Positions 1-64,000 are shown, counted from the stretch's first letter. The stretch: DNA of 64,000 bases from Fibrobacteria bacterium (GCA_025360005.1 JANYDA010000065.1:62001-126000); one strand, 5' to 3'. Numbers and translations are program-made. The notes: generated from the letters alone by a model not told the origin.

Positions 1-687
1 TCATGCGGAAACCGCGCCGCATCAGGAGCCGCCTTCAAGGAGACCGCCTTAGGCTTCAGGGAGAGCGCCTTGTAAAGGCAATGCGATCCCGTGAGGGGCG
101 GAAAAGTGAGCCGTTTTTCCTCCCGGAAATTTTCCGATAGAGCGGGCAGCAAGGCCTGCCTGCGTTGCCCATAGTCCTTTTCGGCGGACTCTCCGGTAAG
201 CATCTTGAGGCCGAAATCCACCAATGGGCTATGCCCGGGGGTAACGAGAATGAGACGCCCATCCGGCTTCATTACCCGGCGCATCTCCGCGGAAGCCAGG
301 TTGATGTTCGGCACGAACTCCAGGCTGCTCACCGCGATGATGCAATCGAAATAGCCGCTGGGGAAATCCAGGTATTCTGCGCTGGCCTTGGAAAGGATCG
401 CCTCCACCCCCAAACCGGCAAGCGTCCTGGCCACATCTTCATTCCTGGCATGAACATCGATTCCGTAAAGTTCTTTGCAATGGTTGGCCAGCTCCGGCAT
501 GAAAATGCCGCTGCCGTAGCCTATCTCCAGGAGACGGATAGGCGCCACCGATTTGAGGAGTGAACGTACCAACGCGAACCGGAGGCGTTGGATCCCGCCC
601 AGCAGGCCGCGGAAATTCCAATCAGCGTGATCGACGTGACCGGTTTTGATCAACTTATCGGGAGATAAAAGGGCGATTTTTCCCATA
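1..687 (-). CDS. class I SAM-dependent methyltransferase, cut by window edge, frameshift at 5' end
   Basis: A Rossmann-type methyltransferase transferring a methyl group from S-adenosylmethionine to an unknown substrate. The visible protein has motif I (LEIGYGSG), an acidic turn (GIDVHARN), and the post-I region FDCIIAVSSLEFVPN followed by RRVMKPDGRLILVTPGHSP. The frame stays open to base 1, so the C-terminus lies outside the window. The ATG at 687 with its first codons is out of phase with the rest; removing one A from the A5 run (678-682 on the minus strand) gives MGKSPFYLPDKLIKTGHVDH, a natural beginning. The main frame has no ATG or GTG of its own upstream. An assembly indel is likely. 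It is the last gene of a leftward surface-polysaccharide series, so a glycan or lipid substrate is inferred. Confidence 0.75.
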
Positions 688-709
688 CTTCCTTAACTAT
701 TTAGAGAAA

Positions 710-741
710 TAAATAGTAACAAGCATAAATAGTAACAAGCC
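710..741. repeat. 16-bp perfect tandem repeat, two copies
   Basis: The 16-mer ATAAATAGTAACAAGC occurs twice head to tail, at 710-725 and 726-741. It lies 23 bases upstream of the methyltransferase start, between that gene and the deacetylase stop at 825. On the minus strand it could serve as a repeated promoter or operator element; this is inference. Confidence 0.85.
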
Positions 742-824
742 GGAAGGGAATTTAATTCCAACAGGATTGCCGCTGGCGGCGGCTGACGGGATTTCCGCGA
801 CTTGACGATCTTTTTACGTACGCA

Positions 825-1820
825 CTAAACGGTAATGGCGGCAGTCGCCGGCAGCGGCATGGCCCGGCGGCGCAACCCGTCCTTCAACAGGGAAGAGCGG
901 GCGTGTTTTTCCATGGTAATGGGCTCAAAGCTGTTCTTGATATACCCGACCAGGGTATCGAAGAAGGCCAGCTTGTCGCGGGTGTCCAAGTCCATGCCCG
1001 GGAAAAACGACAACTGAGGCACCTTGTCCTTTCCCAGAAAGTCCAGCGGGTGGAGCAACAGTGAAGGCTGCACGCCACGCAGGCGGCAGAGCGCCAGGGC
1101 AGTACGGAAGTAGAGTTCGGCCGCGGGCTTGGAGAACCGCGACAGGTAAAGCACGTAACTCAGGTGGATGGGCGTACGGAAGATGGGCATGGTGGTCACG
1201 GGGATCTCCAGCAGACCTTCGCCTTCTCCCCAGCGGTAGGGCCTCAGCGGCTGGAAGCCGTCGCTGAATTTGCCGAAAAGCCCTTTGCGCTTTTCCTTCT
1301 CGTCCTCCGTGAGATTATCGCTTTTCCAGAAGTAATAGGCCCTGGCCAGCGCTCCGATGAAGGTGGGGAAGGTGGAGGCGTCGTATAGGTAACCGCGGTG
1401 TGACAGTATCTCCAGGGTTTCCCGGCTGAAGCTGAAGCCCGGTCCGCGGAAGCCGATGGGCCTTTTGCCGGTGGCCCTTTCGATGTGGGTTTCCGCCGAG
1501 GCCAGTTCCTCTTCCAGTTCCGACCGGCTATACAGGTGCAGCCAGGGTTCGTGCCGGAAGGAATGGCTGCCGATCTCGTGCCCTTCCGATCCCAGCGCGC
1601 GGAAGGCGCCCGCGTTCTTCTCAAGAGCGGCGTCCTGGCCCACCACGAAAAAGGTGATGGTCATCTTATGCTTGCGCAGCCGCTCCAGCACCACGTCCAC
1701 GAGCGGATCCAGATAGGTGGGATACTCGTCCCAGCCTGCGTCCCCGTGCGTCTTCTGGTAGGACCAGAGATTGTCCATGTCCAGGGATACGCTCATGCCC
1801 GGCTTGGATGGGTTTTTCAT
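825..1820 (-). CDS. polysaccharide deacetylase (NodB/CE4-like), 331 aa
   Basis: Predicted metal-dependent hydrolase removing N- or O-acetyl groups from a polysaccharide. The NodB-type motifs are present: SLDMDN near residues 12-17 supplies the catalytic and metal-binding aspartates, and SHSFRH near 85-90 supplies the metal-binding histidines. A third motif, GFRGPGFSF, follows. No signal peptide is evident. The ATG at 1820 overlaps the stop of the upstream deacetylase-GT fusion as ATGA, which indicates translational coupling. Here the metal ligands are intact, whereas in the upstream partner they are lost, so this member is probably the active deacetylase of the pair. Confidence 0.88.
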   Translation of the reverse strand: MKNPSKPGMSVSLDMDNLWSYQKTHGDAGWDEYPTYLDPLVDVVLERLRKHKMTITFFVVGQDAALEKNAGAFRALGSEGHEIGSHSFRHEPWLHLYSRSELEEELASAETHIERATGKRPIGFRGPGFSFSRETLEILSHRGYLYDASTFPTFIGALARAYYFWKSDNLTEDEKEKRKGLFGKFSDGFQPLRPYRWGEGEGLLEIPVTTMPIFRTPIHLSYVLYLSRFSKPAAELYFRTALALCRLRGVQPSLLLHPLDFLGKDKVPQLSFFPGMDLDTRDKLAFFDTLVGYIKNSFEPITMEKHARSSLLKDGLRRRAMPLPATAAITV

Positions 1821-3553
1821 AGTACCACCTTTTCCGGTTTGGGTACGGGCAGGGACTCTTCGCGCATCGCATCCCGCTGGAGCGCAAGCTTCGCCAGGAA
1901 TCGCAAGTGCAGCCCGATGGTGCGCACGATCTTCATTTTCGATTCGCCCAGTATGCGGGACTCCAGGACGGCGGGATGCTCCACGATGCGGCCGTTGATG
2001 AGCTTGAGGCGGATGAGCATTTCGGCAACGCCCAGGAACCCGGTATTGCGCAAGGGCAGATCGATCATGGCCGCGCGCCGGTATACCCGGCAGCAGCTGG
2101 TGTAGGTGTAGAAGCGTTCGTGGAGGAGCCTGCTGTACATCAGGCTCAGCGTGCGGGAAAGGAAGAGGCGCCACTTGGGCACGTTCACCACGCGGCCCTT
2201 GGGATGGTAAGGCGACGCGGTGACCATGTCCGCATTCTCCAGGAGCGGGATCATGGCCTCCAGCACGGCGGGATCGTAAGAGCAGTCGCAATCGATGGAA
2301 CACACCGTTTCCGTATCCGCTTTCTTGATGCCGGTAAGGATGGCGGCGGCCACTCCCTGATTGGTGCCGTGCCTTACCATGCTGCAATCGCGGAGGCCGC
2401 CGAACTTGGCCGTCAGCCGGTTCCAGGTATCGTCCCGGCTGCCGTCGTCCACCAGGCAGAACTGAACGCGGAAACGGTTTTCCAGCTTCGCGCGGAACTC
2501 GCGCAAAGTCTTGTAGAGGTAGGCGATGCTCTGCTCTTCGTTGTATATGGGTATGACCAGCGTCACCGAAGGCAGGGAGCTCACGTCCACCGTGCCCGGC
2601 AAATCCGCGGCATCGGCGGCTTCCGGCGGCACCCAAGGGCGTCCCGGCTCTTTGGCCAGGCCCAGGTATTCGATGATGGGCTGGAAGCTGTACTTCTTCA
2701 TGTATCCTTCGAGCACCCAGCGCGTCTTGTCCAGATTGCGGTAGTGGCGGATCCGGTTCAACCGCGTGGCGACCTGGATCTGCGGCTGCTTCTTGTCCAG
2801 CTCCCAAGGCATGAAATAGAATACCATCGGGGCGGATTTGTGATGGTTCCAGCGTTCCACCGCCAGCTTGAGCAGGGTATGCGGCAGTTGGCGGATGTAA
2901 TTGCCGCCGGAAATGGCATAGCGGAAACCCATAATGGCGTCGGTGGAAATGGGGAACTCCCAAATGCCGGGACCGCCGTTCTCCGACTTGTGGCGGTGCA
3001 CTTCGTATTGTTCCGGCTTTCCGGCGAACCGGCGCAGCACGGGGTTGATGCTGGAATCGTACAAGTAGCCTTCTTCGGCCAGCACGTCCAGCATCCAGAG
3101 ATCCTTCTCCGTAAGCCAATTGCGCGGCGAACGGTAGCCGATGATATGATGGGCGCCGGCCCATTCCAGAACCTGGCTCGCCCGTTTCAAATCGTCGCGG
3201 AAGTCCTGGGGCACCTTGGAGCGCACGCCGTTGGGCCAATAGCCGGCGCTGCCGATCTCATGTCCCTTGTCAACGATGCCTTTGACCAGGGAGGGGCTTC
3301 TCTCCGCCACCCACCCGGAGATGAAGAACGTCGCCCTTACGTCATGGCTTCCCAACAGTTCCAGGACTTGGGCGATGTTGTGTTCAAGGCGGGACTCCAG
3401 CCGATCCCAATGTTTGCGGGTCAAGGCTCCCTGGAAAGCTCCCACGTGGAAATAATCTTCCACGGATACGGTCAGGATATGGGCTTTCTTTTTGGAAGGC
3501 CCCGGACTGGCATCGGATTCAGACTTGGAATGCATGCTGGCTACCACTCTCAT
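1817..3553 (-). CDS. fusion: XrtA-type polysaccharide deacetylase domain + GT2 glycosyltransferase
   Basis: Two-domain protein of about 578 residues. The first 250 or so residues resemble the PEP-CTERM/XrtA-associated deacetylases (VSVEDYFHVGAF at the start, then a DUF3473-like tail ending WELDKKQPQI...NRIRHYRNLDKT). From about residue 327 a GT-A glycosyltransferase begins (VTLVIPIYNEE, VDDGSRDDTW, SIDCDCSYDP). In the deacetylase half the usual SHGYxH metal site reads SAGYWPN (residues about 102-108), so both histidines are missing and deacetylation is doubtful. The start is ambiguous: ATG 3553, ATG 3535 or TTG 3586, none with a strong ribosome site. It is coupled by ATGA overlap to the intact deacetylase downstream. 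Confidence 0.85.
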   Translation of the reverse strand: MRVVASMHSKSESDASPGPSKKKAHILTVSVEDYFHVGAFQGALTRKHWDRLESRLEHNIAQVLELLGSHDVRATFFISGWVAERSPSLVKGIVDKGHEIGSAGYWPNGVRSKVPQDFRDDLKRASQVLEWAGAHHIIGYRSPRNWLTEKDLWMLDVLAEEGYLYDSSINPVLRRFAGKPEQYEVHRHKSENGGPGIWEFPISTDAIMGFRYAISGGNYIRQLPHTLLKLAVERWNHHKSAPMVFYFMPWELDKKQPQIQVATRLNRIRHYRNLDKTRWVLEGYMKKYSFQPIIEYLGLAKEPGRPWVPPEAADAADLPGTVDVSSLPSVTLVIPIYNEEQSIAYLYKTLREFRAKLENRFRVQFCLVDDGSRDDTWNRLTAKFGGLRDCSMVRHGTNQGVAAAILTGIKKADTETVCSIDCDCSYDPAVLEAMIPLLENADMVTASPYHPKGRVVNVPKWRLFLSRTLSLMYSRLLHERFYTYTSCCRVYRRAAMIDLPLRNTGFLGVAEMLIRLKLINGRIVEHPAVLESRILGESKMKIVRTIGLHLRFLAKLALQRDAMREESLPVPKPEKVVL

Positions 3554-3616
3554 CCCGATTTTCAATGACACTTGCGTAAAATTCAAGGTAATTTATTCTC
3601 ATGCTCTGTGCTTACC

Positions 3617-4651
3617 TCATGCGGAAATGCCGCCCCGCAGCAAAGGGCCTACGAAATTCGCCAAAGGCAGCGGCAAACGCGTCCATAGGGTTTTCATCAT
3701 TCCGAGTTTTCCGGAGGCCGCGTGTCGGACCGCGGATTGCGCTTGCCCCCTAGAGTCGAATTGGTACCAGTGCAACGGCGATTCTTCCGCCAGCCATTGC
3801 TTCTTGAAACGATAAGTGCCTTCCTCTTTGGAGCTCCGGCCGAAATCCACCTGGAGGCATTTCCGCTCGTACGCGAACCGGATACTCTCCCAGTATAATG
3901 CATTGTTGGGGCAATGTACCCGCTCTTCCTTGAGGGTGGAAGCCCAGGGTATGGCGAGCGTGTCCCGCCATAGGATCCGGAACAGACCCCCTATGCAACG
4001 CCCGGCGCGGCGGGCCACTCCTATCTGGGCGCCGGGAAAATGCCTGAGCACGGCGGCAAGGAAAAACTTGGAGTGCACGGGCGAACCCAGATCCCGCATG
4101 TTGACGCAAAAGACCCGGTAAAATTCATCCAGGTTCTCCTCCCGCCCCCAACTGATGCTCACGGCGGATTTCTCCGCCTTCCGGACTTGATTGCGGACTT
4201 TGGCGTCCAGGCTTTTCCAATAGGCGTCGGCGCCGTCGACGGACAAGGGCAGGGTCATCGCCACCTTGATGTTGGGTACGGAGGGAAGTCCGGCCAAGGG
4301 CTGGGAGCAACGCAACTCCAGCCCTGTCTTGCGCGCAAGGGCGCGCGAAAGCAATTCCGCGCGCAACTCGTTCTGCACCAAAGGATCCCCGGCCACGATG
4401 CCGCCATAATCCAGATACGGCAAACAAACCAGGTTTCTGCCGAATAGGATGCCGCTCAGCAAGCAGGCAGGGGCCGCGCCCAGCACTTTTCCGCTGCGCG
4501 GATCCTTCCAACACAGGATGAAGCCCGCTTTCCCGTATCCTTCGCGGAATACGTCCAGCCATGCCGGATCATGGCAGTAGTTCGCGCCGGAATCTCCGGA
4601 GAGGAATTCTTCGTAGGCTAATCGGGATTGCGGCTGGAGTGTTTCGATCAC
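3617..4651 (-). CDS. FemAB-like GNAT-fold protein, XrtA/PEP-CTERM-associated type, 344 aa
   Basis: Resembles the FemAB-related family found beside exosortase A systems: two GNAT-like halves, with LRCSQPL, WKSLDAKVRNQVRKAEKS, the central FCVNMRDLGSPVHSKFF and the C-terminal DFGRSSKEEGTYRFKKQW. Such proteins are thought to transfer an acyl or aminoacyl group in envelope or polysaccharide synthesis; the substrate is unknown. I chose GTG at 4651 because GGAGGGG lies just upstream; the frame extends further to 4732 but without a comparable site. It sits between VanZ and the deacetylase fusion in a minus-strand series. No exosortase gene is visible in the window. Confidence 0.82.
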   Translation of the reverse strand: MIETLQPQSRLAYEEFLSGDSGANYCHDPAWLDVFREGYGKAGFILCWKDPRSGKVLGAAPACLLSGILFGRNLVCLPYLDYGGIVAGDPLVQNELRAELLSRALARKTGLELRCSQPLAGLPSVPNIKVAMTLPLSVDGADAYWKSLDAKVRNQVRKAEKSAVSISWGREENLDEFYRVFCVNMRDLGSPVHSKFFLAAVLRHFPGAQIGVARRAGRCIGGLFRILWRDTLAIPWASTLKEERVHCPNNALYWESIRFAYERKCLQVDFGRSSKEEGTYRFKKQWLAEESPLHWYQFDSRGQAQSAVRHAASGKLGMMKTLWTRLPLPLANFVGPLLRGGISA

Positions 4652-4732
4652 GCTACCCCTCCGCACGGTGCTGCGCCCGAGTTGGAAAGACCATCCATGG
4701 TAGAAAAATCCTGACGCAAAGCAAGCGAGCAA

Positions 4733-5200
4733 TCAGGGTTGGGGGATCCGCCGGAGAGGATCAGCGGTTTGTTTCGATTCCATCCGCGCGATCTGCACCG
4801 CCATGATTCCGCCGAGCAGCGCTCCCCATCCGTTGAGAAAGACATCCAGGAGGGAAGAAAAGCGGCCCGGAATCCAGGCCTGGAGGATCTCCACGCCGCC
4901 GCTCAGACACAGGCCCGCGGCACAGGCGAGAACCAGAGGACGGATCGCGCGCTTTCCGCCCGGAACGCAGCTTGCGATCAGGAAACCGAACGGGATGAAT
5001 AAAAGGAGATTCTGGAACACATCCACCAAGTCCGTAGAGCGCGCATTCGCCAGGAAAATGGCGAAGGAGAACGCCGTTGCGGGCCGGTTTTTTCCGAAAA
5101 TCCCGCCGTGAACGGGACTCAGCGTCACCATGAGAATGCCCGCGGTCACGCTTATGAGGGCGAGTGAGCGGGTGGTGGATTCCAGGTTCAGGAGTTTCAT
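4733..5200 (-). CDS. VanZ-like membrane protein, 155 aa
   Basis: Small integral membrane protein of the VanZ family. It has about four hydrophobic segments and the family signature DVFQNLLLFIPFGFL around residues 59-73, then SGGVEILQAWIPGRFSSLLDVFLNGWGALLGG. Function in this family is poorly known; VanZ itself gives low-level teicoplanin resistance, and relatives are common in exopolysaccharide and exosortase loci. Starts with ATG at 5200. The flanking minus-strand genes (FAD oxidase at 5273, FemAB-like at 4651) suggest the same transcript. A double-domain relative lies at 8565-9860. Confidence 0.85.
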   Translation of the reverse strand: MKLLNLESTTRSLALISVTAGILMVTLSPVHGGIFGKNRPATAFSFAIFLANARSTDLVDVFQNLLLFIPFGFLIASCVPGGKRAIRPLVLACAAGLCLSGGVEILQAWIPGRFSSLLDVFLNGWGALLGGIMAVQIARMESKQTADPLRRIPQP

Positions 5201-5272
5201 TTCCGTTGTCTACGGATTGTACCAGCCGGTACGCGGATTCCGCAATCGCCCCGTTCGATGCGGGCCCGGAGT

Positions 5273-6484
5273 TCATCCCGCAGCCTTGGCGTAGCGATCC
5301 GCTATCTCGCCGCCGATGGCCAGCGAAGCCGTAGCCGCCGGCGAGGGCGCGTTCAGGACATGCAGGCTGCGCGGCCCTTCCGTAAAAACGAAATCGTCCA
5401 CCAGCGATCCGTCCCGGCGCAAAGCCTGGGCGCGCACGCCTGATCCGGCCGGCGTGAGCATGGAGGCCCGCACCTCCGGCAGCAGCCGTTGCAGGGCCGC
5501 GACGAAAGCGGCCTTGGAGAAAGAGCGATGGAACTCCCCCAGGCCCATGCGCCAATGCTTTACGGCCAGCTTGCGGAACCCGGGATTGGCGAACACTTCC
5601 GCCGTGTCCCTGAGATCCACGTCGCGCTTGCGGTAGCCTTCCCGCTTGAAGGCCAGTACCGCATTGGGCCCGCACTCCACACCGCCGCCTATCATACGCG
5701 TAAAATGCACGCCCAGGAAAGGGAAGGCCGGATCCGGCACGGGATAGATGAGGTTTTTCACCAAGCCTTGCGCGGTAGCGTCCAGATCGTAGTATTCCCC
5801 GCGGAAGGGGACGATGGCCACACCCGGCTCCAGACCGTCCAGGCGCGCCACGCGATCGCTCATGAGACCGCCGCAATTGATGAAGAACGAGGTAACATAT
5901 TCGTTACCGACGGCTTTCACAATCTTTTCCCCGGGGTAGCCGCGCATGGATTCCACCTTGCTGCCCAGCAGGATTTCCCCGCCCAGCGCGCGGATCTTTT
6001 CCGCCATCTTTTCCGACACCTTAACGTAGTCGACGATGCCGGTCTCCGGCACATGCAGGGCCTTACGGCCCGCCATGCCGGGCTCGTAGCGGGCGAAGTC
6101 CCCCGGTTCCACCACCGTCACGCCCCGGAGCCCATTGGCTTCCGCGCGCCCGCGCAAGGCTTCCAGCTGGGGCAATTCCGCCTCGGAGACCGCCACCACC
6201 ACCTTGCCGCAAATATCATGGGGCAAGGCGTTCTCGCGGCAGAAGGCCACCATCTCCGCGTAGCCGCGCCGGCACAACAGGGCCTTGTAGCTGCCGGGCT
6301 TATAATAGATGCCCGAGTGGATGACCCCGCTGTTATGGCCGGTCTGGTGGCGCGCTACCCCGCCTTCCTTTTCCAGCAGGCGCACCTTGCGATCCGGGAA
6401 GCGCGCCAGGATCTTCAAGGCGGTGGCCAGGCCCACTATCCCGCCGCCCGCTATCAGCACATCGCTTCGGCTATCCGCGCTCAT
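5273..6484 (-). CDS. lhgO: L-2-hydroxyglutarate oxidase-like FAD enzyme
   Basis: 403-residue FAD-dependent oxidoreductase of the DAO superfamily. The N-terminus carries the dinucleotide fold (DVLIAGGGIVGLATAL, residues 8-23), followed by RHQTGHNSGVIHSGIYYKPGS, the characteristic LhgO motif around the flavin. Further matches are VPFRGEYYDL and GVHFTRMIGGGVECGPNAVLA. LhgO oxidises L-2-hydroxyglutarate to 2-oxoglutarate and passes electrons to the quinone pool. Its place inside a surface-glycan series is odd; it may be co-transcribed by chance or act on another 2-hydroxyacid. Length is as expected for the family. Confidence 0.87.
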   Translation of the reverse strand: MSADSRSDVLIAGGGIVGLATALKILARFPDRKVRLLEKEGGVARHQTGHNSGVIHSGIYYKPGSYKALLCRRGYAEMVAFCRENALPHDICGKVVVAVSEAELPQLEALRGRAEANGLRGVTVVEPGDFARYEPGMAGRKALHVPETGIVDYVKVSEKMAEKIRALGGEILLGSKVESMRGYPGEKIVKAVGNEYVTSFFINCGGLMSDRVARLDGLEPGVAIVPFRGEYYDLDATAQGLVKNLIYPVPDPAFPFLGVHFTRMIGGGVECGPNAVLAFKREGYRKRDVDLRDTAEVFANPGFRKLAVKHWRMGLGEFHRSFSKAAFVAALQRLLPEVRASMLTPAGSGVRAQALRRDGSLVDDFVFTEGPRSLHVLNAPSPAATASLAIGGEIADRYAKAAG

Positions 6485-6510
6485 CCGTCTTTTCCCTCCA
6501 GCGCGGAACG

Positions 6511-7233
6511 TTACGATTTTTTCGCCACCAATAACAGGTTCTTCCCGAAGGGAGGCGGGACCCGTTTCTCCAGAGCGCGCGCAGCCGGAATGATCAGCCT
6601 ATCGTACAGGCCCACCGATGCGCCCGCCATGGGCCGCTTCAGCAGCACATACGCGACATACCAGGGAAGGACGCCGGCGCAGTCGAAGTATTTCATCTTC
6701 TCGATGGTGAAGCCCGCCGCGCGCACAAGGGCGGAGAGGCCGGGCTTATGGTAGCGCCGGAAATGGCCCAGCTCCGCGTCCAAGCGGCTGTAGAGGAAAC
6801 GCAAGGCGGGGACGAAGATGAGCAGATGCCCGCCCGATTTCAGCGCCGCATGGGCATGGGCCAGTTCTTCCGCATCTTTCTCGATATGCTCAAGGACGTT
6901 GATATAAGCGATGGAATCGAACGCTAGCCGATGGCGCCCGGAATCCTCGCCGAAGAAAGCGTTGATGGCTTCCACATTGGGATAGACCGCCATGCTCTCG
7001 GCCAGCAGCGGGAACATGTTGCGCGAAGGCTCGAAAGCCTTAAGGCGTGTGACGCCGGATTCCGCGATGAGGCGGGAAAAGCTGCCTACGCCCGCGCCCA
7101 CCTCCGCCATCTCCGTCCCGAAATAGGGCCGCAGTTCGTCCCGGATCCAATTATGGTGGTTGACGGCGAAGGACATGGCTTCCAGGTCCTTGCCGAAGTA
7201 GGTCGGCTTTACTTCGGCGTCCATCCTGTGCAA
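6511..7233 (-). CDS. class I SAM-dependent methyltransferase, 240 aa
   Basis: Methyltransferase_23-like protein with motif I AEVGAGVGSFSRL (about residues 42-54), acidic loop KAFEPSRNMFPLL, and YINVLEHIEKD followed by ALKSGGHLLIFVPA. The tail (FRRYHKPGLSALVRAAGF) is common in glycan- or lipid-associated methyltransferases. Start may be ATG 7233 or the in-frame ATG 7224. A TTGACA hexamer (minus strand, 7262-7257) lies upstream with a weak -10 (GATCTT) at 17-bp spacing. That would place transcription start next to 7224 and favour the shorter form. It is the first gene of the leftward series ending at base 1. Confidence 0.85.
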   Translation of the reverse strand: MHRMDAEVKPTYFGKDLEAMSFAVNHHNWIRDELRPYFGTEMAEVGAGVGSFSRLIAESGVTRLKAFEPSRNMFPLLAESMAVYPNVEAINAFFGEDSGRHRLAFDSIAYINVLEHIEKDAEELAHAHAALKSGGHLLIFVPALRFLYSRLDAELGHFRRYHKPGLSALVRAAGFTIEKMKYFDCAGVLPWYVAYVLLKRPMAGASVGLYDRLIIPAARALEKRVPPPFGKNLLLVAKKS

Positions 7234-7322
7234 AAGATCCCATTATTGCAAAGGCATGTCAATCCGGATCGACGGTGCGGACAAAGTCCAGGCGCAGGCG
7301 AAGCGCGCGCTTCGGGATTGCT

Positions 7323-7351
7323 TTGACGGACCGGGGCGATTGGAGTAGAAT
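7323..7351 (+). promoter_or_regulatory. sigma70-type promoter for the GT2/GtrA gene
   Basis: TTGACG (7323-7328), 17-bp spacer, TAGAAT (7346-7351). Each hexamer differs from consensus at one position. It lies 55 bases upstream of the ATG at 7407 and points at it. Confidence 0.6.
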
Positions 7352-7406
7352 AGGGCGGGAATGCCCGGCGGCGGAGACGCGCCGGCGCCCGGAGGAATAG
7401 CGCAGC

Positions 7407-8558
7407 ATGGCCCCGCCGAACGCTCCCGCGCCCAAGGCGCTGAGCATCATCATCCCTTGCTATAACGAGGAAAGGACCCTGGCCGCTTGCGTGGCCAAGG
7501 TCTACGAGATAGCGGATCGGGATTTGCGGCTGGAAGTGATCCTGGTGAACGATTGCTCCCGGGACAAGAGCCTGGAAATCGCGCAAGGCCTGGCCGGCCG
7601 CTACCCCGGACTGACGGTGCTGAGCCACGCCAAAAACCGCGGCAAGGGCGCCGCGCTGCGGACGGGTATCGCCCAGGCTACGGGCGACTACGTGGCCATC
7701 CAGGACGCCGATCTGGAGTATTCGCCGCAGGATCTCCGCCGGCTGCTGGGCCCTTTGATCCGGAACGAGGCGGACGTGGTGATCGGTTCCCGCTTCCTTT
7801 CCGCCGAATGCCATCGCGTGCTCTACTTCTGGCACTCGCTGGGGAACCGGTTCCTCACTTTGCTTTCCAACATGCTTACGGACCTCAACCTCACGGACAT
7901 GGAAACCTGCTACAAGGTGTTCCGCCGCGAAGTGATCCAGGCCATCGAGATCCGCGAAGACCGGTTCGGTTTCGAGCCGGAGGTGGTCGCCAAGATCGCG
8001 CAGATGCGCTTGCGCGTGTACGAGATGGGGATCTCCTACCACGGGAGAACCTATGCGGAAGGCAAGAAAATCGGCCTGAAGGACGGCTGGCGGGCGCTCT
8101 ATTGCGTGCTCAAATACAATCTTCACAAAACGCCCGCGCCCATCCAATTCCTTTTCTACCTGGGCGTGGGCGGCACGGCCGCGGCCGTCAACCTGGGGCT
8201 GTTCCTGGCGCTGGTGGCCGCCGGGACCGGTTTCACCTGGGCCACGCCCGTCGCTTTCGCGGCTTCCGCGGCTTGCAACTATTGGCTTTCCGTAGCCATC
8301 CTCTTCCGACATCGCGCGCGCTGGAGCGCGCCCCTGGAATCGGCTTTATTCCTGTTTGTGATCCTGGTGATGGGCGCTTTCGATTTCCTGGTGACGCGGT
8401 TCTGCCTGGAGGGCGGCGCCTCGCCCGGAGAAGCCAAGACCATCGCCATCGTCCTGGGGCTGTGCCTCAATTTCCTGGCCCGGCGTTTCATCGTCTTTCC
8501 GGAGCCGAGCAATCCGGATTGGAATCCGCAGGCGAAGCCGGACCCGCCGCCCGCCTGA
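7407..8558 (+). CDS. bifunctional GT2 glycosyltransferase / GtrA-like membrane protein
   Basis: 383 residues. The N-terminal 240 form a dolichol-phosphate-mannose-synthase-like GT2 domain: [51 protein letters not shown]. The C-terminal 130 residues form a four-helix GtrA domain ([20 protein letters not shown] onward). Such proteins transfer a sugar from a nucleotide donor to polyprenyl phosphate and may help flip it across the inner membrane. Start ATG 7407 follows a weak GGAGGAATAGCGC site. Convergent with the double-VanZ gene (8565); only six bases separate them. The neighbouring DprE-like operon makes a polyprenyl-phosphate sugar, so the two could belong to one pathway. Confidence 0.9.
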
Positions 8559-8564
8559 ACGGGT

Positions 8565-9860
8565 TCAGACCTGGCGATCCCCGTCCTGGTGCATGTATTC
8601 GCGGAAGGCCGGCCATCCGCGCGTCAGCGCCAGGCTTCCCGCCGCGGCGCCCAAGATTGATCCCAGCACATCGGTGATGTCCGGATAGCGGCCGGGCACA
8701 TATCCCTGCCCCACCTCCACCAAAAAGGCCATCGCGCCCGCCACGATTGCCGCCGCCCGGGCCGGCCGGGAGCGCGGGAAAAAATACCCCAGCAGGAATC
8801 CCACCGGGAAGAAGGTCATGGAGTTGTCCACGAAATCGCTTATGGAGGCGAAGGTGCTCCACCCGTACCGCGGCATGAACAATACCCAGTTGAAGCCGGA
8901 GAAATGATCGGTAAAGGCGAAGGGATAGTAGGCGCGCGCCGCCGCCGACACCAGGATGGCGATGCCGCCGGCCCAAAGCCAGAACCACGGGCGCCGATGG
9001 AATCCGGGGAAGAAATAAATGATGCCGCCGCAAACCGCTCCCAGCACGGCCACCAGGGCATCCTGCACTTCCGGGGTGCGCGACTGCACGATGATCTGGC
9101 ATAGCTCCAGTCCCGCGCCAAGCACGCCTACCAGCAGGGCGCCCAGAAGCGCAGGCCGGCGGGCGCCTATCTCATGAAGCAGACGGCTGACGAAAAGGGC
9201 CGTCAGCAGAAAACGGATGAAACTGATGACATCGTCGTCCGGCCGTTTGAATTGCCAGGGATGTTCCAGCAGCGGCCGGACATGGTTCCAGACCACTCCG
9301 ATGTCCAGGGAGAAATCGAAAGGCTCCAGGCACCCGGCTACGCTCAGGATCAGGAATACCAGGGCCGGGAAGGCGGATTCCGAGTCCAGCACGCGGCGCG
9401 CCAGGGGATGCGATTTGAATCCGAGCACGGATTTCTTGAGGACCACGCCCGCGGCCAGCCCTGCCGCGGTCCCCAGCGTATTGAAGATCACGTCCGAGAG
9501 GGCGGGGTAACGCGTGGGCGAGAAGATCTGCAGGAACTCCACCGACGCGCTCAACAACGCGCCCGCCAGCACGATGCCGATCTTGTTTGCGCCGGATCGC
9601 TTGTAGATGAGCGAAAAATAACCCAGGAATCCGAAAGGGATGAAGAGCAGGATATTCTGGAGGATATCGGAAACGATGAGGTTACCCGCGACTCCGCCCA
9701 GGGGACGCCAATTGATGCGCCGGGATTCGTTCAGGAATTGGCCCCAGTCCAGGTTGAACTGGAAAGGAAAGGTGGTCCCATACACCACGAACAGGGAAAA
9801 AAGGACCCACAACAGGCGCGCGGTGCTTTTGCGGGGAATGTCGGAAGCAGGCTGGGCCAT
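8565..9860 (-). CDS. VanZ-family membrane protein with two VanZ domains, 431 aa
   Basis: Internally duplicated VanZ protein. The first domain has VSDILQNILLFIPFGFLGYF followed by LSASVEFLQIFSPTRYPALSDVIFNTLG; the second has ISDFVDNSMTFFPVGFLLGYF and FLVEVGQGYVPGRYPDITDVLGSILGAAAG. A partially conserved stretch between them (LGAGLELCQIIVQSRTPEVQDALVAVLGAV) may be a third, degenerate unit. Roughly ten or more membrane segments. ATG 9860 was chosen because the family similarity starts there and the ubiA-like stop is at 9866, five bases away. Last gene of the dprE1-dprE2-ubiA operon. Function unknown; a role in envelope or polymer biogenesis is inferred. Confidence 0.85.
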   Translation of the reverse strand: MAQPASDIPRKSTARLLWVLFSLFVVYGTTFPFQFNLDWGQFLNESRRINWRPLGGVAGNLIVSDILQNILLFIPFGFLGYFSLIYKRSGANKIGIVLAGALLSASVEFLQIFSPTRYPALSDVIFNTLGTAAGLAAGVVLKKSVLGFKSHPLARRVLDSESAFPALVFLILSVAGCLEPFDFSLDIGVVWNHVRPLLEHPWQFKRPDDDVISFIRFLLTALFVSRLLHEIGARRPALLGALLVGVLGAGLELCQIIVQSRTPEVQDALVAVLGAVCGGIIYFFPGFHRRPWFWLWAGGIAILVSAAARAYYPFAFTDHFSGFNWVLFMPRYGWSTFASISDFVDNSMTFFPVGFLLGYFFPRSRPARAAAIVAGAMAFLVEVGQGYVPGRYPDITDVLGSILGAAAGSLALTRGWPAFREYMHQDGDRQV

Positions 9861-9865
9861 GGGAA

Positions 9866-10762
9866 TCAAGGCCAAGATAACAAGCCCGCCCCCGCGGCCA
9901 CATAGGCTATGCAGATGAGCAACAACGCCGGATCCTTGCGCACGTCGGCTACGGTGTTTTCCCCGTAGCCTTTTTCCATCACCAGGTACAGGTAGCGGAA
10001 CAAGCCGAACATGGCTATGGGCAAGGTGTAGATTAGACGCGTGCTCCCATGCACCTGGATGGTGCGCGCGCTGGTGGTATACAGGCCGTAAGTCATGAGC
10101 GTGGCGGCCAGGGTGACGGCCATGAGCATCCGCAGGAACTCGGGAGAATAGTTTTTGAGCACGGCCCGCTTGGCTTCCAAGGGCCTTTGCCCATCGCTCA
10201 ATTCCGCGTAGCGCTTGGAGAAGCCCAGGAACAGGCTCAGGTTCAGGGTGCATAGCAGGAACCATTGGGAAGGCTCCACGCCAATCCCCCAGGTGCCCGC
10301 CAACAGGCGGATGATGAATCCGGAGGCGATGCAGAAGACGTCCACCAGCACCACGCGCTTGAGCGCGCGCGAATACAGGATGTTGGCGCCCGCATAGGCG
10401 GCCAGGCACGCGGCCAGGCGCGGACCCGCGCACAGGCTTACGCCCAAGGCGCCCGCTCCCAGAGCGCAGGCCAAGGCATAGGCGGCGGGGATCTGGATTT
10501 CCCCGGCGGCCAAGGGCCGCAGGCGTTTGCGCGGATGCGCCCGATCCTCTACCACGTCCAGCGCGTCGTTCACGCAGTAGACCGCGCTGGCGGCCAGGCA
10601 GAAGGCCGCGAAAGCCGCAGCCGCCATCAGCAGCGCTGCCGGACTTTTCCAATCCCCCGCGAAGAATACGCCCGCCAGCACGAACGCGTTCTTGGTCCAA
10701 TGGGAAGGCCGCGCCAGGGCAAGCCAGGCGCGCCATGCCGGGCGCGGGGAAGCGGCGTTCAA
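9866..10762 (-). CDS. UbiA-family prenyltransferase, decaprenyl-phosphate phosphoribosyltransferase-like
   Basis: 298-residue polytopic membrane protein. The first aspartate-rich motif NDALDVVEDRAHPRKRLRP (residues 65-83) has the form seen in Rv3806c/UbiA, which joins phosphoribosyl pyrophosphate to decaprenyl phosphate. The second site lies near SKRYAELSDG. About eight or nine transmembrane helices. Its start overlaps the SDR stop as ATGA (10759-10762). Together with the adjacent DprE1- and DprE2-like genes it gives the core of decaprenylphosphoryl-beta-D-arabinose synthesis. The prenyl chain and exact sugar in this organism are not known. Confidence 0.87.
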   Translation of the reverse strand: MNAASPRPAWRAWLALARPSHWTKNAFVLAGVFFAGDWKSPAALLMAAAAFAAFCLAASAVYCVNDALDVVEDRAHPRKRLRPLAAGEIQIPAAYALACALGAGALGVSLCAGPRLAACLAAYAGANILYSRALKRVVLVDVFCIASGFIIRLLAGTWGIGVEPSQWFLLCTLNLSLFLGFSKRYAELSDGQRPLEAKRAVLKNYSPEFLRMLMAVTLAATLMTYGLYTTSARTIQVHGSTRLIYTLPIAMFGLFRYLYLVMEKGYGENTVADVRKDPALLLICIAYVAAGAGLLSWP

Positions 10763-11502
10763 AACTTCAGCTTCCGGAAAATGGGCGAAGGAATGGCCTT
10801 AATGATCAGCATGATCCATTTCCAGAACCACGGCGTATAGATCTCTTCCCGTCCGGCCCGCAGCGCTGCCACGATATCGCGAGCCACCCGTTCCGGTTCC
10901 GCCGTCAACCCGCTCCGCAATCCCGCCGTCATGCGCGTGCGTACAAAGCCCGGCTTGATGGTTTGGACCAGCACACCCGTTCCCGCCAGGCGATGGCGCA
11001 ATCCGTCCAGGTAGGCCGTGAGCCCGGCCTTGGAGGCCGCATAGGCCAGCACCTTGCCGCGCCCGCGCTCTCCGGCCACGGAGGACACGCAGCTGATGAA
11101 TCCTCCCTTCTTTTCCCGGAAATGCGCCGCGAACAGATCCAGGATGATGGCCGGGCCGGTGAGATTGGTATCGAAGGTAAGGCGCGTCTTGGCCGCGTCG
11201 CCATCGCATTCATCCTGCGGGAACTGGATACCGGCCGCCAGGAACACGCCCTTGAGCGCATGGGCCGCGGCCAGTTCCCGGAATTTCCCCGCATGTCCGG
11301 CATGATCGAGCACGTCCCAGATCATGCAGGCCGGCTTACGCCCGCCGGCCTTATGCAATCCCTCCGCCTGTTCCGCCAAGGCCGCGCCGTCCCGCCCCAT
11401 CAGGATCAAATCTTCGCCTTCAGCCGCCAGGCGCTCCGCCACCGCACGCGCTATCCCGGAAGTGGCGCCAATCACGGCGATGCCTCCCGTTACCCCTTTC
11501 AT
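10759..11502 (-). CDS. SDR oxidoreductase, DprE2-like (decaprenylphosphoryl-2-keto-ribose reductase)
   Basis: 247-residue short-chain dehydrogenase. GATSGIARAVAERL near residues 12-25 binds the nucleotide; the catalytic set is CVSSVAGE and YAASKAGL (Tyr and Lys four apart). The C-terminus, FWKWIMLIIKAIPSPIFRKLKF, resembles the DprE2 tail. In mycobacteria DprE2 reduces the keto intermediate made by DprE1, completing epimerisation of the ribose to arabinose. The ATG at 11502 overlaps the stop of the DprE1-like gene as ATGA. Assignment rests as much on the DprE1 and UbiA neighbours as on sequence, since SDRs are hard to tell apart. Confidence 0.85.
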   Translation of the reverse strand: MKGVTGGIAVIGATSGIARAVAERLAAEGEDLILMGRDGAALAEQAEGLHKAGGRKPACMIWDVLDHAGHAGKFRELAAAHALKGVFLAAGIQFPQDECDGDAAKTRLTFDTNLTGPAIILDLFAAHFREKKGGFISCVSSVAGERGRGKVLAYAASKAGLTAYLDGLRHRLAGTGVLVQTIKPGFVRTRMTAGLRSGLTAEPERVARDIVAALRAGREEIYTPWFWKWIMLIIKAIPSPIFRKLKF

Positions 11503-12860
11503 CGCCGCCACAACTCCAGCCTTTCCGCCATGCGTGAATTGCAAAGCGCTTCCGGATTGTAGCGCCGCACCGTGTCCATCCACTCCCCGCTTTCCGGGTA
11601 CATGGCGCGGAAGGTTTCCGCCGGCAGGCGCGCATCCTTGGTCAGGTACACGCGGCCGGCGTAGCCCAGCACCAGTTCGTCCAGGCCCCGCAGTAACCGT
11701 AATGTTACCTCGCCGCGGAAAGGGATGTCCAGCGCCAGCGTGTAGCCGCGCTTGCAGAACGGCAGCATCACGGTGTCCTCCCCGCAGCGCTTCAGCACCG
11801 AGAGGAAGGCCCCCAGGCGCTTCTCGCTCAGGTAGACCAGCACCGCGGCCATGCCCGCCTCCCCGCGCGGATCGGGGATGGCGCATTGGTATTGCAAAAA
11901 GCCGGGCTTCCCGTACAAGAGGTTCCATGCCCGGATGCGATCAAGGGGATAGAAGAACCCTTCCAGGCCTTCCCGGGTGGCGCCGCGGCGGGAGAAGCCG
12001 TAGAAGGCCCGGTTGCAGGCGGAAAGGAAGGGCCTGTTCAGGAACGCGCGCGGAAGTGCGAACGGCACCCCCAGCTTGCGCGCGTCCGCATGCTCCAGGG
12101 CGGCCGATTTTTCCTCGCCCCGCAATGGCGCATGGTTTCCCAGCATCAGGATGCCGCGCCCCAGCTTGCGCCCGCGCGCCAACGTATCCAACCAAGCTAC
12201 GGAATATTCGTAGCCGGCGTCGTGCCGGGAAAGCAGGCCGAACAGAGCGTCCAGGCCGGAGGCGCGCAGGCGCAGGCAATCGAGGCGGGCGGTTTCGATG
12301 GGCTTGAGGCGCAGCTTGGCGCGCGTGATGAATCCCGTCAGTCCGTATCCCCCCACCGTGGCGCGGAATAAATCCGCATGCGCCTGCGGCGAGCAGACGA
12401 AGTGGCCGGCCGGCGTGGCCACTTCCGCTTCCAGGATGAAATGCTCCAGAGATCCGCAATGATGGTGATTCTTGCCGTGCACGTTGCTGGCGATGGCGCC
12501 CCCCAGGCTCACGAACATGGTGCCCGGAGTGACCGGCAGAAACCAGCCGCGCGGGATGGCTATGCGCAGGATGGCGTGCAAGGTGACGCCGGCCTCCGCG
12601 TCCACCACGCCGGAAAGGGGGTTGAAGGAAAGGAACCTATCGAGCCGGTATGAATTGAGGGAGCGATGATCGGCGGCGGGCAGGGCCGCGTCTCCGTAGC
12701 TCCGTCCTTGCCCCCGCGGCAGATAGGGCTTTGCGGTCAAGGCTGCAATCTCGCCGGAAACGGCCGGGGCGGTTTGCTCCGCCGTCACGCTGGGATAGCG
12801 GCCCCATCCCGAAATAGGCTGGCGGGGAATCCTCTGCGGCTGGTGTGGCCTTACCGTCAC
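11499..12860 (-). CDS. FAD-binding oxidoreductase, DprE1-like (decaprenylphosphoryl-ribose 2-oxidase)
   Basis: 453 residues with the vanillyl-alcohol-oxidase-type FAD domain: LPRGQGRSYGDAA (residues 47-59) and the DprE1 hallmark SNVHGKNHHHCGS (about 125-137). The C-terminal substrate domain ends in MYPESGEWMDTVRRYNPEALCNS, also typical. DprE1 oxidises the 2'-hydroxyl of polyprenylphosphoryl ribose. Start is GTG at 12860 without a clear ribosome site; no better in-frame start is visible. First gene of the four-gene operon running to 8565, with ATGA overlaps to dprE2-like and from there to ubiA-like. Confidence 0.9.
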   Translation of the reverse strand: MTVRPHQPQRIPRQPISGWGRYPSVTAEQTAPAVSGEIAALTAKPYLPRGQGRSYGDAALPAADHRSLNSYRLDRFLSFNPLSGVVDAEAGVTLHAILRIAIPRGWFLPVTPGTMFVSLGGAIASNVHGKNHHHCGSLEHFILEAEVATPAGHFVCSPQAHADLFRATVGGYGLTGFITRAKLRLKPIETARLDCLRLRASGLDALFGLLSRHDAGYEYSVAWLDTLARGRKLGRGILMLGNHAPLRGEEKSAALEHADARKLGVPFALPRAFLNRPFLSACNRAFYGFSRRGATREGLEGFFYPLDRIRAWNLLYGKPGFLQYQCAIPDPRGEAGMAAVLVYLSEKRLGAFLSVLKRCGEDTVMLPFCKRGYTLALDIPFRGEVTLRLLRGLDELVLGYAGRVYLTKDARLPAETFRAMYPESGEWMDTVRRYNPEALCNSRMAERLELWRR

Positions 12861-12955
12861 GTGACTAATACCCGCTTTCGACGCTATCGGTTCGCATGGG
12901 GGAATTATAGCGCCTTTTTCCTATCTTTTGCGCTTTGTAAAACGTGGAGGCATAT

Positions 12956-13666
12956 ATGCAATGGGCACTATTCAATCTGGACGGACTTTACTTCCTGCTG
13001 CGGTGGGGGCACTTCATCTTCGGCATCGCCTGGATCGGCATGCTCTGGTATTTCAACTTCGTGCAAGGCCCATTTTTCGCCAAGGCCGATGCGCCCACCA
13101 AGACTGAAGTCACCAAGGGGATCGTACCCCGGGCCCTGTTCTATTTCCGCTATGGCGCCATGGGCACCTTCCTTACCGGTTGGCTCATCATCGCCCTGAA
13201 ATTCGGCCAGGCCGGTGACGCCGGTTCCGCCCTCTTCAACAGCTCCTGGTCCGCCACCATCCTCACCGGCGCCATCATGGGTTCGGTGATGTGGTTCAAC
13301 GTCTGGTTCGTCATCTGGCCCCGCCAGCAGAAGGTGATCGCATCCGCCAACGGCGAGAAGGTGGAGAACCTCCCCGTACTCGCGCGCCGCGCTTTCCTGG
13401 CCTCCCGCACCAACACCTTGCTGTCCGTGCCGCTGCTGTTCTTCATGGGAGCCGCCAGCCATCTCGCCATCCGCGTGGACGAAGGCCGCGTGGGCCTCTG
13501 GCTCGGCATCGTGATCGTCATCGTGGGCCTGCTGGAAGCCAACGCCTTGCTGGCGGATAAGGGCCCCACCACCAAGCCCATCGAAAAGGTTTCCGGCGTC
13601 ATCCATTACGGATTGTTGCTGGCCGTCCTGTTCTACGTGGTTTCCGAGCTGGTGCTGCACCATTGA
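12956..13666 (+). CDS. PuuD-like urate oxidase membrane domain protein, 236 aa
   Basis: Integral membrane protein matching the N-terminal domain of PuuD-type urate hydroxylases: FLLRWGHFIFGIAWIGMLWYFNFVQGPFF near the start, then RYGAMGTFLTGWLI and MGSVMWFNVWFVIWPRQQKVI. About seven or eight hydrophobic helices. In PuuD this domain is fused to a C-terminal cytochrome c; here the protein ends after the membrane part and the cytochrome is the next gene. ATG 12956 has GGAGG five bases upstream; the GTG at 12944 in the same frame overlaps that site and is less likely. Role in urate oxidation is from the family, not tested; other purine genes are not in view. Confidence 0.82.
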   Translation: MQWALFNLDGLYFLLRWGHFIFGIAWIGMLWYFNFVQGPFFAKADAPTKTEVTKGIVPRALFYFRYGAMGTFLTGWLIIALKFGQAGDAGSALFNSSWSATILTGAIMGSVMWFNVWFVIWPRQQKVIASANGEKVENLPVLARRAFLASRTNTLLSVPLLFFMGAASHLAIRVDEGRVGLWLGIVIVIVGLLEANALLADKGPTTKPIEKVSGVIHYGLLLAVLFYVVSELVLHH

Positions 13667-14040
13667 TCATCGGCCGTTGCTTGCGGACCGCGCTCCTGGG
13701 GACGGCGCTTTGCGCCGCCGGCCTGGAATGCTGGACCGCTTGCAACAAGAAGGACGCGGCCGCGCCCCCCCCGGCAGCCGCGCCTGCGGATGCCAAGGTG
13801 CGAACGGGGCACGGCCTCTACCTGGCCAACTGCATCGCCTGCCATAACGCCAATCCCGCCCTGGACGGCTCCCTGGGTCCGGCCATCAAGGGTTCCACCC
13901 TGGAACTGGTGCAGGCGCGCGTGCTCCGCGGGGACTATCCCGCCGGATATGCGCCCAAACGCGCCACCCACATCATGGTGAAACTCCCTCTCAGCGAGGA
14001 CAACGTGGCGGCCATTCAGGCCTACCTGGCCTCTCCCTGA
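13663..14040 (+). CDS. small c-type cytochrome, probable exported partner of the PuuD-like protein
   Basis: 125 residues. A hydrophobic signal segment near residues 8-22 is followed by a cysteine (WTAC, residue 27) that may be lipidated, though the box is not canonical. Then comes a proline/alanine linker and one haem site, CIACH (57-61). A methionine in HIMVKLPLS (about 106) is the likely distal ligand. The TTG start overlaps the TGA of the preceding gene, so the two are coupled. In PuuD the cytochrome forms the C-terminal domain, so the pair looks like a split version and this protein would accept the electrons from urate oxidation. Confidence 0.8.
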   Translation: MIIGRCLRTALLGTALCAAGLECWTACNKKDAAAPPPAAAPADAKVRTGHGLYLANCIACHNANPALDGSLGPAIKGSTLELVQARVLRGDYPAGYAPKRATHIMVKLPLSEDNVAAIQAYLASP

Positions 14041-14083
14041 TCCGCCGGAGCATCCCCGGGTCCCCGTCCAAAAGCCGCTTCTG

Positions 14084-14103
14084 GGGTAACTAACGCGTTA
14101 CCC
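14084..14103. terminator. hairpin after the cytochrome gene, possible terminator
   Basis: Perfect 7-bp stem GGGTAAC (14084-14090) / GTTACCC (14097-14103) with a six-base loop, 43 bases after the cytochrome stop. There is no T run, so it may be a weak terminator or a protein-binding site. Confidence 0.35.
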
Positions 14104-14203
14104 ACGCCGGGAGGCGGTCCGGGCTTGGGGATCACCGCTTACCATCCCTTCCCTTCGCTTGCCGGTTACACCGGTCGATTCCCGCGATTCGCGGAAGTAA
14201 TCC

Positions 14204-14232
14204 TTGCCTCTCTCTCCGCGCTTCCATATCTT
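14204..14232 (+). promoter_or_regulatory. possible promoter of superoxide dismutase
   Basis: TTGCCT (14204-14209), 17-bp spacer, TATCTT (14227-14232), 40 bases upstream of the sod ATG. Each hexamer matches consensus at four of six positions, so this is only suggestive. Confidence 0.35.
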
Positions 14233-14272
14233 AAACATATTGCCAGTCCTTCATTGCCCGGGAGAGATCTTC

Positions 14273-14908
14273 ATGCCCTTTAAACTTCCACCCCTACCTT
14301 ATCCTAGCAATGGCCTGGAGCCGTTCTATGACAAAGCCACACTGGAAGTCCACCACGGCAAGCACCATGCCGCCTACGTGGAAAAGCTGAACAAGGCCAT
14401 AGAACCTTATCCGGATCTGGCGGACAAGTCCGTAGAAGAATTGCTGTCCGAGCCTTCCGCGCTTCCAACGCAGGCGCGCAATGCCATCCTCAATAACGGC
14501 GGCGGGCACGCCAACCACAGTCTGTTCTGGACTTTGCTGGCCATCGGCAAAGGCGGCGAACCGGGCGGCCGGCTGGCGGAGGCCATCCGCTCCGATTTCG
14601 GCAGCTTTGCGGAATTCAAAAAGAAGTTCACCGCATCTACGCTTGAGATGTTCGGGAGCGGTTGGACCTTTCTGATCCAGGATCGGGAAGGGAAACTGCG
14701 TATTGAAAACCTATCCAACCAGGAAAGCCCTCTCTCCAAGCGGGAAAAACCACTTTTATTGGTCGATTTGTGGGAACATGCCTATTATCTGAAATGGCAG
14801 AACCGCCGTCCGGAGTGGGTGGAAACCTGGTGGAAGCTGGTGGATTGGAGCCGGGTGGATACGCTTTTCGCCGAAGAACCTGCCTGGTTCCTGGAGCATT
14901 CCGCTTAA
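14273..14908 (+). CDS. sodA: Fe/Mn superoxide dismutase, 211 aa
   Basis: Cytoplasmic enzyme converting superoxide to oxygen and hydrogen peroxide. The metal ligands are visible: His in ATLEVHHGKHHAAYV, His in NNGGGHANHSLFW, and Asp and His in VDLWEHAYYL. GSGWTFLI is the usual active-site strand. Fe or Mn cannot be decided safely from sequence; the GGHANHSLFW context leans towards Mn or cambialistic. ATG 14273 has GGGAGAG upstream (14259-14265) and gives the standard MPFKLPPLPY start. The open frame runs further upstream but that part is not family sequence. Single-gene unit; the stop codon lies inside a small hairpin (14899-14915) and a second hairpin (14929-14943) follows. Confidence 0.95.
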   Translation: MPFKLPPLPYPSNGLEPFYDKATLEVHHGKHHAAYVEKLNKAIEPYPDLADKSVEELLSEPSALPTQARNAILNNGGGHANHSLFWTLLAIGKGGEPGGRLAEAIRSDFGSFAEFKKKFTASTLEMFGSGWTFLIQDREGKLRIENLSNQESPLSKREKPLLLVDLWEHAYYLKWQNRRPEWVETWWKLVDWSRVDTLFAEEPAWFLEHSA

Positions 14909-15131
14909 CGCGGAAGGTCGGATGAAGCGGGGCAGAACGCCCCACGGGCCTGGCCGGCAGCCCATCTTTTACCAGCCGCGAGGCCAGCGCGAGATGCACG
15001 CGAGGTAAGAGTAGCCGCCGGATCAGGCCCGATTCTTTTGCCTTATCATTCTGGAGCGTATCAACTCCATTTCCGGCAAGCAGGCATTTGCATGGCGCTC
15101 TGGCGCCCCGCATCGATATCCCGCTCTCGAT

Positions 15132-16043
15132 TTATAACAGAGCTTTGTCGTCCTTTTGGGCGAGCTTTCGAAGCAGCAGCCGATCCAGCATGGCGTTGCT
15201 GAGAAAGCGCCGGGCGATGCGGAATTTCCTGGCCTCTTTTCCCACGGGAATGCGCACGGGGGCCTTGCCGTCCTTGAGCGTGGCGAGGATGATTTCCGCT
15301 ACCGCCGCCCCATCCGGGATGCCCGCATCGGAATCGCGGCTGAAGTCGAGAAAGGGTTTCAGGCGCGGCGCGTATGGACTTCCTTCCTTGACCACGGGCC
15401 GCAAGCGGTTATGGAATTCGCTGCGCACCCAACCCGGTTCCAGAACATGCACGCGAATATTATGCGGATGGAGTTCATATCTGAGCGCCAACGAGAAACC
15501 CGTGAGAGCCGATTTGCTGGCGCAATATTGCGCCTTGAAAGGGAATTGCAAATCGTGGACGATGGAGCCCAGGTTGAGGATGATGCCGGCCCCGCGCGCG
15601 CGCATGGCGGGCGCGGATAATTGCACCAACCGGACCACGGAGAAATAATTGACTTCGAAGAGGCGGCGGCTGTCGGCGAGATCGGTGTCCTCCACCGCGC
15701 CCAGTTCCCCTTGGCCGGCATTGTTGATGAGGATGTCGATGCTTCCCAGGATTCGTTCCGCCTCCGCAAAACCTTTTTCCACGGAAAGGGGATCGGCCAG
15801 ATCCATCGCGAGCAGCCGGAACGGCAACGGCGCGCCGCGCGCCTTCTCCAGGCGTTTGCGAACCGCTTCCGGATCGCGGGCAGTGCCGGCCACGGAGTAA
15901 CCGCGATGTGACAGCAGGTAGGCGGTGGCCAGACCTATTCCCGAGGACGCTCCCGTGACCAGAACCCGATGGAGGACGGGATTGCCTCCCTTCCGGGGAG
16001 GTTTAAGGGACACCTCGTCCTGAATTGACGTTTCTTGAATCAT
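15132..16043 (-). CDS. short-chain dehydrogenase/reductase, 303 aa
   Basis: Classical SDR: VLVTGASSGIGLATAYLL near residues 27-44, NNAGQGELG, LNLGSIVHD and the catalytic YCASKSAL. C-terminal half has EPGWVRSEFHNRLRP. Oxidises or reduces an unknown alcohol or carbonyl with NAD(P)H. About 20 extra N-terminal residues precede the fold, so the true start may be downstream (GTG at VLHRVLVTG). The ATG at 16043 overlaps the stop of the TPR gene as ATGA, so the two are probably one transcript. Confidence 0.83.
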   Translation of the reverse strand: MIQETSIQDEVSLKPPRKGGNPVLHRVLVTGASSGIGLATAYLLSHRGYSVAGTARDPEAVRKRLEKARGAPLPFRLLAMDLADPLSVEKGFAEAERILGSIDILINNAGQGELGAVEDTDLADSRRLFEVNYFSVVRLVQLSAPAMRARGAGIILNLGSIVHDLQFPFKAQYCASKSALTGFSLALRYELHPHNIRVHVLEPGWVRSEFHNRLRPVVKEGSPYAPRLKPFLDFSRDSDAGIPDGAAVAEIILATLKDGKAPVRIPVGKEARKFRIARRFLSNAMLDRLLLRKLAQKDDKALL

Positions 16044-17842
16044 TTCCAGGAATCTTCACGCAGGTAGGCTACCAGCTCGCACAGGCGCCTATCTTCGGGA
16101 AGGTATTCCCGCCCCAGGCGCGCCAGGCGCACGCGGTGAATCTCGCCTTCAAACTGCGCCATGAACTCGAAGGTATCGTCGTTCTCCCAGATGGCGCCCT
16201 GGAAACTCTTGAAGCCGTTGCATTTGGCTTCGCCCGTGCCTCGGCCTTCCCCGGATATCTTGGCCTTGGTGCGGATGATTCTCCCGAACAGGTCGCCGGA
16301 GACTCCGGCGCTATCCGTGATGTAGACGCGGATGCCCCATAATTTGCCTTGCTTGAAGGCGAGCAGATAGTCATGGCGCACGCCGTCCTGCAGGAAACTG
16401 TCCATCAGATTGCCGTTGGGCAAGGTATGGAATTCCTTTTTCGGATAGGCTTGGCGCACCTGAGTCTGGTTGCTGCCCCAGGGAACGCTATAGGTGCCGA
16501 GCAGGGCGATGCTGCCGGGGATGACCACGGGCGCCTGTTCCTCCATGGGGGGCGGCGCCGGTTTGTTGCGCGGGCGCTGCGCCACGGGTACGCTTTGGCG
16601 GATCAGGGATTGGTAGGCGGCATCGCGCTTCTCGGAGAGGCCCGGGAGCATGGCATCGTACTTGAGGCTGGAGTCGAAGCATTCCGTGGCCATGCCGAAC
16701 AGGCCGCGGCGGTAATAGGCCTGGCCCAGCGCCATCCACAGCGGCGCATTGCGGGTGCTCTGGCGCGCGAGCGGATCGAGCAGGGAAATGGCGAACACCG
16801 CTTCCGCATCGGCCGGACGCGCGCCGGCGGAGGAATCGCCGGGCGAGTTGCGGCTTTGCGGCTTCCAACCCAAGGTGGCGATGGCTTCCGCATAAGCGGG
16901 ATTGCCGGGGTCCCGGGCTTGCAGATACCGATAGAGAGAGTCCGCCTTGTTCAGGAATCCCCGCGACTCCCACAGCCAGGCCTGCACCAGCAGCATGCGA
17001 TCGGTTTTTACGCCTTTCTCCTGCCCGTATTCCAGGGCCATGCGTGCGCTGTCCTCGGCGCCGGTCTGGTAGAAGAGGGTGGCGAGCAGATCGTATGGCA
17101 CAGTCTCCGTGACCGGGATCGCAAAATGCTTTCCGGGCCGGTAGGCTTCCGGATCCGATTCCATCAAGCCGATGGCGGTGCGGAAATTCAGGTTGGCGGT
17201 ACGGATATCGCCTTGATCAAGGTGCAAGCGGCCCAGGGCGATATAGGGATAAGCGAATTGGGGCGAAGCCTTGATGGCCCGGAGATAATGCGCTTCCGCG
17301 GAATCGGGCCGCCCCGTTTTCTCGAACCAGCGTCCCGCAACGTATTGGAGCCAGGGATGGGCGGAATCCTGGGCCAGGCAGGACTTCCATTCGTTTTGCG
17401 CCAGGTTGTCCGCATCGGCATCCGCTTTCGCGCTCGCGTTGGCGTCGGGAACGTTCAACGCGCCGATGCGGATCAACGCGGCAGCGCCTTTCCCCAGGCG
17501 AAAATCCGAATATCGCTTGGCCAAAGCCCCCAACGCTTGCAAGGCTTGCGGCGCTTTCCCGGCAGCGGCCAGCTCCAGGCTCTTGGCGTACTGGGCCTGA
17601 TCCGCATCGGGAAGGGCTTTCAGTTCCTTGCCCCCGCCGAAGTCGCGCCCCTTGGGAATGCGTCTGCGCGCATCCGGGCTGAAAGGGGATTCATGGAGCC
17701 TTACGGAACCCGGGTCGATGACAAGAGCCGCGAAGAAACCGGCCGCGGCGCCCGCCAACAATGCCAGGGCTACAAAAGGAAGGACCGGGGATTTCCGGTC
17801 CGGCGGCGGCATACGCCTGTCCTGCACGCGTCTTTCCTGCAT
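16040..17842 (-). CDS. membrane-anchored TPR-repeat protein, 600 aa
   Basis: Not a recognised family as a whole. One hydrophobic segment (about residues 23-45, VLPFVALALLAGAAAGFFAALV) suggests a signal anchor with the rest outside the cytoplasm. Residues 80-400 contain TPR-like helical pairs (SAEAHYLRAIKASPQFAYPYIALGRLHLDQGD; LWMALGQAYYRRGLFGMATECFDSSLKYD). After a proline-rich linker (KPAPPPMEEQAP) comes a separate C-terminal domain of about 150 residues (LGTYSVPWGSNQTQVRQAYP...LRED) that looks like a small beta-rich unit. Upstream of and overlapping the SDR gene. Confidence 0.75.
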   Translation of the reverse strand: MQERRVQDRRMPPPDRKSPVLPFVALALLAGAAAGFFAALVIDPGSVRLHESPFSPDARRRIPKGRDFGGGKELKALPDADQAQYAKSLELAAAGKAPQALQALGALAKRYSDFRLGKGAAALIRIGALNVPDANASAKADADADNLAQNEWKSCLAQDSAHPWLQYVAGRWFEKTGRPDSAEAHYLRAIKASPQFAYPYIALGRLHLDQGDIRTANLNFRTAIGLMESDPEAYRPGKHFAIPVTETVPYDLLATLFYQTGAEDSARMALEYGQEKGVKTDRMLLVQAWLWESRGFLNKADSLYRYLQARDPGNPAYAEAIATLGWKPQSRNSPGDSSAGARPADAEAVFAISLLDPLARQSTRNAPLWMALGQAYYRRGLFGMATECFDSSLKYDAMLPGLSEKRDAAYQSLIRQSVPVAQRPRNKPAPPPMEEQAPVVIPGSIALLGTYSVPWGSNQTQVRQAYPKKEFHTLPNGNLMDSFLQDGVRHDYLLAFKQGKLWGIRVYITDSAGVSGDLFGRIIRTKAKISGEGRGTGEAKCNGFKSFQGAIWENDDTFEFMAQFEGEIHRVRLARLGREYLPEDRRLCELVAYLREDSWK

Positions 17843-17936
17843 GGGACTAAGTATAGAATGCAGGGAGGCTTAAGGGGAAGAATGCAAATGCCTTTTCGGC
17901 ATCAAGGGGATTCCATTCCCCATTTTGCACTTTGAA

Positions 17937-17968
17937 TTTTGCCTTCTCTTGTTTTGCCTTCTCTCTTG
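17937..17968. repeat. short imperfect tandem repeat after the sigma factor gene
   Basis: TTTTGCCTTCTCTTG (17937-17951) is followed directly by TTTTGCCTTCTCTCTTG (17952-17968), just beyond the sigma-factor stop. No function is evident. Confidence 0.6.
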
Positions 17969-17982
17969 AAGGCCGCGGCGGT

Positions 17983-18813
17983 CTAATTTTCTTGGACGAA
18001 CGGCATCAGCTTGTCCTTCGATTCTTTCGAGCGGAGGAGTTTGCGCAAGGACTTATTCTTGATCTGGCGCACGCGCTCACGCGTGAGCTTCAGCTCCTTG
18101 CCGATTTCATCCAGAGTGAATTCGCGGGAGTAGTTGATCCCGTAATACATGCGCAGTACCTTCTCCTCGCGCTCGGACATCTGTCCCAGCACGGAATCGA
18201 TAACGCGGGAAAGTTCGGCCTTCTCGTTATCCGGCTCCTGGTTGCCTTCGTTGCCGAGCACGTCCATGAGCGTGGTGACGGGATCGCGCCCGTCGCTTTC
18301 CGCGCCCAGCGGCGCGTTCAGGGACACGTCCGCTATCTTCTCCATGATCTCGGCGATTTCCTGCTCGTAGTCCACGAATTCCGGCAGCGCGATGGTTTTC
18401 TCGTAGTCGCCGCCGTTCTGGACCAGCGCCTTCTTGAAGCGATTGACCATGGCCAGCTTGTTGGGCGGCACGCGCACGGCGCCCACTTGCTCGAACAACG
18501 CCTTCTGGATCGATTGGCGTATCCACCATACGGCATAGGAGATGAACTTCACTTCGCGGGAAGGATCGTAACGTTTGGCCGCCTTATAGAGACCCAGATT
18601 GCCTTCGTTGATCAGCTCGAGAAGGGAAAGCCCCTTGCCCTGGTAACGGCGCGCGATGGAAACGACAAAGCGGAGATTTCCCAGGATCAGGCGATGCATG
18701 GATTTGGAATCGCCGCGCTTGATGCGGCCCACCAGGTCCTTTTCCTCGTCCGGCGTTATGATCGCGTGCCGATAAAGGTCCCGGAAATAAAGCTGTTCGT
18801 TCTGATCGACCAA
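17983..18813 (-). CDS. sigma-70 family RNA polymerase sigma factor (RpoD/SigA-like), 276 aa
   Basis: Directs RNA polymerase to promoters. Region 2 is clear (LRFVVSIARRYQGKGLSLLELINEGNLGLYKAAKRYDP...FISYAVWWIRQSI), followed by region 3 and region 4 (MSEREEKVLRMYYGIN, FTLDEIGKELKLTRERVRQIKNKSLRKL). It lacks region 1.1. The near-consensus regions 2.4 and 4.2 suggest a primary or group 2 factor. The only usable in-frame start is TTG at 18813, with GGAG eight bases upstream and a stop codon a short way further up. The gene is preceded by a consensus-like promoter and a folded leader of about 155 bases. Confidence 0.92.
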   Translation of the reverse strand: MVDQNEQLYFRDLYRHAIITPDEEKDLVGRIKRGDSKSMHRLILGNLRFVVSIARRYQGKGLSLLELINEGNLGLYKAAKRYDPSREVKFISYAVWWIRQSIQKALFEQVGAVRVPPNKLAMVNRFKKALVQNGGDYEKTIALPEFVDYEQEIAEIMEKIADVSLNAPLGAESDGRDPVTTLMDVLGNEGNQEPDNEKAELSRVIDSVLGQMSEREEKVLRMYYGINYSREFTLDEIGKELKLTRERVRQIKNKSLRKLLRSKESKDKLMPFVQEN

Positions 18814-18969
18814 AAGGATGACTCCGATTCCAAAACAGTTCCTTCAATCTACAATCTAAAGTCCGCTACTCTCAACCCCTTGTCCCCTGGGGCAAGGCCT
18901 TTGCCGATTCGGCAAGGGGGCTTTACCGCTTCGGCCGCCGAAGCCGCTTCCCGGAGTAAGCGGCAAGGC
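18814..18969 (-). other. long structured 5' leader of the sigma factor gene
   Basis: Between the predicted transcription start near 18969 and the TTG at 18813 the minus strand can form four successive hairpins: 18943-18964 (7-bp stem), 18928-18944 (7-bp stem, three-base loop), 18901-18915 (6-bp stem) and 18878-18897 (bulged 9-bp stem). The first two share two bases and compete. It matches no riboswitch class I recognise. Part could instead be the 3' end of the DUF971 transcript. Confidence 0.45.
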
Positions 18970-18975
18970 TGACCC

Positions 18976-19004
18976 ATTTTGCGGGGTGGAAGGGATACTG
19001 TCAA
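18976..19004 (-). promoter_or_regulatory. sigma70-type promoter for the sigma factor gene
   Basis: On the minus strand TTGACA (19004-18999), 17-bp spacer, CAAAAT (18981-18976). The -35 hexamer is perfect. Predicted start is near 18969, leaving a leader of about 155 bases. Confidence 0.6.
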
Positions 19005-19029
19005 ATATCCGTAGCGAAGTTCGGCTCCG

Positions 19030-19353
19030 CTACCGGGACGGCGCATTCGCGGCGTTCGATTCCAACTTCTTCAGGTAGTCGAAACTGTAGATCCCGGTCT
19101 TGTGGCCATCGCTCCAATGGATGGCCATGGCATAGCGTCCCACGGACAGCAGCCGCGCGGGTTTGACGTCGGCGGGAAGGCGGGTTTCGTCCAGCATTTT
19201 TTCCCCCGTCCATTCGTTGACGCAAACGGCGCAAGGGCAGGAGGACCTTAAGGAACGGACCTTGAATTCGGATACGGTGCCGTCGTTCCAGCGGATGCCC
19301 AGCATATCCGGGTCCCGGCGGAACAATGCGGTGGGGGCGATTACCTTGTTCAT
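19030..19353 (-). CDS. DUF971 / gamma-butyrobetaine hydroxylase-like N-terminal domain protein, 107 aa
   Basis: Small cytoplasmic protein with the DUF971 signature: LGIRWNDGTVSEFKVRSLRSSCPCAVCVNEWTGEK near residues 18-52 and YAMAIHWSDGHKTGIYSFDYLKKL at the end. The cysteines of CPCAVC may bind metal. These proteins are often encoded next to Mrp/ApbC ATPases, as here (19 bases downstream of mrp), and are suspected to work in iron-sulfur cluster handling; that role is association-based. Confidence 0.88.
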   Translation of the reverse strand: MNKVIAPTALFRRDPDMLGIRWNDGTVSEFKVRSLRSSCPCAVCVNEWTGEKMLDETRLPADVKPARLLSVGRYAMAIHWSDGHKTGIYSFDYLKKLESNAANAPSR

Positions 19354-19372
19354 GGTGTTATCCCTGGCTTTC

Positions 19373-20488
19373 TCAAACCGTTCCGGCCGTCGGAAGGGCT
19401 TCCCAGGTATAGTCGAAATCGCCCAGCACGCCGGACTGGGACACGCTCAGGATGGATAATTCCTGGGCGATGATGCCGGCGATATCCCGATAGGCCTTGG
19501 CGGAAGCGGAAGCCGGATTCCTTTCGACTATGGGCAGGCCCGCATCGCCGCTCACGGCCACTTCCGGCTCCAGGGGGATTTCGCCAAGAAAGGGAAGCCC
19601 CAAGGACTGGGAAATGCGGCGGCCCCCGCCTTGGCGGAAGATGTAATGTTTCTTCTCGCAATTGTCGCAGATGAAGTAACTCATATTCTCGACGATGCCG
19701 AGTACGGGCACGGAAACCTTCTGGAACATCTTGAGGCCCTTTTTCGCGTCCAGCACGGACACGTCCTGGGGCGTGGTGACGATGACCCCGCCGGACAAGG
19801 GCGCGCTTTGGGTCAAGGTGAGTTGCACGTCCCCCGTGCCGGGAGGCATGTCGATGAGGAGATAGTCCAAGGAACCCCAGATCACGTTGTGGACGAAATT
19901 CTGGATCATCTGCGAGACCATGGGGCCGCGCCACACCACGGGCTTCTCGTCTTCCGCGAACATGGCCATGGAAACGATCTTGATCCCGTTCACCACCACC
20001 GGATGCAGCTTCTGCTTATCGTCCAAAACGGGAGCTTCCTTGACATGGAACATCATGCTCATGGAAGGGCCGTAGATGTCCGCGTCCAGCACGCCTACGG
20101 ATGCCCCCGTCTGGGCCAGGGCCACGGCGAGATTGGCGGTGGCGGTTGATTTGCCCACGCCGCCTTTGCCGGAAGCCACGGCAACAATGTGCTTCACATC
20201 CTTGAGGTTATCGGTCTTTTTTCCGGAGGCGGACATGGGAACCCGGGCGGTCATGTTCACGGCCACGGAGGTGACCCCGGGAATCGCGTTCACGGCTTCG
20301 ATGGCCTGGGCTTTCAGATCCTCTTTCACCGGGCAAGCGGGCGTGGTGAGTTGCACGTCGAATTTGACGGCGCCTCCCTCGATGCGGAGGTTTTTCACGA
20401 ATTCGAGCGCGACGATATCGCGGTGCAGGTCGGGATCTTTTACAACCCGCAATGCGTTCAGGACTTGGTCTTCGGTGATATTGGCCAT
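19373..20488 (-). CDS. mrp: Mrp/NBP35-family iron-sulfur cluster carrier ATPase
   Basis: 371 residues. N-terminal MIP18/DUF59 domain (EDQVLNALRVVKDPDLHRDIV...TTPACPVK), then a P-loop ATPase with the deviant Walker A VASGKGGVGKSTATANLA near 117-134, DADIYGPS and the VIWGSLDYLLIDMPPGTGD Walker B region. The CxxC pair (FICDNCEKKH) that holds the bridging 4Fe-4S cluster is present. Acts in the cytoplasm to deliver Fe-S clusters to apoproteins. ATG 20488; the upstream minus strand has TATATT (about 20505) as a possible -10. Followed by DUF971, a common pairing. Confidence 0.94.
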   Translation of the reverse strand: MANITEDQVLNALRVVKDPDLHRDIVALEFVKNLRIEGGAVKFDVQLTTPACPVKEDLKAQAIEAVNAIPGVTSVAVNMTARVPMSASGKKTDNLKDVKHIVAVASGKGGVGKSTATANLAVALAQTGASVGVLDADIYGPSMSMMFHVKEAPVLDDKQKLHPVVVNGIKIVSMAMFAEDEKPVVWRGPMVSQMIQNFVHNVIWGSLDYLLIDMPPGTGDVQLTLTQSAPLSGGVIVTTPQDVSVLDAKKGLKMFQKVSVPVLGIVENMSYFICDNCEKKHYIFRQGGGRRISQSLGLPFLGEIPLEPEVAVSGDAGLPIVERNPASASAKAYRDIAGIIAQELSILSVSQSGVLGDFDYTWEALPTAGTV

Positions 20489-20622
20489 GGTTGGGTGGCA
20501 AAATATAGCTTCTTGAAATTATCTTAGCGGAACCCTTCGCCTCCGCCGCGCCGGGGCCGGCGGCCAGCGGCCGTTGCCGTTGGGGAGCGCTGATCGGCAT
20601 TGGTTTCGGAAAGGAAATCGGG

Positions 20623-21918
<1,296 letters not shown>

Positions 21919-21947
21919 GGCCAGAGAGCAGAAGCAGCCGACCCCCA

Positions 21948-21963
21948 GTAACGCCTACGTTAC
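21948..21963. terminator. hairpin between convergent genes, possible bidirectional terminator
   Basis: Perfect stem GTAACG (21948-21953) / CGTTAC (21958-21963), four-base loop, between the dehydrogenase stop (21918) and the PIN-domain stop (21968). No T tract. Similar in core to the hairpin at 14084. Confidence 0.35.
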
Positions 21964-21967
21964 CTAA

Positions 21968-22390
21968 TCAGGCTTCCACCGCCTTCACATAGTCCCTTTT
22001 CGCGTAAGCGATGATGGCCGCGTCGGCGGTTATGATGGGCGCGTTCAATTCCCGCGCGGTCGCGACTAAGATCCGATCCATGGGATCCGCGTGGAATTCT
22101 CCCGGCAGACGCGTGCTTTCAATGGCGATGGAAGGCGTCAAGGGATGTAGGCGGATTCCAGGAACCCCCAAGGCCTTCTCCAACCATTGGTAGATATCCT
22201 GTTGAAGCCGAATCTTTCCCTTCCGCTCCAGCATTCCCAGCTCCCAGACGGACATGACGGATATATAGGCGCAATTTTTCTCGAGGGCCTTCCGGATCAA
22301 AGGAAGGGCTGGGGATTCATCCAACCGATCACTGCCACCCTCCAACCATAGCCAGACATGGGTATCGATTAAAACCGCGTCCTCAACCAT
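21968..22390 (-). CDS. PIN-domain toxin (VapC-like ribonuclease), 140 aa
   Basis: Putative endoribonuclease toxin. The PIN acidic residues are visible: Asp in VLIDTHVWLWLE, Glu in SVMSVWELGMLE, Asp in FHADPMDRILVATA and Asp in PIITADAAIIAY. Starts at ATG 22390, inside the 3' end of the antitoxin gene (8-base overlap), the usual coupled order of antitoxin then toxin. Both are transcribed from the promoter at 22636-22664. The pair sits between two sugar-nucleotide genes and looks like an inserted stability module. Confidence 0.9.
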   Translation of the reverse strand: MVEDAVLIDTHVWLWLEGGSDRLDESPALPLIRKALEKNCAYISVMSVWELGMLERKGKIRLQQDIYQWLEKALGVPGIRLHPLTPSIAIESTRLPGEFHADPMDRILVATARELNAPIITADAAIIAYAKRDYVKAVEA

Positions 22391-22610
22391 TCGCTTCCCA
22401 CTCCACATCGATGGGGGATATGATGTCGCCTTCAAAAAAGATGGTCCCTTTCATCCAACCAAAAGCATCCCGCACGGGAACACTATCAATGGCCACCAGC
22501 TTGGCTATCGGCTTGCCTCTTTTAGTGATGATGATCTCTTCGCGTTTCTCCGCCACCAAGTCCATCAGCTCCAGGCATTTGGCTTTGAACTCTCCTGCTT
22601 TGATTTCCAT
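22383..22610 (-). CDS. Phd/YefM-type antitoxin, 75 aa
   Basis: Neutralises the downstream PIN toxin and probably represses the operon. N-terminal MEIKAGEFKAKCLELMDLV and KREEIIITKRGKPIAKLVAID match the Phd/YefM DNA-binding fold; the C-terminal tail (FFEGDIISPIDVEWEANG) would wrap the toxin. Of two ATGs, 22610 is preferred because AAGGGGG lies six bases upstream, while for 22616 the site abuts the codon. The promoter spacer holds a palindrome that could be its operator. Confidence 0.88.
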   Translation of the reverse strand: MEIKAGEFKAKCLELMDLVAEKREEIIITKRGKPIAKLVAIDSVPVRDAFGWMKGTIFFEGDIISPIDVEWEANG

Positions 22611-22635
22611 TAACATCCCCCTTCATGACCATAGT

Positions 22636-22664
22636 AATATAACCATGGTTTTTACCGTTTTCAA
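22636..22664 (-). promoter_or_regulatory. promoter with palindromic operator for the toxin-antitoxin operon
   Basis: Minus strand TTGAAA (22664-22659), 17-bp spacer, TATATT (22641-22636). A perfect 10-bp palindrome AACCATGGTT (22641-22650) lies against the -10, with a related half site (GACCATAG) downstream. This placement fits autorepression by the antitoxin. Confidence 0.6.
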
Positions 22665-22739
22665 CTTAAATAAGGGGGCAATCTTGCCGACCGCTATTCC
22701 CCTGCATTTTTTAACCTCGCATTTTTTAAGATTTACCCC

Positions 22740-23756
<1,017 letters not shown>

Positions 23757-23847
23757 GTCCGAACTGGTTATTATGGACATGGGATCCAAGACGCGCGTTT
23801 CCTGAAAGAAGGCATGATCGGAAAAGTTCTTTGCGACTTGACCGGAT

Positions 23848-25005
23848 TCATGTAAACATCTCGGTTACCCTGCTTTCCAAATCCCCGATTGCGATCACTT
23901 CGGCCCAATCCGTCAGCGGATAGGATCCTCCGCTCCCGGGATACACTACGAATAGCTTTTCCAATTTCAGGTCCGCGCGGGCGATGTGCATGGAGCGGGT
24001 GGTTCCCGGCGCATCCGCGAATTTGAACTCGAATCCGAAGCGGCGGCCCCGGTGGAAAACGAGCAGATCCAGTTCCGCCTGTCCATGCGTGCCCCAGAAC
24101 CAGGCATTGCGTTCGCCGACCCGGCTCAGGATGGTTTCGATGCAAAAACCTTCCCAACTCGCTCCGACTTTCGGATGGCTCTCCAGGTCGGCTCCCGACC
24201 CCAGGTTCAACAGCGCGTGCATAAGTCCGCTGTCGCGGATATACAACTTGGGTGATTTCACCTGCCGCTTGGCAATGTTCTCATGCCAAGGTTGCAACTG
24301 GCGCAGCACCAACGCGCCCGTCAGTATATCGATATGCCGCTTTACGGTAGTATGCGCCTCTCCCAATGAGCGGCCGATTTCGGAGGTATTTCCTACTTGG
24401 CCGTGATAGTGCGCCAGCATGTTCCACAGCCTGCGCAATGCGGGAGGCGCCACCTGCACGCCGTATTGCCGCAGGTCCATTTCCAGAAACGTCCGGATGA
24501 AATCCTGACGCCAGGTGAAACTCGCGGCGTCGTTTTCCGCGAGGAAAGAGCGCGGAAATCCGCCCCGCTGCCATAAGCGTTTCCATTGATCGACGCCGGC
24601 TTCTTCCAAATCAAACCCGGCCATATCCATGAATGCAACTCTGCCCGCCAGCGTCTCCGAAACGCCCCTAACTAGTTCCGGAGCCGCGCTCCCCAAAAGC
24701 AAAAAAGTCGCGGGACTCGCTTTGCGATCGGCCAGTACCCGCAAGACCGGAGCCAGGTTCGTCTGACGCTGGGCCTCATCGATCACGACCAGCCCCCGCA
24801 AAGACTCCAGCGCCGTCATGGGATTTTCCAACCGACGCGCATCCGCGGGATGTTCCAAATCGAAAAATACCGATGGTACTTCCGCCGCAATGTCGCGCGC
24901 CAAAGTCGTCTTTCCGCATTGCCGAGGTCCCATCAGAGCGACAATGGGATTGCTTTTAAAAGCTTGCTTAAGCTGCTTTTTTAACCTGGTTCTGAGGATT
25001 TGCAT
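23848..25005 (-). CDS. AAA_14/DUF4143 ATP-binding protein, 385 aa
   Basis: Predicted ATPase with Walker A IVALMGPRQCGKTTLARD (about residues 22-39), FFDLEHPADARRLENP and Walker B LRGLVVIDEAQRQ. The C-terminal half is the DUF4143 domain (RDFIRTFLEMDLRQYGVQV..., PKLYIRDSGLMHALLNL, WEGFCIETIL, ELDLLVFHRGRRFGFEFKFADAP), which has a nuclease-like core. The biological role of this widespread family is not established; many members appear mobile or toxin-related. It is unrelated in theme to its sugar-gene neighbours. Confidence 0.9.
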   Translation of the reverse strand: MQILRTRLKKQLKQAFKSNPIVALMGPRQCGKTTLARDIAAEVPSVFFDLEHPADARRLENPMTALESLRGLVVIDEAQRQTNLAPVLRVLADRKASPATFLLLGSAAPELVRGVSETLAGRVAFMDMAGFDLEEAGVDQWKRLWQRGGFPRSFLAENDAASFTWRQDFIRTFLEMDLRQYGVQVAPPALRRLWNMLAHYHGQVGNTSEIGRSLGEAHTTVKRHIDILTGALVLRQLQPWHENIAKRQVKSPKLYIRDSGLMHALLNLGSGADLESHPKVGASWEGFCIETILSRVGERNAWFWGTHGQAELDLLVFHRGRRFGFEFKFADAPGTTRSMHIARADLKLEKLFVVYPGSGGSYPLTDWAEVIAIGDLESRVTEMFT

Positions 25006-25255
25006 ATCAGGTAATATGAGTGCTCATCGCACACAAATCAAGGTAAAATATGAATTTGTCACTAAAAATGAGTATCATCCACTCAAATTTCATGGTTATT
25101 AGAGGAGTAGAATGCCAGATACTCGCGGTTTTTCGAGGTGTTACGTCCCTCGGGACACCGTCGGCTCTTAAGGCTGTAAAACGAGGTGGTGCTTTTCAAC
25201 CATGGATCTGAATTCAACCGATACAGATGCCAGGTCGACGACATCGACCGAAAGA
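25006..25255. other. 250-bp intergenic region with short inverted repeats
   Basis: Lies between the gmhA stop and the AAA_14 start, both minus-strand genes. It is more AT-rich than its surroundings. Two small inverted repeats lie near the AAA_14 start: ATGAG/CTCAT around 25016-25027 and TGAGT/ACTCA around 25070-25085. They may be a regulator site. No convincing ORF or RNA gene. Confidence 0.4.
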
Positions 25256-25841
25256 TCAGACATAGTTTTCGGGAAATAGCGTCCGCTCCACGCCTTCAAT
25301 CACGACATGCAAGGCGAGCATGTGGATCTCCTGAATGCGTTCCGTCGTTTCCGAAGGTACGATGATTTGGTGCAAGCCTTTGCCGTTCAAGTACCCACCG
25401 CCTTTCCCCAGCAACAAGAGAACGCCCATTCCCATGCCCTGGCCGTTTCCACCGCCCGGATCACATTCCGGGAGTTGCCGCTGGTGCTGATGGCCAAAAG
25501 CAAATCCCCGGGTTTACCGTAAGCCTCTACCCGCGGGCGAATACTTCGTCCCAGCCATAATCGTTGGCGACGCAGGTGATATGCGCGGCTTCGGTGAGGG
25601 CAATTACGGGCAAGGCCTTGCGATGCTTGCGGAACCGGCCTGTGAACTCCTCGGCGAAATGGATGGCATCGCAAGCGGAGCCGCCGTTGCCGCAGGCGAG
25701 GACTTTGTTACCGGCGCGGAAGGTGGCGGCAAGGGTGGCGGCCATGGCCGTAAGCGAGGACAATTGAACATTATCCGCCAAAAACCGATCCACCGCGTTC
25801 CGCGCTTCCGTCAGGGATCGTTGCAAGTCATCCGATAGCAT
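25256..25841 (-). pseudogene. gmhA: D-sedoheptulose-7-phosphate isomerase (GmhA), broken by two single-base deletions
   Basis: GmhA isomerises sedoheptulose-7-phosphate to D-glycero-heptose-7-phosphate, the first step to ADP- or GDP-heptose. The SIS domain is recognisable: [27 protein letters not shown], then [24 protein letters not shown]. At 25530-25532 one G is missing on the coding strand, and after [24 protein letters not shown] a second base is missing near 25436. Restoring both gives a continuous protein of about 195 residues, the normal length, ending in RTLFPENYV. ATG 25841 has GGGAGGAAAAG upstream. Everything else is intact, so sequencing error is as likely as a true pseudogene. Confidence 0.88.
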
Positions 25842-25891
25842 CTTTTCCTCCCAACCGACCTGCATAAGTATACCATTCCCCCGGCGCTCAG

Positions 25892-27682
25892 ATGGATGCG
25901 GCGCCGTTAGGGCGGCGAAAGCTATTATTTCCTTCGATGGGTCTCTATGCAAACATTGTGATGGCGGTGAGTCTAATTTCAGCGGCGCCATGGGCGGGGA
26001 CCGCCGATTCCATCTGGGCGCAGGCGGAACCGGTGTGGCCATGGGAGGAGACCGGACGCTTATGGCAGGCTTATTCCGATATGGAAAACGTCCCCGCTAG
26101 AGAGGCCGGTTGGCCCCAAACCATATCCGGCATTTGTTCCGCCTTGGAAAGGACCCAAGCGGCCGGCGAGGGTGCGGCTCATGCGAAGGCGGCGACCTTG
26201 GCAGCGACGCTGCACCTAATCTGCGCTGAAAAAACCCGCTCCCGGCCCGCAGCCCTGACCTTGGATTTGGGAGCTTACCCTAACGGGCGTATTTATCCCT
26301 TAGGCCACCCCTTTGAATCATTCGCTTCCGGATGGGCCTCCGTTCGCGTGGACCCGGAACAGGCAGCCGCATGGGAGCACATGCCTCCGGCTCTTATGGC
26401 TGAACTCAGCTATCCGGTTTCACCACGATCCTACCTTCATGTCCGCCTGGGGTTGCGGCGGGATCTGGCGGCCTGGCACCAGGACCCCATTGGGCTCAAC
26501 CTCCCGCATGCCTCTAAAGAGGTCGATTTGAATGAGCCTTCCCTGGGCTATTTCCATACTGAGAATGAATTCTTCGCCTTCACGCTCGGACGATTCCAGG
26601 TTCATTGGTCCCCATCTCCCGATTTCGGGTTGGCCCTGAGCCGATCCGTTCCCTTCCATAATGCCGCCGAGTTCGCCTTGAAAATGCCGCACGCGCGCTA
26701 TCGGTTTCTGGCATCCAGTCTTAACCCGTGGCTGGAAGGAACGCCAGTTGGAGATACATCCAGCGAATCCTATCCGGTGGGCTCCGAGCAATACCGTCAA
26801 AGGCACTACGCTTCCGAAAACGGGGCCATCAATTTCCATAAACGGGTTTACGCGGAGAACATCAAGACCCTGTTCGCGCATCGGCTGGAAGGCGAATGGG
26901 GGCCCTTGGGACTGGGGATCACGGAAACCGAAATCATCGGGGGGAAGGTACCGGACCTTCGAGATGCCGGCCCGTTCGTGACGTTCCACAACGATTTCAA
27001 GGATGGTTATACCAACGGCGCATTGAGTTTCGACGCTACGGCCAGGCTTCCCGCCGGCTTTTCCATCGGAGGGGAATTGTACCTTGACGACGTCCAGTAC
27101 TCCGCGACCGAAGAGGATGGCAAAACGGCGTCACTTTCGGGTTACATGGGCTTCCTGCGGCATTCGTTCGCCGTCCTCGGATGGGCGTTTTCGCAAAGCC
27201 TCCACTTCATACGTACCGATCCCTTTCTGTACGGGTATTTGCAGCCCCTGAACACCATGACCTCCCGGCATGTATTGACCAGCAATGATCAGCGCAGAGG
27301 GGAGGCATTATTCGTGGACAAGTACGTGGTGGACTACCCGATTGGTTACCTGCGAGGCGGCGATGCATTCGATTTCTGGTACGGTTTGGAGGCCTGGGAC
27401 GGAGCCAAGCTTCGGCTCTCCCTGGCGGCGGCAGTGCTGGCTAAAGGGGAAGTGGCCCTCTCCACGCCTTATGAGGATTATTTCCATTCCTCCCACGACT
27501 CCCCATCGGGAGTGGTGGAGAAGGAGTTCCGTATCTGGCTGGAAGGCGCTTACCGCCTGCAGCGCTCCATTACTATTCATGCAGGTGCTGGCGGGCAAAG
27601 CCTTTGGATCATAGACCATCGCGCGGGAGTTTATGGCGGCCATTTGCAGGGTTCTTTTGGAATGGCCTGGTCCTTCCCCTGA
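25892..27682 (+). CDS. Wzi-like outer-membrane beta-barrel protein
   Basis: About 596 residues if ATG 25892 is used; ATG 25937 gives a better signal peptide (MGLYANIVMAVSLISAAPWAG). The body has alternating beta-strand patterns and the Wzi-like motif LGRFQVHWSPSPDFGLALSRSVPFHN, then PHARYRFLASSLNPWLEG, and ends in GHLQGSFGMAWSFP with the terminal aromatic residue of outer-membrane barrels. Wzi family proteins are surface lectins that hold capsule on the cell. Family assignment is by motif, and divergence is large. Followed by fucose and export genes on the same strand. Only 50 bases separate it from the divergent gmhA start. Confidence 0.68.
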   Translation: MDAAPLGRRKLLFPSMGLYANIVMAVSLISAAPWAGTADSIWAQAEPVWPWEETGRLWQAYSDMENVPAREAGWPQTISGICSALERTQAAGEGAAHAKAATLAATLHLICAEKTRSRPAALTLDLGAYPNGRIYPLGHPFESFASGWASVRVDPEQAAAWEHMPPALMAELSYPVSPRSYLHVRLGLRRDLAAWHQDPIGLNLPHASKEVDLNEPSLGYFHTENEFFAFTLGRFQVHWSPSPDFGLALSRSVPFHNAAEFALKMPHARYRFLASSLNPWLEGTPVGDTSSESYPVGSEQYRQRHYASENGAINFHKRVYAENIKTLFAHRLEGEWGPLGLGITETEIIGGKVPDLRDAGPFVTFHNDFKDGYTNGALSFDATARLPAGFSIGGELYLDDVQYSATEEDGKTASLSGYMGFLRHSFAVLGWAFSQSLHFIRTDPFLYGYLQPLNTMTSRHVLTSNDQRRGEALFVDKYVVDYPIGYLRGGDAFDFWYGLEAWDGAKLRLSLAAAVLAKGEVALSTPYEDYFHSSHDSPSGVVEKEFRIWLEGAYRLQRSITIHAGAGGQSLWIIDHRAGVYGGHLQGSFGMAWSFP

Positions 27683-27686
27683 CGAA

Positions 27687-27715
27687 TCGACAGGGACGGG
27701 GCATTTTTTTATAAT
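27687..27715 (+). promoter_or_regulatory. strong sigma70-type promoter before the GDP-fucose synthase gene
   Basis: TCGACA (27687-27692), 17-bp spacer, perfect TATAAT (27710-27715), 29 bases before the ATG at 27745. Likely drives the polysaccharide export and nonulosonate genes that follow, at least as far as the hairpin at 28682. Confidence 0.65.
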
Positions 27716-27744
27716 GATGTCCGCCGCATCGCAGCGAGGATGAA

Positions 27745-28680
27745 ATGGAAAAGAACGCCAAAATTTACATCGCTGGCATATATGGGATGGTCGGAGCTGG
27801 TATCGCGCGCACTTTGCGCGCGCAAGGGTATCATAACCTGATCGGGCATGCTTCCAAAGAGCTGGATCTCACCGATCAAAAGGCCGTGTTCGATTTCTTC
27901 AAGGCCGAAAAGCCGGACTACGTGTTCCTGGCGGCCGCCAAGGTGGGCGGCATTTACGCCAACAACACCTATCCCGCCGACTTCATCTACAGCAACATCT
28001 GCATCCAGACCAATATCATCCATTCGGCCTATATTTTCCGGGCCAAGAAACTATTGTTCTTGGGAAGCTCTTGCATTTATCCCAAGCTGGCCGAACAGCC
28101 GATGAAGGAGTCCTGTCTCTTGACCGGAGAGCTGGAACCCACTAATGAGCCTTACGCGCTTGCCAAGATCGCCGGTATCAAAATGTGCCAAGCCTATAAC
28201 CGCCAGTATCATACGAGTTTTATCTCCTGCATGCCCACCAATCTCTATGGGCCCAATGACAATTACGACCTGATGAATGCTCACGTTTTGCCCGCCTTGA
28301 TCCGCAAGGTCCATGAAGCGAAAACCAACAAACAGCCTTCCTTTGTGGTATGGGGAACCGGCTCCCCCAAGCGCGAGTTCCTTTACGTGGACGACCTCGC
28401 CGAAGCCTGCGTGTTCCTCATGAACGAATATCTGCACGATGAAACCATCAACGTGGGCAGCGGGCAGGAAGTGACCATCCGCGAACTCGCCGAATCGGTG
28501 CGGGACGTTGTCGGTTTCAAGGGCGAACTGGTTTTCGATACCTCCAAGCCGGACGGGACTCCGCGTAAATTATTGGACGTATCGCGGCTGAAGGCTATGG
28601 GCTGGAGCTCGAAGATCACCCTGCGAAAAGGCGTTGATCTCGCTTACCAGGATTTCCTCTCCGGCAAAATAAGGATGTAA
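27745..28680 (+). CDS. fcl: GDP-L-fucose synthase-like epimerase/reductase
   Basis: 311-residue extended SDR matching Fcl/Wca[18 protein letters not shown] at residues 8-24, [39 protein letters not shown], the catalytic [12 protein letters not shown] and [26 protein letters not shown]. The enzyme converts GDP-4-keto-6-deoxymannose to GDP-L-fucose. No GDP-mannose 4,6-dehydratase is obvious in the window. With gmhA nearby it could instead act on a GDP-6-deoxyheptose intermediate, as related enzymes do in Campylobacter capsule loci. Preceded by a good promoter. Confidence 0.9.
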
Positions 28681-28681
28681 T

Positions 28682-28700
28682 AAAAGTCCCCGACTTTTTT
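28682..28700. terminator. weak intrinsic terminator-like hairpin
   Basis: AAAAGTC (28682-28688), CCC loop, GACTTTT (28692-28698) with two more T. It lies immediately after the fcl stop. A TATAAT at 28702-28707 follows, so a new transcript may start for the export gene. Confidence 0.4.
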
Positions 28701-28714
28701 ATATAATTTAAGCC

Positions 28715-31015
28715 ATGCCAATAACTTACAGAATACTTCCAGCCCTTCTGGTCATCCTTTTCATGCCTATGCATTCGCATTCCCTGACCCTGGAGGATAA
28801 AGTGTCCCAGGCCCGCCGGGTGCAAGCGGAATCGCAATCAGGCGTGGATGCGGCCACCATGGATTCCCTAGTCAATGAACACAGGAAGGAAACGAAAACA
28901 ACGGGACGCAAAAGCAAATCCAGCCCGGGGGAGGAATTGATCCTCGATTCCCTATTGACCGGACCAAAGCGGCCCGATCCCGCCTGGAACGCCGAAGCGC
29001 AAGCGGAAACCACTTGGGTCGATTCCGCAGGCCGGGTCCACACCATGGTAAAAAACCGCCCGCCCCAACCGAAGCGGTATGAGCAGAGGATTTTCCGGAA
29101 TGTGGATAGGAGCGTGTTCGCGAGCGCCAGCGGCGCCGCGGGGCGGGACTATGTGCTGGGGCAGGGCGACGAAATCACCGTATCCATTTGGGGCGATAAG
29201 GAAAAGGAATACAACCTGGTCCTGAACCGGGAAGGCAAGGTTTTCCTGGAAGGGATAGGCCAAGTCCTGTTGGCGGGCCAAAACCTGGATCAAGCGAAAG
29301 CCTCCCTGAACCAGCGCTTGGCCAAGGTATACTCCGGTATCAGCCGAGGCTCGACCCACCTTGATGTCTCCTTAGGCAAGACTGGTCCCATCCGCGTCTT
29401 TCTGCTGGGGGAAGTGAAGGAACCCGGCGGCTATGTGTTCACGGGTCACTCCAGCGTGCTTTCCGCCATGTATTTCGCCAAGGGGCCCACGGATATCGGA
29501 ACCGTTCGCAACCTGGTCCTGACGCGTTCAGGCACGAAATACCCGCTCGATTTATATCAATACCTCCTGAAGGGCGAGTCCCTGAGCCCTCACTCTTTGC
29601 AAGACGGGGATATCATTTTCGCGGGCAGGGCGGATGCCTTGGTCGAAATCCGCGGCGATGTTGGCCGTTCGGCCGTTTACGAGCTGAAAAAAGGAGAAGG
29701 GGTCAAGGAGATTCTGGAATTCGCGGGAGGCATCAACGCCACTGCAGCCACCCATAAGATGACGCTCCAGCGGATCTTCCCGGACGGCAAATTCGATTAT
29801 ATCGACCTGGCCTCCCCCCGCGATTACCTCTCCGGCGCAGCCAAAATGGCGCTCCAAGACGGCGACAGGATCATGGTGGAAAAATCCTCCGAGACCGCAG
29901 CCAACTTTCTCACCATCTCCGGGCCGGTCAAATATCCGGGAGCCTATGAAGCCACCGGCGTCACTTCGGTTTCCCAGTTGGTGGCCAAGGCCGGCGGGTT
30001 GCGGGAGGATGCCTTCCTGAGCCGCGTGCATGTGGTTCGCTTCAACCCGGAAGGTTCCAGCAGCCTGTTCGCCTATTCGCTGGACAATACCCTCAGCGAC
30101 TCCATCGCCTTGATTCCCCGCGACTATGTCATCTTGTACAGCCTCAAGGACATGTACATCCCCGACAGCGTTGAAATCGCCGGCGCGGTTTTCAATCCAG
30201 GCAAATATGAATTCAGGACCGGGATGACGCTCAAGGATCTGGTGATGCAGGCGGGAGGTTTGCTCCCCCACCATGAGAATGGCAAGGCCGTCGTTTTCCG
30301 CGGCACGCCCCGCGAACACACCGTGGAGCAAATTTCCCTGGACGTGGAGGAAAATCCCGCCGTCCCCGGAATCGGATTCCGGCTCAACCCGAACGACTTT
30401 GTGCAAATCCCCATCGATCCCAAGTGGTACAAAAAGGAGATCGTCTCGCTGGAAGGCCTCTTCATCCATCCTGGGAAATACTCTCTTCTTTATCCGGGCG
30501 AGAAAATGTCCTCAGTAATGAGCCGGGCCGGCGGATTCAAGCAGAACGCCTACGTGGAAGGAGGTCGGTTTTTCCGGGTCAAGGACAGCGTTGGAAGGGT
30601 AGGCGTGGATCTCGCGAAAGCGATTGACAGACCGAAATCCAAAGCCAATATACCCATGGTGGGCGGCGACAGCATTTACATCCCCGACAGATTGAATACC
30701 GTAAAGGTCATCGGTGAAGTGGGCTTTGAAACCAGCCTGCTTTTCCAGGACGGCGCCAGCGTCCAATATTATATCGAACGGGCAGGTGGCTTCACGCGCC
30801 GCAGCGAGAAAAACCGGGTAGTGGTGCAATATGCCAATGGCGAAACCAGCCGGGACGGGTACTTTAATAGAAAACCGGACGCAGGTAGCATCATTTACAT
30901 CCCTCAGGGACCCGAGCCCAAGCCCGTTGATTGGATAAGCGGCATCAATGCCCTATTGGGGACGCTGGGTGTCGCGGCAGCAGTTATTCTTTCCATCCAA
31001 GCCGTTAGCAAATAA
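28715..31015 (+). CDS. Wza-like polysaccharide export protein with many SLBB repeats, 766 aa
   Basis: Periplasmic/outer-membrane channel protein of the OPX family. Signal peptide in the first 23 residues (ITYRILPALLVILFMPMHSHS). The Poly_export domain begins near residue 145 (YVLGQGDEITVSIWGDKEKEYNLVLNREG). It is followed by about six SLBB-like units near residues 222, 305, 398, 482, 575 and 662 (examples GEVKEPGGYVFTG, GPVKYPGAYEATG, GAVFNPGKYEFRTG). A hydrophobic C-terminal segment (745-763, ALLGTLGVAAAVILSIQ) may form an anchor or pore helix. E. coli Wza is about half this length with three SLBB-type domains, so this is an extended form. It would export the glycan made by the flanking genes. 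Confidence 0.9.
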   Translation: MPITYRILPALLVILFMPMHSHSLTLEDKVSQARRVQAESQSGVDAATMDSLVNEHRKETKTTGRKSKSSPGEELILDSLLTGPKRPDPAWNAEAQAETTWVDSAGRVHTMVKNRPPQPKRYEQRIFRNVDRSVFASASGAAGRDYVLGQGDEITVSIWGDKEKEYNLVLNREGKVFLEGIGQVLLAGQNLDQAKASLNQRLAKVYSGISRGSTHLDVSLGKTGPIRVFLLGEVKEPGGYVFTGHSSVLSAMYFAKGPTDIGTVRNLVLTRSGTKYPLDLYQYLLKGESLSPHSLQDGDIIFAGRADALVEIRGDVGRSAVYELKKGEGVKEILEFAGGINATAATHKMTLQRIFPDGKFDYIDLASPRDYLSGAAKMALQDGDRIMVEKSSETAANFLTISGPVKYPGAYEATGVTSVSQLVAKAGGLREDAFLSRVHVVRFNPEGSSSLFAYSLDNTLSDSIALIPRDYVILYSLKDMYIPDSVEIAGAVFNPGKYEFRTGMTLKDLVMQAGGLLPHHENGKAVVFRGTPREHTVEQISLDVEENPAVPGIGFRLNPNDFVQIPIDPKWYKKEIVSLEGLFIHPGKYSLLYPGEKMSSVMSRAGGFKQNAYVEGGRFFRVKDSVGRVGVDLAKAIDRPKSKANIPMVGGDSIYIPDRLNTVKVIGEVGFETSLLFQDGASVQYYIERAGGFTRRSEKNRVVVQYANGETSRDGYFNRKPDAGSIIYIPQGPEPKPVDWISGINALLGTLGVAAAVILSIQAVSK

Positions 31016-31039
31016 TCGCGAGCGCCTGCGACTTCTTAC

Positions 31040-31723
31040 ATGACTGGTGAGCGCGCGCAAAAAAGGGCGCTTTATAAGGGCGCGATCTTCGATCTGGACG
31101 GACTGCTGATCGACAGCGAGCCCATTTGGCGCTGGGCGCAAGTCCAGACTCTCAAAGAAGCCGGCGGCGTGCTAACAAATAGCATGCAGTTGGAAACGAC
31201 CGGACTGGGGCTTGATGCAGCGCTTAAACTCTGGAAGATCTGGTTTCCCGGGGCGGCCCTTGAAAAGGCGGGCATACAAAAAAAGTTGGAAGACTTGGCT
31301 TTAGGTAGGATCCTGCAGGATGGGAAAGCACAACCCGGCGCCGAGCAAACCCTGGAAATTTGCCGTGACGCTGGATGTCTCTTGGCGGTGGCCTCATCCT
31401 CATCTCCGCGCTTCATCCACGCCGTATTGAATCGGTTAGGTGTTGAGCCATTATTCCGCGCCTTGGTTTCATCGCAAGAAGTGGAGCAGGGAAAGCCCCA
31501 CCCGGCGGTTTATCTGGCCGCAGCTCATCAGTTAGGACTTTCGCCCGCGGAGTGCCTTGCTTTTGAAGACTCTTTGCACGGCCTGAGATCCGCGAAAGCC
31601 GCTGGAATGGCGTGCATCGCCGTACCGGCGGAGCACGATCGGTTACATCCTGGGTTCGCCATTTCGGACACTCTACTTACGTCCTTGGAAGATTTCCTCC
31701 CGCGTATGCTTGCCACGCGGTAA
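31040..31723 (+). CDS. HAD-superfamily hydrolase, hexitol-phosphatase (HxpB)-like, 227 aa
   Basis: Haloacid dehalogenase phosphatase. Motif I AIFDLDGLLIDSEPIW (residues 16-31) with the nucleophile Asp, motif II VASSSSPRF, motif III Lys in EVEQGKPHPAVYL, motif IV FEDSLHGLRSAKAAGM. Closest by pattern to YniC/HxpB and related sugar-phosphate phosphatases. Located between the export gene and the CMP-sugar synthetase. It could dephosphorylate the 9-phosphate of a nonulosonate, but NeuB-type synthases using unphosphorylated ManNAc-like sugars do not need that step. Substrate unknown. Confidence 0.85.
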   Translation: MTGERAQKRALYKGAIFDLDGLLIDSEPIWRWAQVQTLKEAGGVLTNSMQLETTGLGLDAALKLWKIWFPGAALEKAGIQKKLEDLALGRILQDGKAQPGAEQTLEICRDAGCLLAVASSSSPRFIHAVLNRLGVEPLFRALVSSQEVEQGKPHPAVYLAAAHQLGLSPAECLAFEDSLHGLRSAKAAGMACIAVPAEHDRLHPGFAISDTLLTSLEDFLPRMLATR

Positions 31724-31834
31724 GCCCTACCCGTTCACGAAACCACGAAATTTGGGTATATTTTCGCTATGGCGGCAACAGTGTCGAAACTCCCATTAGG
31801 ACAAGCCGGAACCCGTTCGAAGGCGCTGTGACGC

Positions 31835-32524
31835 ATGGCATTTAGGCAACGACAAGTCCTGGCTCTTGTACCAGCCAGGGGCGGCTCCAAAGGGGTAAAG
31901 CGTAAAAACCTGCGCACTGTCAAAGGAAAGCCATTGGTCGGACATACGCTGGAAGCAGCCCTGCTATCCGAACGCGTGGACAAAGTCTATTTGTCTTCCG
32001 ATGATGACGAAATCCTGGGCTTAGGACGTTCCATGGGAGTCGAAGCGTTCAAACGCCCGGAGGCAGTTGCAAGCGATTCAGCCACCGCAACGGAAGTCGT
32101 TTTCAATTTCATCGGCAGGCTTTCTCCCACCGACATAGCTGGCAATCCTTTCATTGTCTATCTTCAACCGACCTCGCCTATGAGGAACGCGGGGCATATC
32201 GATGCCGCCTTCTCTGAAATGGAATCCCGGAATGGATCCCAGGCGATGAGTGTCGTGGAGCTTAAAAAGACGCCCTATAAGTCGTTCATCCTTTCCCAGG
32301 ATGGCCTTTTGCAATCTCTTTTCGAGCAAAAGCTCTCGAATTCAAACCGTCAGACCCTGCCCGCGGCCTATTATCCGAATGGCGCGATTTATATCTTTCC
32401 GGTTTCCGAATTCCTCAAAAAAGGCGGCTTTCCTTCCAACGGGAGCGTACCTTTTATTATGTCCGAAAAAGAAAGTATTGATATCGATACCGAAGATGAT
32501 ATCGCAATGATGGAAAAATTATGA
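31835..32524 (+). CDS. CMP-nonulosonate synthetase (NeuA/LegF family), 229 aa
   Basis: Activates a nonulosonic acid (sialic, legionaminic or pseudaminic type) as its CMP-sugar. Signature LALVPARGGSKGVKRKNL (residues 9-26) is the CTP site; YLSSDDDEIL, YLQPTSPMRN and YYPNGAIYIF follow, with IDIDTEDDI at the end. A possible promoter (TTCACG 31733, TATATT 31757, 18-bp spacing) lies upstream. The ATG has no clear ribosome site. The stop overlaps the next gene as ATGA. Family members cannot be told apart by substrate from sequence alone. Confidence 0.9.
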   Translation: MAFRQRQVLALVPARGGSKGVKRKNLRTVKGKPLVGHTLEAALLSERVDKVYLSSDDDEILGLGRSMGVEAFKRPEAVASDSATATEVVFNFIGRLSPTDIAGNPFIVYLQPTSPMRNAGHIDAAFSEMESRNGSQAMSVVELKKTPYKSFILSQDGLLQSLFEQKLSNSNRQTLPAAYYPNGAIYIFPVSEFLKKGGFPSNGSVPFIMSEKESIDIDTEDDIAMMEKL

Positions 32525-33567
32525 CGCCAGAACTGATCATTAAGGGTCGCCGGATTGGCGCTGACCATCCGCCCGTCGTGATTGCCGAAATCGGCATCAA
32601 CCATGAAGGCAGCCTTAAAACCGCAATAGCGATGGCGGATGCGGCCATTGATGCGGGCGCCGAAATCGTAAAACATCAAACGCATATCGTCGAAGACGAA
32701 ATGTCGGACGAGGCCAAATCCGTCATTCCCGGCAATGCCGACGTCTCCATTTATGAAATCATGGATCGATGCGCACTTTCCGAGGCGGACGAGAAAAGCC
32801 TTATGGATCATGTCCATCGCAGAGGCGCGATTTTCATCAGTACCCCGTTCTCGCGCGCCGCGGCGGAAAGACTCGTCAAATTCGATATTCCCGCTTTCAA
32901 GATCGGTTCAGGGGAATGCAACAACTACCCTTTGATCAAACATATCGCACGCGCCGGCAAACCCATCATCATCAGCACCGGCATGAATACCATCGATTCC
33001 ATACGGCCCTCGGTTGAAATCCTCCGCCAAGCCGGCATTCCCTACGCTCTGCTACACTGCACCAACGTATACCCCACGCCCCCGGAACTGGTTCGATTGG
33101 GGGCCATGACCAAGCTGCAAGAGGCTTTCCCCGATGCGGTTGTCGGACTTTCCGACCATACCACATCCAACTACACTTGCCTCGGCGCCGTTTCGCTAGG
33201 TGCCGCCATCCTGGAGAGACATTTCACCGATCGCATGGATCGCCCTGGGCCGGATATCATCTGCTCCATGGATCCTGCGGCCCTCTCCAACCTCATCGAA
33301 GGGTCGAAAATCATTTGGTCCGCCCGAGGCGGAGAAAAAACCGCCGTCGCCGCGGAAGCGCCTACCATAGCTTTCGCGTTCGCTTCCGTGGTGGCCATCA
33401 GGGACGTTGCGCCAGGACAAACCCTTTCAGAGGAAAATATCTGGGTTAAGCGACCGGGAGGAGGCGACTTCAACGCCCTCGACTATGAGTCTTTGCTCGG
33501 CAAGGTAGCCCGTAACAAGATTGCGCGGGGCTTCCAGATCAGGAAATCCGATCTCAACCTTGGTTAG
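32521..33567 (+). CDS. N-acetylneuraminate/legionaminate synthase family (NeuB/LegI)
   Basis: 348 residues: a TIM barrel condensing phosphoenolpyruvate with a 6-carbon aminosugar to give a nine-carbon nonulosonic acid, plus a C-terminal SAF (antifreeze-like) domain (about 290-345, VVAIRDVAPGQTLSEENIWVKRPGGG). Key stretches: IAEIGINHEGSLKTA, FKIGSGECNNYPLIKHIA, IISTGMN, LLHCTNVYPTP, GLSDHT and ERHFTDRMDRPGPDIICSMD. The SGECNNYP and DRPGPDIICSMD stretches recall LegI-type synthases more than plain sialate synthases; this is from memory of the family. Overlaps neuA-like by ATGA. Confidence 0.9.
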   Translation: MTPELIIKGRRIGADHPPVVIAEIGINHEGSLKTAIAMADAAIDAGAEIVKHQTHIVEDEMSDEAKSVIPGNADVSIYEIMDRCALSEADEKSLMDHVHRRGAIFISTPFSRAAAERLVKFDIPAFKIGSGECNNYPLIKHIARAGKPIIISTGMNTIDSIRPSVEILRQAGIPYALLHCTNVYPTPPELVRLGAMTKLQEAFPDAVVGLSDHTTSNYTCLGAVSLGAAILERHFTDRMDRPGPDIICSMDPAALSNLIEGSKIIWSARGGEKTAVAAEAPTIAFAFASVVAIRDVAPGQTLSEENIWVKRPGGGDFNALDYESLLGKVARNKIARGFQIRKSDLNLG

Positions 33568-33569
33568 GA

Positions 33570-34733
33570 ATGGAACGCATCAAACAATATAAAGTGATGT
33601 TCCTGACGGGGACGCGCGCCGATTTCGGCAAGATGAAGACGCTTATGCTCAAGCTACAGGCGGACGATCATTTCCAGGTGCACATTTTCGTGACGGGGAT
33701 GCACATGCTCTCCAAATTCGGTTCCACCTGGGACGAAGTGCGCAAAGCGGGCCTGCCCAATATATACCGCTTCATCAATCAGAATGAAAACGATTCCATG
33801 GATCAGGTTCTTGCGAAAACCGTCGCCGGCCTCTCCGATTATGTCAAGGAAATGGCCCCGGACATGATAGTCGTGCATGGAGATCGGGTGGAGGCACTTT
33901 CGGGTGCGATCGTGGGTTCGCTTAATAATATCCGGGTCTCTCATATCGAGGGCGGGGAGGTTTCCGGAACCATCGACGAGCTGATCCGGCACGCGGTCTC
34001 GAAAATGTCGCATATCCACTTCGTTTCTAACAAAGTCGCGATGACGCGCTTGATCCAACTCGGCGAAGCGGAGGAATCCATCCATATCATCGGTTCACCC
34101 GACGTCGATGTGATGAATTCAAAGAACCTTCCCGATATGCCCGAGGTGAAGCGGTATTACAATATCCGTTTTTCGGAATACGCGATTCTGCTGTTCCACC
34201 CAGTCACTACCGAAATCAAGGACATCCGCAGGCAAGTGACCGAATTGGTGGATGTCGTTCTCGCTTCCAACCAGAATTTCGTGGTCCTCTACCCTAACAA
34301 TGACCACGGAACTGAAATCATCCTGGAAGCGTACGAACGCCTCCGCGGCGCTCCCCGTATCGCCATGTATCCTTCTATGCGGTTCGAATACTTTCTGACC
34401 TTGATGAAGAACTCCTTGTATATCATGGGAAATTCGAGTTCCGGCATCCGGGAAGCGCCCCATTTCGGCGTACCGACCATTAATCTAGGCTCTAGGCAGA
34501 ACAACCGCGTGTCCACCGAATCGGTGCTAAACGCGCCCATAACCTCCGAAGGCATTCAAAATGCCATGCGGGAAGTAGGGCGCATTCCCAGGGTCGCAAA
34601 GGAGCTGTTCGGCAACGGAAACAGCGCTGCCGCTTTCCACCAAGCCCTGTTGAATCCCTCCATCTGGAGCACAGAAACTCAGAAATATTTCATCGACCGT
34701 TCCCATTTCAAGCTGAACGGCAAGGAAAATTGA
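33570..34733 (+). CDS. hydrolysing UDP/GDP-sugar 2-epimerase (NeuC/LegG family)
   Basis: 387 residues of the GT-B-like UDP-GlcNAc 2-epimerase fold. FLTGTRADFGKMKTL near residues 11-25, VHGDRVEALSGAIVGSL, HIEGGEVSGTIDELIRHAVSKMS, HFVSNKVAMTRL, GSPDVD and MGNSSSGIREAPHFGVPTINLG. The hydrolysing members release ManNAc (NeuC) or 2,4-diacetamido-trideoxymannose (LegG) for the synthase. Two bases after the NeuB-like stop. Supplies the substrate of the preceding synthase. Confidence 0.9.
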   Translation: MERIKQYKVMFLTGTRADFGKMKTLMLKLQADDHFQVHIFVTGMHMLSKFGSTWDEVRKAGLPNIYRFINQNENDSMDQVLAKTVAGLSDYVKEMAPDMIVVHGDRVEALSGAIVGSLNNIRVSHIEGGEVSGTIDELIRHAVSKMSHIHFVSNKVAMTRLIQLGEAEESIHIIGSPDVDVMNSKNLPDMPEVKRYYNIRFSEYAILLFHPVTTEIKDIRRQVTELVDVVLASNQNFVVLYPNNDHGTEIILEAYERLRGAPRIAMYPSMRFEYFLTLMKNSLYIMGNSSSGIREAPHFGVPTINLGSRQNNRVSTESVLNAPITSEGIQNAMREVGRIPRVAKELFGNGNSAAAFHQALLNPSIWSTETQKYFIDRSHFKLNGKEN

Positions 34734-34766
34734 AATGGCGAACATTGATACAATCGAGGCATCCCG

Positions 34767-35972
34767 ATGAGCAAGGCATTTTTCGGTTTGCCGGAACAGG
34801 TAATCTTCTGCAAAAAATGCGTGATATCCAACCAACGACCAAGTTCCACGGTTGAATTCAAACACAAAAAGAATGAAAAGAAGGCGACCATAGGCTTCGG
34901 CGCGGACGGCATCTGCGATGCCTGCAAGTTTCAGGCGACCAAGGAAAGCCAAATCAATTGGCAGAAACGGGACGAGGCCCTGCGCGAATTGGCCGCCAAG
35001 CACAAGCGGAGCGACGGCGGATACGATGTCATCGTGCCGGGAAGCGGCGGCAAGGATAGTGCGTTCACGTCTCATATCCTCAAGTACAAATACGGCATGA
35101 ACCCCCTTACCGTGACCTGGGCTCCTCATAAGTATACGGAAATCGGCTGGAAGAATTTTGAGAATTGGATCCATGTCGGCGGACACGACAACATCCTTTT
35201 CACCCCCAACGGAATCCTGCACCGTTATCTGACCCAACAAGCATTCCTTAATCTTTTGCATCCTTTTCAGCCCTTCATAGTCGGCCAGCGCATCATCGGG
35301 CCGGCCATGGCGGCAAAATTCGGGGTCAAGCTCGTCATGTACGGCGAGAACCAGGCGGAATACGGCAACAACCCGGACGATAATTACATCCCGACCATGG
35401 ATCGGAAATTCTTTTCGGTAGGCAATCCCGAGGAGATGATCCTAGGCGGCAAACCGATCAAGGACATCCTCGCGGAGAAGCGTTTCGAGCTCAATGATTT
35501 CGCGCCTTATATCCCGCCCAGCGCGGACTTCCTGGAAAGTAAAGGCGTGGAAGTGCATTACCTCGGCTACTATCTCCGTTGGGATCCGCAGGAATGCTAC
35601 TACTATGCCGTCGAAAACACGGGGTTCCAGGCGAACAGCGAGCGCACGGAAGGGACATACTCGAAATACAGCAGTATCGATGACCGCATCGATATGTTCC
35701 ACTACTATACCACGCTGATAAAGTTCGGTATTGGACGCGCCACCTATGACGCCGCACAGGAAATCCGCAATGGAAAAATCTCGCGGGAAGAAGGGGTTGG
35801 TTTGGTCAAGCGCTATGATCAGGAATTCCCCAAAAAATATTACCAGGAGTTTCTGGAATACATCGGCATCTCGGAATCGCAATTCAACGAGACCGTCGAC
35901 CAATTCCGATCACCGAATCTCTGGGAAAAAAAGGCCGACGGGTGGCGGCTCAAACATACCGTCTGGCAATAA
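34767..35972 (+). CDS. N-acetyl sugar amidotransferase (WbpG/PseA family)
   Basis: 401 residues. ATP-pyrophosphatase loop PGSGGKDSAF (about 91-100) and two cysteine pairs (CKKCVISNQRP; CDACKF) that likely bind zinc. Family members use ammonia, often from HisH/HisF-like partners, to turn an N-acetyl group into an acetamidino group, as in WbpG for P. aeruginosa O5 and PseA/PtmG in Campylobacter flagellin sugars. The HisF and HisH genes directly downstream fit this. The likely target is the nonulosonic acid of this cluster or its precursor, by context. Confidence 0.9.
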   Translation: MSKAFFGLPEQVIFCKKCVISNQRPSSTVEFKHKKNEKKATIGFGADGICDACKFQATKESQINWQKRDEALRELAAKHKRSDGGYDVIVPGSGGKDSAFTSHILKYKYGMNPLTVTWAPHKYTEIGWKNFENWIHVGGHDNILFTPNGILHRYLTQQAFLNLLHPFQPFIVGQRIIGPAMAAKFGVKLVMYGENQAEYGNNPDDNYIPTMDRKFFSVGNPEEMILGGKPIKDILAEKRFELNDFAPYIPPSADFLESKGVEVHYLGYYLRWDPQECYYYAVENTGFQANSERTEGTYSKYSSIDDRIDMFHYYTTLIKFGIGRATYDAAQEIRNGKISREEGVGLVKRYDQEFPKKYYQEFLEYIGISESQFNETVDQFRSPNLWEKKADGWRLKHTVWQ

Positions 35973-35991
35973 AGCGGGGAAGGGACATATC

Positions 35992-36756
35992 ATGAGTCGC
36001 GTCCGTTTTATCGCCCGAATGGACATCAAAGGACCCAACCTAATCAAAGGCATCCATCTTGAAGGCCTCAGGGTCATCGGTGATCCCGGAGAGTTCGCCC
36101 GCCTGTACTACGAGCAGGGCATTGACGAAATCGTATACATGGACATAGTGGCTAGCTTATATGGCCGTAACAGCCTTCATGATATCGTCCGCCGCACGGC
36201 CAATGACGTTTTCGTCCCCCTTACCGTGGGCGGCGGAATTCGTTCGGTCGACGATGTCCGGGAGCTTTTACGCGCGGGCGCGGACAAGATCGCCATCAAT
36301 ACGGCAGCCATCAAGAACCCGGACCTGATTCGCGAAATCGCGCATGTCTTCGGATCCCAATGCCTGGTTCTTTCCATAGAAGCCAAGCGGCAAAGAAAGG
36401 GATCCTGGGAAGCTTATACGGACAATGGCCGTGAAAAAACGGGCTTAGACGTCATCGATTGGGTGCGTAAAGGCGTTGAAATGGGCGCAGGGGAAATCAT
36501 GATCACATCGGTGGATCAAGAAGGGACGCGCAAGGGATTCGATATCGAACTGGTTCGGGCCGTCAGCGATACCGTCTCCATCCCCGTTATCGCCAGCGGA
36601 GGCATGGGCATGGTGGATCACCTTGTCGATGTTGTGGCTCGGGGACATGCAGATGCGGTAGCCGTCGCCGATATCCTGCACTATAAACGCTCCACCGTTC
36701 CTGAGATACGCACGGCTGCCATTGCCGCGGGCGTGGCATTGAGACACACCCCATGA
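35992..36756 (+). CDS. hisF: HisF-like cyclase/ammonia-channel subunit, 254 aa
   Basis: Imidazole-glycerol-phosphate synthase cyclase-type TIM barrel. The catalytic aspartates are seen in FIARMDIKGPN and MITSVDQEGTRKG, with the phosphate site VGGGIRSVDDVRELL and SGGMG. In surface-glycan loci such paralogues (WbpI neighbours, ptm genes) serve the sugar amidotransferase rather than histidine synthesis; no other his gene is present here. ATG 35992 with AAGGGACATATC upstream; a longer open frame to 35731 is rejected because it overlaps the amidotransferase. The stop overlaps hisH as ATGA. Confidence 0.9.
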   Translation: MSRVRFIARMDIKGPNLIKGIHLEGLRVIGDPGEFARLYYEQGIDEIVYMDIVASLYGRNSLHDIVRRTANDVFVPLTVGGGIRSVDDVRELLRAGADKIAINTAAIKNPDLIREIAHVFGSQCLVLSIEAKRQRKGSWEAYTDNGREKTGLDVIDWVRKGVEMGAGEIMITSVDQEGTRKGFDIELVRAVSDTVSIPVIASGGMGMVDHLVDVVARGHADAVAVADILHYKRSTVPEIRTAAIAAGVALRHTP

Positions 36757-37400
36757 ATGCCGATGTAGTTATCATCGACTACGGAATCGGGAACCTGTTC
36801 AGCGTTCGCCGGGCCTTCGAGCATTGCGGAGCCGACGTTTTGGTGACCAGCGATCCGGAAATCCTCTCAGCGGCGCCCCGCCTCGTATTGCCCGGAGTCG
36901 GCGCTTTCGCGGACGGAATGCGGGGGCTTATCGATAGAGGCCTCGACGGAGTAGTGAAAGCCTATGCGGACTCGGGGAGGCCTTTATTGGGAATCTGCCT
37001 GGGCATGCAGATGCTGGCTAGCACGAGCGAGGAGTTCGGCGAACATGCTGGCCTCGGAATCATTCCGGGGCGAGTCGCCTCTATCCCCCGCAACGACCCT
37101 GAAGGCAAACCCTATAAAGTCCCCCACGTCGGTTGGGCGGATTTACGTTCTCGGGCTTACGAAACGGACTGGCACGGATCGATCCTCGATGGCTTAAAGC
37201 CGGGCGACGCGATTTATCTCACCCATTCTTTTGCGGTGAATCCCTCGAATCCTGCGCATTTGCTGGCTTATTGCGAATACAATGGAGCAGAGGTGACTTC
37301 CGCGATCCGCAACCGGAACGTTTACGGCGTGCAGTTCCATCCGGAAAAAAGCGGCCCAGTTGGCTTGAAGATCATCGCGAATTTCGCGAAAGCCGTTTAG
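36753..37400 (+). CDS. hisH: HisH-like glutamine amidotransferase, 215 aa
   Basis: Class I glutaminase releasing ammonia. VIIDYGIGNLFSVRRAFE at the start, catalytic Cys in LLGICLGMQML and His/Glu in VYGVQFHPEKSG. Expected to form a heterodimer with the HisF-like product and feed ammonia to the sugar amidotransferase. Overlaps hisF by ATGA. Confidence 0.92.
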   Translation: MNADVVIIDYGIGNLFSVRRAFEHCGADVLVTSDPEILSAAPRLVLPGVGAFADGMRGLIDRGLDGVVKAYADSGRPLLGICLGMQMLASTSEEFGEHAGLGIIPGRVASIPRNDPEGKPYKVPHVGWADLRSRAYETDWHGSILDGLKPGDAIYLTHSFAVNPSNPAHLLAYCEYNGAEVTSAIRNRNVYGVQFHPEKSGPVGLKIIANFAKAV

Positions 37401-37409
37401 CGTGAATCC

Positions 37410-38561
37410 ATGAAGGTATTGCATCTTGCCAGCTTCGACGGCAACATAGGCGACAATGCCAATCACTCCGGCTTCAGGCCATGGTTCGCTCGCATGGCTG
37501 GACGCAAAGTGGAATGGATTGATCTGGAAATCCGGGAATATTACTGGAAAGAACGGAAGTTCGACGAATCTTTCGTCGCCCTCACCGCCGGCTTCGACGC
37601 CTTGGTCATCGGAGGAGGGAACTATTTCGAGCTTTGGGTGGATCGCTCGGCGACCGGAACATCCATAGACATTGCTCCCGAGATATTCGCGCAAATCAAG
37701 ATTCCGATATTTTTCAACGCCCTGGGTTGCGATGAAGGCCAAGGGGTATCGGAATCCTCCATCCGCAAGTTCACCCTCTTTTTGGAGCGCCTCGTCTCGA
37801 ACCCTCAATATCTGGTGACGGTACGGAACGACGGCGCCATGAAAACCCTTCGCAAATATGTACCTCTGGCGCTTTCCGAGAGTGTGCACACCATTCCCGA
37901 CGGCGGGTTCTTCCTTGAATTCACTGAAAGCGAGGCGCCCTACCTCAAGCCTTCCAAACGGAGGATTGGGATCAATCTGGCCAGCGATATGGCGGAGATC
38001 CGTTTCAAAAATTTCGGGGCCGATGGCTACGTAAAATTCTGCGACGAGTTCGCCAAAATGCTCGGGACGCTCGCGGCCCGGGATCCGGATGCGCAATTCC
38101 TTTTCTTTCCCCATATCTTCAGGGATTTGACCATCGTAGCGGACGTTATCGCCAGACTCGACGATCGGCTCCGGCGCACCCGGGTATTTTCGGCCCCTTA
38201 CGTTAGCGGGCCTGAAGGCGCTAAACACCTATTTGGCCTTTACCGGAAATGCCAGCTTTTCCTGGGAATGCGCTTCCATGCCAATGTATGCGCCATTGGG
38301 ATGGGAGTTCCTGCCATTGGACTTTGCAACTACCCGCAAATTGATTTTCTCTATGAGGAACTAAACTATCCGGGCGGGCGGATAAGCGTGCGCGAACCCG
38401 GCTTCACGAACCCGTTGCTGGAAATGATTGACTCCTTCAACAGGAAAACCCCTTCCGATGAACGGGCTGGATTAATGCGCGCCATCGCCCGCTCCAGAGA
38501 GCTTTTTGAACCCTCACTCGCCGCTTGGTTGCGGAACAATGCATTGGTCGGGTACCCATGA
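37410..38561 (+). CDS. polysaccharide pyruvyl transferase family protein, 383 aa
   Basis: Resembles PF04230 proteins: HLASFDGNIGDNANHSGF at residues 5-22, DALVIGGGNYFELW, a central MRFHANVCAIGMGVPAIGLCNYPQIDFLY near 290-320. Family members such as CsaB and WcaK-type enzymes transfer pyruvate from PEP to a sugar as a ketal, though many relatives in glycan loci are uncharacterised. The substrate is not known; the preceding genes suggest a nonulosonate-containing glycan. Overlaps the next gene as ATGA. Confidence 0.82.
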   Translation: MKVLHLASFDGNIGDNANHSGFRPWFARMAGRKVEWIDLEIREYYWKERKFDESFVALTAGFDALVIGGGNYFELWVDRSATGTSIDIAPEIFAQIKIPIFFNALGCDEGQGVSESSIRKFTLFLERLVSNPQYLVTVRNDGAMKTLRKYVPLALSESVHTIPDGGFFLEFTESEAPYLKPSKRRIGINLASDMAEIRFKNFGADGYVKFCDEFAKMLGTLAARDPDAQFLFFPHIFRDLTIVADVIARLDDRLRRTRVFSAPYVSGPEGAKHLFGLYRKCQLFLGMRFHANVCAIGMGVPAIGLCNYPQIDFLYEELNYPGGRISVREPGFTNPLLEMIDSFNRKTPSDERAGLMRAIARSRELFEPSLAAWLRNNALVGYP

Positions 38562-40204
38562 AGGCAAGTAAAAAAAAGATCGTCTTTTTCACACCGCATG
38601 CGGGCATCTGGCCTCATGCGCTTCCGGAAAGCTTCCTCGCCAAATGCCTGGATGACGACAAGTTTGAAATCGCGCGCATATCATGCGATCGGGTTTTCAA
38701 CAGCCATTGTACGGTCATGGAAGCCTTTAGGATTGCGCCGGAAAGCGATGCCGAGAAAAAAGAGACGGCCTGCAAAAACTGCATTGCGAATAGCCGCATC
38801 CTGCGTTCGTCGTATCGCGGCAGGGATTTACGAATCAACGAGTATCTCACGGCAGAGGACAGAGAAGAGGCCGAAAAAGCCGCTGGCCGATTAACCCGTG
38901 AGAATATCCACGCTTTCTCCCATTTTGGGGTGGAGGTAGGGAAAATCGCTTCGTATGAAATCTTGCTCAAATACAAAAAAACCTCGCTAACCTTCGCGGA
39001 CGCCGAGTTCGCTCATTACCGGATTTACGTCAAGAATGCCCTCTTGGCCTTGATGGCCTTCCGGAGGTTTTACGATGAATGGCACCCGGATATCATGCTG
39101 TCTTACAGCCCTCAGTATGGCGTCAACGGCGCGTGCGCCCGTTACTGCGAATTGCAAGGCACCCGCTCCTACCTCATGGAGGGCAGCTCCAACATCAAAG
39201 AGCGGTACAAAGCGATGCGGATCTGGGATTGGACGGCTTTCGGACTGACTAATCCTGCCTTAAAATATTGGCGGGGTGTGGATCAAAGCGGCATCACCCC
39301 GAAGGACATCGAGCGTGCCGCGGGGCATAAGGACTTCCTTTTGAAAGCCCAATCTTTTTCGGTCTATTCGGAACCCGTCACCAATCTCTTCGATCTTCGC
39401 GCCCATTTCAAAGTGCCCGCCGGCGCCAAAGTCCTGTTAGCATCCATGAGCAGTTATGACGAGGTCTTCTCGGCCTATGTCATAGACCGGTTTCCGCCCA
39501 ACAAATACCTGAGCCCCGTATTCTCGACCCAGCTGGATTGGATCAAAGCGACCATTCCGTTCTTTGCTTCGCATCCAGAGCTTTTCCTGATCATCCGCAT
39601 CCATCCCCGCACGTTTCCGAACAAGCGGGAAAATGTAATGGCTTCCGAACATGGAGTGCTCGCGGACCTGCTTGCGGATCTGCCGCCGAATGTTCGAGCC
39701 AACTTCCCCGCGGACAAAATCTCCATCTATGATCTCTACGGCCAGATCGACGCCCTCGTGACCGGTTGGTCGGCCACCGGGGTGGAAGCGATGACCTATG
39801 GAGTGCCCGTGGTCACCTATGACCGCAACCTGCCTTCCTACCCGGCTTCAATCCACTATACCGGCGACAGTCGGGAAGAGTACTTCGAAAATCTGAGCAA
39901 AGCCGCCTCCGCCGGCAGAAGTGAAAAGGTGAAGGATGGCGGATACGGATGGATGGCGTTCTCGATGTCCATCGGCGTTATCACTCATCCGAATCCTCTC
40001 GGCTCCATGGAAATCGTGAGTACGAACAAAATCGTGAAATTCATCTATCGCGTGCTCAATCGCTTGGCTCCCAGAATGCTCAAGAAAATGGAATCCTTCC
40101 GCTCAATGCGGGACAAACAAGCGGTCCGACGCTTTAACACATTGCTGGACACTGGGGCGCGAAGCCTTTATGATTCGCCTACCCGGCCCGCTCATCCAGG
40201 TTGA
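38558..40204 (+). CDS. GT-B-like capsule/glycan biosynthesis protein, 548 aa
   Basis: Not firmly recognised. The C-terminal half has the look of a GT-B glycosyltransferase or CDP-glycerol-transferase-like fold: IIRIHPRTFPNKRE, FPADKISIYDLYGQIDALVTGWSATGVEAMTYGVPVVTYD, the usual donor-site region. The N-terminal half starts KKKIVFFTPHAGIWPHALPE and carries a four-cysteine region (CDR...CKNCIANSR) before residue 110. No membrane segment. ATG 38558 overlaps the pyruvyltransferase stop. As the last gene of the plus-strand nonulosonate series it could attach the CMP-activated sugar. That is a guess from context. Confidence 0.65.
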   Translation: MKASKKKIVFFTPHAGIWPHALPESFLAKCLDDDKFEIARISCDRVFNSHCTVMEAFRIAPESDAEKKETACKNCIANSRILRSSYRGRDLRINEYLTAEDREEAEKAAGRLTRENIHAFSHFGVEVGKIASYEILLKYKKTSLTFADAEFAHYRIYVKNALLALMAFRRFYDEWHPDIMLSYSPQYGVNGACARYCELQGTRSYLMEGSSNIKERYKAMRIWDWTAFGLTNPALKYWRGVDQSGITPKDIERAAGHKDFLLKAQSFSVYSEPVTNLFDLRAHFKVPAGAKVLLASMSSYDEVFSAYVIDRFPPNKYLSPVFSTQLDWIKATIPFFASHPELFLIIRIHPRTFPNKRENVMASEHGVLADLLADLPPNVRANFPADKISIYDLYGQIDALVTGWSATGVEAMTYGVPVVTYDRNLPSYPASIHYTGDSREEYFENLSKAASAGRSEKVKDGGYGWMAFSMSIGVITHPNPLGSMEIVSTNKIVKFIYRVLNRLAPRMLKKMESFRSMRDKQAVRRFNTLLDTGARSLYDSPTRPAHPG

Positions 40205-40237
40205 TAGCTCGCTTCGCTTGGATCGGCGGCAAGCCGT

Positions 40238-41091
40238 TCATTCCACCCAAATCCTTTTGAAGATTGCTTTCCCCCAGGGATCCTTTCCGCAATGGAGGCG
40301 GATCTGGTTGCCCACTCTCTCCAAAGATGATATCGGGATCGCGGCGATGCCCTGCTTGAACGGGTGCTCTTCCCCGCTGGAATAAATCCTATCGATCCCA
40401 TCGGCTTGGAGCAACAGCTTCGCCGCTCCGCCCAGCTCCAGGCAGACTACGAACTCGGGTGCGGATAGCCGGATGGAATCAGGACCTCGTTCGGAAACCC
40501 GCGTGAAAAAGCCCTCGTAAAAATAGGGGACATGTTCGTCGCATGGCCTGATTTCACGGGGCGGCAGGAATGACAGACGGACGGAAATGATTTTGGCGGG
40601 GGAGCCAGCCACCACGCTGTAGGGGGGACGTCCCTGACAACGACTGAATTCGCGCCGATGACGCATCCCTTCCCTATCTTTACGCCCTCCCTCACCACTA
40701 CGTTGATGCCAAACCAGCAGTCCTCCCCCACATGGACTTTTTTAGGTGGAATCCCGATTTTATGCATCATGCCGTCCTGATCCCGGATGTTCAGTTCCGG
40801 CCGCAAACGGAATTGGTGTCCATTCGAGGCGATATACAGATTAGGGCCCAGCACGCAGTATGAACCGATATGGACCGCTCCGAGTATGGATGAATTTCTT
40901 TGGATCGAAGTATGGTTGCCGACGACGATGTCCAGGCAATCGAACTCGGTATCCCGTAGGATGCCGACGTTCGATCCCAGCCGAATACTTCCGTTGAGAA
41001 CCAGGACGCAGTTCTCTGAAATGAAACACTCCCGCCCGTATTCAATCCGGCCCTGGCCGGATTGAATACGGGCGGATGGGATCGGGATTCA
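40238..41091 (-). pseudogene. left-handed beta-helix (hexapeptide) acyltransferase, frameshifted
   Basis: Sugar O- or N-acetyltransferase of the WbbJ/LbH type with hexapeptide repeats: NGSIRLGSNVGIL, LDIVVGNHTSIQRNSSILG, VHVGEDCWFGINVVVREGVKIGKGCVIGANSVVVRDVPP, then YSVVAGSPAKIISVR in another frame. The shift is in a G6 run (40622-40627, plus strand); seven would restore the frame. The C-terminal 100 residues after the repeats are an extra domain. The 5' end is also out of phase: GTG 41091 opens VNPDPIRPYSIRPG, but the helix frame (RIEYGRECFISENC) differs by one base at about 41055, exactly inside the 21-bp inverted repeat. Probably sequencing error; slippage-based switching is possible at the G tract. 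Confidence 0.75.
41032..41075. repeat. perfect inverted repeat, 21-bp arms, 2-bp spacer
   Basis: Arms 41032-41052 and 41055-41075 are exact reverse complements, separated by CT. It lies over the 5' end of the acetyltransferase gene, close to the divergent dioxygenase gene. It may be a strong cruciform/operator, or a fold-back artefact of assembly, since the reading frame breaks in the middle. Confidence 0.9.
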
Positions 41092-41153
41092 CGAGATCAC
41101 ATTTTTAGCCAGTTCCAGTCGTTACAAAGTAGATTTGCGTATATTTCAAGCCT

Positions 41154-42287
41154 ATGAATGCGTTAAAGGGACTCCCCGAACGTGCCTTGATGTGGATGGT
41201 GGATCGGCTATCACCACGGAACCCTGAGGATACGGAGCGCCTTATGGAATTACTCGGGGCCGCTCCTTCGCACCGCCCGCAAATCGATGCTTGGCACCGC
41301 GAGGTCTCGGGCCTGCTCCAATCGCTCGTCACTTCCAGGCTTTCTTCTGACGATATGGCTTCCATCCTGGCCGGTCTCGCTTCTTTCCGCTCCACGGGCG
41401 TGACCCCGGAGAAAACCCAGTTGTCGTTGGTCAAAGCGTATTGCCAGTCCTCCGGATTGTTCCAGGAATTGCTGCACCATATTTTCTTTGGGCAAGCCGT
41501 CGCATCCGCCCCGAGGCGGGATTCGGAATTTTTCGGCCACATCGACGGGAATTCGATCGCAAAGATCCTGTCCGAACTCGACGAGACCGGTTACTGCGTA
41601 CTTCCTTTCCGGTTGGGACGGGACATCGTCGATGCGGTTAAGCGGAACTCCCTATCCATTGGATATTCGCTAAGGGAAAGACTCGACGAGAGCGTGCCCA
41701 AAGCCATCCCTTCAATCGATCCCGCCGCCCCTCCGAGTTGCGTTGCGGCCTACGCCAATAATGGGCAAGTGTTGGCTGATCCATTGCTCAAGAGCATCGC
41801 CGAGGATCCACTAATCCTCCATCTCGCCGCTTCCCATTTGAAGACGGAAGCGATTCCCATCGACGCCACCCTGTGGTATTCATTTCCCTCCAAATCGCCC
41901 AGCAGCGAAAGCGCCCAGCTTTTTCATTTCGATCTAGACACTTTGCGGTGGCTTAAGGTCTTCTACTACTTAACGGATGTCAACACGGAATCCGGGCCGC
42001 ACCTTTATATCAAGGGAACCCACAAACCCGGAGTCAAGGATGCCGAGCTTTTGAAGAAAGGCTATGCGCGCATCCTGGATTCAGAGATGGAAAGCGCGCA
42101 TCCGGGGAAGAAGGTTTCCATCACCGGGCCCGCCGGAACCGTCATCCTAGGGGACACGAGGTGTTTTCATAAGGGCACGCATCTCAAATCCGGGCACCGC
42201 CTGATCTTTTCGCCAATCTACGCCCCGTCCAAAATCGGATATTTCCATGGTTCCCGCGGACCGGGTGAAAGCGTGCCTGCGCGTTGA
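41154..42287 (+). CDS. phytanoyl-CoA dioxygenase-like 2-oxoglutarate/Fe(II) enzyme, 377 aa
   Basis: The C-terminal two-thirds matches PhyH-type dioxygenases: ETGYCVLPFRLG near 143-154, iron ligands HFDLD (about 261-265) and His in CFHKGTHLKSGHR, with the downstream Arg for 2-oxoglutarate. YYLTDVNTESGPHLYIKGTHK is the family core. The first 130 residues are helical and of unknown role. Such enzymes hydroxylate small molecules or sugars; in a glycan locus a sugar or lipid substrate is plausible but unproven. ATG 41154; stands alone between a divergent and a convergent neighbour. Confidence 0.83.
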   Translation: MNALKGLPERALMWMVDRLSPRNPEDTERLMELLGAAPSHRPQIDAWHREVSGLLQSLVTSRLSSDDMASILAGLASFRSTGVTPEKTQLSLVKAYCQSSGLFQELLHHIFFGQAVASAPRRDSEFFGHIDGNSIAKILSELDETGYCVLPFRLGRDIVDAVKRNSLSIGYSLRERLDESVPKAIPSIDPAAPPSCVAAYANNGQVLADPLLKSIAEDPLILHLAASHLKTEAIPIDATLWYSFPSKSPSSESAQLFHFDLDTLRWLKVFYYLTDVNTESGPHLYIKGTHKPGVKDAELLKKGYARILDSEMESAHPGKKVSITGPAGTVILGDTRCFHKGTHLKSGHRLIFSPIYAPSKIGYFHGSRGPGESVPAR

Positions 42288-42309
42288 TCCGTTTACCGGG
42301 CCGGCCACG

Positions 42310-43599
42310 TCAATCTCCGGCGCTATCTGAGGGTCGACGCAGGCGCTTCGGCGTAAGCCCCACCATCAAGCCGGCCGCACTCCGCAGATATGACTCCCAA
42401 AGCCGCCTGTTTTCAAGGGTTTTCGCGCCGAAATGGCACAATGGAAGCAAGGCTACCGCAGTGGCCACCGAAATCCCGTAATAGAGAAGAGGCGATGCCG
42501 AATAAAGATCGCGGACTAGGGCATAGGTGAACAACAGCGCGGGGAAGTGAAAAAGATAAAGCGTATAGGTTGATTCCGCCATCTTTGAAATACCAGTGGC
42601 TAAAGGCATTCTTATGCGGGCCACGCCGTATAAGCCCGCGACTATCGCCAAGGAGGTGGAGAAATCGTGCAATAGCGGTTCCCCGGGTTTTAATTTTGCC
42701 ATCACCCAGTCGGTTGCGACCATGACCCCCAAGGCAAGCAGTACCACAGCCTTTATGCGCTTGGAGGATGCTTCAGTGAAACCTTCTGCCCGCGCCGAAT
42801 GGCCCAGGGAGAGGAACAACAGGACCCCGAGCATCCAGACGGTGCCATAGAACAAGAACATGTATTTGCCGTATCTGCATGCGATGAAAGCCAGGGACAG
42901 CATGATGGGGACCGAAAGCGCCCGCGCCACTCCCCTTCCTTTGAGCGCGACCATCGCCAAACCGGCCCAGAGGTAAAATCCGACCTCGTAGCTTAACGAC
43001 CACAAAGGGCCGTTGGCGTTTAGGTATCCACCCGGCCCGAAAGCGTAGGTCTGAAGCAAGGTGAAAAAAATCTCCGATTTGGAAATAATGAAACCGGTTC
43101 TGGTAGGGACATGCGCATCGGACGCCCTAGCCAAGGCTTCGGGCCCCCCATGCCCCATCGTGCCCAGGATGGCGTAAAGGGCGATGCAAAAAATCGTCGA
43201 AGCGATGAGGGCGGGATAGATTCTTGCGAACCGGGAAACGAAATAGCCTTTCCAATCGAAGTATCCTTTCCTCGAGACGTTCCTTTGTATGCTCATTGCG
43301 ATCAGGAACCCGCTCAGGACGAAAAACGCCAACACCGCGTATAATGCCAGGTGCATTGCAAAATCCCTGATGGGAGACGCCCCTTCCACGGGCAGGACGA
43401 AAATCTGGAAGAAGTGAGAAAACACGACAATGAATCCCGACAGCGCCCGGATGAGGTTCAGATTGTCGAAGGAGGCGTCCGGGGTGTTTTTCTTGGCTTG
43501 GTGCAAGTTGGGCTTTGACTGGGGAGGAATCGATTGCCGTTTAAGAACGGCTTTCAACTGCCTGCAGGTTGTGGAGTTCCCGGAAGAATTCGTTTTCAT
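42310..43599 (-). CDS. acyltransferase family 3 (OafA/YrhL-type) membrane protein
   Basis: Polytopic membrane O-acyltransferase with about ten helices. NLIRALSGFIVVFSHF holds the catalytic-type His, and SGFLIAMSIQRN, FDWKGYFVSRFARIYPAL and LWSLSYEVGFYLWAGL are hallmarks. It acetylates sugars of surface glycans. The frame is open back to 43653; ATG 43599 or TTG 43505 are alternative starts. All but the last overlap the 3' end of the ABC transporter gene (stop at 43541), so the true start is unsure. Same strand as and coupled to that gene. Confidence 0.85.
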   Translation of the reverse strand: MKTNSSGNSTTCRQLKAVLKRQSIPPQSKPNLHQAKKNTPDASFDNLNLIRALSGFIVVFSHFFQIFVLPVEGASPIRDFAMHLALYAVLAFFVLSGFLIAMSIQRNVSRKGYFDWKGYFVSRFARIYPALIASTIFCIALYAILGTMGHGGPEALARASDAHVPTRTGFIISKSEIFFTLLQTYAFGPGGYLNANGPLWSLSYEVGFYLWAGLAMVALKGRGVARALSVPIMLSLAFIACRYGKYMFLFYGTVWMLGVLLFLSLGHSARAEGFTEASSKRIKAVVLLALGVMVATDWVMAKLKPGEPLLHDFSTSLAIVAGLYGVARIRMPLATGISKMAESTYTLYLFHFPALLFTYALVRDLYSASPLLYYGISVATAVALLPLCHFGAKTLENRRLWESYLRSAAGLMVGLTPKRLRRPSDSAGD

Positions 43600-45304
43600 C
43601 GAGCAGTTTCTGATATGTTCCCGAGCCGATGACCGCTCCTTGTCGGATGACATAGATGGTGTTGCAATGAAGGATGGTAGAGAGGCGGTGGGCCACCATG
43701 ATCAACGTTTTGGAGCCGGAGAGGTTCCTGATTTCCCGGGTCAATTCCTGTTCGGTAATATTGTCCACGGCGCTGGTGGCTTCGTCGAAAATCAGGATTT
43801 CCGGATCTTTGTACATGGCACGGGCTATGCCGATGCGCTGTCGCTGGCCACCGGAAAGCCGGACGCCGTTCTCTCCCACGGTCGTCCGTTCCCCATCGGG
43901 TAATTGATCGACGAATTCGAGCAGATTGGCGACCTTAAGTGCGATGCGAAGCCTGTCCGGATCCCATTCACGGCTGAAAGAAATATTGAAGGCGATGGAC
44001 TCGTCGACCAGAGCGATGGTCTGGGGGACATAGCCCAGCATCCGCCTGATGACGTTCGTGCGAAAAGGATCCACCTTCGCGCCGTCCAGCAGAAACTCGC
44101 CCTCGTCCTTTTCCTGGATGCCCGATATCAGATCGAGGAATGTGCTTTTCCCCGAGCCGGAAGTCCCCACGATCCCGATTGAGTGGCCTTTGGGAATAGA
44201 AATGGAAACGTCCCGCAAAATACGCTTATCGCCGTAGGAAAAGCCGATGCCCTTGGCCTCCAGGGATGTCTTGAACGGCAGCGAACAATCTTCCACCTTC
44301 ACTTTGAACGTCTTGGTCTTCTGGTAGAAGTCGATGATCTTGTCGATTCCGGGTCGGTAGAATTTGAAGGAGTTTAACGCCATGATCATGCGCGTGAAGG
44401 AGGGCGCCACGCGCAGCATGGCGGCGATACCCACCCCGACCATGGGGAGCAGGTTGTTCGTGTCCTTTTTTGTCCCCAAGAAAAGCACGATCCCGATGCA
44501 TAAGAACAGGAAGATGGCATATTCTATCGCGGTTTTGGGAACGCTTCCCATCAGATTGAAGCGCCAGGTGGTATCAAGGAACTGCCTGGAAATGACGGTG
44601 TTCTCTTCCTGAATGTGCTTCTCTATCCCCATGACCTTGATGTCCTTGATGGCGGTGATGGTCGCGAAGGCAAGCTTGTGCTTGGCATCCTCGAATTTGG
44701 CTTGCCTCTTCCCGTAGGCTTGGGTCCAACGCACTACGGTTGCCTGAAGCGACACGCCGATGATTATGAATATGAGCAATGCGGCTATGGTGACCGCAGG
44801 GCTGATGGCCAGAGAAATCAGCAGGAACATCCCCAAGAAAACACCGTCGTTGAGGATAGTGGCCACAGCGGATAGGCAAAGGGTAGCGTGAACCGGGGAG
44901 TTGTAAATCATGTAGATCAATTGCGAACCCGGAAACTGCTGGAAGACGCTGTAACGGCAAGTCAACAATCGTTCATACATTTCTTCCGTCAGACGATATG
45001 TTAGGTTAGCTGTGGCCTTGTGCTGGTATTGATTCAGGGCAAGTACCAGAACCGTCTTGACGGTATACAGCGCGACCAGGGCGATGCCCACAATAATCAC
45101 CAATCTATCCGGGTTATTTACGCCGAACAGATCCATCGCGTGCTGGAGTCGGAACTTGGAAATTGCCTTGGCCGGGTCCGAAACCAGTTTGATGTATGGG
45201 AACAGGACAACAATCCCGACCAGATCGAGAAGGGCGTTCAAAAACAAAACGAAGCTCAACAGGGCGAACCGGCTATATCCGAAGAACCGGAAGATGAAAA
45301 CCAT
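43541..45304 (-). CDS. ABC transporter with fused permease and ATPase, PglK/MsbA-like flippase
   Basis: 587 residues. N-terminal six-helix exporter domain (about 1-320) and C-terminal nucleotide-binding domain: Walker A GIVGTSGSGKSTFLDLI (about 381-397), Q-loop YVPQTIAL, signature VRLSGGQRQRIGIARAM, Walker B ILIFDEATSAVD and the switch His in AHRLST. The pattern is closest to the PglK/WlaB group, which flips undecaprenyl-linked oligosaccharides. No Wzx-type flippase is in the window, so this protein is a good candidate to move the lipid-linked repeat unit to the Wzy-like polymerase. Divergent from the glycosyltransferase gene at 45509. Confidence 0.9.
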   Translation of the reverse strand: MVFIFRFFGYSRFALLSFVLFLNALLDLVGIVVLFPYIKLVSDPAKAISKFRLQHAMDLFGVNNPDRLVIIVGIALVALYTVKTVLVLALNQYQHKATANLTYRLTEEMYERLLTCRYSVFQQFPGSQLIYMIYNSPVHATLCLSAVATILNDGVFLGMFLLISLAISPAVTIAALLIFIIIGVSLQATVVRWTQAYGKRQAKFEDAKHKLAFATITAIKDIKVMGIEKHIQEENTVISRQFLDTTWRFNLMGSVPKTAIEYAIFLFLCIGIVLFLGTKKDTNNLLPMVGVGIAAMLRVAPSFTRMIMALNSFKFYRPGIDKIIDFYQKTKTFKVKVEDCSLPFKTSLEAKGIGFSYGDKRILRDVSISIPKGHSIGIVGTSGSGKSTFLDLISGIQEKDEGEFLLDGAKVDPFRTNVIRRMLGYVPQTIALVDESIAFNISFSREWDPDRLRIALKVANLLEFVDQLPDGERTTVGENGVRLSGGQRQRIGIARAMYKDPEILIFDEATSAVDNITEQELTREIRNLSGSKTLIMVAHRLSTILHCNTIYVIRQGAVIGSGTYQKLLDENEFFRELHNLQAVESRS

Positions 45305-45508
45305 CGGCCGTCAGGTTCCCGCGCGCTTACGCGCTTCCAGATATAATACGTTCTTTTGCCGATTCATGCCTGTTCTTTGCCTTGAAATACGGGGCTTTCC
45401 GCCCTTTATTGTGTTCCGCGACGGGGACCAAATATACCATATTTCCCCGATGTCACCAGCCTTGCGCTACTTGGCATGCCCCAGTCCATTTCCTAATCTT
45501 GGAACTCC

Positions 45509-46417
45509 ATGTCGCTCGCCCCAATAGCCTTGTTCGTCTATCGCCGCCCGGATCACACTCGGCGCTGCCTGGAAAAATTGCGAGAGAATGCTTTGGCGGA
45601 CCAGAGCGAACTATTCGTTTTTTCCGACGGTCCCAAGAACCCGGATGCCCAAGCGGGAGTGCGCCAAGTGCGCGACCTTTTCAAGGCATTGCAGGGATTC
45701 CGCAGCGTCACCTTGATCGAAAGCGAAGGCAACCTTGGCCTCGCCAAATCCATCATCGCCGGCGTTACGGACATCGTGGAGCGGTTCGGCAACGTCATCG
45801 TCCTTGAGGACGATTTGTTGACCTCGCCATTTTTCTTGCGCTATATGAACGAGGCCCTTGAGTTCTATCGCGACCAGGAAGAGGTGGCCAGCATCCATGG
45901 CTACTTCTATCCCGTGCAGGGAAACCTGCCGGAAACTTTCTTTCTCCGGGGGGCGGATTGTTGGGGATGGGCCACTTGGAAAAGGGCTTGGTCGTTATTC
46001 GATCCGGACGGAATGAAGCTGCTTAACCGGCTTCGGAGCGAGGGTCTCACGAACTCTTTTGACCGTAACGGCGCCTTTCCCTACACCCACATGCTGGAAG
46101 AACAGATAGCCGGCAAAAACGATTCCTGGGCGGTACGCTGGTACGCCAGCGCTTTCCTGGCAGGAAAGCTCACCTTGTATCCCGGCCGGTCCCTGGTGCA
46201 AAACATCGGAATGGATTCCCTGGGGACGCATTCTACCGCGACCAATGCTTTCGAAGTGAACCTGGCGGACAGACCGGTGACCATCGACGCCATCCCCTTG
46301 CTGGAGGAGCCCGTGGTCCTGCGCGAGCTCGATATTTTCTTCAAATCCTTGCGGCCTTCCTTGGTAAGGCGCATCGTGAACCGGCTGATAGCCCTGCTGA
46401 AGTCCGGAAAGGCGTGA
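45509..46417 (+). CDS. glycosyltransferase (GT-A fold), 302 aa
   Basis: Begins MSLAPIALFVYRRPDHTRRCLEKL, the typical start of one GT2-related family; LFVFSDGPKNPDA, IESEGNLGLAKSI, VIVLEDDLLTSPFFLRYMNEAL (metal-binding acidic motif) and WGWATWKRAWSLFDPD follow. Cytoplasmic, transfers a sugar from a nucleotide donor. First of five plus-strand genes (45509-50351). The 204-base region upstream, shared with the divergent ABC gene, contains TATAAT at 45342-45347 but no clear -35. Confidence 0.85.
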   Translation: MSLAPIALFVYRRPDHTRRCLEKLRENALADQSELFVFSDGPKNPDAQAGVRQVRDLFKALQGFRSVTLIESEGNLGLAKSIIAGVTDIVERFGNVIVLEDDLLTSPFFLRYMNEALEFYRDQEEVASIHGYFYPVQGNLPETFFLRGADCWGWATWKRAWSLFDPDGMKLLNRLRSEGLTNSFDRNGAFPYTHMLEEQIAGKNDSWAVRWYASAFLAGKLTLYPGRSLVQNIGMDSLGTHSTATNAFEVNLADRPVTIDAIPLLEEPVVLRELDIFFKSLRPSLVRRIVNRLIALLKSGKA

Positions 46418-46430
46418 AGAAGGAGATCCA

Positions 46431-47243
46431 ATGACGGCGCATTCACCCAAGTGGAGGAGAATCACCAAGGGATTGGTACCGCCCCTGATACTGAGACTGG
46501 CCCGTGGTGGGAACGGGCTGGGCTTCCTGGGGGATTTTCCCAGCTGGCAAGACGCCCAGACTGCCTGTTCAGGATACGATGAACCTTCCATCATGGAAAA
46601 GGTCTCGGCAGCCACCCAAGCGGTGGTGGAAGGGCGCGCGGTGTTCGAACGGGACTCTGTGCTCTTCGATAGGCCGCAATACACTTGGCCCTTACTGGCC
46701 ATCCTCCTAAAGATTGCGGCCGAAAACGGAAACCGTTTGCAGGTCCTGGATTTTGGCGGTTCCCTGGGCAGCACCTATCGGCAATGCCGTGGCTTCATTC
46801 CAAGGGCGACGGCGATCGAATGGAGCGTAGTGGAACAGGCCGCCTTCGTGGCGCGCGGCCGGGAGCGCTTTCAGACCGCTGAACTCCGGTTCCATGCCGG
46901 CATAGCGGAATGCCTCGCTGTATCCAAGGCTTCTTGCCTACTGCTCTCCAGCGTTCTGCAATACCTGGAAGCTCCTTACGCCTTTCTTTCGGAGGCGGTA
47001 GGAATGGGTTTCGAGTCCATCGTGGTGGATCGGACGCCTTTCTCGGTTTCCGGTCGGGATAGGATAGTCAAGCAGGTAGTGCCACCGGAAATCTACGCCG
47101 CCAGCTATCCTGCCAGGCTGCTGGACAAGGAAAAACTCCTCGCATGTTTCGCGGGCAAATACCGGGTCGAAGCCGAATTTCCGACTCTGGACGGGTTCGA
47201 TGACAAAGCCGAATTCAAAGGATTTTTCCTGACGAGGACATAA
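46431..47243 (+). CDS. methyltransferase, TIGR04325 family, 270 aa
   Basis: Putative SAM methyltransferase of a family found in O-antigen and capsule loci. WQDAQTACSGYDEPSIMEKV near 39-58, LQVLDFGGSLGSTYRQCRGFI (motif I), EWSVVEQAAFVARGRERF, LLLSSVLQYLEAPYAFL and VVDRTPFSV. Start ATG 46431 has a very good site (AAGGAGATCCA). Substrate unknown, presumably a sugar. Fourteen bases after the glycosyltransferase. Confidence 0.85.
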   Translation: MTAHSPKWRRITKGLVPPLILRLARGGNGLGFLGDFPSWQDAQTACSGYDEPSIMEKVSAATQAVVEGRAVFERDSVLFDRPQYTWPLLAILLKIAAENGNRLQVLDFGGSLGSTYRQCRGFIPRATAIEWSVVEQAAFVARGRERFQTAELRFHAGIAECLAVSKASCLLLSSVLQYLEAPYAFLSEAVGMGFESIVVDRTPFSVSGRDRIVKQVVPPEIYAASYPARLLDKEKLLACFAGKYRVEAEFPTLDGFDDKAEFKGFFLTRT

Positions 47244-47312
47244 GGCATTACGGGCCGCGTTTGGGTCTTCCATCTTGGAACCCCTACCCCCATTTCTTAC
47301 CTTAACCGTAGC

Positions 47313-48326
47313 ATGAACGATATCGGATGGAATCCAAAAGATTTCCAAGGCACCTCCATCCTCATCACCGGCGGCTTGGGCTTCATCGGTTCGAATCTGG
47401 CGCGCCGCCTGGTCGGCCTTGGCGCCAAAGTGACCCTGGCCGACAGCCTCATCCCCACTTACGGGGGAAACCTCTTCAATGTCCAGGATATAGAATCCAA
47501 GGTCAAGATCAATATCACGGACGTGCGGGATCCGCATGCAATGGCCTACCTCATCCAAGGTAAGGATTTCCTCTTCAACCTGGCCGGCCAGACCAGCCAT
47601 CTGGACTCCATGACCGACCCACGCGTGGATTTGGACATCAACGCCTCTGCCCAGCTTTCCATTCTGGAAGCCTGCCGCAAGCATAACCTGGGCATCAAGA
47701 TCGTCTTCGCCAGCACGCGGCAGATATACGGCAAACCGGAATACCTGCCGGTGGACGAGAAGCATCCCATCCGCCCGGTGGACGTCAACGGCATCAACAA
47801 GCTCGCCGGCGAGTGGTACCACCTGCTCTATAACAACGTTTACGGCATCAAGGCCTGCGCCCTGCGCCTGACCAATACCTACGGTCCCGGAATGCGCGTC
47901 AAGGATGCGCGCCAGACCTTCTTGGGGATCTGGATCCGCCTACTCATCGAAGGCAAGCCCATCAAGGTGTTCGGGGACGGTTTGCAAGTGCGCGATTTCA
48001 ATTACGTGGACGATGTGGTCGACGCCATGCTTTCGGCGGCCCTCACTCCTTCGGCTTTTGGCGAGATCTTCAATCTCGGCAGCCGCGAACACATCAACCT
48101 CAAGGACCTGGCGGCCATGATGACGGAGTTGTACGGCAAGGGGAGTTACGATATCGTACCGTTCCCGCCGGATCGCAAAGCCATCGACATCGGGGACTAT
48201 TATTCCGAATTCGCCAAAGCGGAAAAAATTCTCGGCTGGTCCCCCAAAGTGGATTTGCGCCATGGTCTGAAAAGCAGCTTGGACTATTACATCCGGGACT
48301 ACAAGCAGTACTGGGAACCCGCATGA
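47313..48326 (+). CDS. NAD-dependent epimerase/dehydratase with Asn in place of the catalytic Tyr
   Basis: 337-residue extended SDR. SILITGGLGFIGSNLARRL (about 15-33) binds NAD; FNLAGQTSHLDSMTDPRVD, VFASTRQIYGKPEYLPVDE and RLTNTYGPGM are typical of sugar-nucleotide enzymes. At the YxxxK site the sequence reads NGINK (residues 159-163), so the usual tyrosine is asparagine. The lysine and the preceding Ser/Thr remain. The overall protein is well preserved, so it is either a family with an altered mechanism or a binding protein. Overlaps the aminotransferase gene as ATGA, suggesting paired action on one keto-sugar. Confidence 0.87.
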   Translation: MNDIGWNPKDFQGTSILITGGLGFIGSNLARRLVGLGAKVTLADSLIPTYGGNLFNVQDIESKVKINITDVRDPHAMAYLIQGKDFLFNLAGQTSHLDSMTDPRVDLDINASAQLSILEACRKHNLGIKIVFASTRQIYGKPEYLPVDEKHPIRPVDVNGINKLAGEWYHLLYNNVYGIKACALRLTNTYGPGMRVKDARQTFLGIWIRLLIEGKPIKVFGDGLQVRDFNYVDDVVDAMLSAALTPSAFGEIFNLGSREHINLKDLAAMMTELYGKGSYDIVPFPPDRKAIDIGDYYSEFAKAEKILGWSPKVDLRHGLKSSLDYYIRDYKQYWEPA

Positions 48327-49417
48327 TCCTGATGAACGATTTCAAAGCCGAACCGGAAGAACTCAAGGCGGCCGAGATCCGCGCTGGGGAGAGAGTAATC
48401 CGATCCGGCTGGTACATCCTGGGGAACGAGTTGAAGGCTTTCGAGGGGCGCTGGGCGGAACGCTGCGGCTCGCCCCATTGCCTGGGCGTCGGAAACGGCA
48501 TGGATGCCATCGAGATCGGCTTTCGCGCCGTGGGCATCGGACCCGGCGACGAAGTGATCACCACCTCCATGACCGCCTTCGCCTCCGTGCTGGCGGTGAT
48601 CCGCGCGGGCGCCACGCCCATTCTGGCCGATATCGACCCCGAAACGGGCCTGCTGGATCCGAATAGCGTAAAGCGCTGCATTACCCCGAAGACCAAAGGC
48701 GTACTGCTGGTTCATCTCTACGGCCAGGTAAGGGCCATGGATACCTGGGTGTCGCTCTGCAAGGAAGCGGGCATCTCCCTGTTTGAAGACTGCGCCCAGG
48801 CCCACTTGGCGGCCTGGAAGGGCAAGCCCGCCGGCAGCCACGGGGAATGGGGCGCCTATAGTTTCTACCCCACCAAAAACCTGGGGGCCCCGGGAGACGG
48901 CGGCGCGCTGGTAACCCATCGCGCCGACGTGGCGGATAAGGCTTCCCGGCTGCGCAACTACGGCCAAAGCAAGCGCTACTATCATTCTGACCTGGGCCTC
49001 AATAGCCGCTTGGACGAGATCCAGGCCGCTATCCTGAGTGCCCGGTTGGATTGGCTGGACGTGTTCACTAAGCGTCGCCAAGCGGTCGCCGAGCGCTATC
49101 GCAACGGTATCCGCAATCCAAAAGTGCTTTTGCTGGCCGCCCCTCTGGAAACGGAAAACCACGTCTACCACCTGTTCCCCATCCTTTGCAAGGATCGGGA
49201 CGGCCTGATGGCGCATCTCAAGACCCACGGCGTGGAATCCCTCATCCATTATCCCGTGCCTGTCCATGAGCAGGAACCTTGTCTCCGGATCGGACGGGAT
49301 CCCAAGGGTCTGGCCGCTGCGGAAAAACATGCCGCGACCTGTCTTTCCATCCCCTGCTATCCCCAGATCACGGACTCCCAGATCGAGGCCGTCATCGGCG
49401 CCGTGAATGCTTTCTAA
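48323..49417 (+). CDS. DegT/DnrJ/EryC1/StrS-type sugar aminotransferase, 364 aa
   Basis: PLP-dependent transamination of a keto-sugar nucleotide. GVGNGMDAIEIGFRAVGIGPGDEVITTSMT (about 56-85), FEDCAQAHLAAWKGK (Asp and Gln around PLP), AYSFYPTKNLGAPGDGG with the Schiff-base Lys, and GLNSRLDEIQAAIL. By pattern it resembles FdtB/QdtB-like 3-aminotransferases. ATG 48323 overlaps the previous stop, and the next gene starts 11 bases before its own stop. Confidence 0.9.
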   Translation: MILMNDFKAEPEELKAAEIRAGERVIRSGWYILGNELKAFEGRWAERCGSPHCLGVGNGMDAIEIGFRAVGIGPGDEVITTSMTAFASVLAVIRAGATPILADIDPETGLLDPNSVKRCITPKTKGVLLVHLYGQVRAMDTWVSLCKEAGISLFEDCAQAHLAAWKGKPAGSHGEWGAYSFYPTKNLGAPGDGGALVTHRADVADKASRLRNYGQSKRYYHSDLGLNSRLDEIQAAILSARLDWLDVFTKRRQAVAERYRNGIRNPKVLLLAAPLETENHVYHLFPILCKDRDGLMAHLKTHGVESLIHYPVPVHEQEPCLRIGRDPKGLAAAEKHAATCLSIPCYPQITDSQIEAVIGAVNAF

Positions 49418-50351
49418 CGGGCCCGAGCAGTACTGCACTCTTTTCGACGCCAACTTCCTGCCGCAAGGCTTGGCTCTGCACGCCTCCTTGGAGAAACAGG
49501 CCCAGCCTTTCCACCTGTGGATCCTCTGCATGGACGAGGCGGTTGAGCTCCATTTGCGCAAGCTTGCGCTCCCGGATATCAGTCTCATCCCCTTGCGGGA
49601 GATCGAAACGCCGGAACTGCTGGCGATCAAGCCAGGGCGCTCCCGGGGCGAATATTGCTGGACACTGACTCCTTTCATCTTCCCGGCGGTTTTTTCCCGC
49701 GCCCCGGGTATCCTGCGCGTTACTTACCTGGACGCGGACCTTTTTTTCTTCGCGCCGCCCTCCCGGCTGCTGGCGGAATTGGATCAAAGCGGCAAGCACG
49801 TCCTCATCACTGATCATGCTTTCGATCCTGAATACGATCAGTCCGCCGCCAACGGCCGGTTCTGCGTGCAATTCCTCACCTGCAACAGGACTCCCGAAGC
49901 GCAGGCCGTTTATGACTGGTGGGGGGCGCGCTGCCTAGAATGGTGTTTCAACCGCGCGGAGGACGGCAAATTCGGGGATCAGAAATACCTGGACTCCTGG
50001 CCGGAGCGGTTCGGGGACAAGGTGCACGTGCTTAGGCAGACTGATAAGACCCTGGGCCCATGGAATTTCCGTGGACAGGGGAAAGCCGGTTTCCTACCCG
50101 TCTTCTACCACTACCATAGCCTGCGAATCGTGGAGCCGGAAAAGGTCCGCCTGTATGAAGGCTATCGCTTGGGATCCGGGGTCCGACCCCTCTATGCCCG
50201 TTATATCGAAGCGCTACGCGAAGCGAAAAGAATCCTAGCAAGTGCGGGCATACCTTTGGCCACTTTGCCGGAATCCTTCAAAAACCTGTCGCCTTACCGC
50301 CGGCTAAGGCGCGCGTTGAGCGGCAAAACGAAATATTCCCGCCTCTCCTGA
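49407..50351 (+). CDS. GT-A glycosyltransferase (GT8-like), 314 aa
   Basis: Starts QYCTLFDANFLPQGLALHASLEKQ, a pattern shared with GT8-like enzymes that begin at a nucleotide-sugar loop; VTYLDADLFFFAPP is the DxD metal site. FNFRGQGK-like end (GPWNFRGQGKAGF) and FYHYHSLRI close the fold. Last gene of the plus-strand group; convergent with the beta-helix lipoprotein (4-base gap). Acceptor and donor unknown. Confidence 0.8.
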   Translation: MLSNGPEQYCTLFDANFLPQGLALHASLEKQAQPFHLWILCMDEAVELHLRKLALPDISLIPLREIETPELLAIKPGRSRGEYCWTLTPFIFPAVFSRAPGILRVTYLDADLFFFAPPSRLLAELDQSGKHVLITDHAFDPEYDQSAANGRFCVQFLTCNRTPEAQAVYDWWGARCLEWCFNRAEDGKFGDQKYLDSWPERFGDKVHVLRQTDKTLGPWNFRGQGKAGFLPVFYHYHSLRIVEPEKVRLYEGYRLGSGVRPLYARYIEALREAKRILASAGIPLATLPESFKNLSPYRRLRRALSGKTKYSRLS

Positions 50352-50355
50352 AGAC

Positions 50356-51738
50356 TCACTTCTTCACCCCGAGTTCGTTGACGGGAAATCCCGAGATCAA
50401 ATTGTTCGCGACAACGGCATCTTCATTCTCCGTCAGCCACAGGCCGATGGATCCGGGGGCAGGTGCGCCCTTCGCGACGATCAGATTGCCGGAAACGATG
50501 GAATGGCACGCTTTCCCGAAAATGCCGTGCCTTCCCGGTTGCTGTATGGAATTCCCTTCCACCACGCAATAGGAGGCGTTGGCGATGCAGATGCCCATTT
50601 GGCCCGGTGACTGGATGAAATTACCCCGGATCAAGCAATGCCTCGCGGAAATATCGATCCCGTTGGTCGCTCCCCCCTGGATGAAATTGTCGGCGAGGAT
50701 GTTGGAGTCGGCCGATCCCTCTTTGGAACTGCTGATGGTTATGGCATGGCATAAGGGGGCCGTGCCGCTGTTGCGCACCGAGTTCCCCGATATGATGTTC
50801 CCCGTGATGATGCGGCCGGGTTCGTTGGAAAACAACCCGATACCCGATAAGCGGCAATTTTCCACGGTGTTCGCGCTGATGGTGCCATAGCGATGCGCGT
50901 ACAGCTGGATCCCATAGGCGCAGTTGCTTACCGTATTCCCGACGATGGTATTGCTCTCTCCGAATTCAGCGACAATACCTTCATCCTTGGCATTTAGGAT
51001 CGTGTTGCCGACTATGGAGTTGGACTTCGCCGGCTGGCCGGGGAATCCGGAAATGCGGATCCCCATGCCGGACTTGGCGGAATCCGAAAATCGGATGGTG
51101 TTTCCCGAAACGACGTTTCGGAAGCTGTTAAGCATGATTTGCACGCCGTCCTGCACGATGTTCCCGCGGAACACGTTGTCGGATATTCGGCAATCGGAGC
51201 TGTTTTCAATCCGGATCCCGCTATTCAAATCCCGGAATTCGCAATTGGAAACGCGACAGAATTCGGAATTGTCGGTGAGGTAGATGGCCGGCGTCTGGAC
51301 CGAATCGTTGCCGTTATAGGCTTTGTTCTGTCCCGAGAAGGCGATGTCCCGGAACTCCAGATTGCGACAGGCTGAGACCTCAACCAAAGGGAAGTCGCTG
51401 AATGCATACTTGCCCGTGTCGGGCCGGACGCGTATCAGGGTGCTTTTCCCCTCGCCAACGAATGATATGTTATCCTTGTCGCGCAGCAGGATGCGGGATT
51501 TCAGCAGATAGGAACCGCGCGGCAGGAAAATCGCGCCACCGGTGGGGGGCAGGGAGGCGACAATGCGGTTGATGGCCACGGCATCATCGTCGCTATCGTC
51601 ATCGGGAGTCGCCTTCAGGTCGGCACGGCTGGCGTCGATGGTATACATCTGATGCCCCGCGCATCCCGACAATCCCGCTCCGGCGCAAAGCGCCGCGAAG
51701 CACATCCAAGCGGTCGCCCGCACGCACCATCGGCTCAC
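50356..51738 (-). CDS. exported lipoprotein with right-handed parallel beta-helix, 460 aa
   Basis: Lipoprotein signal with lipobox LSGC (cysteine near residue 26), then GAIFLPRGSYLLKSRILLRDKDNISFVGEG, the usual beginning of pectate-lyase-like/NosD helices. About twelve turns follow with asparagine-rich ladder repeats (SNCEFRDLNSGIRIENSSDCRISDNVF; GNTVSNCAYGIQLYAH). Such proteins bind, cleave or epimerise polysaccharides. In alginate loci the beta-helix protein AlgG is the epimerase; position after MBOAT and SGNH genes recalls that order, but no AlgG catalytic motif was confirmed. GTG 51738 overlaps the upstream TGA (GTGA). Confidence 0.85.
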   Translation of the reverse strand: MSRWCVRATAWMCFAALCAGAGLSGCAGHQMYTIDASRADLKATPDDDSDDDAVAINRIVASLPPTGGAIFLPRGSYLLKSRILLRDKDNISFVGEGKSTLIRVRPDTGKYAFSDFPLVEVSACRNLEFRDIAFSGQNKAYNGNDSVQTPAIYLTDNSEFCRVSNCEFRDLNSGIRIENSSDCRISDNVFRGNIVQDGVQIMLNSFRNVVSGNTIRFSDSAKSGMGIRISGFPGQPAKSNSIVGNTILNAKDEGIVAEFGESNTIVGNTVSNCAYGIQLYAHRYGTISANTVENCRLSGIGLFSNEPGRIITGNIISGNSVRNSGTAPLCHAITISSSKEGSADSNILADNFIQGGATNGIDISARHCLIRGNFIQSPGQMGICIANASYCVVEGNSIQQPGRHGIFGKACHSIVSGNLIVAKGAPAPGSIGLWLTENEDAVVANNLISGFPVNELGVKK

Positions 51739-52598
51739 AAAGGTCCGCTTTCCAACCGCTTCCGAAGCAGACCGGCATACGTCCGCGCGGATTGCGGCAC
51801 CAGGTGGATGCCATCCGCCGTGATGTACTCGCCCGGCAGGGAATCTATCCATAAGTAACGGGAGGGAGGGAAAACCCTTTGGTATTCCTCCAACTGGTTC
51901 CTCGCCTTGGGTGAATCCTCAAGGATGGCATTGATTGGCATCACGAAGAAAATGACCTTTACTCCCCGTGCCATCAGGGAATCCACTTCCCGCGCCAGCA
52001 CCCCGGTGGAATGCCGTAGCCAATCCTGATCCGGCAACCGGGAATAATCACTTTGCTGGTTTGCAAGTAGATTCGCGAACACGTTCGCGTCGGGGACGAC
52101 GCTCTCGGTTCCCGTCTTGCTTCTCAAGCCCCCCAACAGCAGATTCACCGGGCGGTATTTCGCCTGCGCGGAAGGCAGGTAGCGCTTTAGGAAGAGGGAA
52201 AGTGGTTGGTATTGCGCCTCTACGAAGGCGGTGTCCAGATCGCGGATGAGATTGGTTTCCACCAACACCACCTTGGGGACGGTTCCGTGGCGCCGGATGA
52301 TTTCCAGACCCGTGGCCGCAGTACCGCCCGCGAAGCTGAGGTTGCGGAACCCTTTGCCAAAGTAGGACTCGTCCAGGCGCGCAGCCAGGGAAGATCCCAC
52401 GATAACCGTGTCCGCGGCCTTTTTCTCGAAGATGTAATCCTCGGCAGTGGATATGTTTTTCTCGGCCTGGTTCTGAAGGAACAGGCCTTCGGGTTTCGCG
52501 ATTTTCACCGCGACATTGTACCCCACGAAAAGGGCCAGAAAAACGGTCAGAGAGAGGGCGATTAGACTGCGTTCAGAATTGGAAGTAGATGAAGTCAC
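51735..52598 (-). CDS. SGNH-type O-acetyltransferase partner (AlgJ/AlgX-like), 287 aa
   Basis: Single N-terminal membrane anchor (about 11-31, LIALSLTVFLALFVGYNVAV) followed by a periplasmic SGNH-like domain. Block I is VIVGSSLAARLDESYF with the nucleophile Ser; block V is TADGIHLVPQSA with Asp and His. Family members take acetyl groups passed across the membrane by an MBOAT protein and place them on the polymer. Its start overlaps the MBOAT gene end by 26 bases and its stop overlaps the beta-helix start. Confidence 0.83.
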   Translation of the reverse strand: MTSSTSNSERSLIALSLTVFLALFVGYNVAVKIAKPEGLFLQNQAEKNISTAEDYIFEKKAADTVIVGSSLAARLDESYFGKGFRNLSFAGGTAATGLEIIRRHGTVPKVVLVETNLIRDLDTAFVEAQYQPLSLFLKRYLPSAQAKYRPVNLLLGGLRSKTGTESVVPDANVFANLLANQQSDYSRLPDQDWLRHSTGVLAREVDSLMARGVKVIFFVMPINAILEDSPKARNQLEEYQRVFPPSRYLWIDSLPGEYITADGIHLVPQSARTYAGLLRKRLESGPL

Positions 52599-53997
52599 CG
52601 CTTCCTCCTGAGCTTACGGCAATAAGGAACAGCATGGCTCCGTAAAAGAAGAAATGCCATTTTAGGAAACCTCGGTTCGGATTGTTGGATGCATAAAGGT
52701 GATGGGCATGGTAAAGCAAGACGGGGATTGAGTAAAGCGCAATTAGTATCAGCATCACTTTACTGATCGGCAGACGCGCATTGTGCGCCATCGCTTTCAA
52801 GTATCCCACCACGTCTCCGAAATGAGGAAGTTTGAAAAGCAGCCATGCCATGGTGACCAGGGAAAAGACGAAAGCAATCCGGAGGGCGTGCTCGGCCCAG
52901 TGCGACGCGGCTTCGCGCTTATCGCTATGGACGAGACGTTCCGCCGCCAGTATCACACCATGGACGGTCCCCCAAACGGCATAGCTCCAAGCGGCCCCGT
53001 GCCATAGGCCGCCGAGAAACATGACCGTGAACAGGTTGAAATAGGTGCGCCCCGCTCCGCTGCGGTTCCCTCCTAGGGGAATGTACAGGTATTCCCGCAG
53101 CCACGTGGAGAGGGAAATATGCCAGCGCGTCCAGAATTCTGAAAAGGATCTGGAGATATATGGAAAGCGAAAGTTCTGGGGCAGCCGGTATCCGAAAAGC
53201 TCCGCCAGCCCTAGGGCGATTAAGGAATACCCGGCGAAATCGGCGAAGATCTGCATGGAATAGCCGAACAGCAAGGCCGCAAGGTTCAAGGTCGACAAGC
53301 TCAGGAAATAGGGCTGCGCTATCCAGAAGGTCTGATCCTTGAGATTGTCCGCGATCACCATCTTCAGGAAATAGCCGGTAACGAGGAATCGGAACGCGGT
53401 ATCCCATCTAAGTTGCGAAAAGTATTTGCGCGCAATCTGCGGCAGGAATTGGTGCGCTTTTACAATAGGTCCCGCGATCAATTGGGGGAAAAACGCCTTG
53501 AAGAAGGTGGTATTATAAAAATGATGCCAAAAGGTCCGTGCAAAAAAGGGTATGGGTTCGCCTTTTTTTTTCCACCTGAAGGTGTCGACAACCAGGCTGA
53601 TGCCCTGGAACGTGAAGAAGGAAATGCCGATGGGCAGGGGGATGGTGAGTAGGAAGCCGCCGATGCCATGCACTTGCCGCAGATCCCCGCCCACGGATTC
53701 GAAAAGCAGGCGGCTGTATTTGAAGAAGAGCAGCAGGCCCAGGTTGACCGAGACCCCCAAAACCGCCCAACCGCGTTGCGCGGCCAAGCTCTCGGATCGG
53801 AAGATGCCGAAACTCGAAACCGCATTGACGGCGCAGGAAAGGACCAGGATGGCCAGCAGCCAGGGCTTGGCGCTGGCGTAAAACACGAAACTCGCCACGA
53901 TCAGGATGAAAACCTGGAACCGCGCCAGGAAAGGCAGGTAGTAAAGCGCGAATGTCGCGCCCAGGAGCATCAGGAAGGCAAGGCTGGTAAACAGCAT
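52573..53997 (-). CDS. MBOAT family O-acyltransferase (AlgI-like), 474 aa
   Basis: Polytopic inner-membrane protein with ten or more helices. The MBOAT active-site His is in FLGGLWHGAAWSYAVWG (near 327); LIAGPIVKAHQFLPQI, FADFAGYSLIALGLAELFGYRLPQNFRFPY and SFSEFWTRWHISLSTWLREYLYIPLGGNR are all AlgI hallmarks. It shuttles acetyl groups from the cytoplasm for polymer O-acetylation. In a minus-strand operon downstream of wzz, wzy-like and GT2 genes, so it modifies the same glycan. Confidence 0.93.
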   Translation of the reverse strand: MLFTSLAFLMLLGATFALYYLPFLARFQVFILIVASFVFYASAKPWLLAILVLSCAVNAVSSFGIFRSESLAAQRGWAVLGVSVNLGLLLFFKYSRLLFESVGGDLRQVHGIGGFLLTIPLPIGISFFTFQGISLVVDTFRWKKKGEPIPFFARTFWHHFYNTTFFKAFFPQLIAGPIVKAHQFLPQIARKYFSQLRWDTAFRFLVTGYFLKMVIADNLKDQTFWIAQPYFLSLSTLNLAALLFGYSMQIFADFAGYSLIALGLAELFGYRLPQNFRFPYISRSFSEFWTRWHISLSTWLREYLYIPLGGNRSGAGRTYFNLFTVMFLGGLWHGAAWSYAVWGTVHGVILAAERLVHSDKREAASHWAEHALRIAFVFSLVTMAWLLFKLPHFGDVVGYLKAMAHNARLPISKVMLILIALYSIPVLLYHAHHLYASNNPNRGFLKWHFFFYGAMLFLIAVSSGGSGDFIYFQF

Positions 53998-54055
53998 ACG
54001 TCTAGCCTATGTTCACTGCGCCAGAATAAAATAAGAGAAGGGTTGGATCCAGCAT

Positions 54056-55060
54056 TCAACCTGGGTGGGAAGCGGAGCGTTCCCTTGCTCCGACCATGGT
54101 TCGCTCCATTAGGCCCCTTCGGCTTCTCCAGCGAGTCCATTTTTGGGCCAGGGCGTTGGTGGCGGGTACGCCCAGCAGGTAGTAGGATATGAACCAGAAG
54201 AGACGGGGCCTGAACGTCCGGTGGCTCATGCTTTTCCGGAGGTTGGCCAGCGCATCCTTGCGGTTCGCCCCGCGCAGACATGAGTTTCCCAACCCCAGGT
54301 ACAAATCGGCGAGAAGATTCTCCCGGTCCTTCTTCAAAGCCTCGGGGGCGGCCTGATCATTCAAGGCTCTCACCACGGCTCGTTCCACTTCGGGATTGAA
54401 ATTCGGCGCTCCGCCCACCGTTTTCGACTCATCGTGCAATCGATACGTCGCCACGAATCCGGGATTGTACGCGAACCGGCTGTGAAACATGGCGCGCAGC
54501 CAATATTCATAGTCCAACGCGAAATGCAGGGAAAGATCAAGTGGGCCGTTCCGTTCGTATACTTGCCGCCGCATGAACACGGTTGGTTGGGGTATGAAAC
54601 AAAGACGGCACAATTCGGAATGGGAGAATTGCCGGGCAAAATAGGTTCCGCAATGCGTTCCATCGACCTTGGTATAGACCGCATCCGCATAGACAAGATC
54701 GATCTCCGGATTGGCGAGCAGAAATCCGACTTGCTTGGCCAATACCCCCGGTAGGTAAGTATCATCGGAATTTAGCCAGGCGATGATATCGCCCTTGGAT
54801 TCGGCGAATCCTTTATTGATGGCGTCCGCTTGACCCTTGTCCCTTTCGCTTTTCACTTTGATCCGGCTGTCTCCGGCATAGCGGCCTAGAACCTCCAGGG
54901 TATCGTCCTTGCTCCCTCCATCCATTACCAATATCTCGATCGCGGCATAGTCCTGGTTGAGAATGCTTTCCATGGTTTCTTTGATGAATCGCCCTTGGTT
55001 GTAGGAAGGGACGGTGATACTGACCAATGGGAGTTTCTTTTCAAGCATGTTGCGCGACAA
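54056..55060 (-). CDS. GT2 family glycosyltransferase, 334 aa
   Basis: LVSITVPSYNQGRFIKETMESILNQDY, EILVMDGGSKDDTLEVL, RDKGQADAINKGFAESKGDIIAWLNSDDTYLPG (acidic metal site) and the acceptor part YEYWLRAMF. Cytoplasmic; adds a sugar to the lipid-linked unit. Start may be ATG 55060 or ATG 55048; both overlap the wzy-like stop at 55041. Confidence 0.9.
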   Translation of the reverse strand: MSRNMLEKKLPLVSITVPSYNQGRFIKETMESILNQDYAAIEILVMDGGSKDDTLEVLGRYAGDSRIKVKSERDKGQADAINKGFAESKGDIIAWLNSDDTYLPGVLAKQVGFLLANPEIDLVYADAVYTKVDGTHCGTYFARQFSHSELCRLCFIPQPTVFMRRQVYERNGPLDLSLHFALDYEYWLRAMFHSRFAYNPGFVATYRLHDESKTVGGAPNFNPEVERAVVRALNDQAAPEALKKDRENLLADLYLGLGNSCLRGANRKDALANLRKSMSHRTFRPRLFWFISYYLLGVPATNALAQKWTRWRSRRGLMERTMVGARERSASHPG

Positions 55061-56606
55061 TGCCTTTCGTTTCCGGCTTTTGGAGTTCCCGATCCGCGAC
55101 CGTGCGGAGCATTCCCAGGAGGATTCCGATGGAAAAATTCGTATAGGTGGAGGTCGTAATATCGGCGGAGAGGCAATTGAACAGATAGCCTACGCAAATC
55201 GCGATACTGAGCGAAGAAAGCCCGTTGACGATGCCTCGGCGTTCGCCCTTGATCCGGATAAGGTTTTGGCCCAACATGTTAGCGATCCAGAATCCGAAGA
55301 ATAGGATGAAACCGACCGTACCCGTTTCTCCCAGCATACGCAGATAGACGGATTCCTCTCCAACGCCGCGCCCTCCGAATCTCACCCCGTTCACTCCCGC
55401 TTCCGCCAGCCCATGGCCAAGAATCGGCGCTGTCATGATCATAGTGAAGCTATGGGTCCATGAATTGAGATGGGTTACGCTGGAGTCCGATTTCCACATC
55501 AAGGTTTGCATGATCAGCGTGCGCACTCCGGAAGAAAATACGATCCCCAGGAAACCGATGGCCAGGATGCCCATGAAGCCTCTTTTCAGCCAAAGGGACT
55601 TGCGACCGAAATGCGCCATGGTAAAAAACTGCAGAACGCAGGCGATAATCGAAGTTCGCGTGATGGTGGCCAACAAGGCGACTGCATTCAGCAAGAGCAT
55701 GGCGACGTTGCGCCGGTTCTGAGTGGTTCTATAGAGCAGGAAATAAACGGAAACGGGAATGATGACCAGAAAAGAAACCGCGAATCCCTGACTGGACATG
55801 TAAACGGAAACAGACCTGCGTACATATCCCAGACTACCCATTTGGGTCCAAAAATTGGCCGGCAGTCCCTGTCCCCCACTGTCTCCTCCGGTGAAGTCCA
55901 CCCCCAGGAAATCGCTGAAATAATTGGCCACTCCCAAAGCCACCCAGAATTTCTGGGGAAGGAATATCCACTCCGCCAATCCGAGGAAAGAGGTTACCCC
56001 TCCGACGATCAAGATCCATTTCAGCAGCCTTTCCAATTCGCCGAAGATGGGAGCGATGGCCCGACCCAGGAAATAGCAGACGAACAGCATACCTGAATCC
56101 CTCAATCCGTAGAGCCGTCCGATTATCTGGACTTCACTCCCCAAGTAAGGCCCGATGATCAGGTAAACCACGAGTTGCAGGAGAAAAGCCATCGCGAAAA
56201 GATCGGCGGCATCGGCATAAAACACTTTTTTCCCATCCAGGACCATGCCAAACAAAATCGCGAGGATGAGAAAGCATACCGCCCCTTCTTTCCAGGAGGC
56301 GAGAGCCCTGACGACGCCTACCGGAAGCCCCAGGAACCCGAACAGGATGACCATGAGAAAGATGTGGAAAGGGAGCAAAACCAGGATAACGAGCGTGAAC
56401 CGTAACGGCCGCAACATCAGCCAGGTCATGATCGAAAGACCCGCAAGAGCGCCAAAAACGGGCAAGAGCGAGAGAGGAGAAGGGATATAGATCGCGAGCA
56501 TAGCGGAAATGCATGCGAAGACTGCCCCTCCCGCTAGCCAAACAGAAAACGTATCCGGCCTTGATACGGAATTCCCTTTCAAGTTGCCCTTGCGCGCCTG
56601 AGCCAC
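55041..56606 (-). CDS. O-antigen ligase/Wzy-like polymerase, 521 aa
   Basis: Polytopic membrane protein with about twelve helices and one large periplasmic loop (about 225-270, FSDFLGVDFTGGDSGGQGLPANFW). A second loop carries the O-antigen ligase type motif ILGHGLAEAGVNGVRFGGRGVGEESVYLRMLGETG with His and Arg/Glu positions. It would polymerise repeat units or ligate glycan to a carrier. Directly downstream of, and overlapping by 28 bases, the wzz-like gene, which supports the polymerase reading. Sequence alone does not separate ligase from polymerase. Confidence 0.85.
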   Translation of the reverse strand: MAQARKGNLKGNSVSRPDTFSVWLAGGAVFACISAMLAIYIPSPLSLLPVFGALAGLSIMTWLMLRPLRFTLVILVLLPFHIFLMVILFGFLGLPVGVVRALASWKEGAVCFLILAILFGMVLDGKKVFYADAADLFAMAFLLQLVVYLIIGPYLGSEVQIIGRLYGLRDSGMLFVCYFLGRAIAPIFGELERLLKWILIVGGVTSFLGLAEWIFLPQKFWVALGVANYFSDFLGVDFTGGDSGGQGLPANFWTQMGSLGYVRRSVSVYMSSQGFAVSFLVIIPVSVYFLLYRTTQNRRNVAMLLLNAVALLATITRTSIIACVLQFFTMAHFGRKSLWLKRGFMGILAIGFLGIVFSSGVRTLIMQTLMWKSDSSVTHLNSWTHSFTMIMTAPILGHGLAEAGVNGVRFGGRGVGEESVYLRMLGETGTVGFILFFGFWIANMLGQNLIRIKGERRGIVNGLSSLSIAICVGYLFNCLSADITTSTYTNFSIGILLGMLRTVADRELQKPETKGIVAQHA

Positions 56607-57517
56607 TCCATGGCGATGATCCAGGCTACAGAAAAGAGGGCCGCGAAAATGGTGGCGATCAGGATCATAACCTTTTTGCGCGGCTCGCTTTTGGCGAAAG
56701 GTACGATGGCCGAGTCTACGACCACTACTATCGGTTTGACTTTTTCGTAATCGATCTTCGCCGATTCGAACTCCCGGGTCAGTAGCAGGTATTTTTCCTC
56801 ACTAATCCTCTGTTCCATCTGCAGCCAATACATTTTTTGGATCAGGAAGGGCGTGACCGTTTCCCGATTCTGCTCTTTGAAGATTCTGAGTTGTTCCGCG
56901 ATGCCGGAAAGTTCGTTTTGGGCCTCCGTGTGTTTGCTCTCGAGGAAGTCGAGATTCTGCTGGGCTTTTTTCGTTTCCATGGTCGAGTAATATTTTTCCA
57001 AGCGGGAAACCAGGCTATTCGCCAGGTATGCCGTGAATACCGGATCCCGTGCCTTGATAGTGAGGATATTGACCCCGTCTTTGTCCTTATCCAACGTGAT
57101 CGTGCTCCGCAGCTTATCGAGAAATTGAACATCGAACGGAACCTTGGGATTGGGATTGGGAATGAGGAATTGCCCGAGAGGTTTGCCGGAGTTTACCGCA
57201 GCCTCCACTTTCAAATCCTTCAATTCCGAAAGGAAGGTTCTGCTTTCGAGAATGCGCGGAAAGATTTCGAAGATTTTCTGATTCCCCGCCATGTCCAAGC
57301 CGAACTGGCCCGCCAGAGAGGAGAGGCCCAAAGCTGAAGCGGCGCCGCCCTGCTTTCCGCCCGAAGCCTGCATCAGGAACTCGATGCTGGCCGTATATCC
57401 CGGGGGCAACGTCAGGGTCAGACCGAACGCAAGGAAACCGGCGGCCGCTACGACGGCGATGATGAAATACCGGCGCAGCCAAAGCAGGCCCAGAATTTTG
57501 ACCAGATCGATTTCCAT
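56579..57517 (-). CDS. Wzz-like polysaccharide chain-length determinant, 312 aa
   Basis: Inner-membrane co-polymerase: N-terminal helix (about 17-38, YFIIAVVAAAGFLAFGLTLTL), periplasmic region with coiled coil (EKYYSTMETKKAQQNLDFLESKHTEAQNELSGIAEQ), then the conserved VVVDSAIVPFAKSEPRKKVMIL before the second helix (about 285-305). No C-terminal tyrosine kinase domain. Controls glycan length together with the overlapping wzy-like gene. First gene of the minus operon 57517-50356; divergent from the GT gene at 57709. Confidence 0.9.
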   Translation of the reverse strand: MEIDLVKILGLLWLRRYFIIAVVAAAGFLAFGLTLTLPPGYTASIEFLMQASGGKQGGAASALGLSSLAGQFGLDMAGNQKIFEIFPRILESRTFLSELKDLKVEAAVNSGKPLGQFLIPNPNPKVPFDVQFLDKLRSTITLDKDKDGVNILTIKARDPVFTAYLANSLVSRLEKYYSTMETKKAQQNLDFLESKHTEAQNELSGIAEQLRIFKEQNRETVTPFLIQKMYWLQMEQRISEEKYLLLTREFESAKIDYEKVKPIVVVVDSAIVPFAKSEPRKKVMILIATIFAALFSVAWIIAMEWLRRARAT

Positions 57518-57708
57518 CCATGATTCCTTGGATTTTCCCGATGGAAAATTCCGTGCGAGTTCTCATTTCCCATTTGATCGACACGTTCGGCCGGGCGTCT
57601 GGAAACAGCGCCAATGGCTAATAAACAATGGCTTATAAATATATAAATTGGTTGGCTCTTCCAAACAGGTTAGCGGCCAAGCTGGGTGCCGCTCAAAGGA
57701 CCAATTCC

Positions 57709-58776
57709 GTGAATGTTGTAATCGACACTAATGGCCTTTATGTTTCGGGCGCGGGAATCGCACGGTATATAAGCGGCTTATTGACCGGTCTGGCAGCCTG
57801 CGGTTCCGAGGATTTGGATCTGCGGCAAATAAATTGGCCTGTGAAAAATCTTGGCTATAAACAGCCGGGCCGGATGTTGAAAACCGCGTACCGCGAATTA
57901 ATCTGGGCCAATACGAAGGCACGCTTCCAATTGAACCGGCAAGCCCCGGATATATTGCACTCTCCGGCAGGACCATTCCTGACCCCGCCGCCTGGAGTCC
58001 GGCTGGTAGTCACCTTGCTTGATTTCGCCATCTTAGCCCACCCCGAGCGGTACCGCGCCTGGCAGCGCTGGTCCGGCCCTAAACGGTTGCTCAAGGCAGG
58101 GAGCGCTGACAGGATTATCTGCATCAGCCGCTTCTCCGCGGACGAGGCGATGAGGCGGCTGGGAATCCCTCACGGCAATATTGATATCATCTACCTTGGA
58201 TCGGACCTTAAGCCCGGAATGATTTCTTCCGGACTCACCGATGGGTTGCGGCTTCCCGACGAGTTCATGCTGTTCGTAGGCTCCCTGGAACCCGGAAAAA
58301 ACCTGCGGCTCCTGAAAGAGACCTACCAGTTGGCCGCATCCAAGGGCATCATCCTCCCCACTCTCGTGATCATGGGCACGCGATGGCAAGGAGTCCCGGA
58401 CGAAGGTCCGCCTCCGGCCAATTGGATCTTTCTGGGGCGGCAACCGGACGAAATCCTGGTGCACCTATATGCGCGCGCATCGGCTTTGCTTTTTCCCAGT
58501 AAGTACGAAGGGTTCGGCCTGCCGGTATTGGAAGCCATGGGTTTCGGCTGCCCGGTAATCTGCTCCCCCGTAGCCAGCCTCCCCGAGGTGGGGGGCGATG
58601 CGGTATTGTACTCCCCGCTCACCGCGGAAGGATATTTGGACCAGATCCTGCGCCTGGGCCGGGAGCGGAATTTGCGTGAGGAGTTGCAGGCCAAGGGCAA
58701 GGAGCGGGCCAAACTCTTTTCCTGGGAACGATGCGGCAGGGAAACCTACGAGACCTATCAAAACGCCTTGCAGTGA
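57709..58776 (+). CDS. GT4 family glycosyltransferase (GT-B), about 355 aa
   Basis: NVVIDTNGLYVSGAGIARYISGLL at the N-terminus is the usual GT-B start; LHSPAGPFLTPPPGVRLVVTLLDF, RIICISRFSADEAMRRLG, FVGSLEPGKNLRLLKETYQ and FPSKYEGFGLPVLEAMGFGCPVICSPVASLPEVGGDA (donor site EGFGLP) follow. I prefer GTG 57709 with AAAGGA upstream, since family sequence begins there. An ATG at 57628 in the same frame would add 27 residues over a TATAAATATATAAAT stretch that looks like promoter. Monocistronic on the plus strand. Confidence 0.88.
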   Translation: MNVVIDTNGLYVSGAGIARYISGLLTGLAACGSEDLDLRQINWPVKNLGYKQPGRMLKTAYRELIWANTKARFQLNRQAPDILHSPAGPFLTPPPGVRLVVTLLDFAILAHPERYRAWQRWSGPKRLLKAGSADRIICISRFSADEAMRRLGIPHGNIDIIYLGSDLKPGMISSGLTDGLRLPDEFMLFVGSLEPGKNLRLLKETYQLAASKGIILPTLVIMGTRWQGVPDEGPPPANWIFLGRQPDEILVHLYARASALLFPSKYEGFGLPVLEAMGFGCPVICSPVASLPEVGGDAVLYSPLTAEGYLDQILRLGRERNLREELQAKGKERAKLFSWERCGRETYETYQNALQ

Positions 58777-58931
58777 TACTCGCCTCTGGCCTTGCGAGCA
58801 CCTCACCGCCCCGGAGCGGGTTTGGTCCAAGGTAGGGAATCTTTAACTTTTGTTAAGTTTAAAGGATCCCACCACTCCGCATGGATGATCATTGAAAATC
58901 GTTTTTGAATGTTAAGAAGGAATGCCTATCG

Positions 58932-59353
58932 ATGAACATCGAAACTCTTGTCGACGAAATCGTCGAGGAGTACAGGAAAACCCCGTCGATATGCTCGGAA
59001 TCGGGGATGCCGATGGGGAGTACAATTACCTCAAGGTCTTGCGCGGCTCATATATCCGAACCGTAAAGCATGTGGTCGGCCAATTGGATAAGAACGACAA
59101 CATGATAGTCGGTATCCACTCGCGGGAGTATTGCATGTATGAAACGGTTGAAATCATGGGGAAGATGGGATACGAAGTGGTAAGATCCTACTACTATGAA
59201 AGCGGAAAATCCTCGAAATCATTTTCACTCAAGACCCTGGTTCGGGACCTTCTCGTGAAAAGCGTCCCGTCTCTCAAACCATTCCAGGAGGTTATCGATA
59301 GGAAAGCGCCCGAATCGAAACACGAATTCCATTATACCGAGTCCATTCTCTAA
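58932..59353 (+). pseudogene. small conserved-looking protein of unknown function, one-base frameshift
   Basis: I do not recognise the family. ATG 58932 begins MNIETLVDEIVEEYRK and then runs into a stop. The +1 frame continues NPVDMLGIGDADGEYNYLKV through to HEFHYTESIL. Adding one A to the A4C4 run at 58977-58984 joins them into about 141 residues. The body has a hydrophilic alpha/beta pattern with MIVGIHSREYCMYETVEIMGKMGYEV and a basic C-terminal third. It lies 27 bases before a sulfotransferase gene. A truncated methyltransferase-like domain is one possibility, not supported by a clear motif. Confidence 0.55.
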
Positions 59354-59380
59354 GGGAAGCGGCCCGGATAACCACCATCA

Positions 59381-60055
59381 ATGATTTCCCATAAGAAAAA
59401 ATTCATCTTCGTGCACGTGTACAAGACGGCCGGAACCAGCGTTCGCGAGGCGCTGAAACCTTACTGTGTCAAATGGGATGAGCGCGTCTCCAGAAGAATG
59501 CGGAAATTCCCATGGCTCTCGCCCCTCGCCGACAAGCTCTACAGTTATCACCTTCCCGCATCGGAATGGATTCGGAAAATCGGGGAAGCGAGGTTCCGGT
59601 CCTATTTTTCCTTCGCTTTCGTACGGAATCCCTGGGACTGGCAGGTATCCTTGTACAACTTCATGTTGAAAACCAAGGGTTATCACCAGCATGATATGGG
59701 TAGCGGGATTTCCGGATTCACCCAATACCTTGAATGGCGCTGCCGCGAGGAGGTGCGGTTCCAGCGGGATTTCGTGTTCTCGAAAGATGGCAGGCAATTG
59801 GTCGATTTCATCGGCCGATTCGAAAACCTGGAAGCGGACTTCCGCCATGTTTGTTCCCGGATAGGCGTTTCGGCCGAACTGCCCAAGTTGAATGGGTCCG
59901 GTCATCGTCCCTACCAGGACTTCTACACCCCCGAGACCATAGAGCTGGTGCGGCGGACTTTCGCGGCCGATATCGACCTCTTCAATTACGAGTTCGATAC
60001 GGGAACGGGGAAAGCGGATACGCATTTGCCGAAAACGGCTTCCAACCCGGAATAG
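59381..60055 (+). CDS. sulfotransferase family 2 protein, 224 aa
   Basis: Transfers sulfate from PAPS, probably to a sugar. The 5'-phosphosulfate loop FVHVYKTAGTSVREAL (residues 10-25) and the 3'-phosphate site FAFVRNPWDWQVSLYNFML (about 79-97) are both clear, as is the C-terminal RPYQDFYTPETIELVRRTFAADIDLFNYEF, typical of carbohydrate sulfotransferases of the Sulfotransfer_2 family. Cytoplasmic, no signal. Suggests a sulfated surface glycan; PAPS-making genes are not in the window. Confidence 0.88.
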   Translation: MISHKKKFIFVHVYKTAGTSVREALKPYCVKWDERVSRRMRKFPWLSPLADKLYSYHLPASEWIRKIGEARFRSYFSFAFVRNPWDWQVSLYNFMLKTKGYHQHDMGSGISGFTQYLEWRCREEVRFQRDFVFSKDGRQLVDFIGRFENLEADFRHVCSRIGVSAELPKLNGSGHRPYQDFYTPETIELVRRTFAADIDLFNYEFDTGTGKADTHLPKTASNPE

Positions 60056-60171
60056 TTCGAAATTCCATTCCGAGGAAGGGTTGAAAAGCCCTTTCCCGTC
60101 AGCAGGGTGTCCTCGAAAATATGCCCAGCCCCACCTTTGTCGGCCCATCCTGATGGAGGTATAGTTTAGGG

Positions 60172-61002
60172 GTGCCCAACCCGTTCGCCGATATCTACTC
60201 CTTCTCGGACTTCCGGCCGTTCCTGGCCTTATATATCCAGGAGCGCGGCAAGGCGGATAAAAGCTTTACTCAGGCCCGCATCTGCCGCCAATTGGGGCTT
60301 CCCAACAGCAGGAGTTTCCTGGGGGACGTGATCCGCGGCCTAAAGCCACTGACCGCGACCAAGGCGGAAGGTTTGATAGGGATCCTGGAGTTGAAAGGGG
60401 ACGAGGCGAAATACTTCCGTGCCTTGGTCCTATACAATCAATCCGGAATCCCCTCGGAAAAGGAATTCTACCTGGACCAGTTGATTTCCCTCAACCGATC
60501 GCCCTCGGCCATCGTGGACAAAATGGCCTTCGCCTATTACACCCAGTGGTACCACAGTACCATCCGCGCTACCCTGGACATAGTGGACGTCAAGGACGAC
60601 CTGAACGTCCTGGCCCGGAAAATCGTCCCTAAGCTTTCGCTCGGCAAGATCAAGTCCTCTTTCGCCCTCTTGAAAAACCTGGGGCTCATCCATCGGGACG
60701 GGAACGGAAACTGGAAGCCCTCGGAAAAAAGCCTCCATTCCGGCCCCTATGCGCAGGGTGAAATCATCAAACGCTATCAAGTGGAGTGCCTGGAGATTTC
60801 CAAATCCGCCGTCTTGTCGGCGAGCGGGCATGCACGGAACATTTCCACCGAGACCCTGAGCATCGCCGCCGAGGATTACCGACTCATCGAAGACAAGCTG
60901 CAGCGGTTCAAATCCGAGATCCGGGCGATTGTGCGGAAAAGCGCACATGGCGCGGACCGGGTGTACCAATTGAACGTCCAGCTTTTCCCCCAAACCGAGT
61001 AG
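60172..61002 (+). CDS. TIGR02147/DUF4423 family protein, 276 aa
   Basis: Matches the paralogous family first named from Fibrobacter succinogenes: NPFADIYSFSDFRPFLALYIQERGKADKSFTQARICRQLGLPNSRSFLGDVIRGLKPLT (a helix-turn-helix-like start), GILELKGDEAKYFRALVLYNQS, then AYYTQWYHSTIRATLDIVD and the end region ISTETLSIAAEDYRLIEDKLQRFKSEIRAIVRKS. Function is unproven; a transcription regulator is suspected because of the N-terminal fold. GTG 60172. Seven bases downstream lies a lipoprotein gene, and a fragment of a second copy lies before the next lipoprotein gene at 63829. Confidence 0.87.
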   Translation: MPNPFADIYSFSDFRPFLALYIQERGKADKSFTQARICRQLGLPNSRSFLGDVIRGLKPLTATKAEGLIGILELKGDEAKYFRALVLYNQSGIPSEKEFYLDQLISLNRSPSAIVDKMAFAYYTQWYHSTIRATLDIVDVKDDLNVLARKIVPKLSLGKIKSSFALLKNLGLIHRDGNGNWKPSEKSLHSGPYAQGEIIKRYQVECLEISKSAVLSASGHARNISTETLSIAAEDYRLIEDKLQRFKSEIRAIVRKSAHGADRVYQLNVQLFPQTE

Positions 61003-61009
61003 GACAAGC

Positions 61010-63736
61010 ATGCCTTTCCGAGTGCCCGTTTTTTTCCTTTTGCTTTCCCGCTGCCTGCCGGCGCTGCTCGCGGCCTTGCTAAGCGCCGCTTTGCTTGGCT
61101 CTTGCACCGGCGGCACCACCAGCGGCACGGAAACGGGCGGCAAGATCAGTTTGCAAGGCAGGGTGGTGGACAACAATGGTCCCGTTCAGGGCATCGTCGC
61201 CAGACTTTCCTTGACCGGGCTCGCGGACACCACCGATGCTTTGGGCCGCTACCTGATTACCGGCGAGAAGAGCACGGACCCAGCCAAGACGGGGTTATTG
61301 GACACGCTCCTCATCCTCCAGGACAGCCAAAGGGTGGCTACCCTAGGCATCACCAAATGGGTGGATTCCCTGCCGGACATCAAACTGGTGCAGCGCGGTT
61401 TTTCCGGAATCCTCGCTGTCGGCGGGGTGGCCATCGGCAAGGTGGAAGCTGTGCTGTTCGGAACGGGGGTGCCCCAGGAGCATCCCGTTGTCACCGAATT
61501 CTTCTACAATAAACCGGCGGAGGAATTCAGCGGGTTCGTCTATTTCCCCGCGTCCGGAAAAGAAGCCACGTACTCCATCTACGTGGATATTTTCGATACG
61601 GATGGATTCCTGATCGGACGCAGCGACACGCTATCCTTCAATGGGCTGGCGGGAAACATTACCATTCCGAAATTCAGCGCCGAGAACGTGAAGTTACGCG
61701 CCCTGCTCGGTGAAGACACCTTGGTCCCGCCCGGGGCGGCAGTGGTGATAAAAGGCTCTTCGTCCACGCCTCCGGGTTCTACTGTGGTAGAGGCCTTTTG
61801 GAAAGTCGGTCTAGAGGGAGCGTTCTCCCCCGATACCAGCGGATCGGTTTCCTTCATCGGGCCCACGGTGCATGACTCCTCGGTATTCGTTGTCCGTAAA
61901 GTGAAAAACGACAAGGGCGCAGTGGCGTTCGATACCTTGGAAGTACGCACCGGATCGCTCCAGGATCCGAAAGTATCCGTTCGGTTAATTCCGTTGAGCG
62001 GAATCGTAAGCCGGAAGGATAAAATTACCGAGATCTTTCACTCGACGGTTTTCCCTGGAGCCGAGTATACCTTGCTCGCTGCAACGGAAAACTCCGCTGG
62101 ATATGGACTAGGTGAGATCGCCTGGAGGATCGGAGAAGAGGCTGAATTAATAAGAAGTCCGAGCATCAACACTGCGACTTTCGTTGCGCCCCATGCCAAC
62201 GATTCCGCTTTTTCCTTAACGGTACGGTTTACGGACACCAAGGGATCCGTGGCTTATGATTCCATTCAAATAGAAACTTGGCCATTGCGGGATCCGGATC
62301 TGATTGCCCACGCGGGAAAGGACACCTTGGTCGCCCCGGGGTCCATGGTGGTTTTGAAGGCAACGGCCGACGTTCCGGCCATTTCCATGGTTTCCGAATA
62401 CGCCTGGAAAATCGGAACCGAGGGGTTCGCGGCGGACTCCGGAACGCTGTTTTCCTTTACCGCTCCCGCGGCATACGACTCCTCCGTATCCGTAGTGCTC
62501 AGTGTCAAGGACAACCTGGGATCGATTTCATACGATACCGTCGTGATCAGAACCGGGCCACTTTCCGATCCGCGACTTTTCGCCCATGCCGGCGCGGATA
62601 CGATAGTGAGTCCCGCCTCCGAATTGCTCCTGCGCGGATCTGCGACCCTGCCTTCCAAAAACAAGGTGGTGGAATACGCTTGGAGAATCGGGCCAGCCAC
62701 TGGATACATCCCCTCCCCGAATGGGGAAACCAAGTTCACCGCACCATCGCAACCCGACTCTACTTTCGCGGCCGTGTTAAGGGTCAAAAATGAAGTAGGC
62801 TCCGTGGCTTACGACACCCTCACCATCCGCACGACTACGCTTTTCGACACCTTAGAGCAGAATCCCTGGCGGGTCGCCGCGGAAGATCCCGGGCTCCCGC
62901 AAAGTTATTTTTTCAATGCCATCGAATTCCGCGGAGAGCTTTGGCTTTTCAATCAATATCCGAGCGAGTATTCAGAGAGCGGATCGATATGGAAAAGCGC
63001 TGATGGAAAAACCTGGAGCCAGGTGAATGCGGCTCCCGCATACGGAAATAGTGGCAATTTTCCGGTGGTCGGATTCAAGGATAGGCTTTGGATCCTGCGT
63101 AGCAATGCGAGGGATGTCTGGAGTTCCGCAAATGGCGTGGATTGGGTTCAAGAGGCAGACGCCTCCACTTTTCTTCCAGGCGGGAAAAGTACTAGCCCGG
63201 ATAACGGATCGAAAATCCAAACCACCGTCTTTCAAAACAAACTTTGGGTGATCGGACTAGGCGGATGTTGGTCTTCCGATGACGGGAAACATTGGGCCCT
63301 GATTACCGATCAGTCCGGTTTTCAATTTCCCATGGCATTGCAAGTATTGGACGGGAAAATGTGGCTGATAGATCCGCGCGATGTAACTATCGGATCCTCA
63401 ATCTCCTCTCTCAGCAGGCTCTTCGTTTCTGGGAATGGCGAGAAATGGGACAGCCTATCCACGGGATCCCCCTCCTCTGGCCTCGTGTATGGATACAATG
63501 GATCGGTTTTGCTGGACGGGAGGATGGTCTTCGTGAGCGCCAATTCCGGAACAATCACCTATTTAACCAAGGATTACCTGCGCCACACCGTCGCCTCGGA
63601 TTTCTCGCAGTATGGAAGCCGGCAATACGCCGCAGTTGCGTCGTTCAAGGGGAAACTGTGGGTCATAGGCGGGAGAACCGGCGCCAGTCATTCACAAGAT
63701 TGGCCCAAATCGGTGTTATATAGGGGTGGGGAGTGA
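61010..63736 (+). CDS. large surface lipoprotein with PKD-like repeats and Asp-box propeller-like C-terminus, 908 aa
   Basis: Signal peptide with lipobox ALLGSC (Cys 32) and a TGGTTSGTETGG linker. Then a carboxypeptidase-regulatory-like unit (SLQGRVVDNNGPVQGIVARLSLTGLADTTDALGRYLI, about 46-83), about four Ig/PKD-like repeats of 90-100 residues (about 227-615, each ending like VRTGSLQDPKV, IETWPLRDPDL, IRTGPLSDPRL). The last 290 residues have repeated Asp-box-like motifs (WKSADGKTW, WSSANGVDW, WSSDDGKHW, FVSGNGEKW), suggesting a beta-propeller. Probably surface-exposed and ligand-binding; no enzyme motif seen. Co-transcribed with the TIGR02147 gene. Confidence 0.85.
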   Translation: MPFRVPVFFLLLSRCLPALLAALLSAALLGSCTGGTTSGTETGGKISLQGRVVDNNGPVQGIVARLSLTGLADTTDALGRYLITGEKSTDPAKTGLLDTLLILQDSQRVATLGITKWVDSLPDIKLVQRGFSGILAVGGVAIGKVEAVLFGTGVPQEHPVVTEFFYNKPAEEFSGFVYFPASGKEATYSIYVDIFDTDGFLIGRSDTLSFNGLAGNITIPKFSAENVKLRALLGEDTLVPPGAAVVIKGSSSTPPGSTVVEAFWKVGLEGAFSPDTSGSVSFIGPTVHDSSVFVVRKVKNDKGAVAFDTLEVRTGSLQDPKVSVRLIPLSGIVSRKDKITEIFHSTVFPGAEYTLLAATENSAGYGLGEIAWRIGEEAELIRSPSINTATFVAPHANDSAFSLTVRFTDTKGSVAYDSIQIETWPLRDPDLIAHAGKDTLVAPGSMVVLKATADVPAISMVSEYAWKIGTEGFAADSGTLFSFTAPAAYDSSVSVVLSVKDNLGSISYDTVVIRTGPLSDPRLFAHAGADTIVSPASELLLRGSATLPSKNKVVEYAWRIGPATGYIPSPNGETKFTAPSQPDSTFAAVLRVKNEVGSVAYDTLTIRTTTLFDTLEQNPWRVAAEDPGLPQSYFFNAIEFRGELWLFNQYPSEYSESGSIWKSADGKTWSQVNAAPAYGNSGNFPVVGFKDRLWILRSNARDVWSSANGVDWVQEADASTFLPGGKSTSPDNGSKIQTTVFQNKLWVIGLGGCWSSDDGKHWALITDQSGFQFPMALQVLDGKMWLIDPRDVTIGSSISSLSRLFVSGNGEKWDSLSTGSPSSGLVYGYNGSVLLDGRMVFVSANSGTITYLTKDYLRHTVASDFSQYGSRQYAAVASFKGKLWVIGGRTGASHSQDWPKSVLYRGGE

Positions 63737-63821
63737 AATCCACGCTTGCGTGTGGAAAAGCGAAACGAAGGCGGACCACCTGTACCAACTGATCATCCGG
63801 CTTTCCCCCAAAACCGAGTAG
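63727..63821 (+). pseudogene. 3' remnant of a second TIGR02147-family gene
   Basis: The last 20 or so codons (ADHLYQLIIRLSPKTE then TAG) match the C-terminus of the gene at 60172 (ADRVYQLNVQLFPQTE). No upstream part of the gene is present; the fragment abuts the end of the first lipoprotein gene in another frame. It shows that the TIGR02147 end plus lipoprotein unit was duplicated in tandem. Confidence 0.75.
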
Positions 63822-63828
63822 GACAAGC

Positions 63829-64000
63829 ATGCCTTTCCGAGTGCCCGTGATTTTCCTCTTTCTTTCCCGCTGCCAGCAGGCGCTGCTCGCAGCTTTGCTC
63901 AGCGCCTCTTTGCTTGGCTCTTGCACGGGCGGCACCACCAGCGGCACGGAAACGGCCGGCAAGATCGGCTTGCAAGGGCGGGTCGATCCCCATGAATCGG
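63829..64000 (+). CDS. second lipoprotein of the tandem cassette, cut by window edge
   Basis: ATG 63829 follows the same GAGTAGGACAAGC context as the gene at 61010. The first 47 residues differ from that protein at only seven positions, including an identical lipobox (LLGSC) and TGGTTSGTET linker. Sequence then diverges (GLQGRVDPHES). Only 57 residues are visible, so the domain content is unknown. Confidence 0.85.
   Translation, partial: MPFRVPVIFLFLSRCQQALLAALLSASLLGSCTGGTTSGTETAGKIGLQGRVDPHES

Follow-up and report, generated by a model that had tools for sequence, protein, structure and literature searches.

The locus described here raises the question of whether an uncultured genus of Fibrobacterota possesses the lipid-linked arabinofuranose pathway, which is known above all as a target of tuberculosis drugs, and whether a VanZ-domain membrane protein encoded directly beside it takes part. 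The window, i.e., the whole 64,000-nucleotide stretch of DNA that was analysed, contains four minus-strand genes at the positions claimed in a preliminary description. Three of them form a DprE1-DprE2-UbiA trio spanning 12860-9866: a DprE1-like FAD oxidase (11499..12860, 453 aa, GTG start; Pfam FAD_binding_4, NCBIfam, and PDB matches), a DprE2-like SDR reductase (10759..11502, 247 aa; Pfam adh_short and NCBIfam matches), and a predicted polyprenyl-phosphate phosphoribosyltransferase of the UbiA fold (9866..10762, 298 aa, TTG start; NCBIfam, PDB, and motif matches). These genes had been described as ATGA-coupled, which holds for the dprE1/dprE2 overlap; however, dprE2 and the UbiA gene share TTGA instead, and the start codon of the latter is therefore read as TTG. 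The fourth gene (8565..9860, ATG start) encodes a 431-aa membrane protein and is probably co-transcribed with the trio, its ATG lying five bases (TTCCC) after the UbiA stop codon. This spacing is as previously described, but the VanZ unit is not double: Pfam VanZ (PF04892) gave 126.2 bits over three stretches of the protein, in three separate matches, and the protein is hence called VanZ3 below. A GT2-GtrA fusion gene (7407..8558, plus strand; Pfam GT2 and GtrA) converges on the VanZ3 gene, as had been noted. Further along the minus strand lie genes for an L-2-hydroxyglutarate oxidase (L2HGO, 5273..6484; NCBIfam NF008726, 536 bits against a cut-off of 299), a second, single-domain VanZ protein (4733..5200, 155 aa; Pfam VanZ, 50.6 bits), and a FemAB/GNAT protein of the XrtA/PEP-CTERM type (3617..4732; TIGR03019, 218 bits against a cut-off of 260). 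A defence-system library search gave no matches.

The Pfam, NCBIfam, and PDB matches support the enzyme identities proposed for the trio. The FAD oxidase scored 336.8 bits over residues 14-450 against the NCBIfam DprE1 equivalog model (runner-up family, 35.7 bits), and its closest solved structures are those of mycobacterial DprE1 (PDB 4aut/4fdn, E 3e-65 to 4e-63), with which its HGKNHH, QYQ, and KD blocks align; the VHGKNHH motif reported earlier is present. The score is below the equivalog cut-off of 500 bits, which was passed by none of the 12 Fibrobacterota matches. For the SDR protein, PRK07102 was the best NCBIfam match (241.9 bits) and the DprE2 equivalog the second (151.3 bits, cut-off 250), both below their cut-offs. 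Because of these scores, DprE1 and DprE2 are claimed here as homologues that are expected to catalyse the same reactions, and not as curated equivalogs. The UbiA protein passed the cut-offs of both PRK12324 equivalogs (247.3 bits against 234 and 221.5 bits against 207) and matched the Rv3806c structure (PDB 8j8j, E 3.6e-35). It carries a KRxxE motif and, as previously claimed, the NDxxDxxxD motif (as NDALDVVED), the latter being common to 74 of the 75 UbiA relatives at the examined DprE1 loci. In Citrobacter youngae ORF15, residues N247, D248, D251, and D255 are required for full activity, while the R366A and E369A mutants are still active (PMC11127046); the important N/D/D/D residues are also present in the window UbiA.

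It could be argued that these genes are neighbours by chance and encode an unrelated oxidase of the VAO family, a generic SDR, and a quinone prenyltransferase, since DprE1 and DprE2 miss the curated cut-offs and the best SDR match is an unnamed family. This reading is highly improbable: the DprE1 score is some 300 bits above that of any other VAO family (with a PDB match at E 3e-65), the UbiA protein lies above the DPPR-synthase cut-off and reaches only 18.8 bits against the NCBIfam 4-hydroxybenzoate polyprenyltransferase family, and the trio recurs across about 20 phyla. The two outcomes named beforehand as refuting the preliminary description, an FAD protein grouping with unrelated VAO oxidases and a UbiA protein grouping with quinone prenyltransferases, were thus both contradicted.

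A scan of species genomes returned at least 575 confirmed DprE1 relatives, 80 loci of which were kept, and a DprE1 relative was also found on 87 plasmid records. The examined DprE1 loci span about 20 phylum-level groups; DprE2 was found within 6 kb at 89 of 97 loci and UbiA at 74 of 97, while a HAD domain was fused or adjacent at 46/97 and a GtrA gene lay within 6 kb at 23/97. Kelly et al. 2024 described UbiA-type polyprenyl phosphoribosyltransferases in Gram-negatives, with DprE1/E2 homologues where the glycans hold Araf (PMC11127046). Given this breadth and these described systems, the occurrence of the trio outside Actinobacteria, which had been presented as an oddity, is unsurprising: the pathway is already known there, and the operon adds a new lineage to it. 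Among 151 sampled Fibrobacterota genomes, DprE1 is present in 12, belonging to two families only. In a DprE1 tree (97 rows, quick method, SH-aLRT support only), the window's family forms one clade (support 100) among the non-actinobacterial DprE1 proteins and stands apart from the group of Mycobacterium tuberculosis DprE1 and Actinomycetota (support 99). The second family (f4), which has HAD-UbiA fusions, groups with Pseudomonadota, and there are therefore two kinds of DprE set in Fibrobacterota. Neighbourhood and tree thus show the breadth of the lipid-linked arabinofuranose pathway, which is here extended to an uncultured Fibrobacterota genus.

The sample of this genus comprised six genomes, including that of the window, and that of the sister genus four. 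Each of the five genus mates has an orthologous operon, in which DprE1 is 63-80% and the VanZ protein 52-71% identical to that of the window, indicating that the arrangement is more than chance. The trio is retained in all five except that DprE2 is missing from the operon of one genome (G089), and VanZ3 is in the operon in 6/6 genomes. A FemAB homologue sits between UbiA and VanZ3 in 4/5 genus mates, L2HGO directly follows the VanZ3 gene in 5/5, and genes designated UOXN, cytc, and SDR2, together with L2HGO, flank the DprE operon in this genus. The contig of the operon also carries an exosortase with XrtA/PEP-CTERM-type genes, at a distance of about 46 to 50 kb; in two genus mates (G083 and G077) the distance is about 47 to 61 kb. 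An exosortase occurs in 6/6 genus genomes, whereas the sister-genus and f4 genomes all lack one; as these latter genomes have DprE1, the DprE pathway is independent of it.

The enzyme identities and the Fibrobacterota host therefore support the earlier proposal of a polyprenyl-phosphate pentose donor in a Gram-negative-type organism. Judging from the sequence, the operon would make polyprenyl-phosphate D-arabinofuranose from PRPP (probability about 0.85), and the carrier lipid is probably undecaprenyl phosphate. In the proposed series, the 5'-phosphate would be removed by a phosphatase encoded elsewhere, C2 would be oxidised by DprE1 using FAD, and the keto intermediate would be reduced by DprE2 with NAD(P)H to give the arabinose donor, which may then be flipped and serve an unlinked GT-C enzyme as the donor for adding arabinose to an envelope glycan. 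While the sequence shows the enzyme identities, we infer the product and the dephosphorylation, flipping, and transfer steps. Some observations count against the arabinose-donor model, namely the DprE1 and DprE2 scores below the cut-offs, no fused or adjacent phosphatase, the G089 operon without DprE2, and the lack of both a conserved linked flippase and a recognisable GT-C next to the operon. The product could instead be a different pentofuranose (polyprenyl-P-ribose or a 2-keto derivative, for example), and G089, with DprE1 and UbiA and no operonic DprE2, fits such a product; however, DprE2 is retained in five of the six genus genomes and at 89/97 loci, and DprE1/E2 homologues have been assigned to Araf-containing glycans (PMC11127046), which makes a non-arabinose product improbable.

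Candidates for the remaining steps were also searched for. No 5'-phosphatase of the HAD PRP or PAP2 type was found fused or adjacent to the operon. A profile built from Bacteroidota operons (PRP-type HAD) detected a HAD-IB gene in 11/12 genomes, not beside DprE, whose nearest family is TIGR01490 (below cut-off). It is probably generic, because genomes with a fused HAD-UbiA carry it as well, and it was rejected as a dedicated 5'-phosphatase on this co-occurrence and its lack of linkage. Three PAP2 genes, one of them a DedA-PAP2 fusion, were likewise rejected as the linked phosphatase, all being unlinked. The GT2-GtrA gene is the only GtrA in the window's genome, and none was found in 4/5 genus mates; it is thus neither the general flippase nor a conserved partner of the operon. 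The GT-C search gave two PMT_2-type proteins in the genome, both unlinked to the operon, and recognised no GT-C pentosyltransferase in the DprE neighbourhood. A 511-aa multi-TM protein beside UbiA in one sister-genus genome (G029) was discarded, since none of the other eleven genomes has a homologue.

The operon's one unusual feature is the triple VanZ protein beside the trio. In domain 1, Asp65, Asn69, Glu108, Gln111, Arg117, Asp123, and Asn127 are kept in all six proteins, while domains 2 and 3 are degenerate, keeping ExxQ and having lost the Asn of helix 4. The VanZ-1 family of the Lipocone superfamily is predicted to act on the head groups of polyprenyl lipids or phospholipids, and the polar set of domain 1 (Asp, Asn, ExxQ, Arg, DxxxN) fits its active-site pattern (PMC12419801). 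We therefore infer that VanZ3 may act on polyprenyl-linked head groups. The predicted model of domain 1 (pLDDT 87) has four long helices; Foldseek against the PDB gave no match at E <= 0.001 and none below E 1.6, so that the comparison did not confirm a fold shared with solved Lipocone members such as PTDSS1/2. An AlphaFold model of the whole protein (pLDDT 55) was set aside.

Does VanZ3, then, act in the pathway or merely next to it? As a working part, it would be an enzyme of polyprenyl head groups, either taking off the 5'-phosphate or releasing or transferring the pentose phosphate, and would thereby stand in for the phosphatase or transferase that is missing. Its operonic position in 6/6 genus genomes, the VanZ-1 active-site pattern of domain 1 (PMC12419801), and the lack of a dedicated linked phosphatase are consistent with such a role. 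On the contrary, VanZ was found at none of 90 other DprE1 loci (up to 10 kb on each side, less on short contigs), and Lipocone enzymes are predicted to have their active site on the outer-leaflet side, whereas dephosphorylation should precede flipping. Moreover, the VanZ genes of the sister genus lie away from DprE with the same neighbours: the order is SDR2-UOXN-VanZ-L2HGO in G029 and SDR2-UOXN-cytc-VanZ in G025, the VanZ protein being single-domain in both and DprE absent there. Some Fibrobacterota genomes with no DprE1 match also encode related multi-VanZ proteins; one of these proteins sits two genes after what we take to be a murG-like gene. A role as a working pathway part is thus unlikely.

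The sister-genus loci indicate that the VanZ gene is part of a neighbourhood found also in the absence of DprE, with the order rearranged. An older VanZ-L2HGO-UOXN-SDR2 neighbourhood may accordingly have been joined to the trio, with the VanZ domains triplicated and VanZ3 keeping a general role of its own on lipid-linked intermediates. The flanking SDR2, UOXN, cytc, and L2HGO genes in the window's genus agree with such a history, to which we give roughly even odds, although the gene order is not collinear between genera and the operon order persists within the genus even where VanZ identity falls to 52%, suggesting selection for togetherness. Overall, the evidence favours VanZ3 as a neighbour over VanZ3 as a pathway step, and the earlier suggestion that VanZ is tied to pentose use is weak: the association holds across 6/6 genus genomes, but it is confined to one genus, and the 0/90 other loci and the sister-genus VanZ genes away from DprE speak against a dedicated link. 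A literature search found no paper on VanZ beside DprE1; the Lipocone paper (PMC12419801) makes no mention of DprE1, nor the pentofuranose paper (PMC11127046) of VanZ. That VanZ3 took over a particular step of the arabinose donor in this genus, i.e., 5'-dephosphorylation, carrier release, or arabinose-phosphate transfer, is likewise unlikely; if true, it would tie a VanZ protein to a concrete substrate. The operon also offers a testable setting for VanZ proteins, as VanZ3 accompanies a polyprenyl-sugar pathway genus-wide.

Compared with known systems, domain 1 shares with the VanZ-1 family (PMC12419801) the Asn in helix 2, the ExxQ in helix 3, and the DxxxN in helix 4, whereas the window protein consists of three tandem domains, two of them degenerate. 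The Gram-negative three-component pentofuranose systems (C. youngae ORF15/14/12 and P. aeruginosa PSPA7_6246; PMC11127046) have the UbiA-type polyprenyl phosphoribosyltransferase in common with the window, and DprE1/E2 are likewise present where Araf is added; however, C. youngae ORF15 has a fused HAD phosphatase and stands alongside a MATE flippase and a GT136 transferase, none of which is linked in the window. The alphaproteobacterial UbiA-GtrA-DprE1-DprE2 modules, such as that beside the nod genes of Sinorhizobium alkalisoli, contain the same enzyme trio, but unlike the window operon they include their own GtrA gene and no VanZ, and in R. leguminosarum a HAD domain is fused to UbiA, which is not the case for the window UbiA. 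In contrast to mycobacteria, the window operon lacks a neighbouring Rv3807c-type phosphatase, Rv3789, and Emb/Aft transferases, and in the alignment an Ala occupies the position of Cys387, the benzothiazinone-binding Cys of mycobacterial DprE1. Nevertheless, Rv3790 (DprE1), Rv3791 (DprE2), and Rv3806c (DPPR synthase) are homologous to the three window enzymes, their active-site blocks align, and the same series of reactions is predicted for the window enzymes.

The DUF3473 deacetylase-GT2, FemAB and VanZ genes at the left end of the window (1817-5200) fit an exosortase/XrtA-type kind of locus. Such a locus lies left of the window (G000:C20:23574-24362, in the contig numbering of this genome), where an exosortase, a PrsT-like TPR protein, an O-glycosylation-ligase-like protein and an XrtA-type GT were seen. 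The GT2-GtrA fusion gene (window 7407-8558), which carries the sole GtrA of this genome, seems to have been inserted at the species level; around the DprE operon of the five genus mates no such gene was found. Genes for a CMP-transferase, NeuB, a 2-epimerase, a 401-aa protein (no Pfam match), HisF-like and HisH-like proteins and a pyruvyltransferase stand in a row at window 31835-38561 and suggest that a surface glycan contains a modified nonulosonic or acetamidino sugar.

A relative of VanZ3, the triple VanZ protein of the DprE operon, is the 428-aa multi-VanZ protein of genome G050 (L137:6700-7986), in which DprE1 was not found; two genes before it lies a gene whose product, from reading its sequence, is MurG-like.

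At the locus of genus mate G089 (L027:10279-10300), DprE1 is followed immediately by the UbiA reading frame, with DprE2 absent between them. In the sister-genus genome G029 (L022), UbiA lies about 9 kb away from DprE1-DprE2 on the opposite strand, and divergent from it is a gene for a 511-aa multi-TM protein, which had no family match and is a possible GT-C. The second Fibrobacterota family (G091 and G088; loci L018 and L020) has a HAD-UbiA fusion, then DprE1, then DprE2, and this set, which clusters with Pseudomonadota sequences, differs from that of the window's family.
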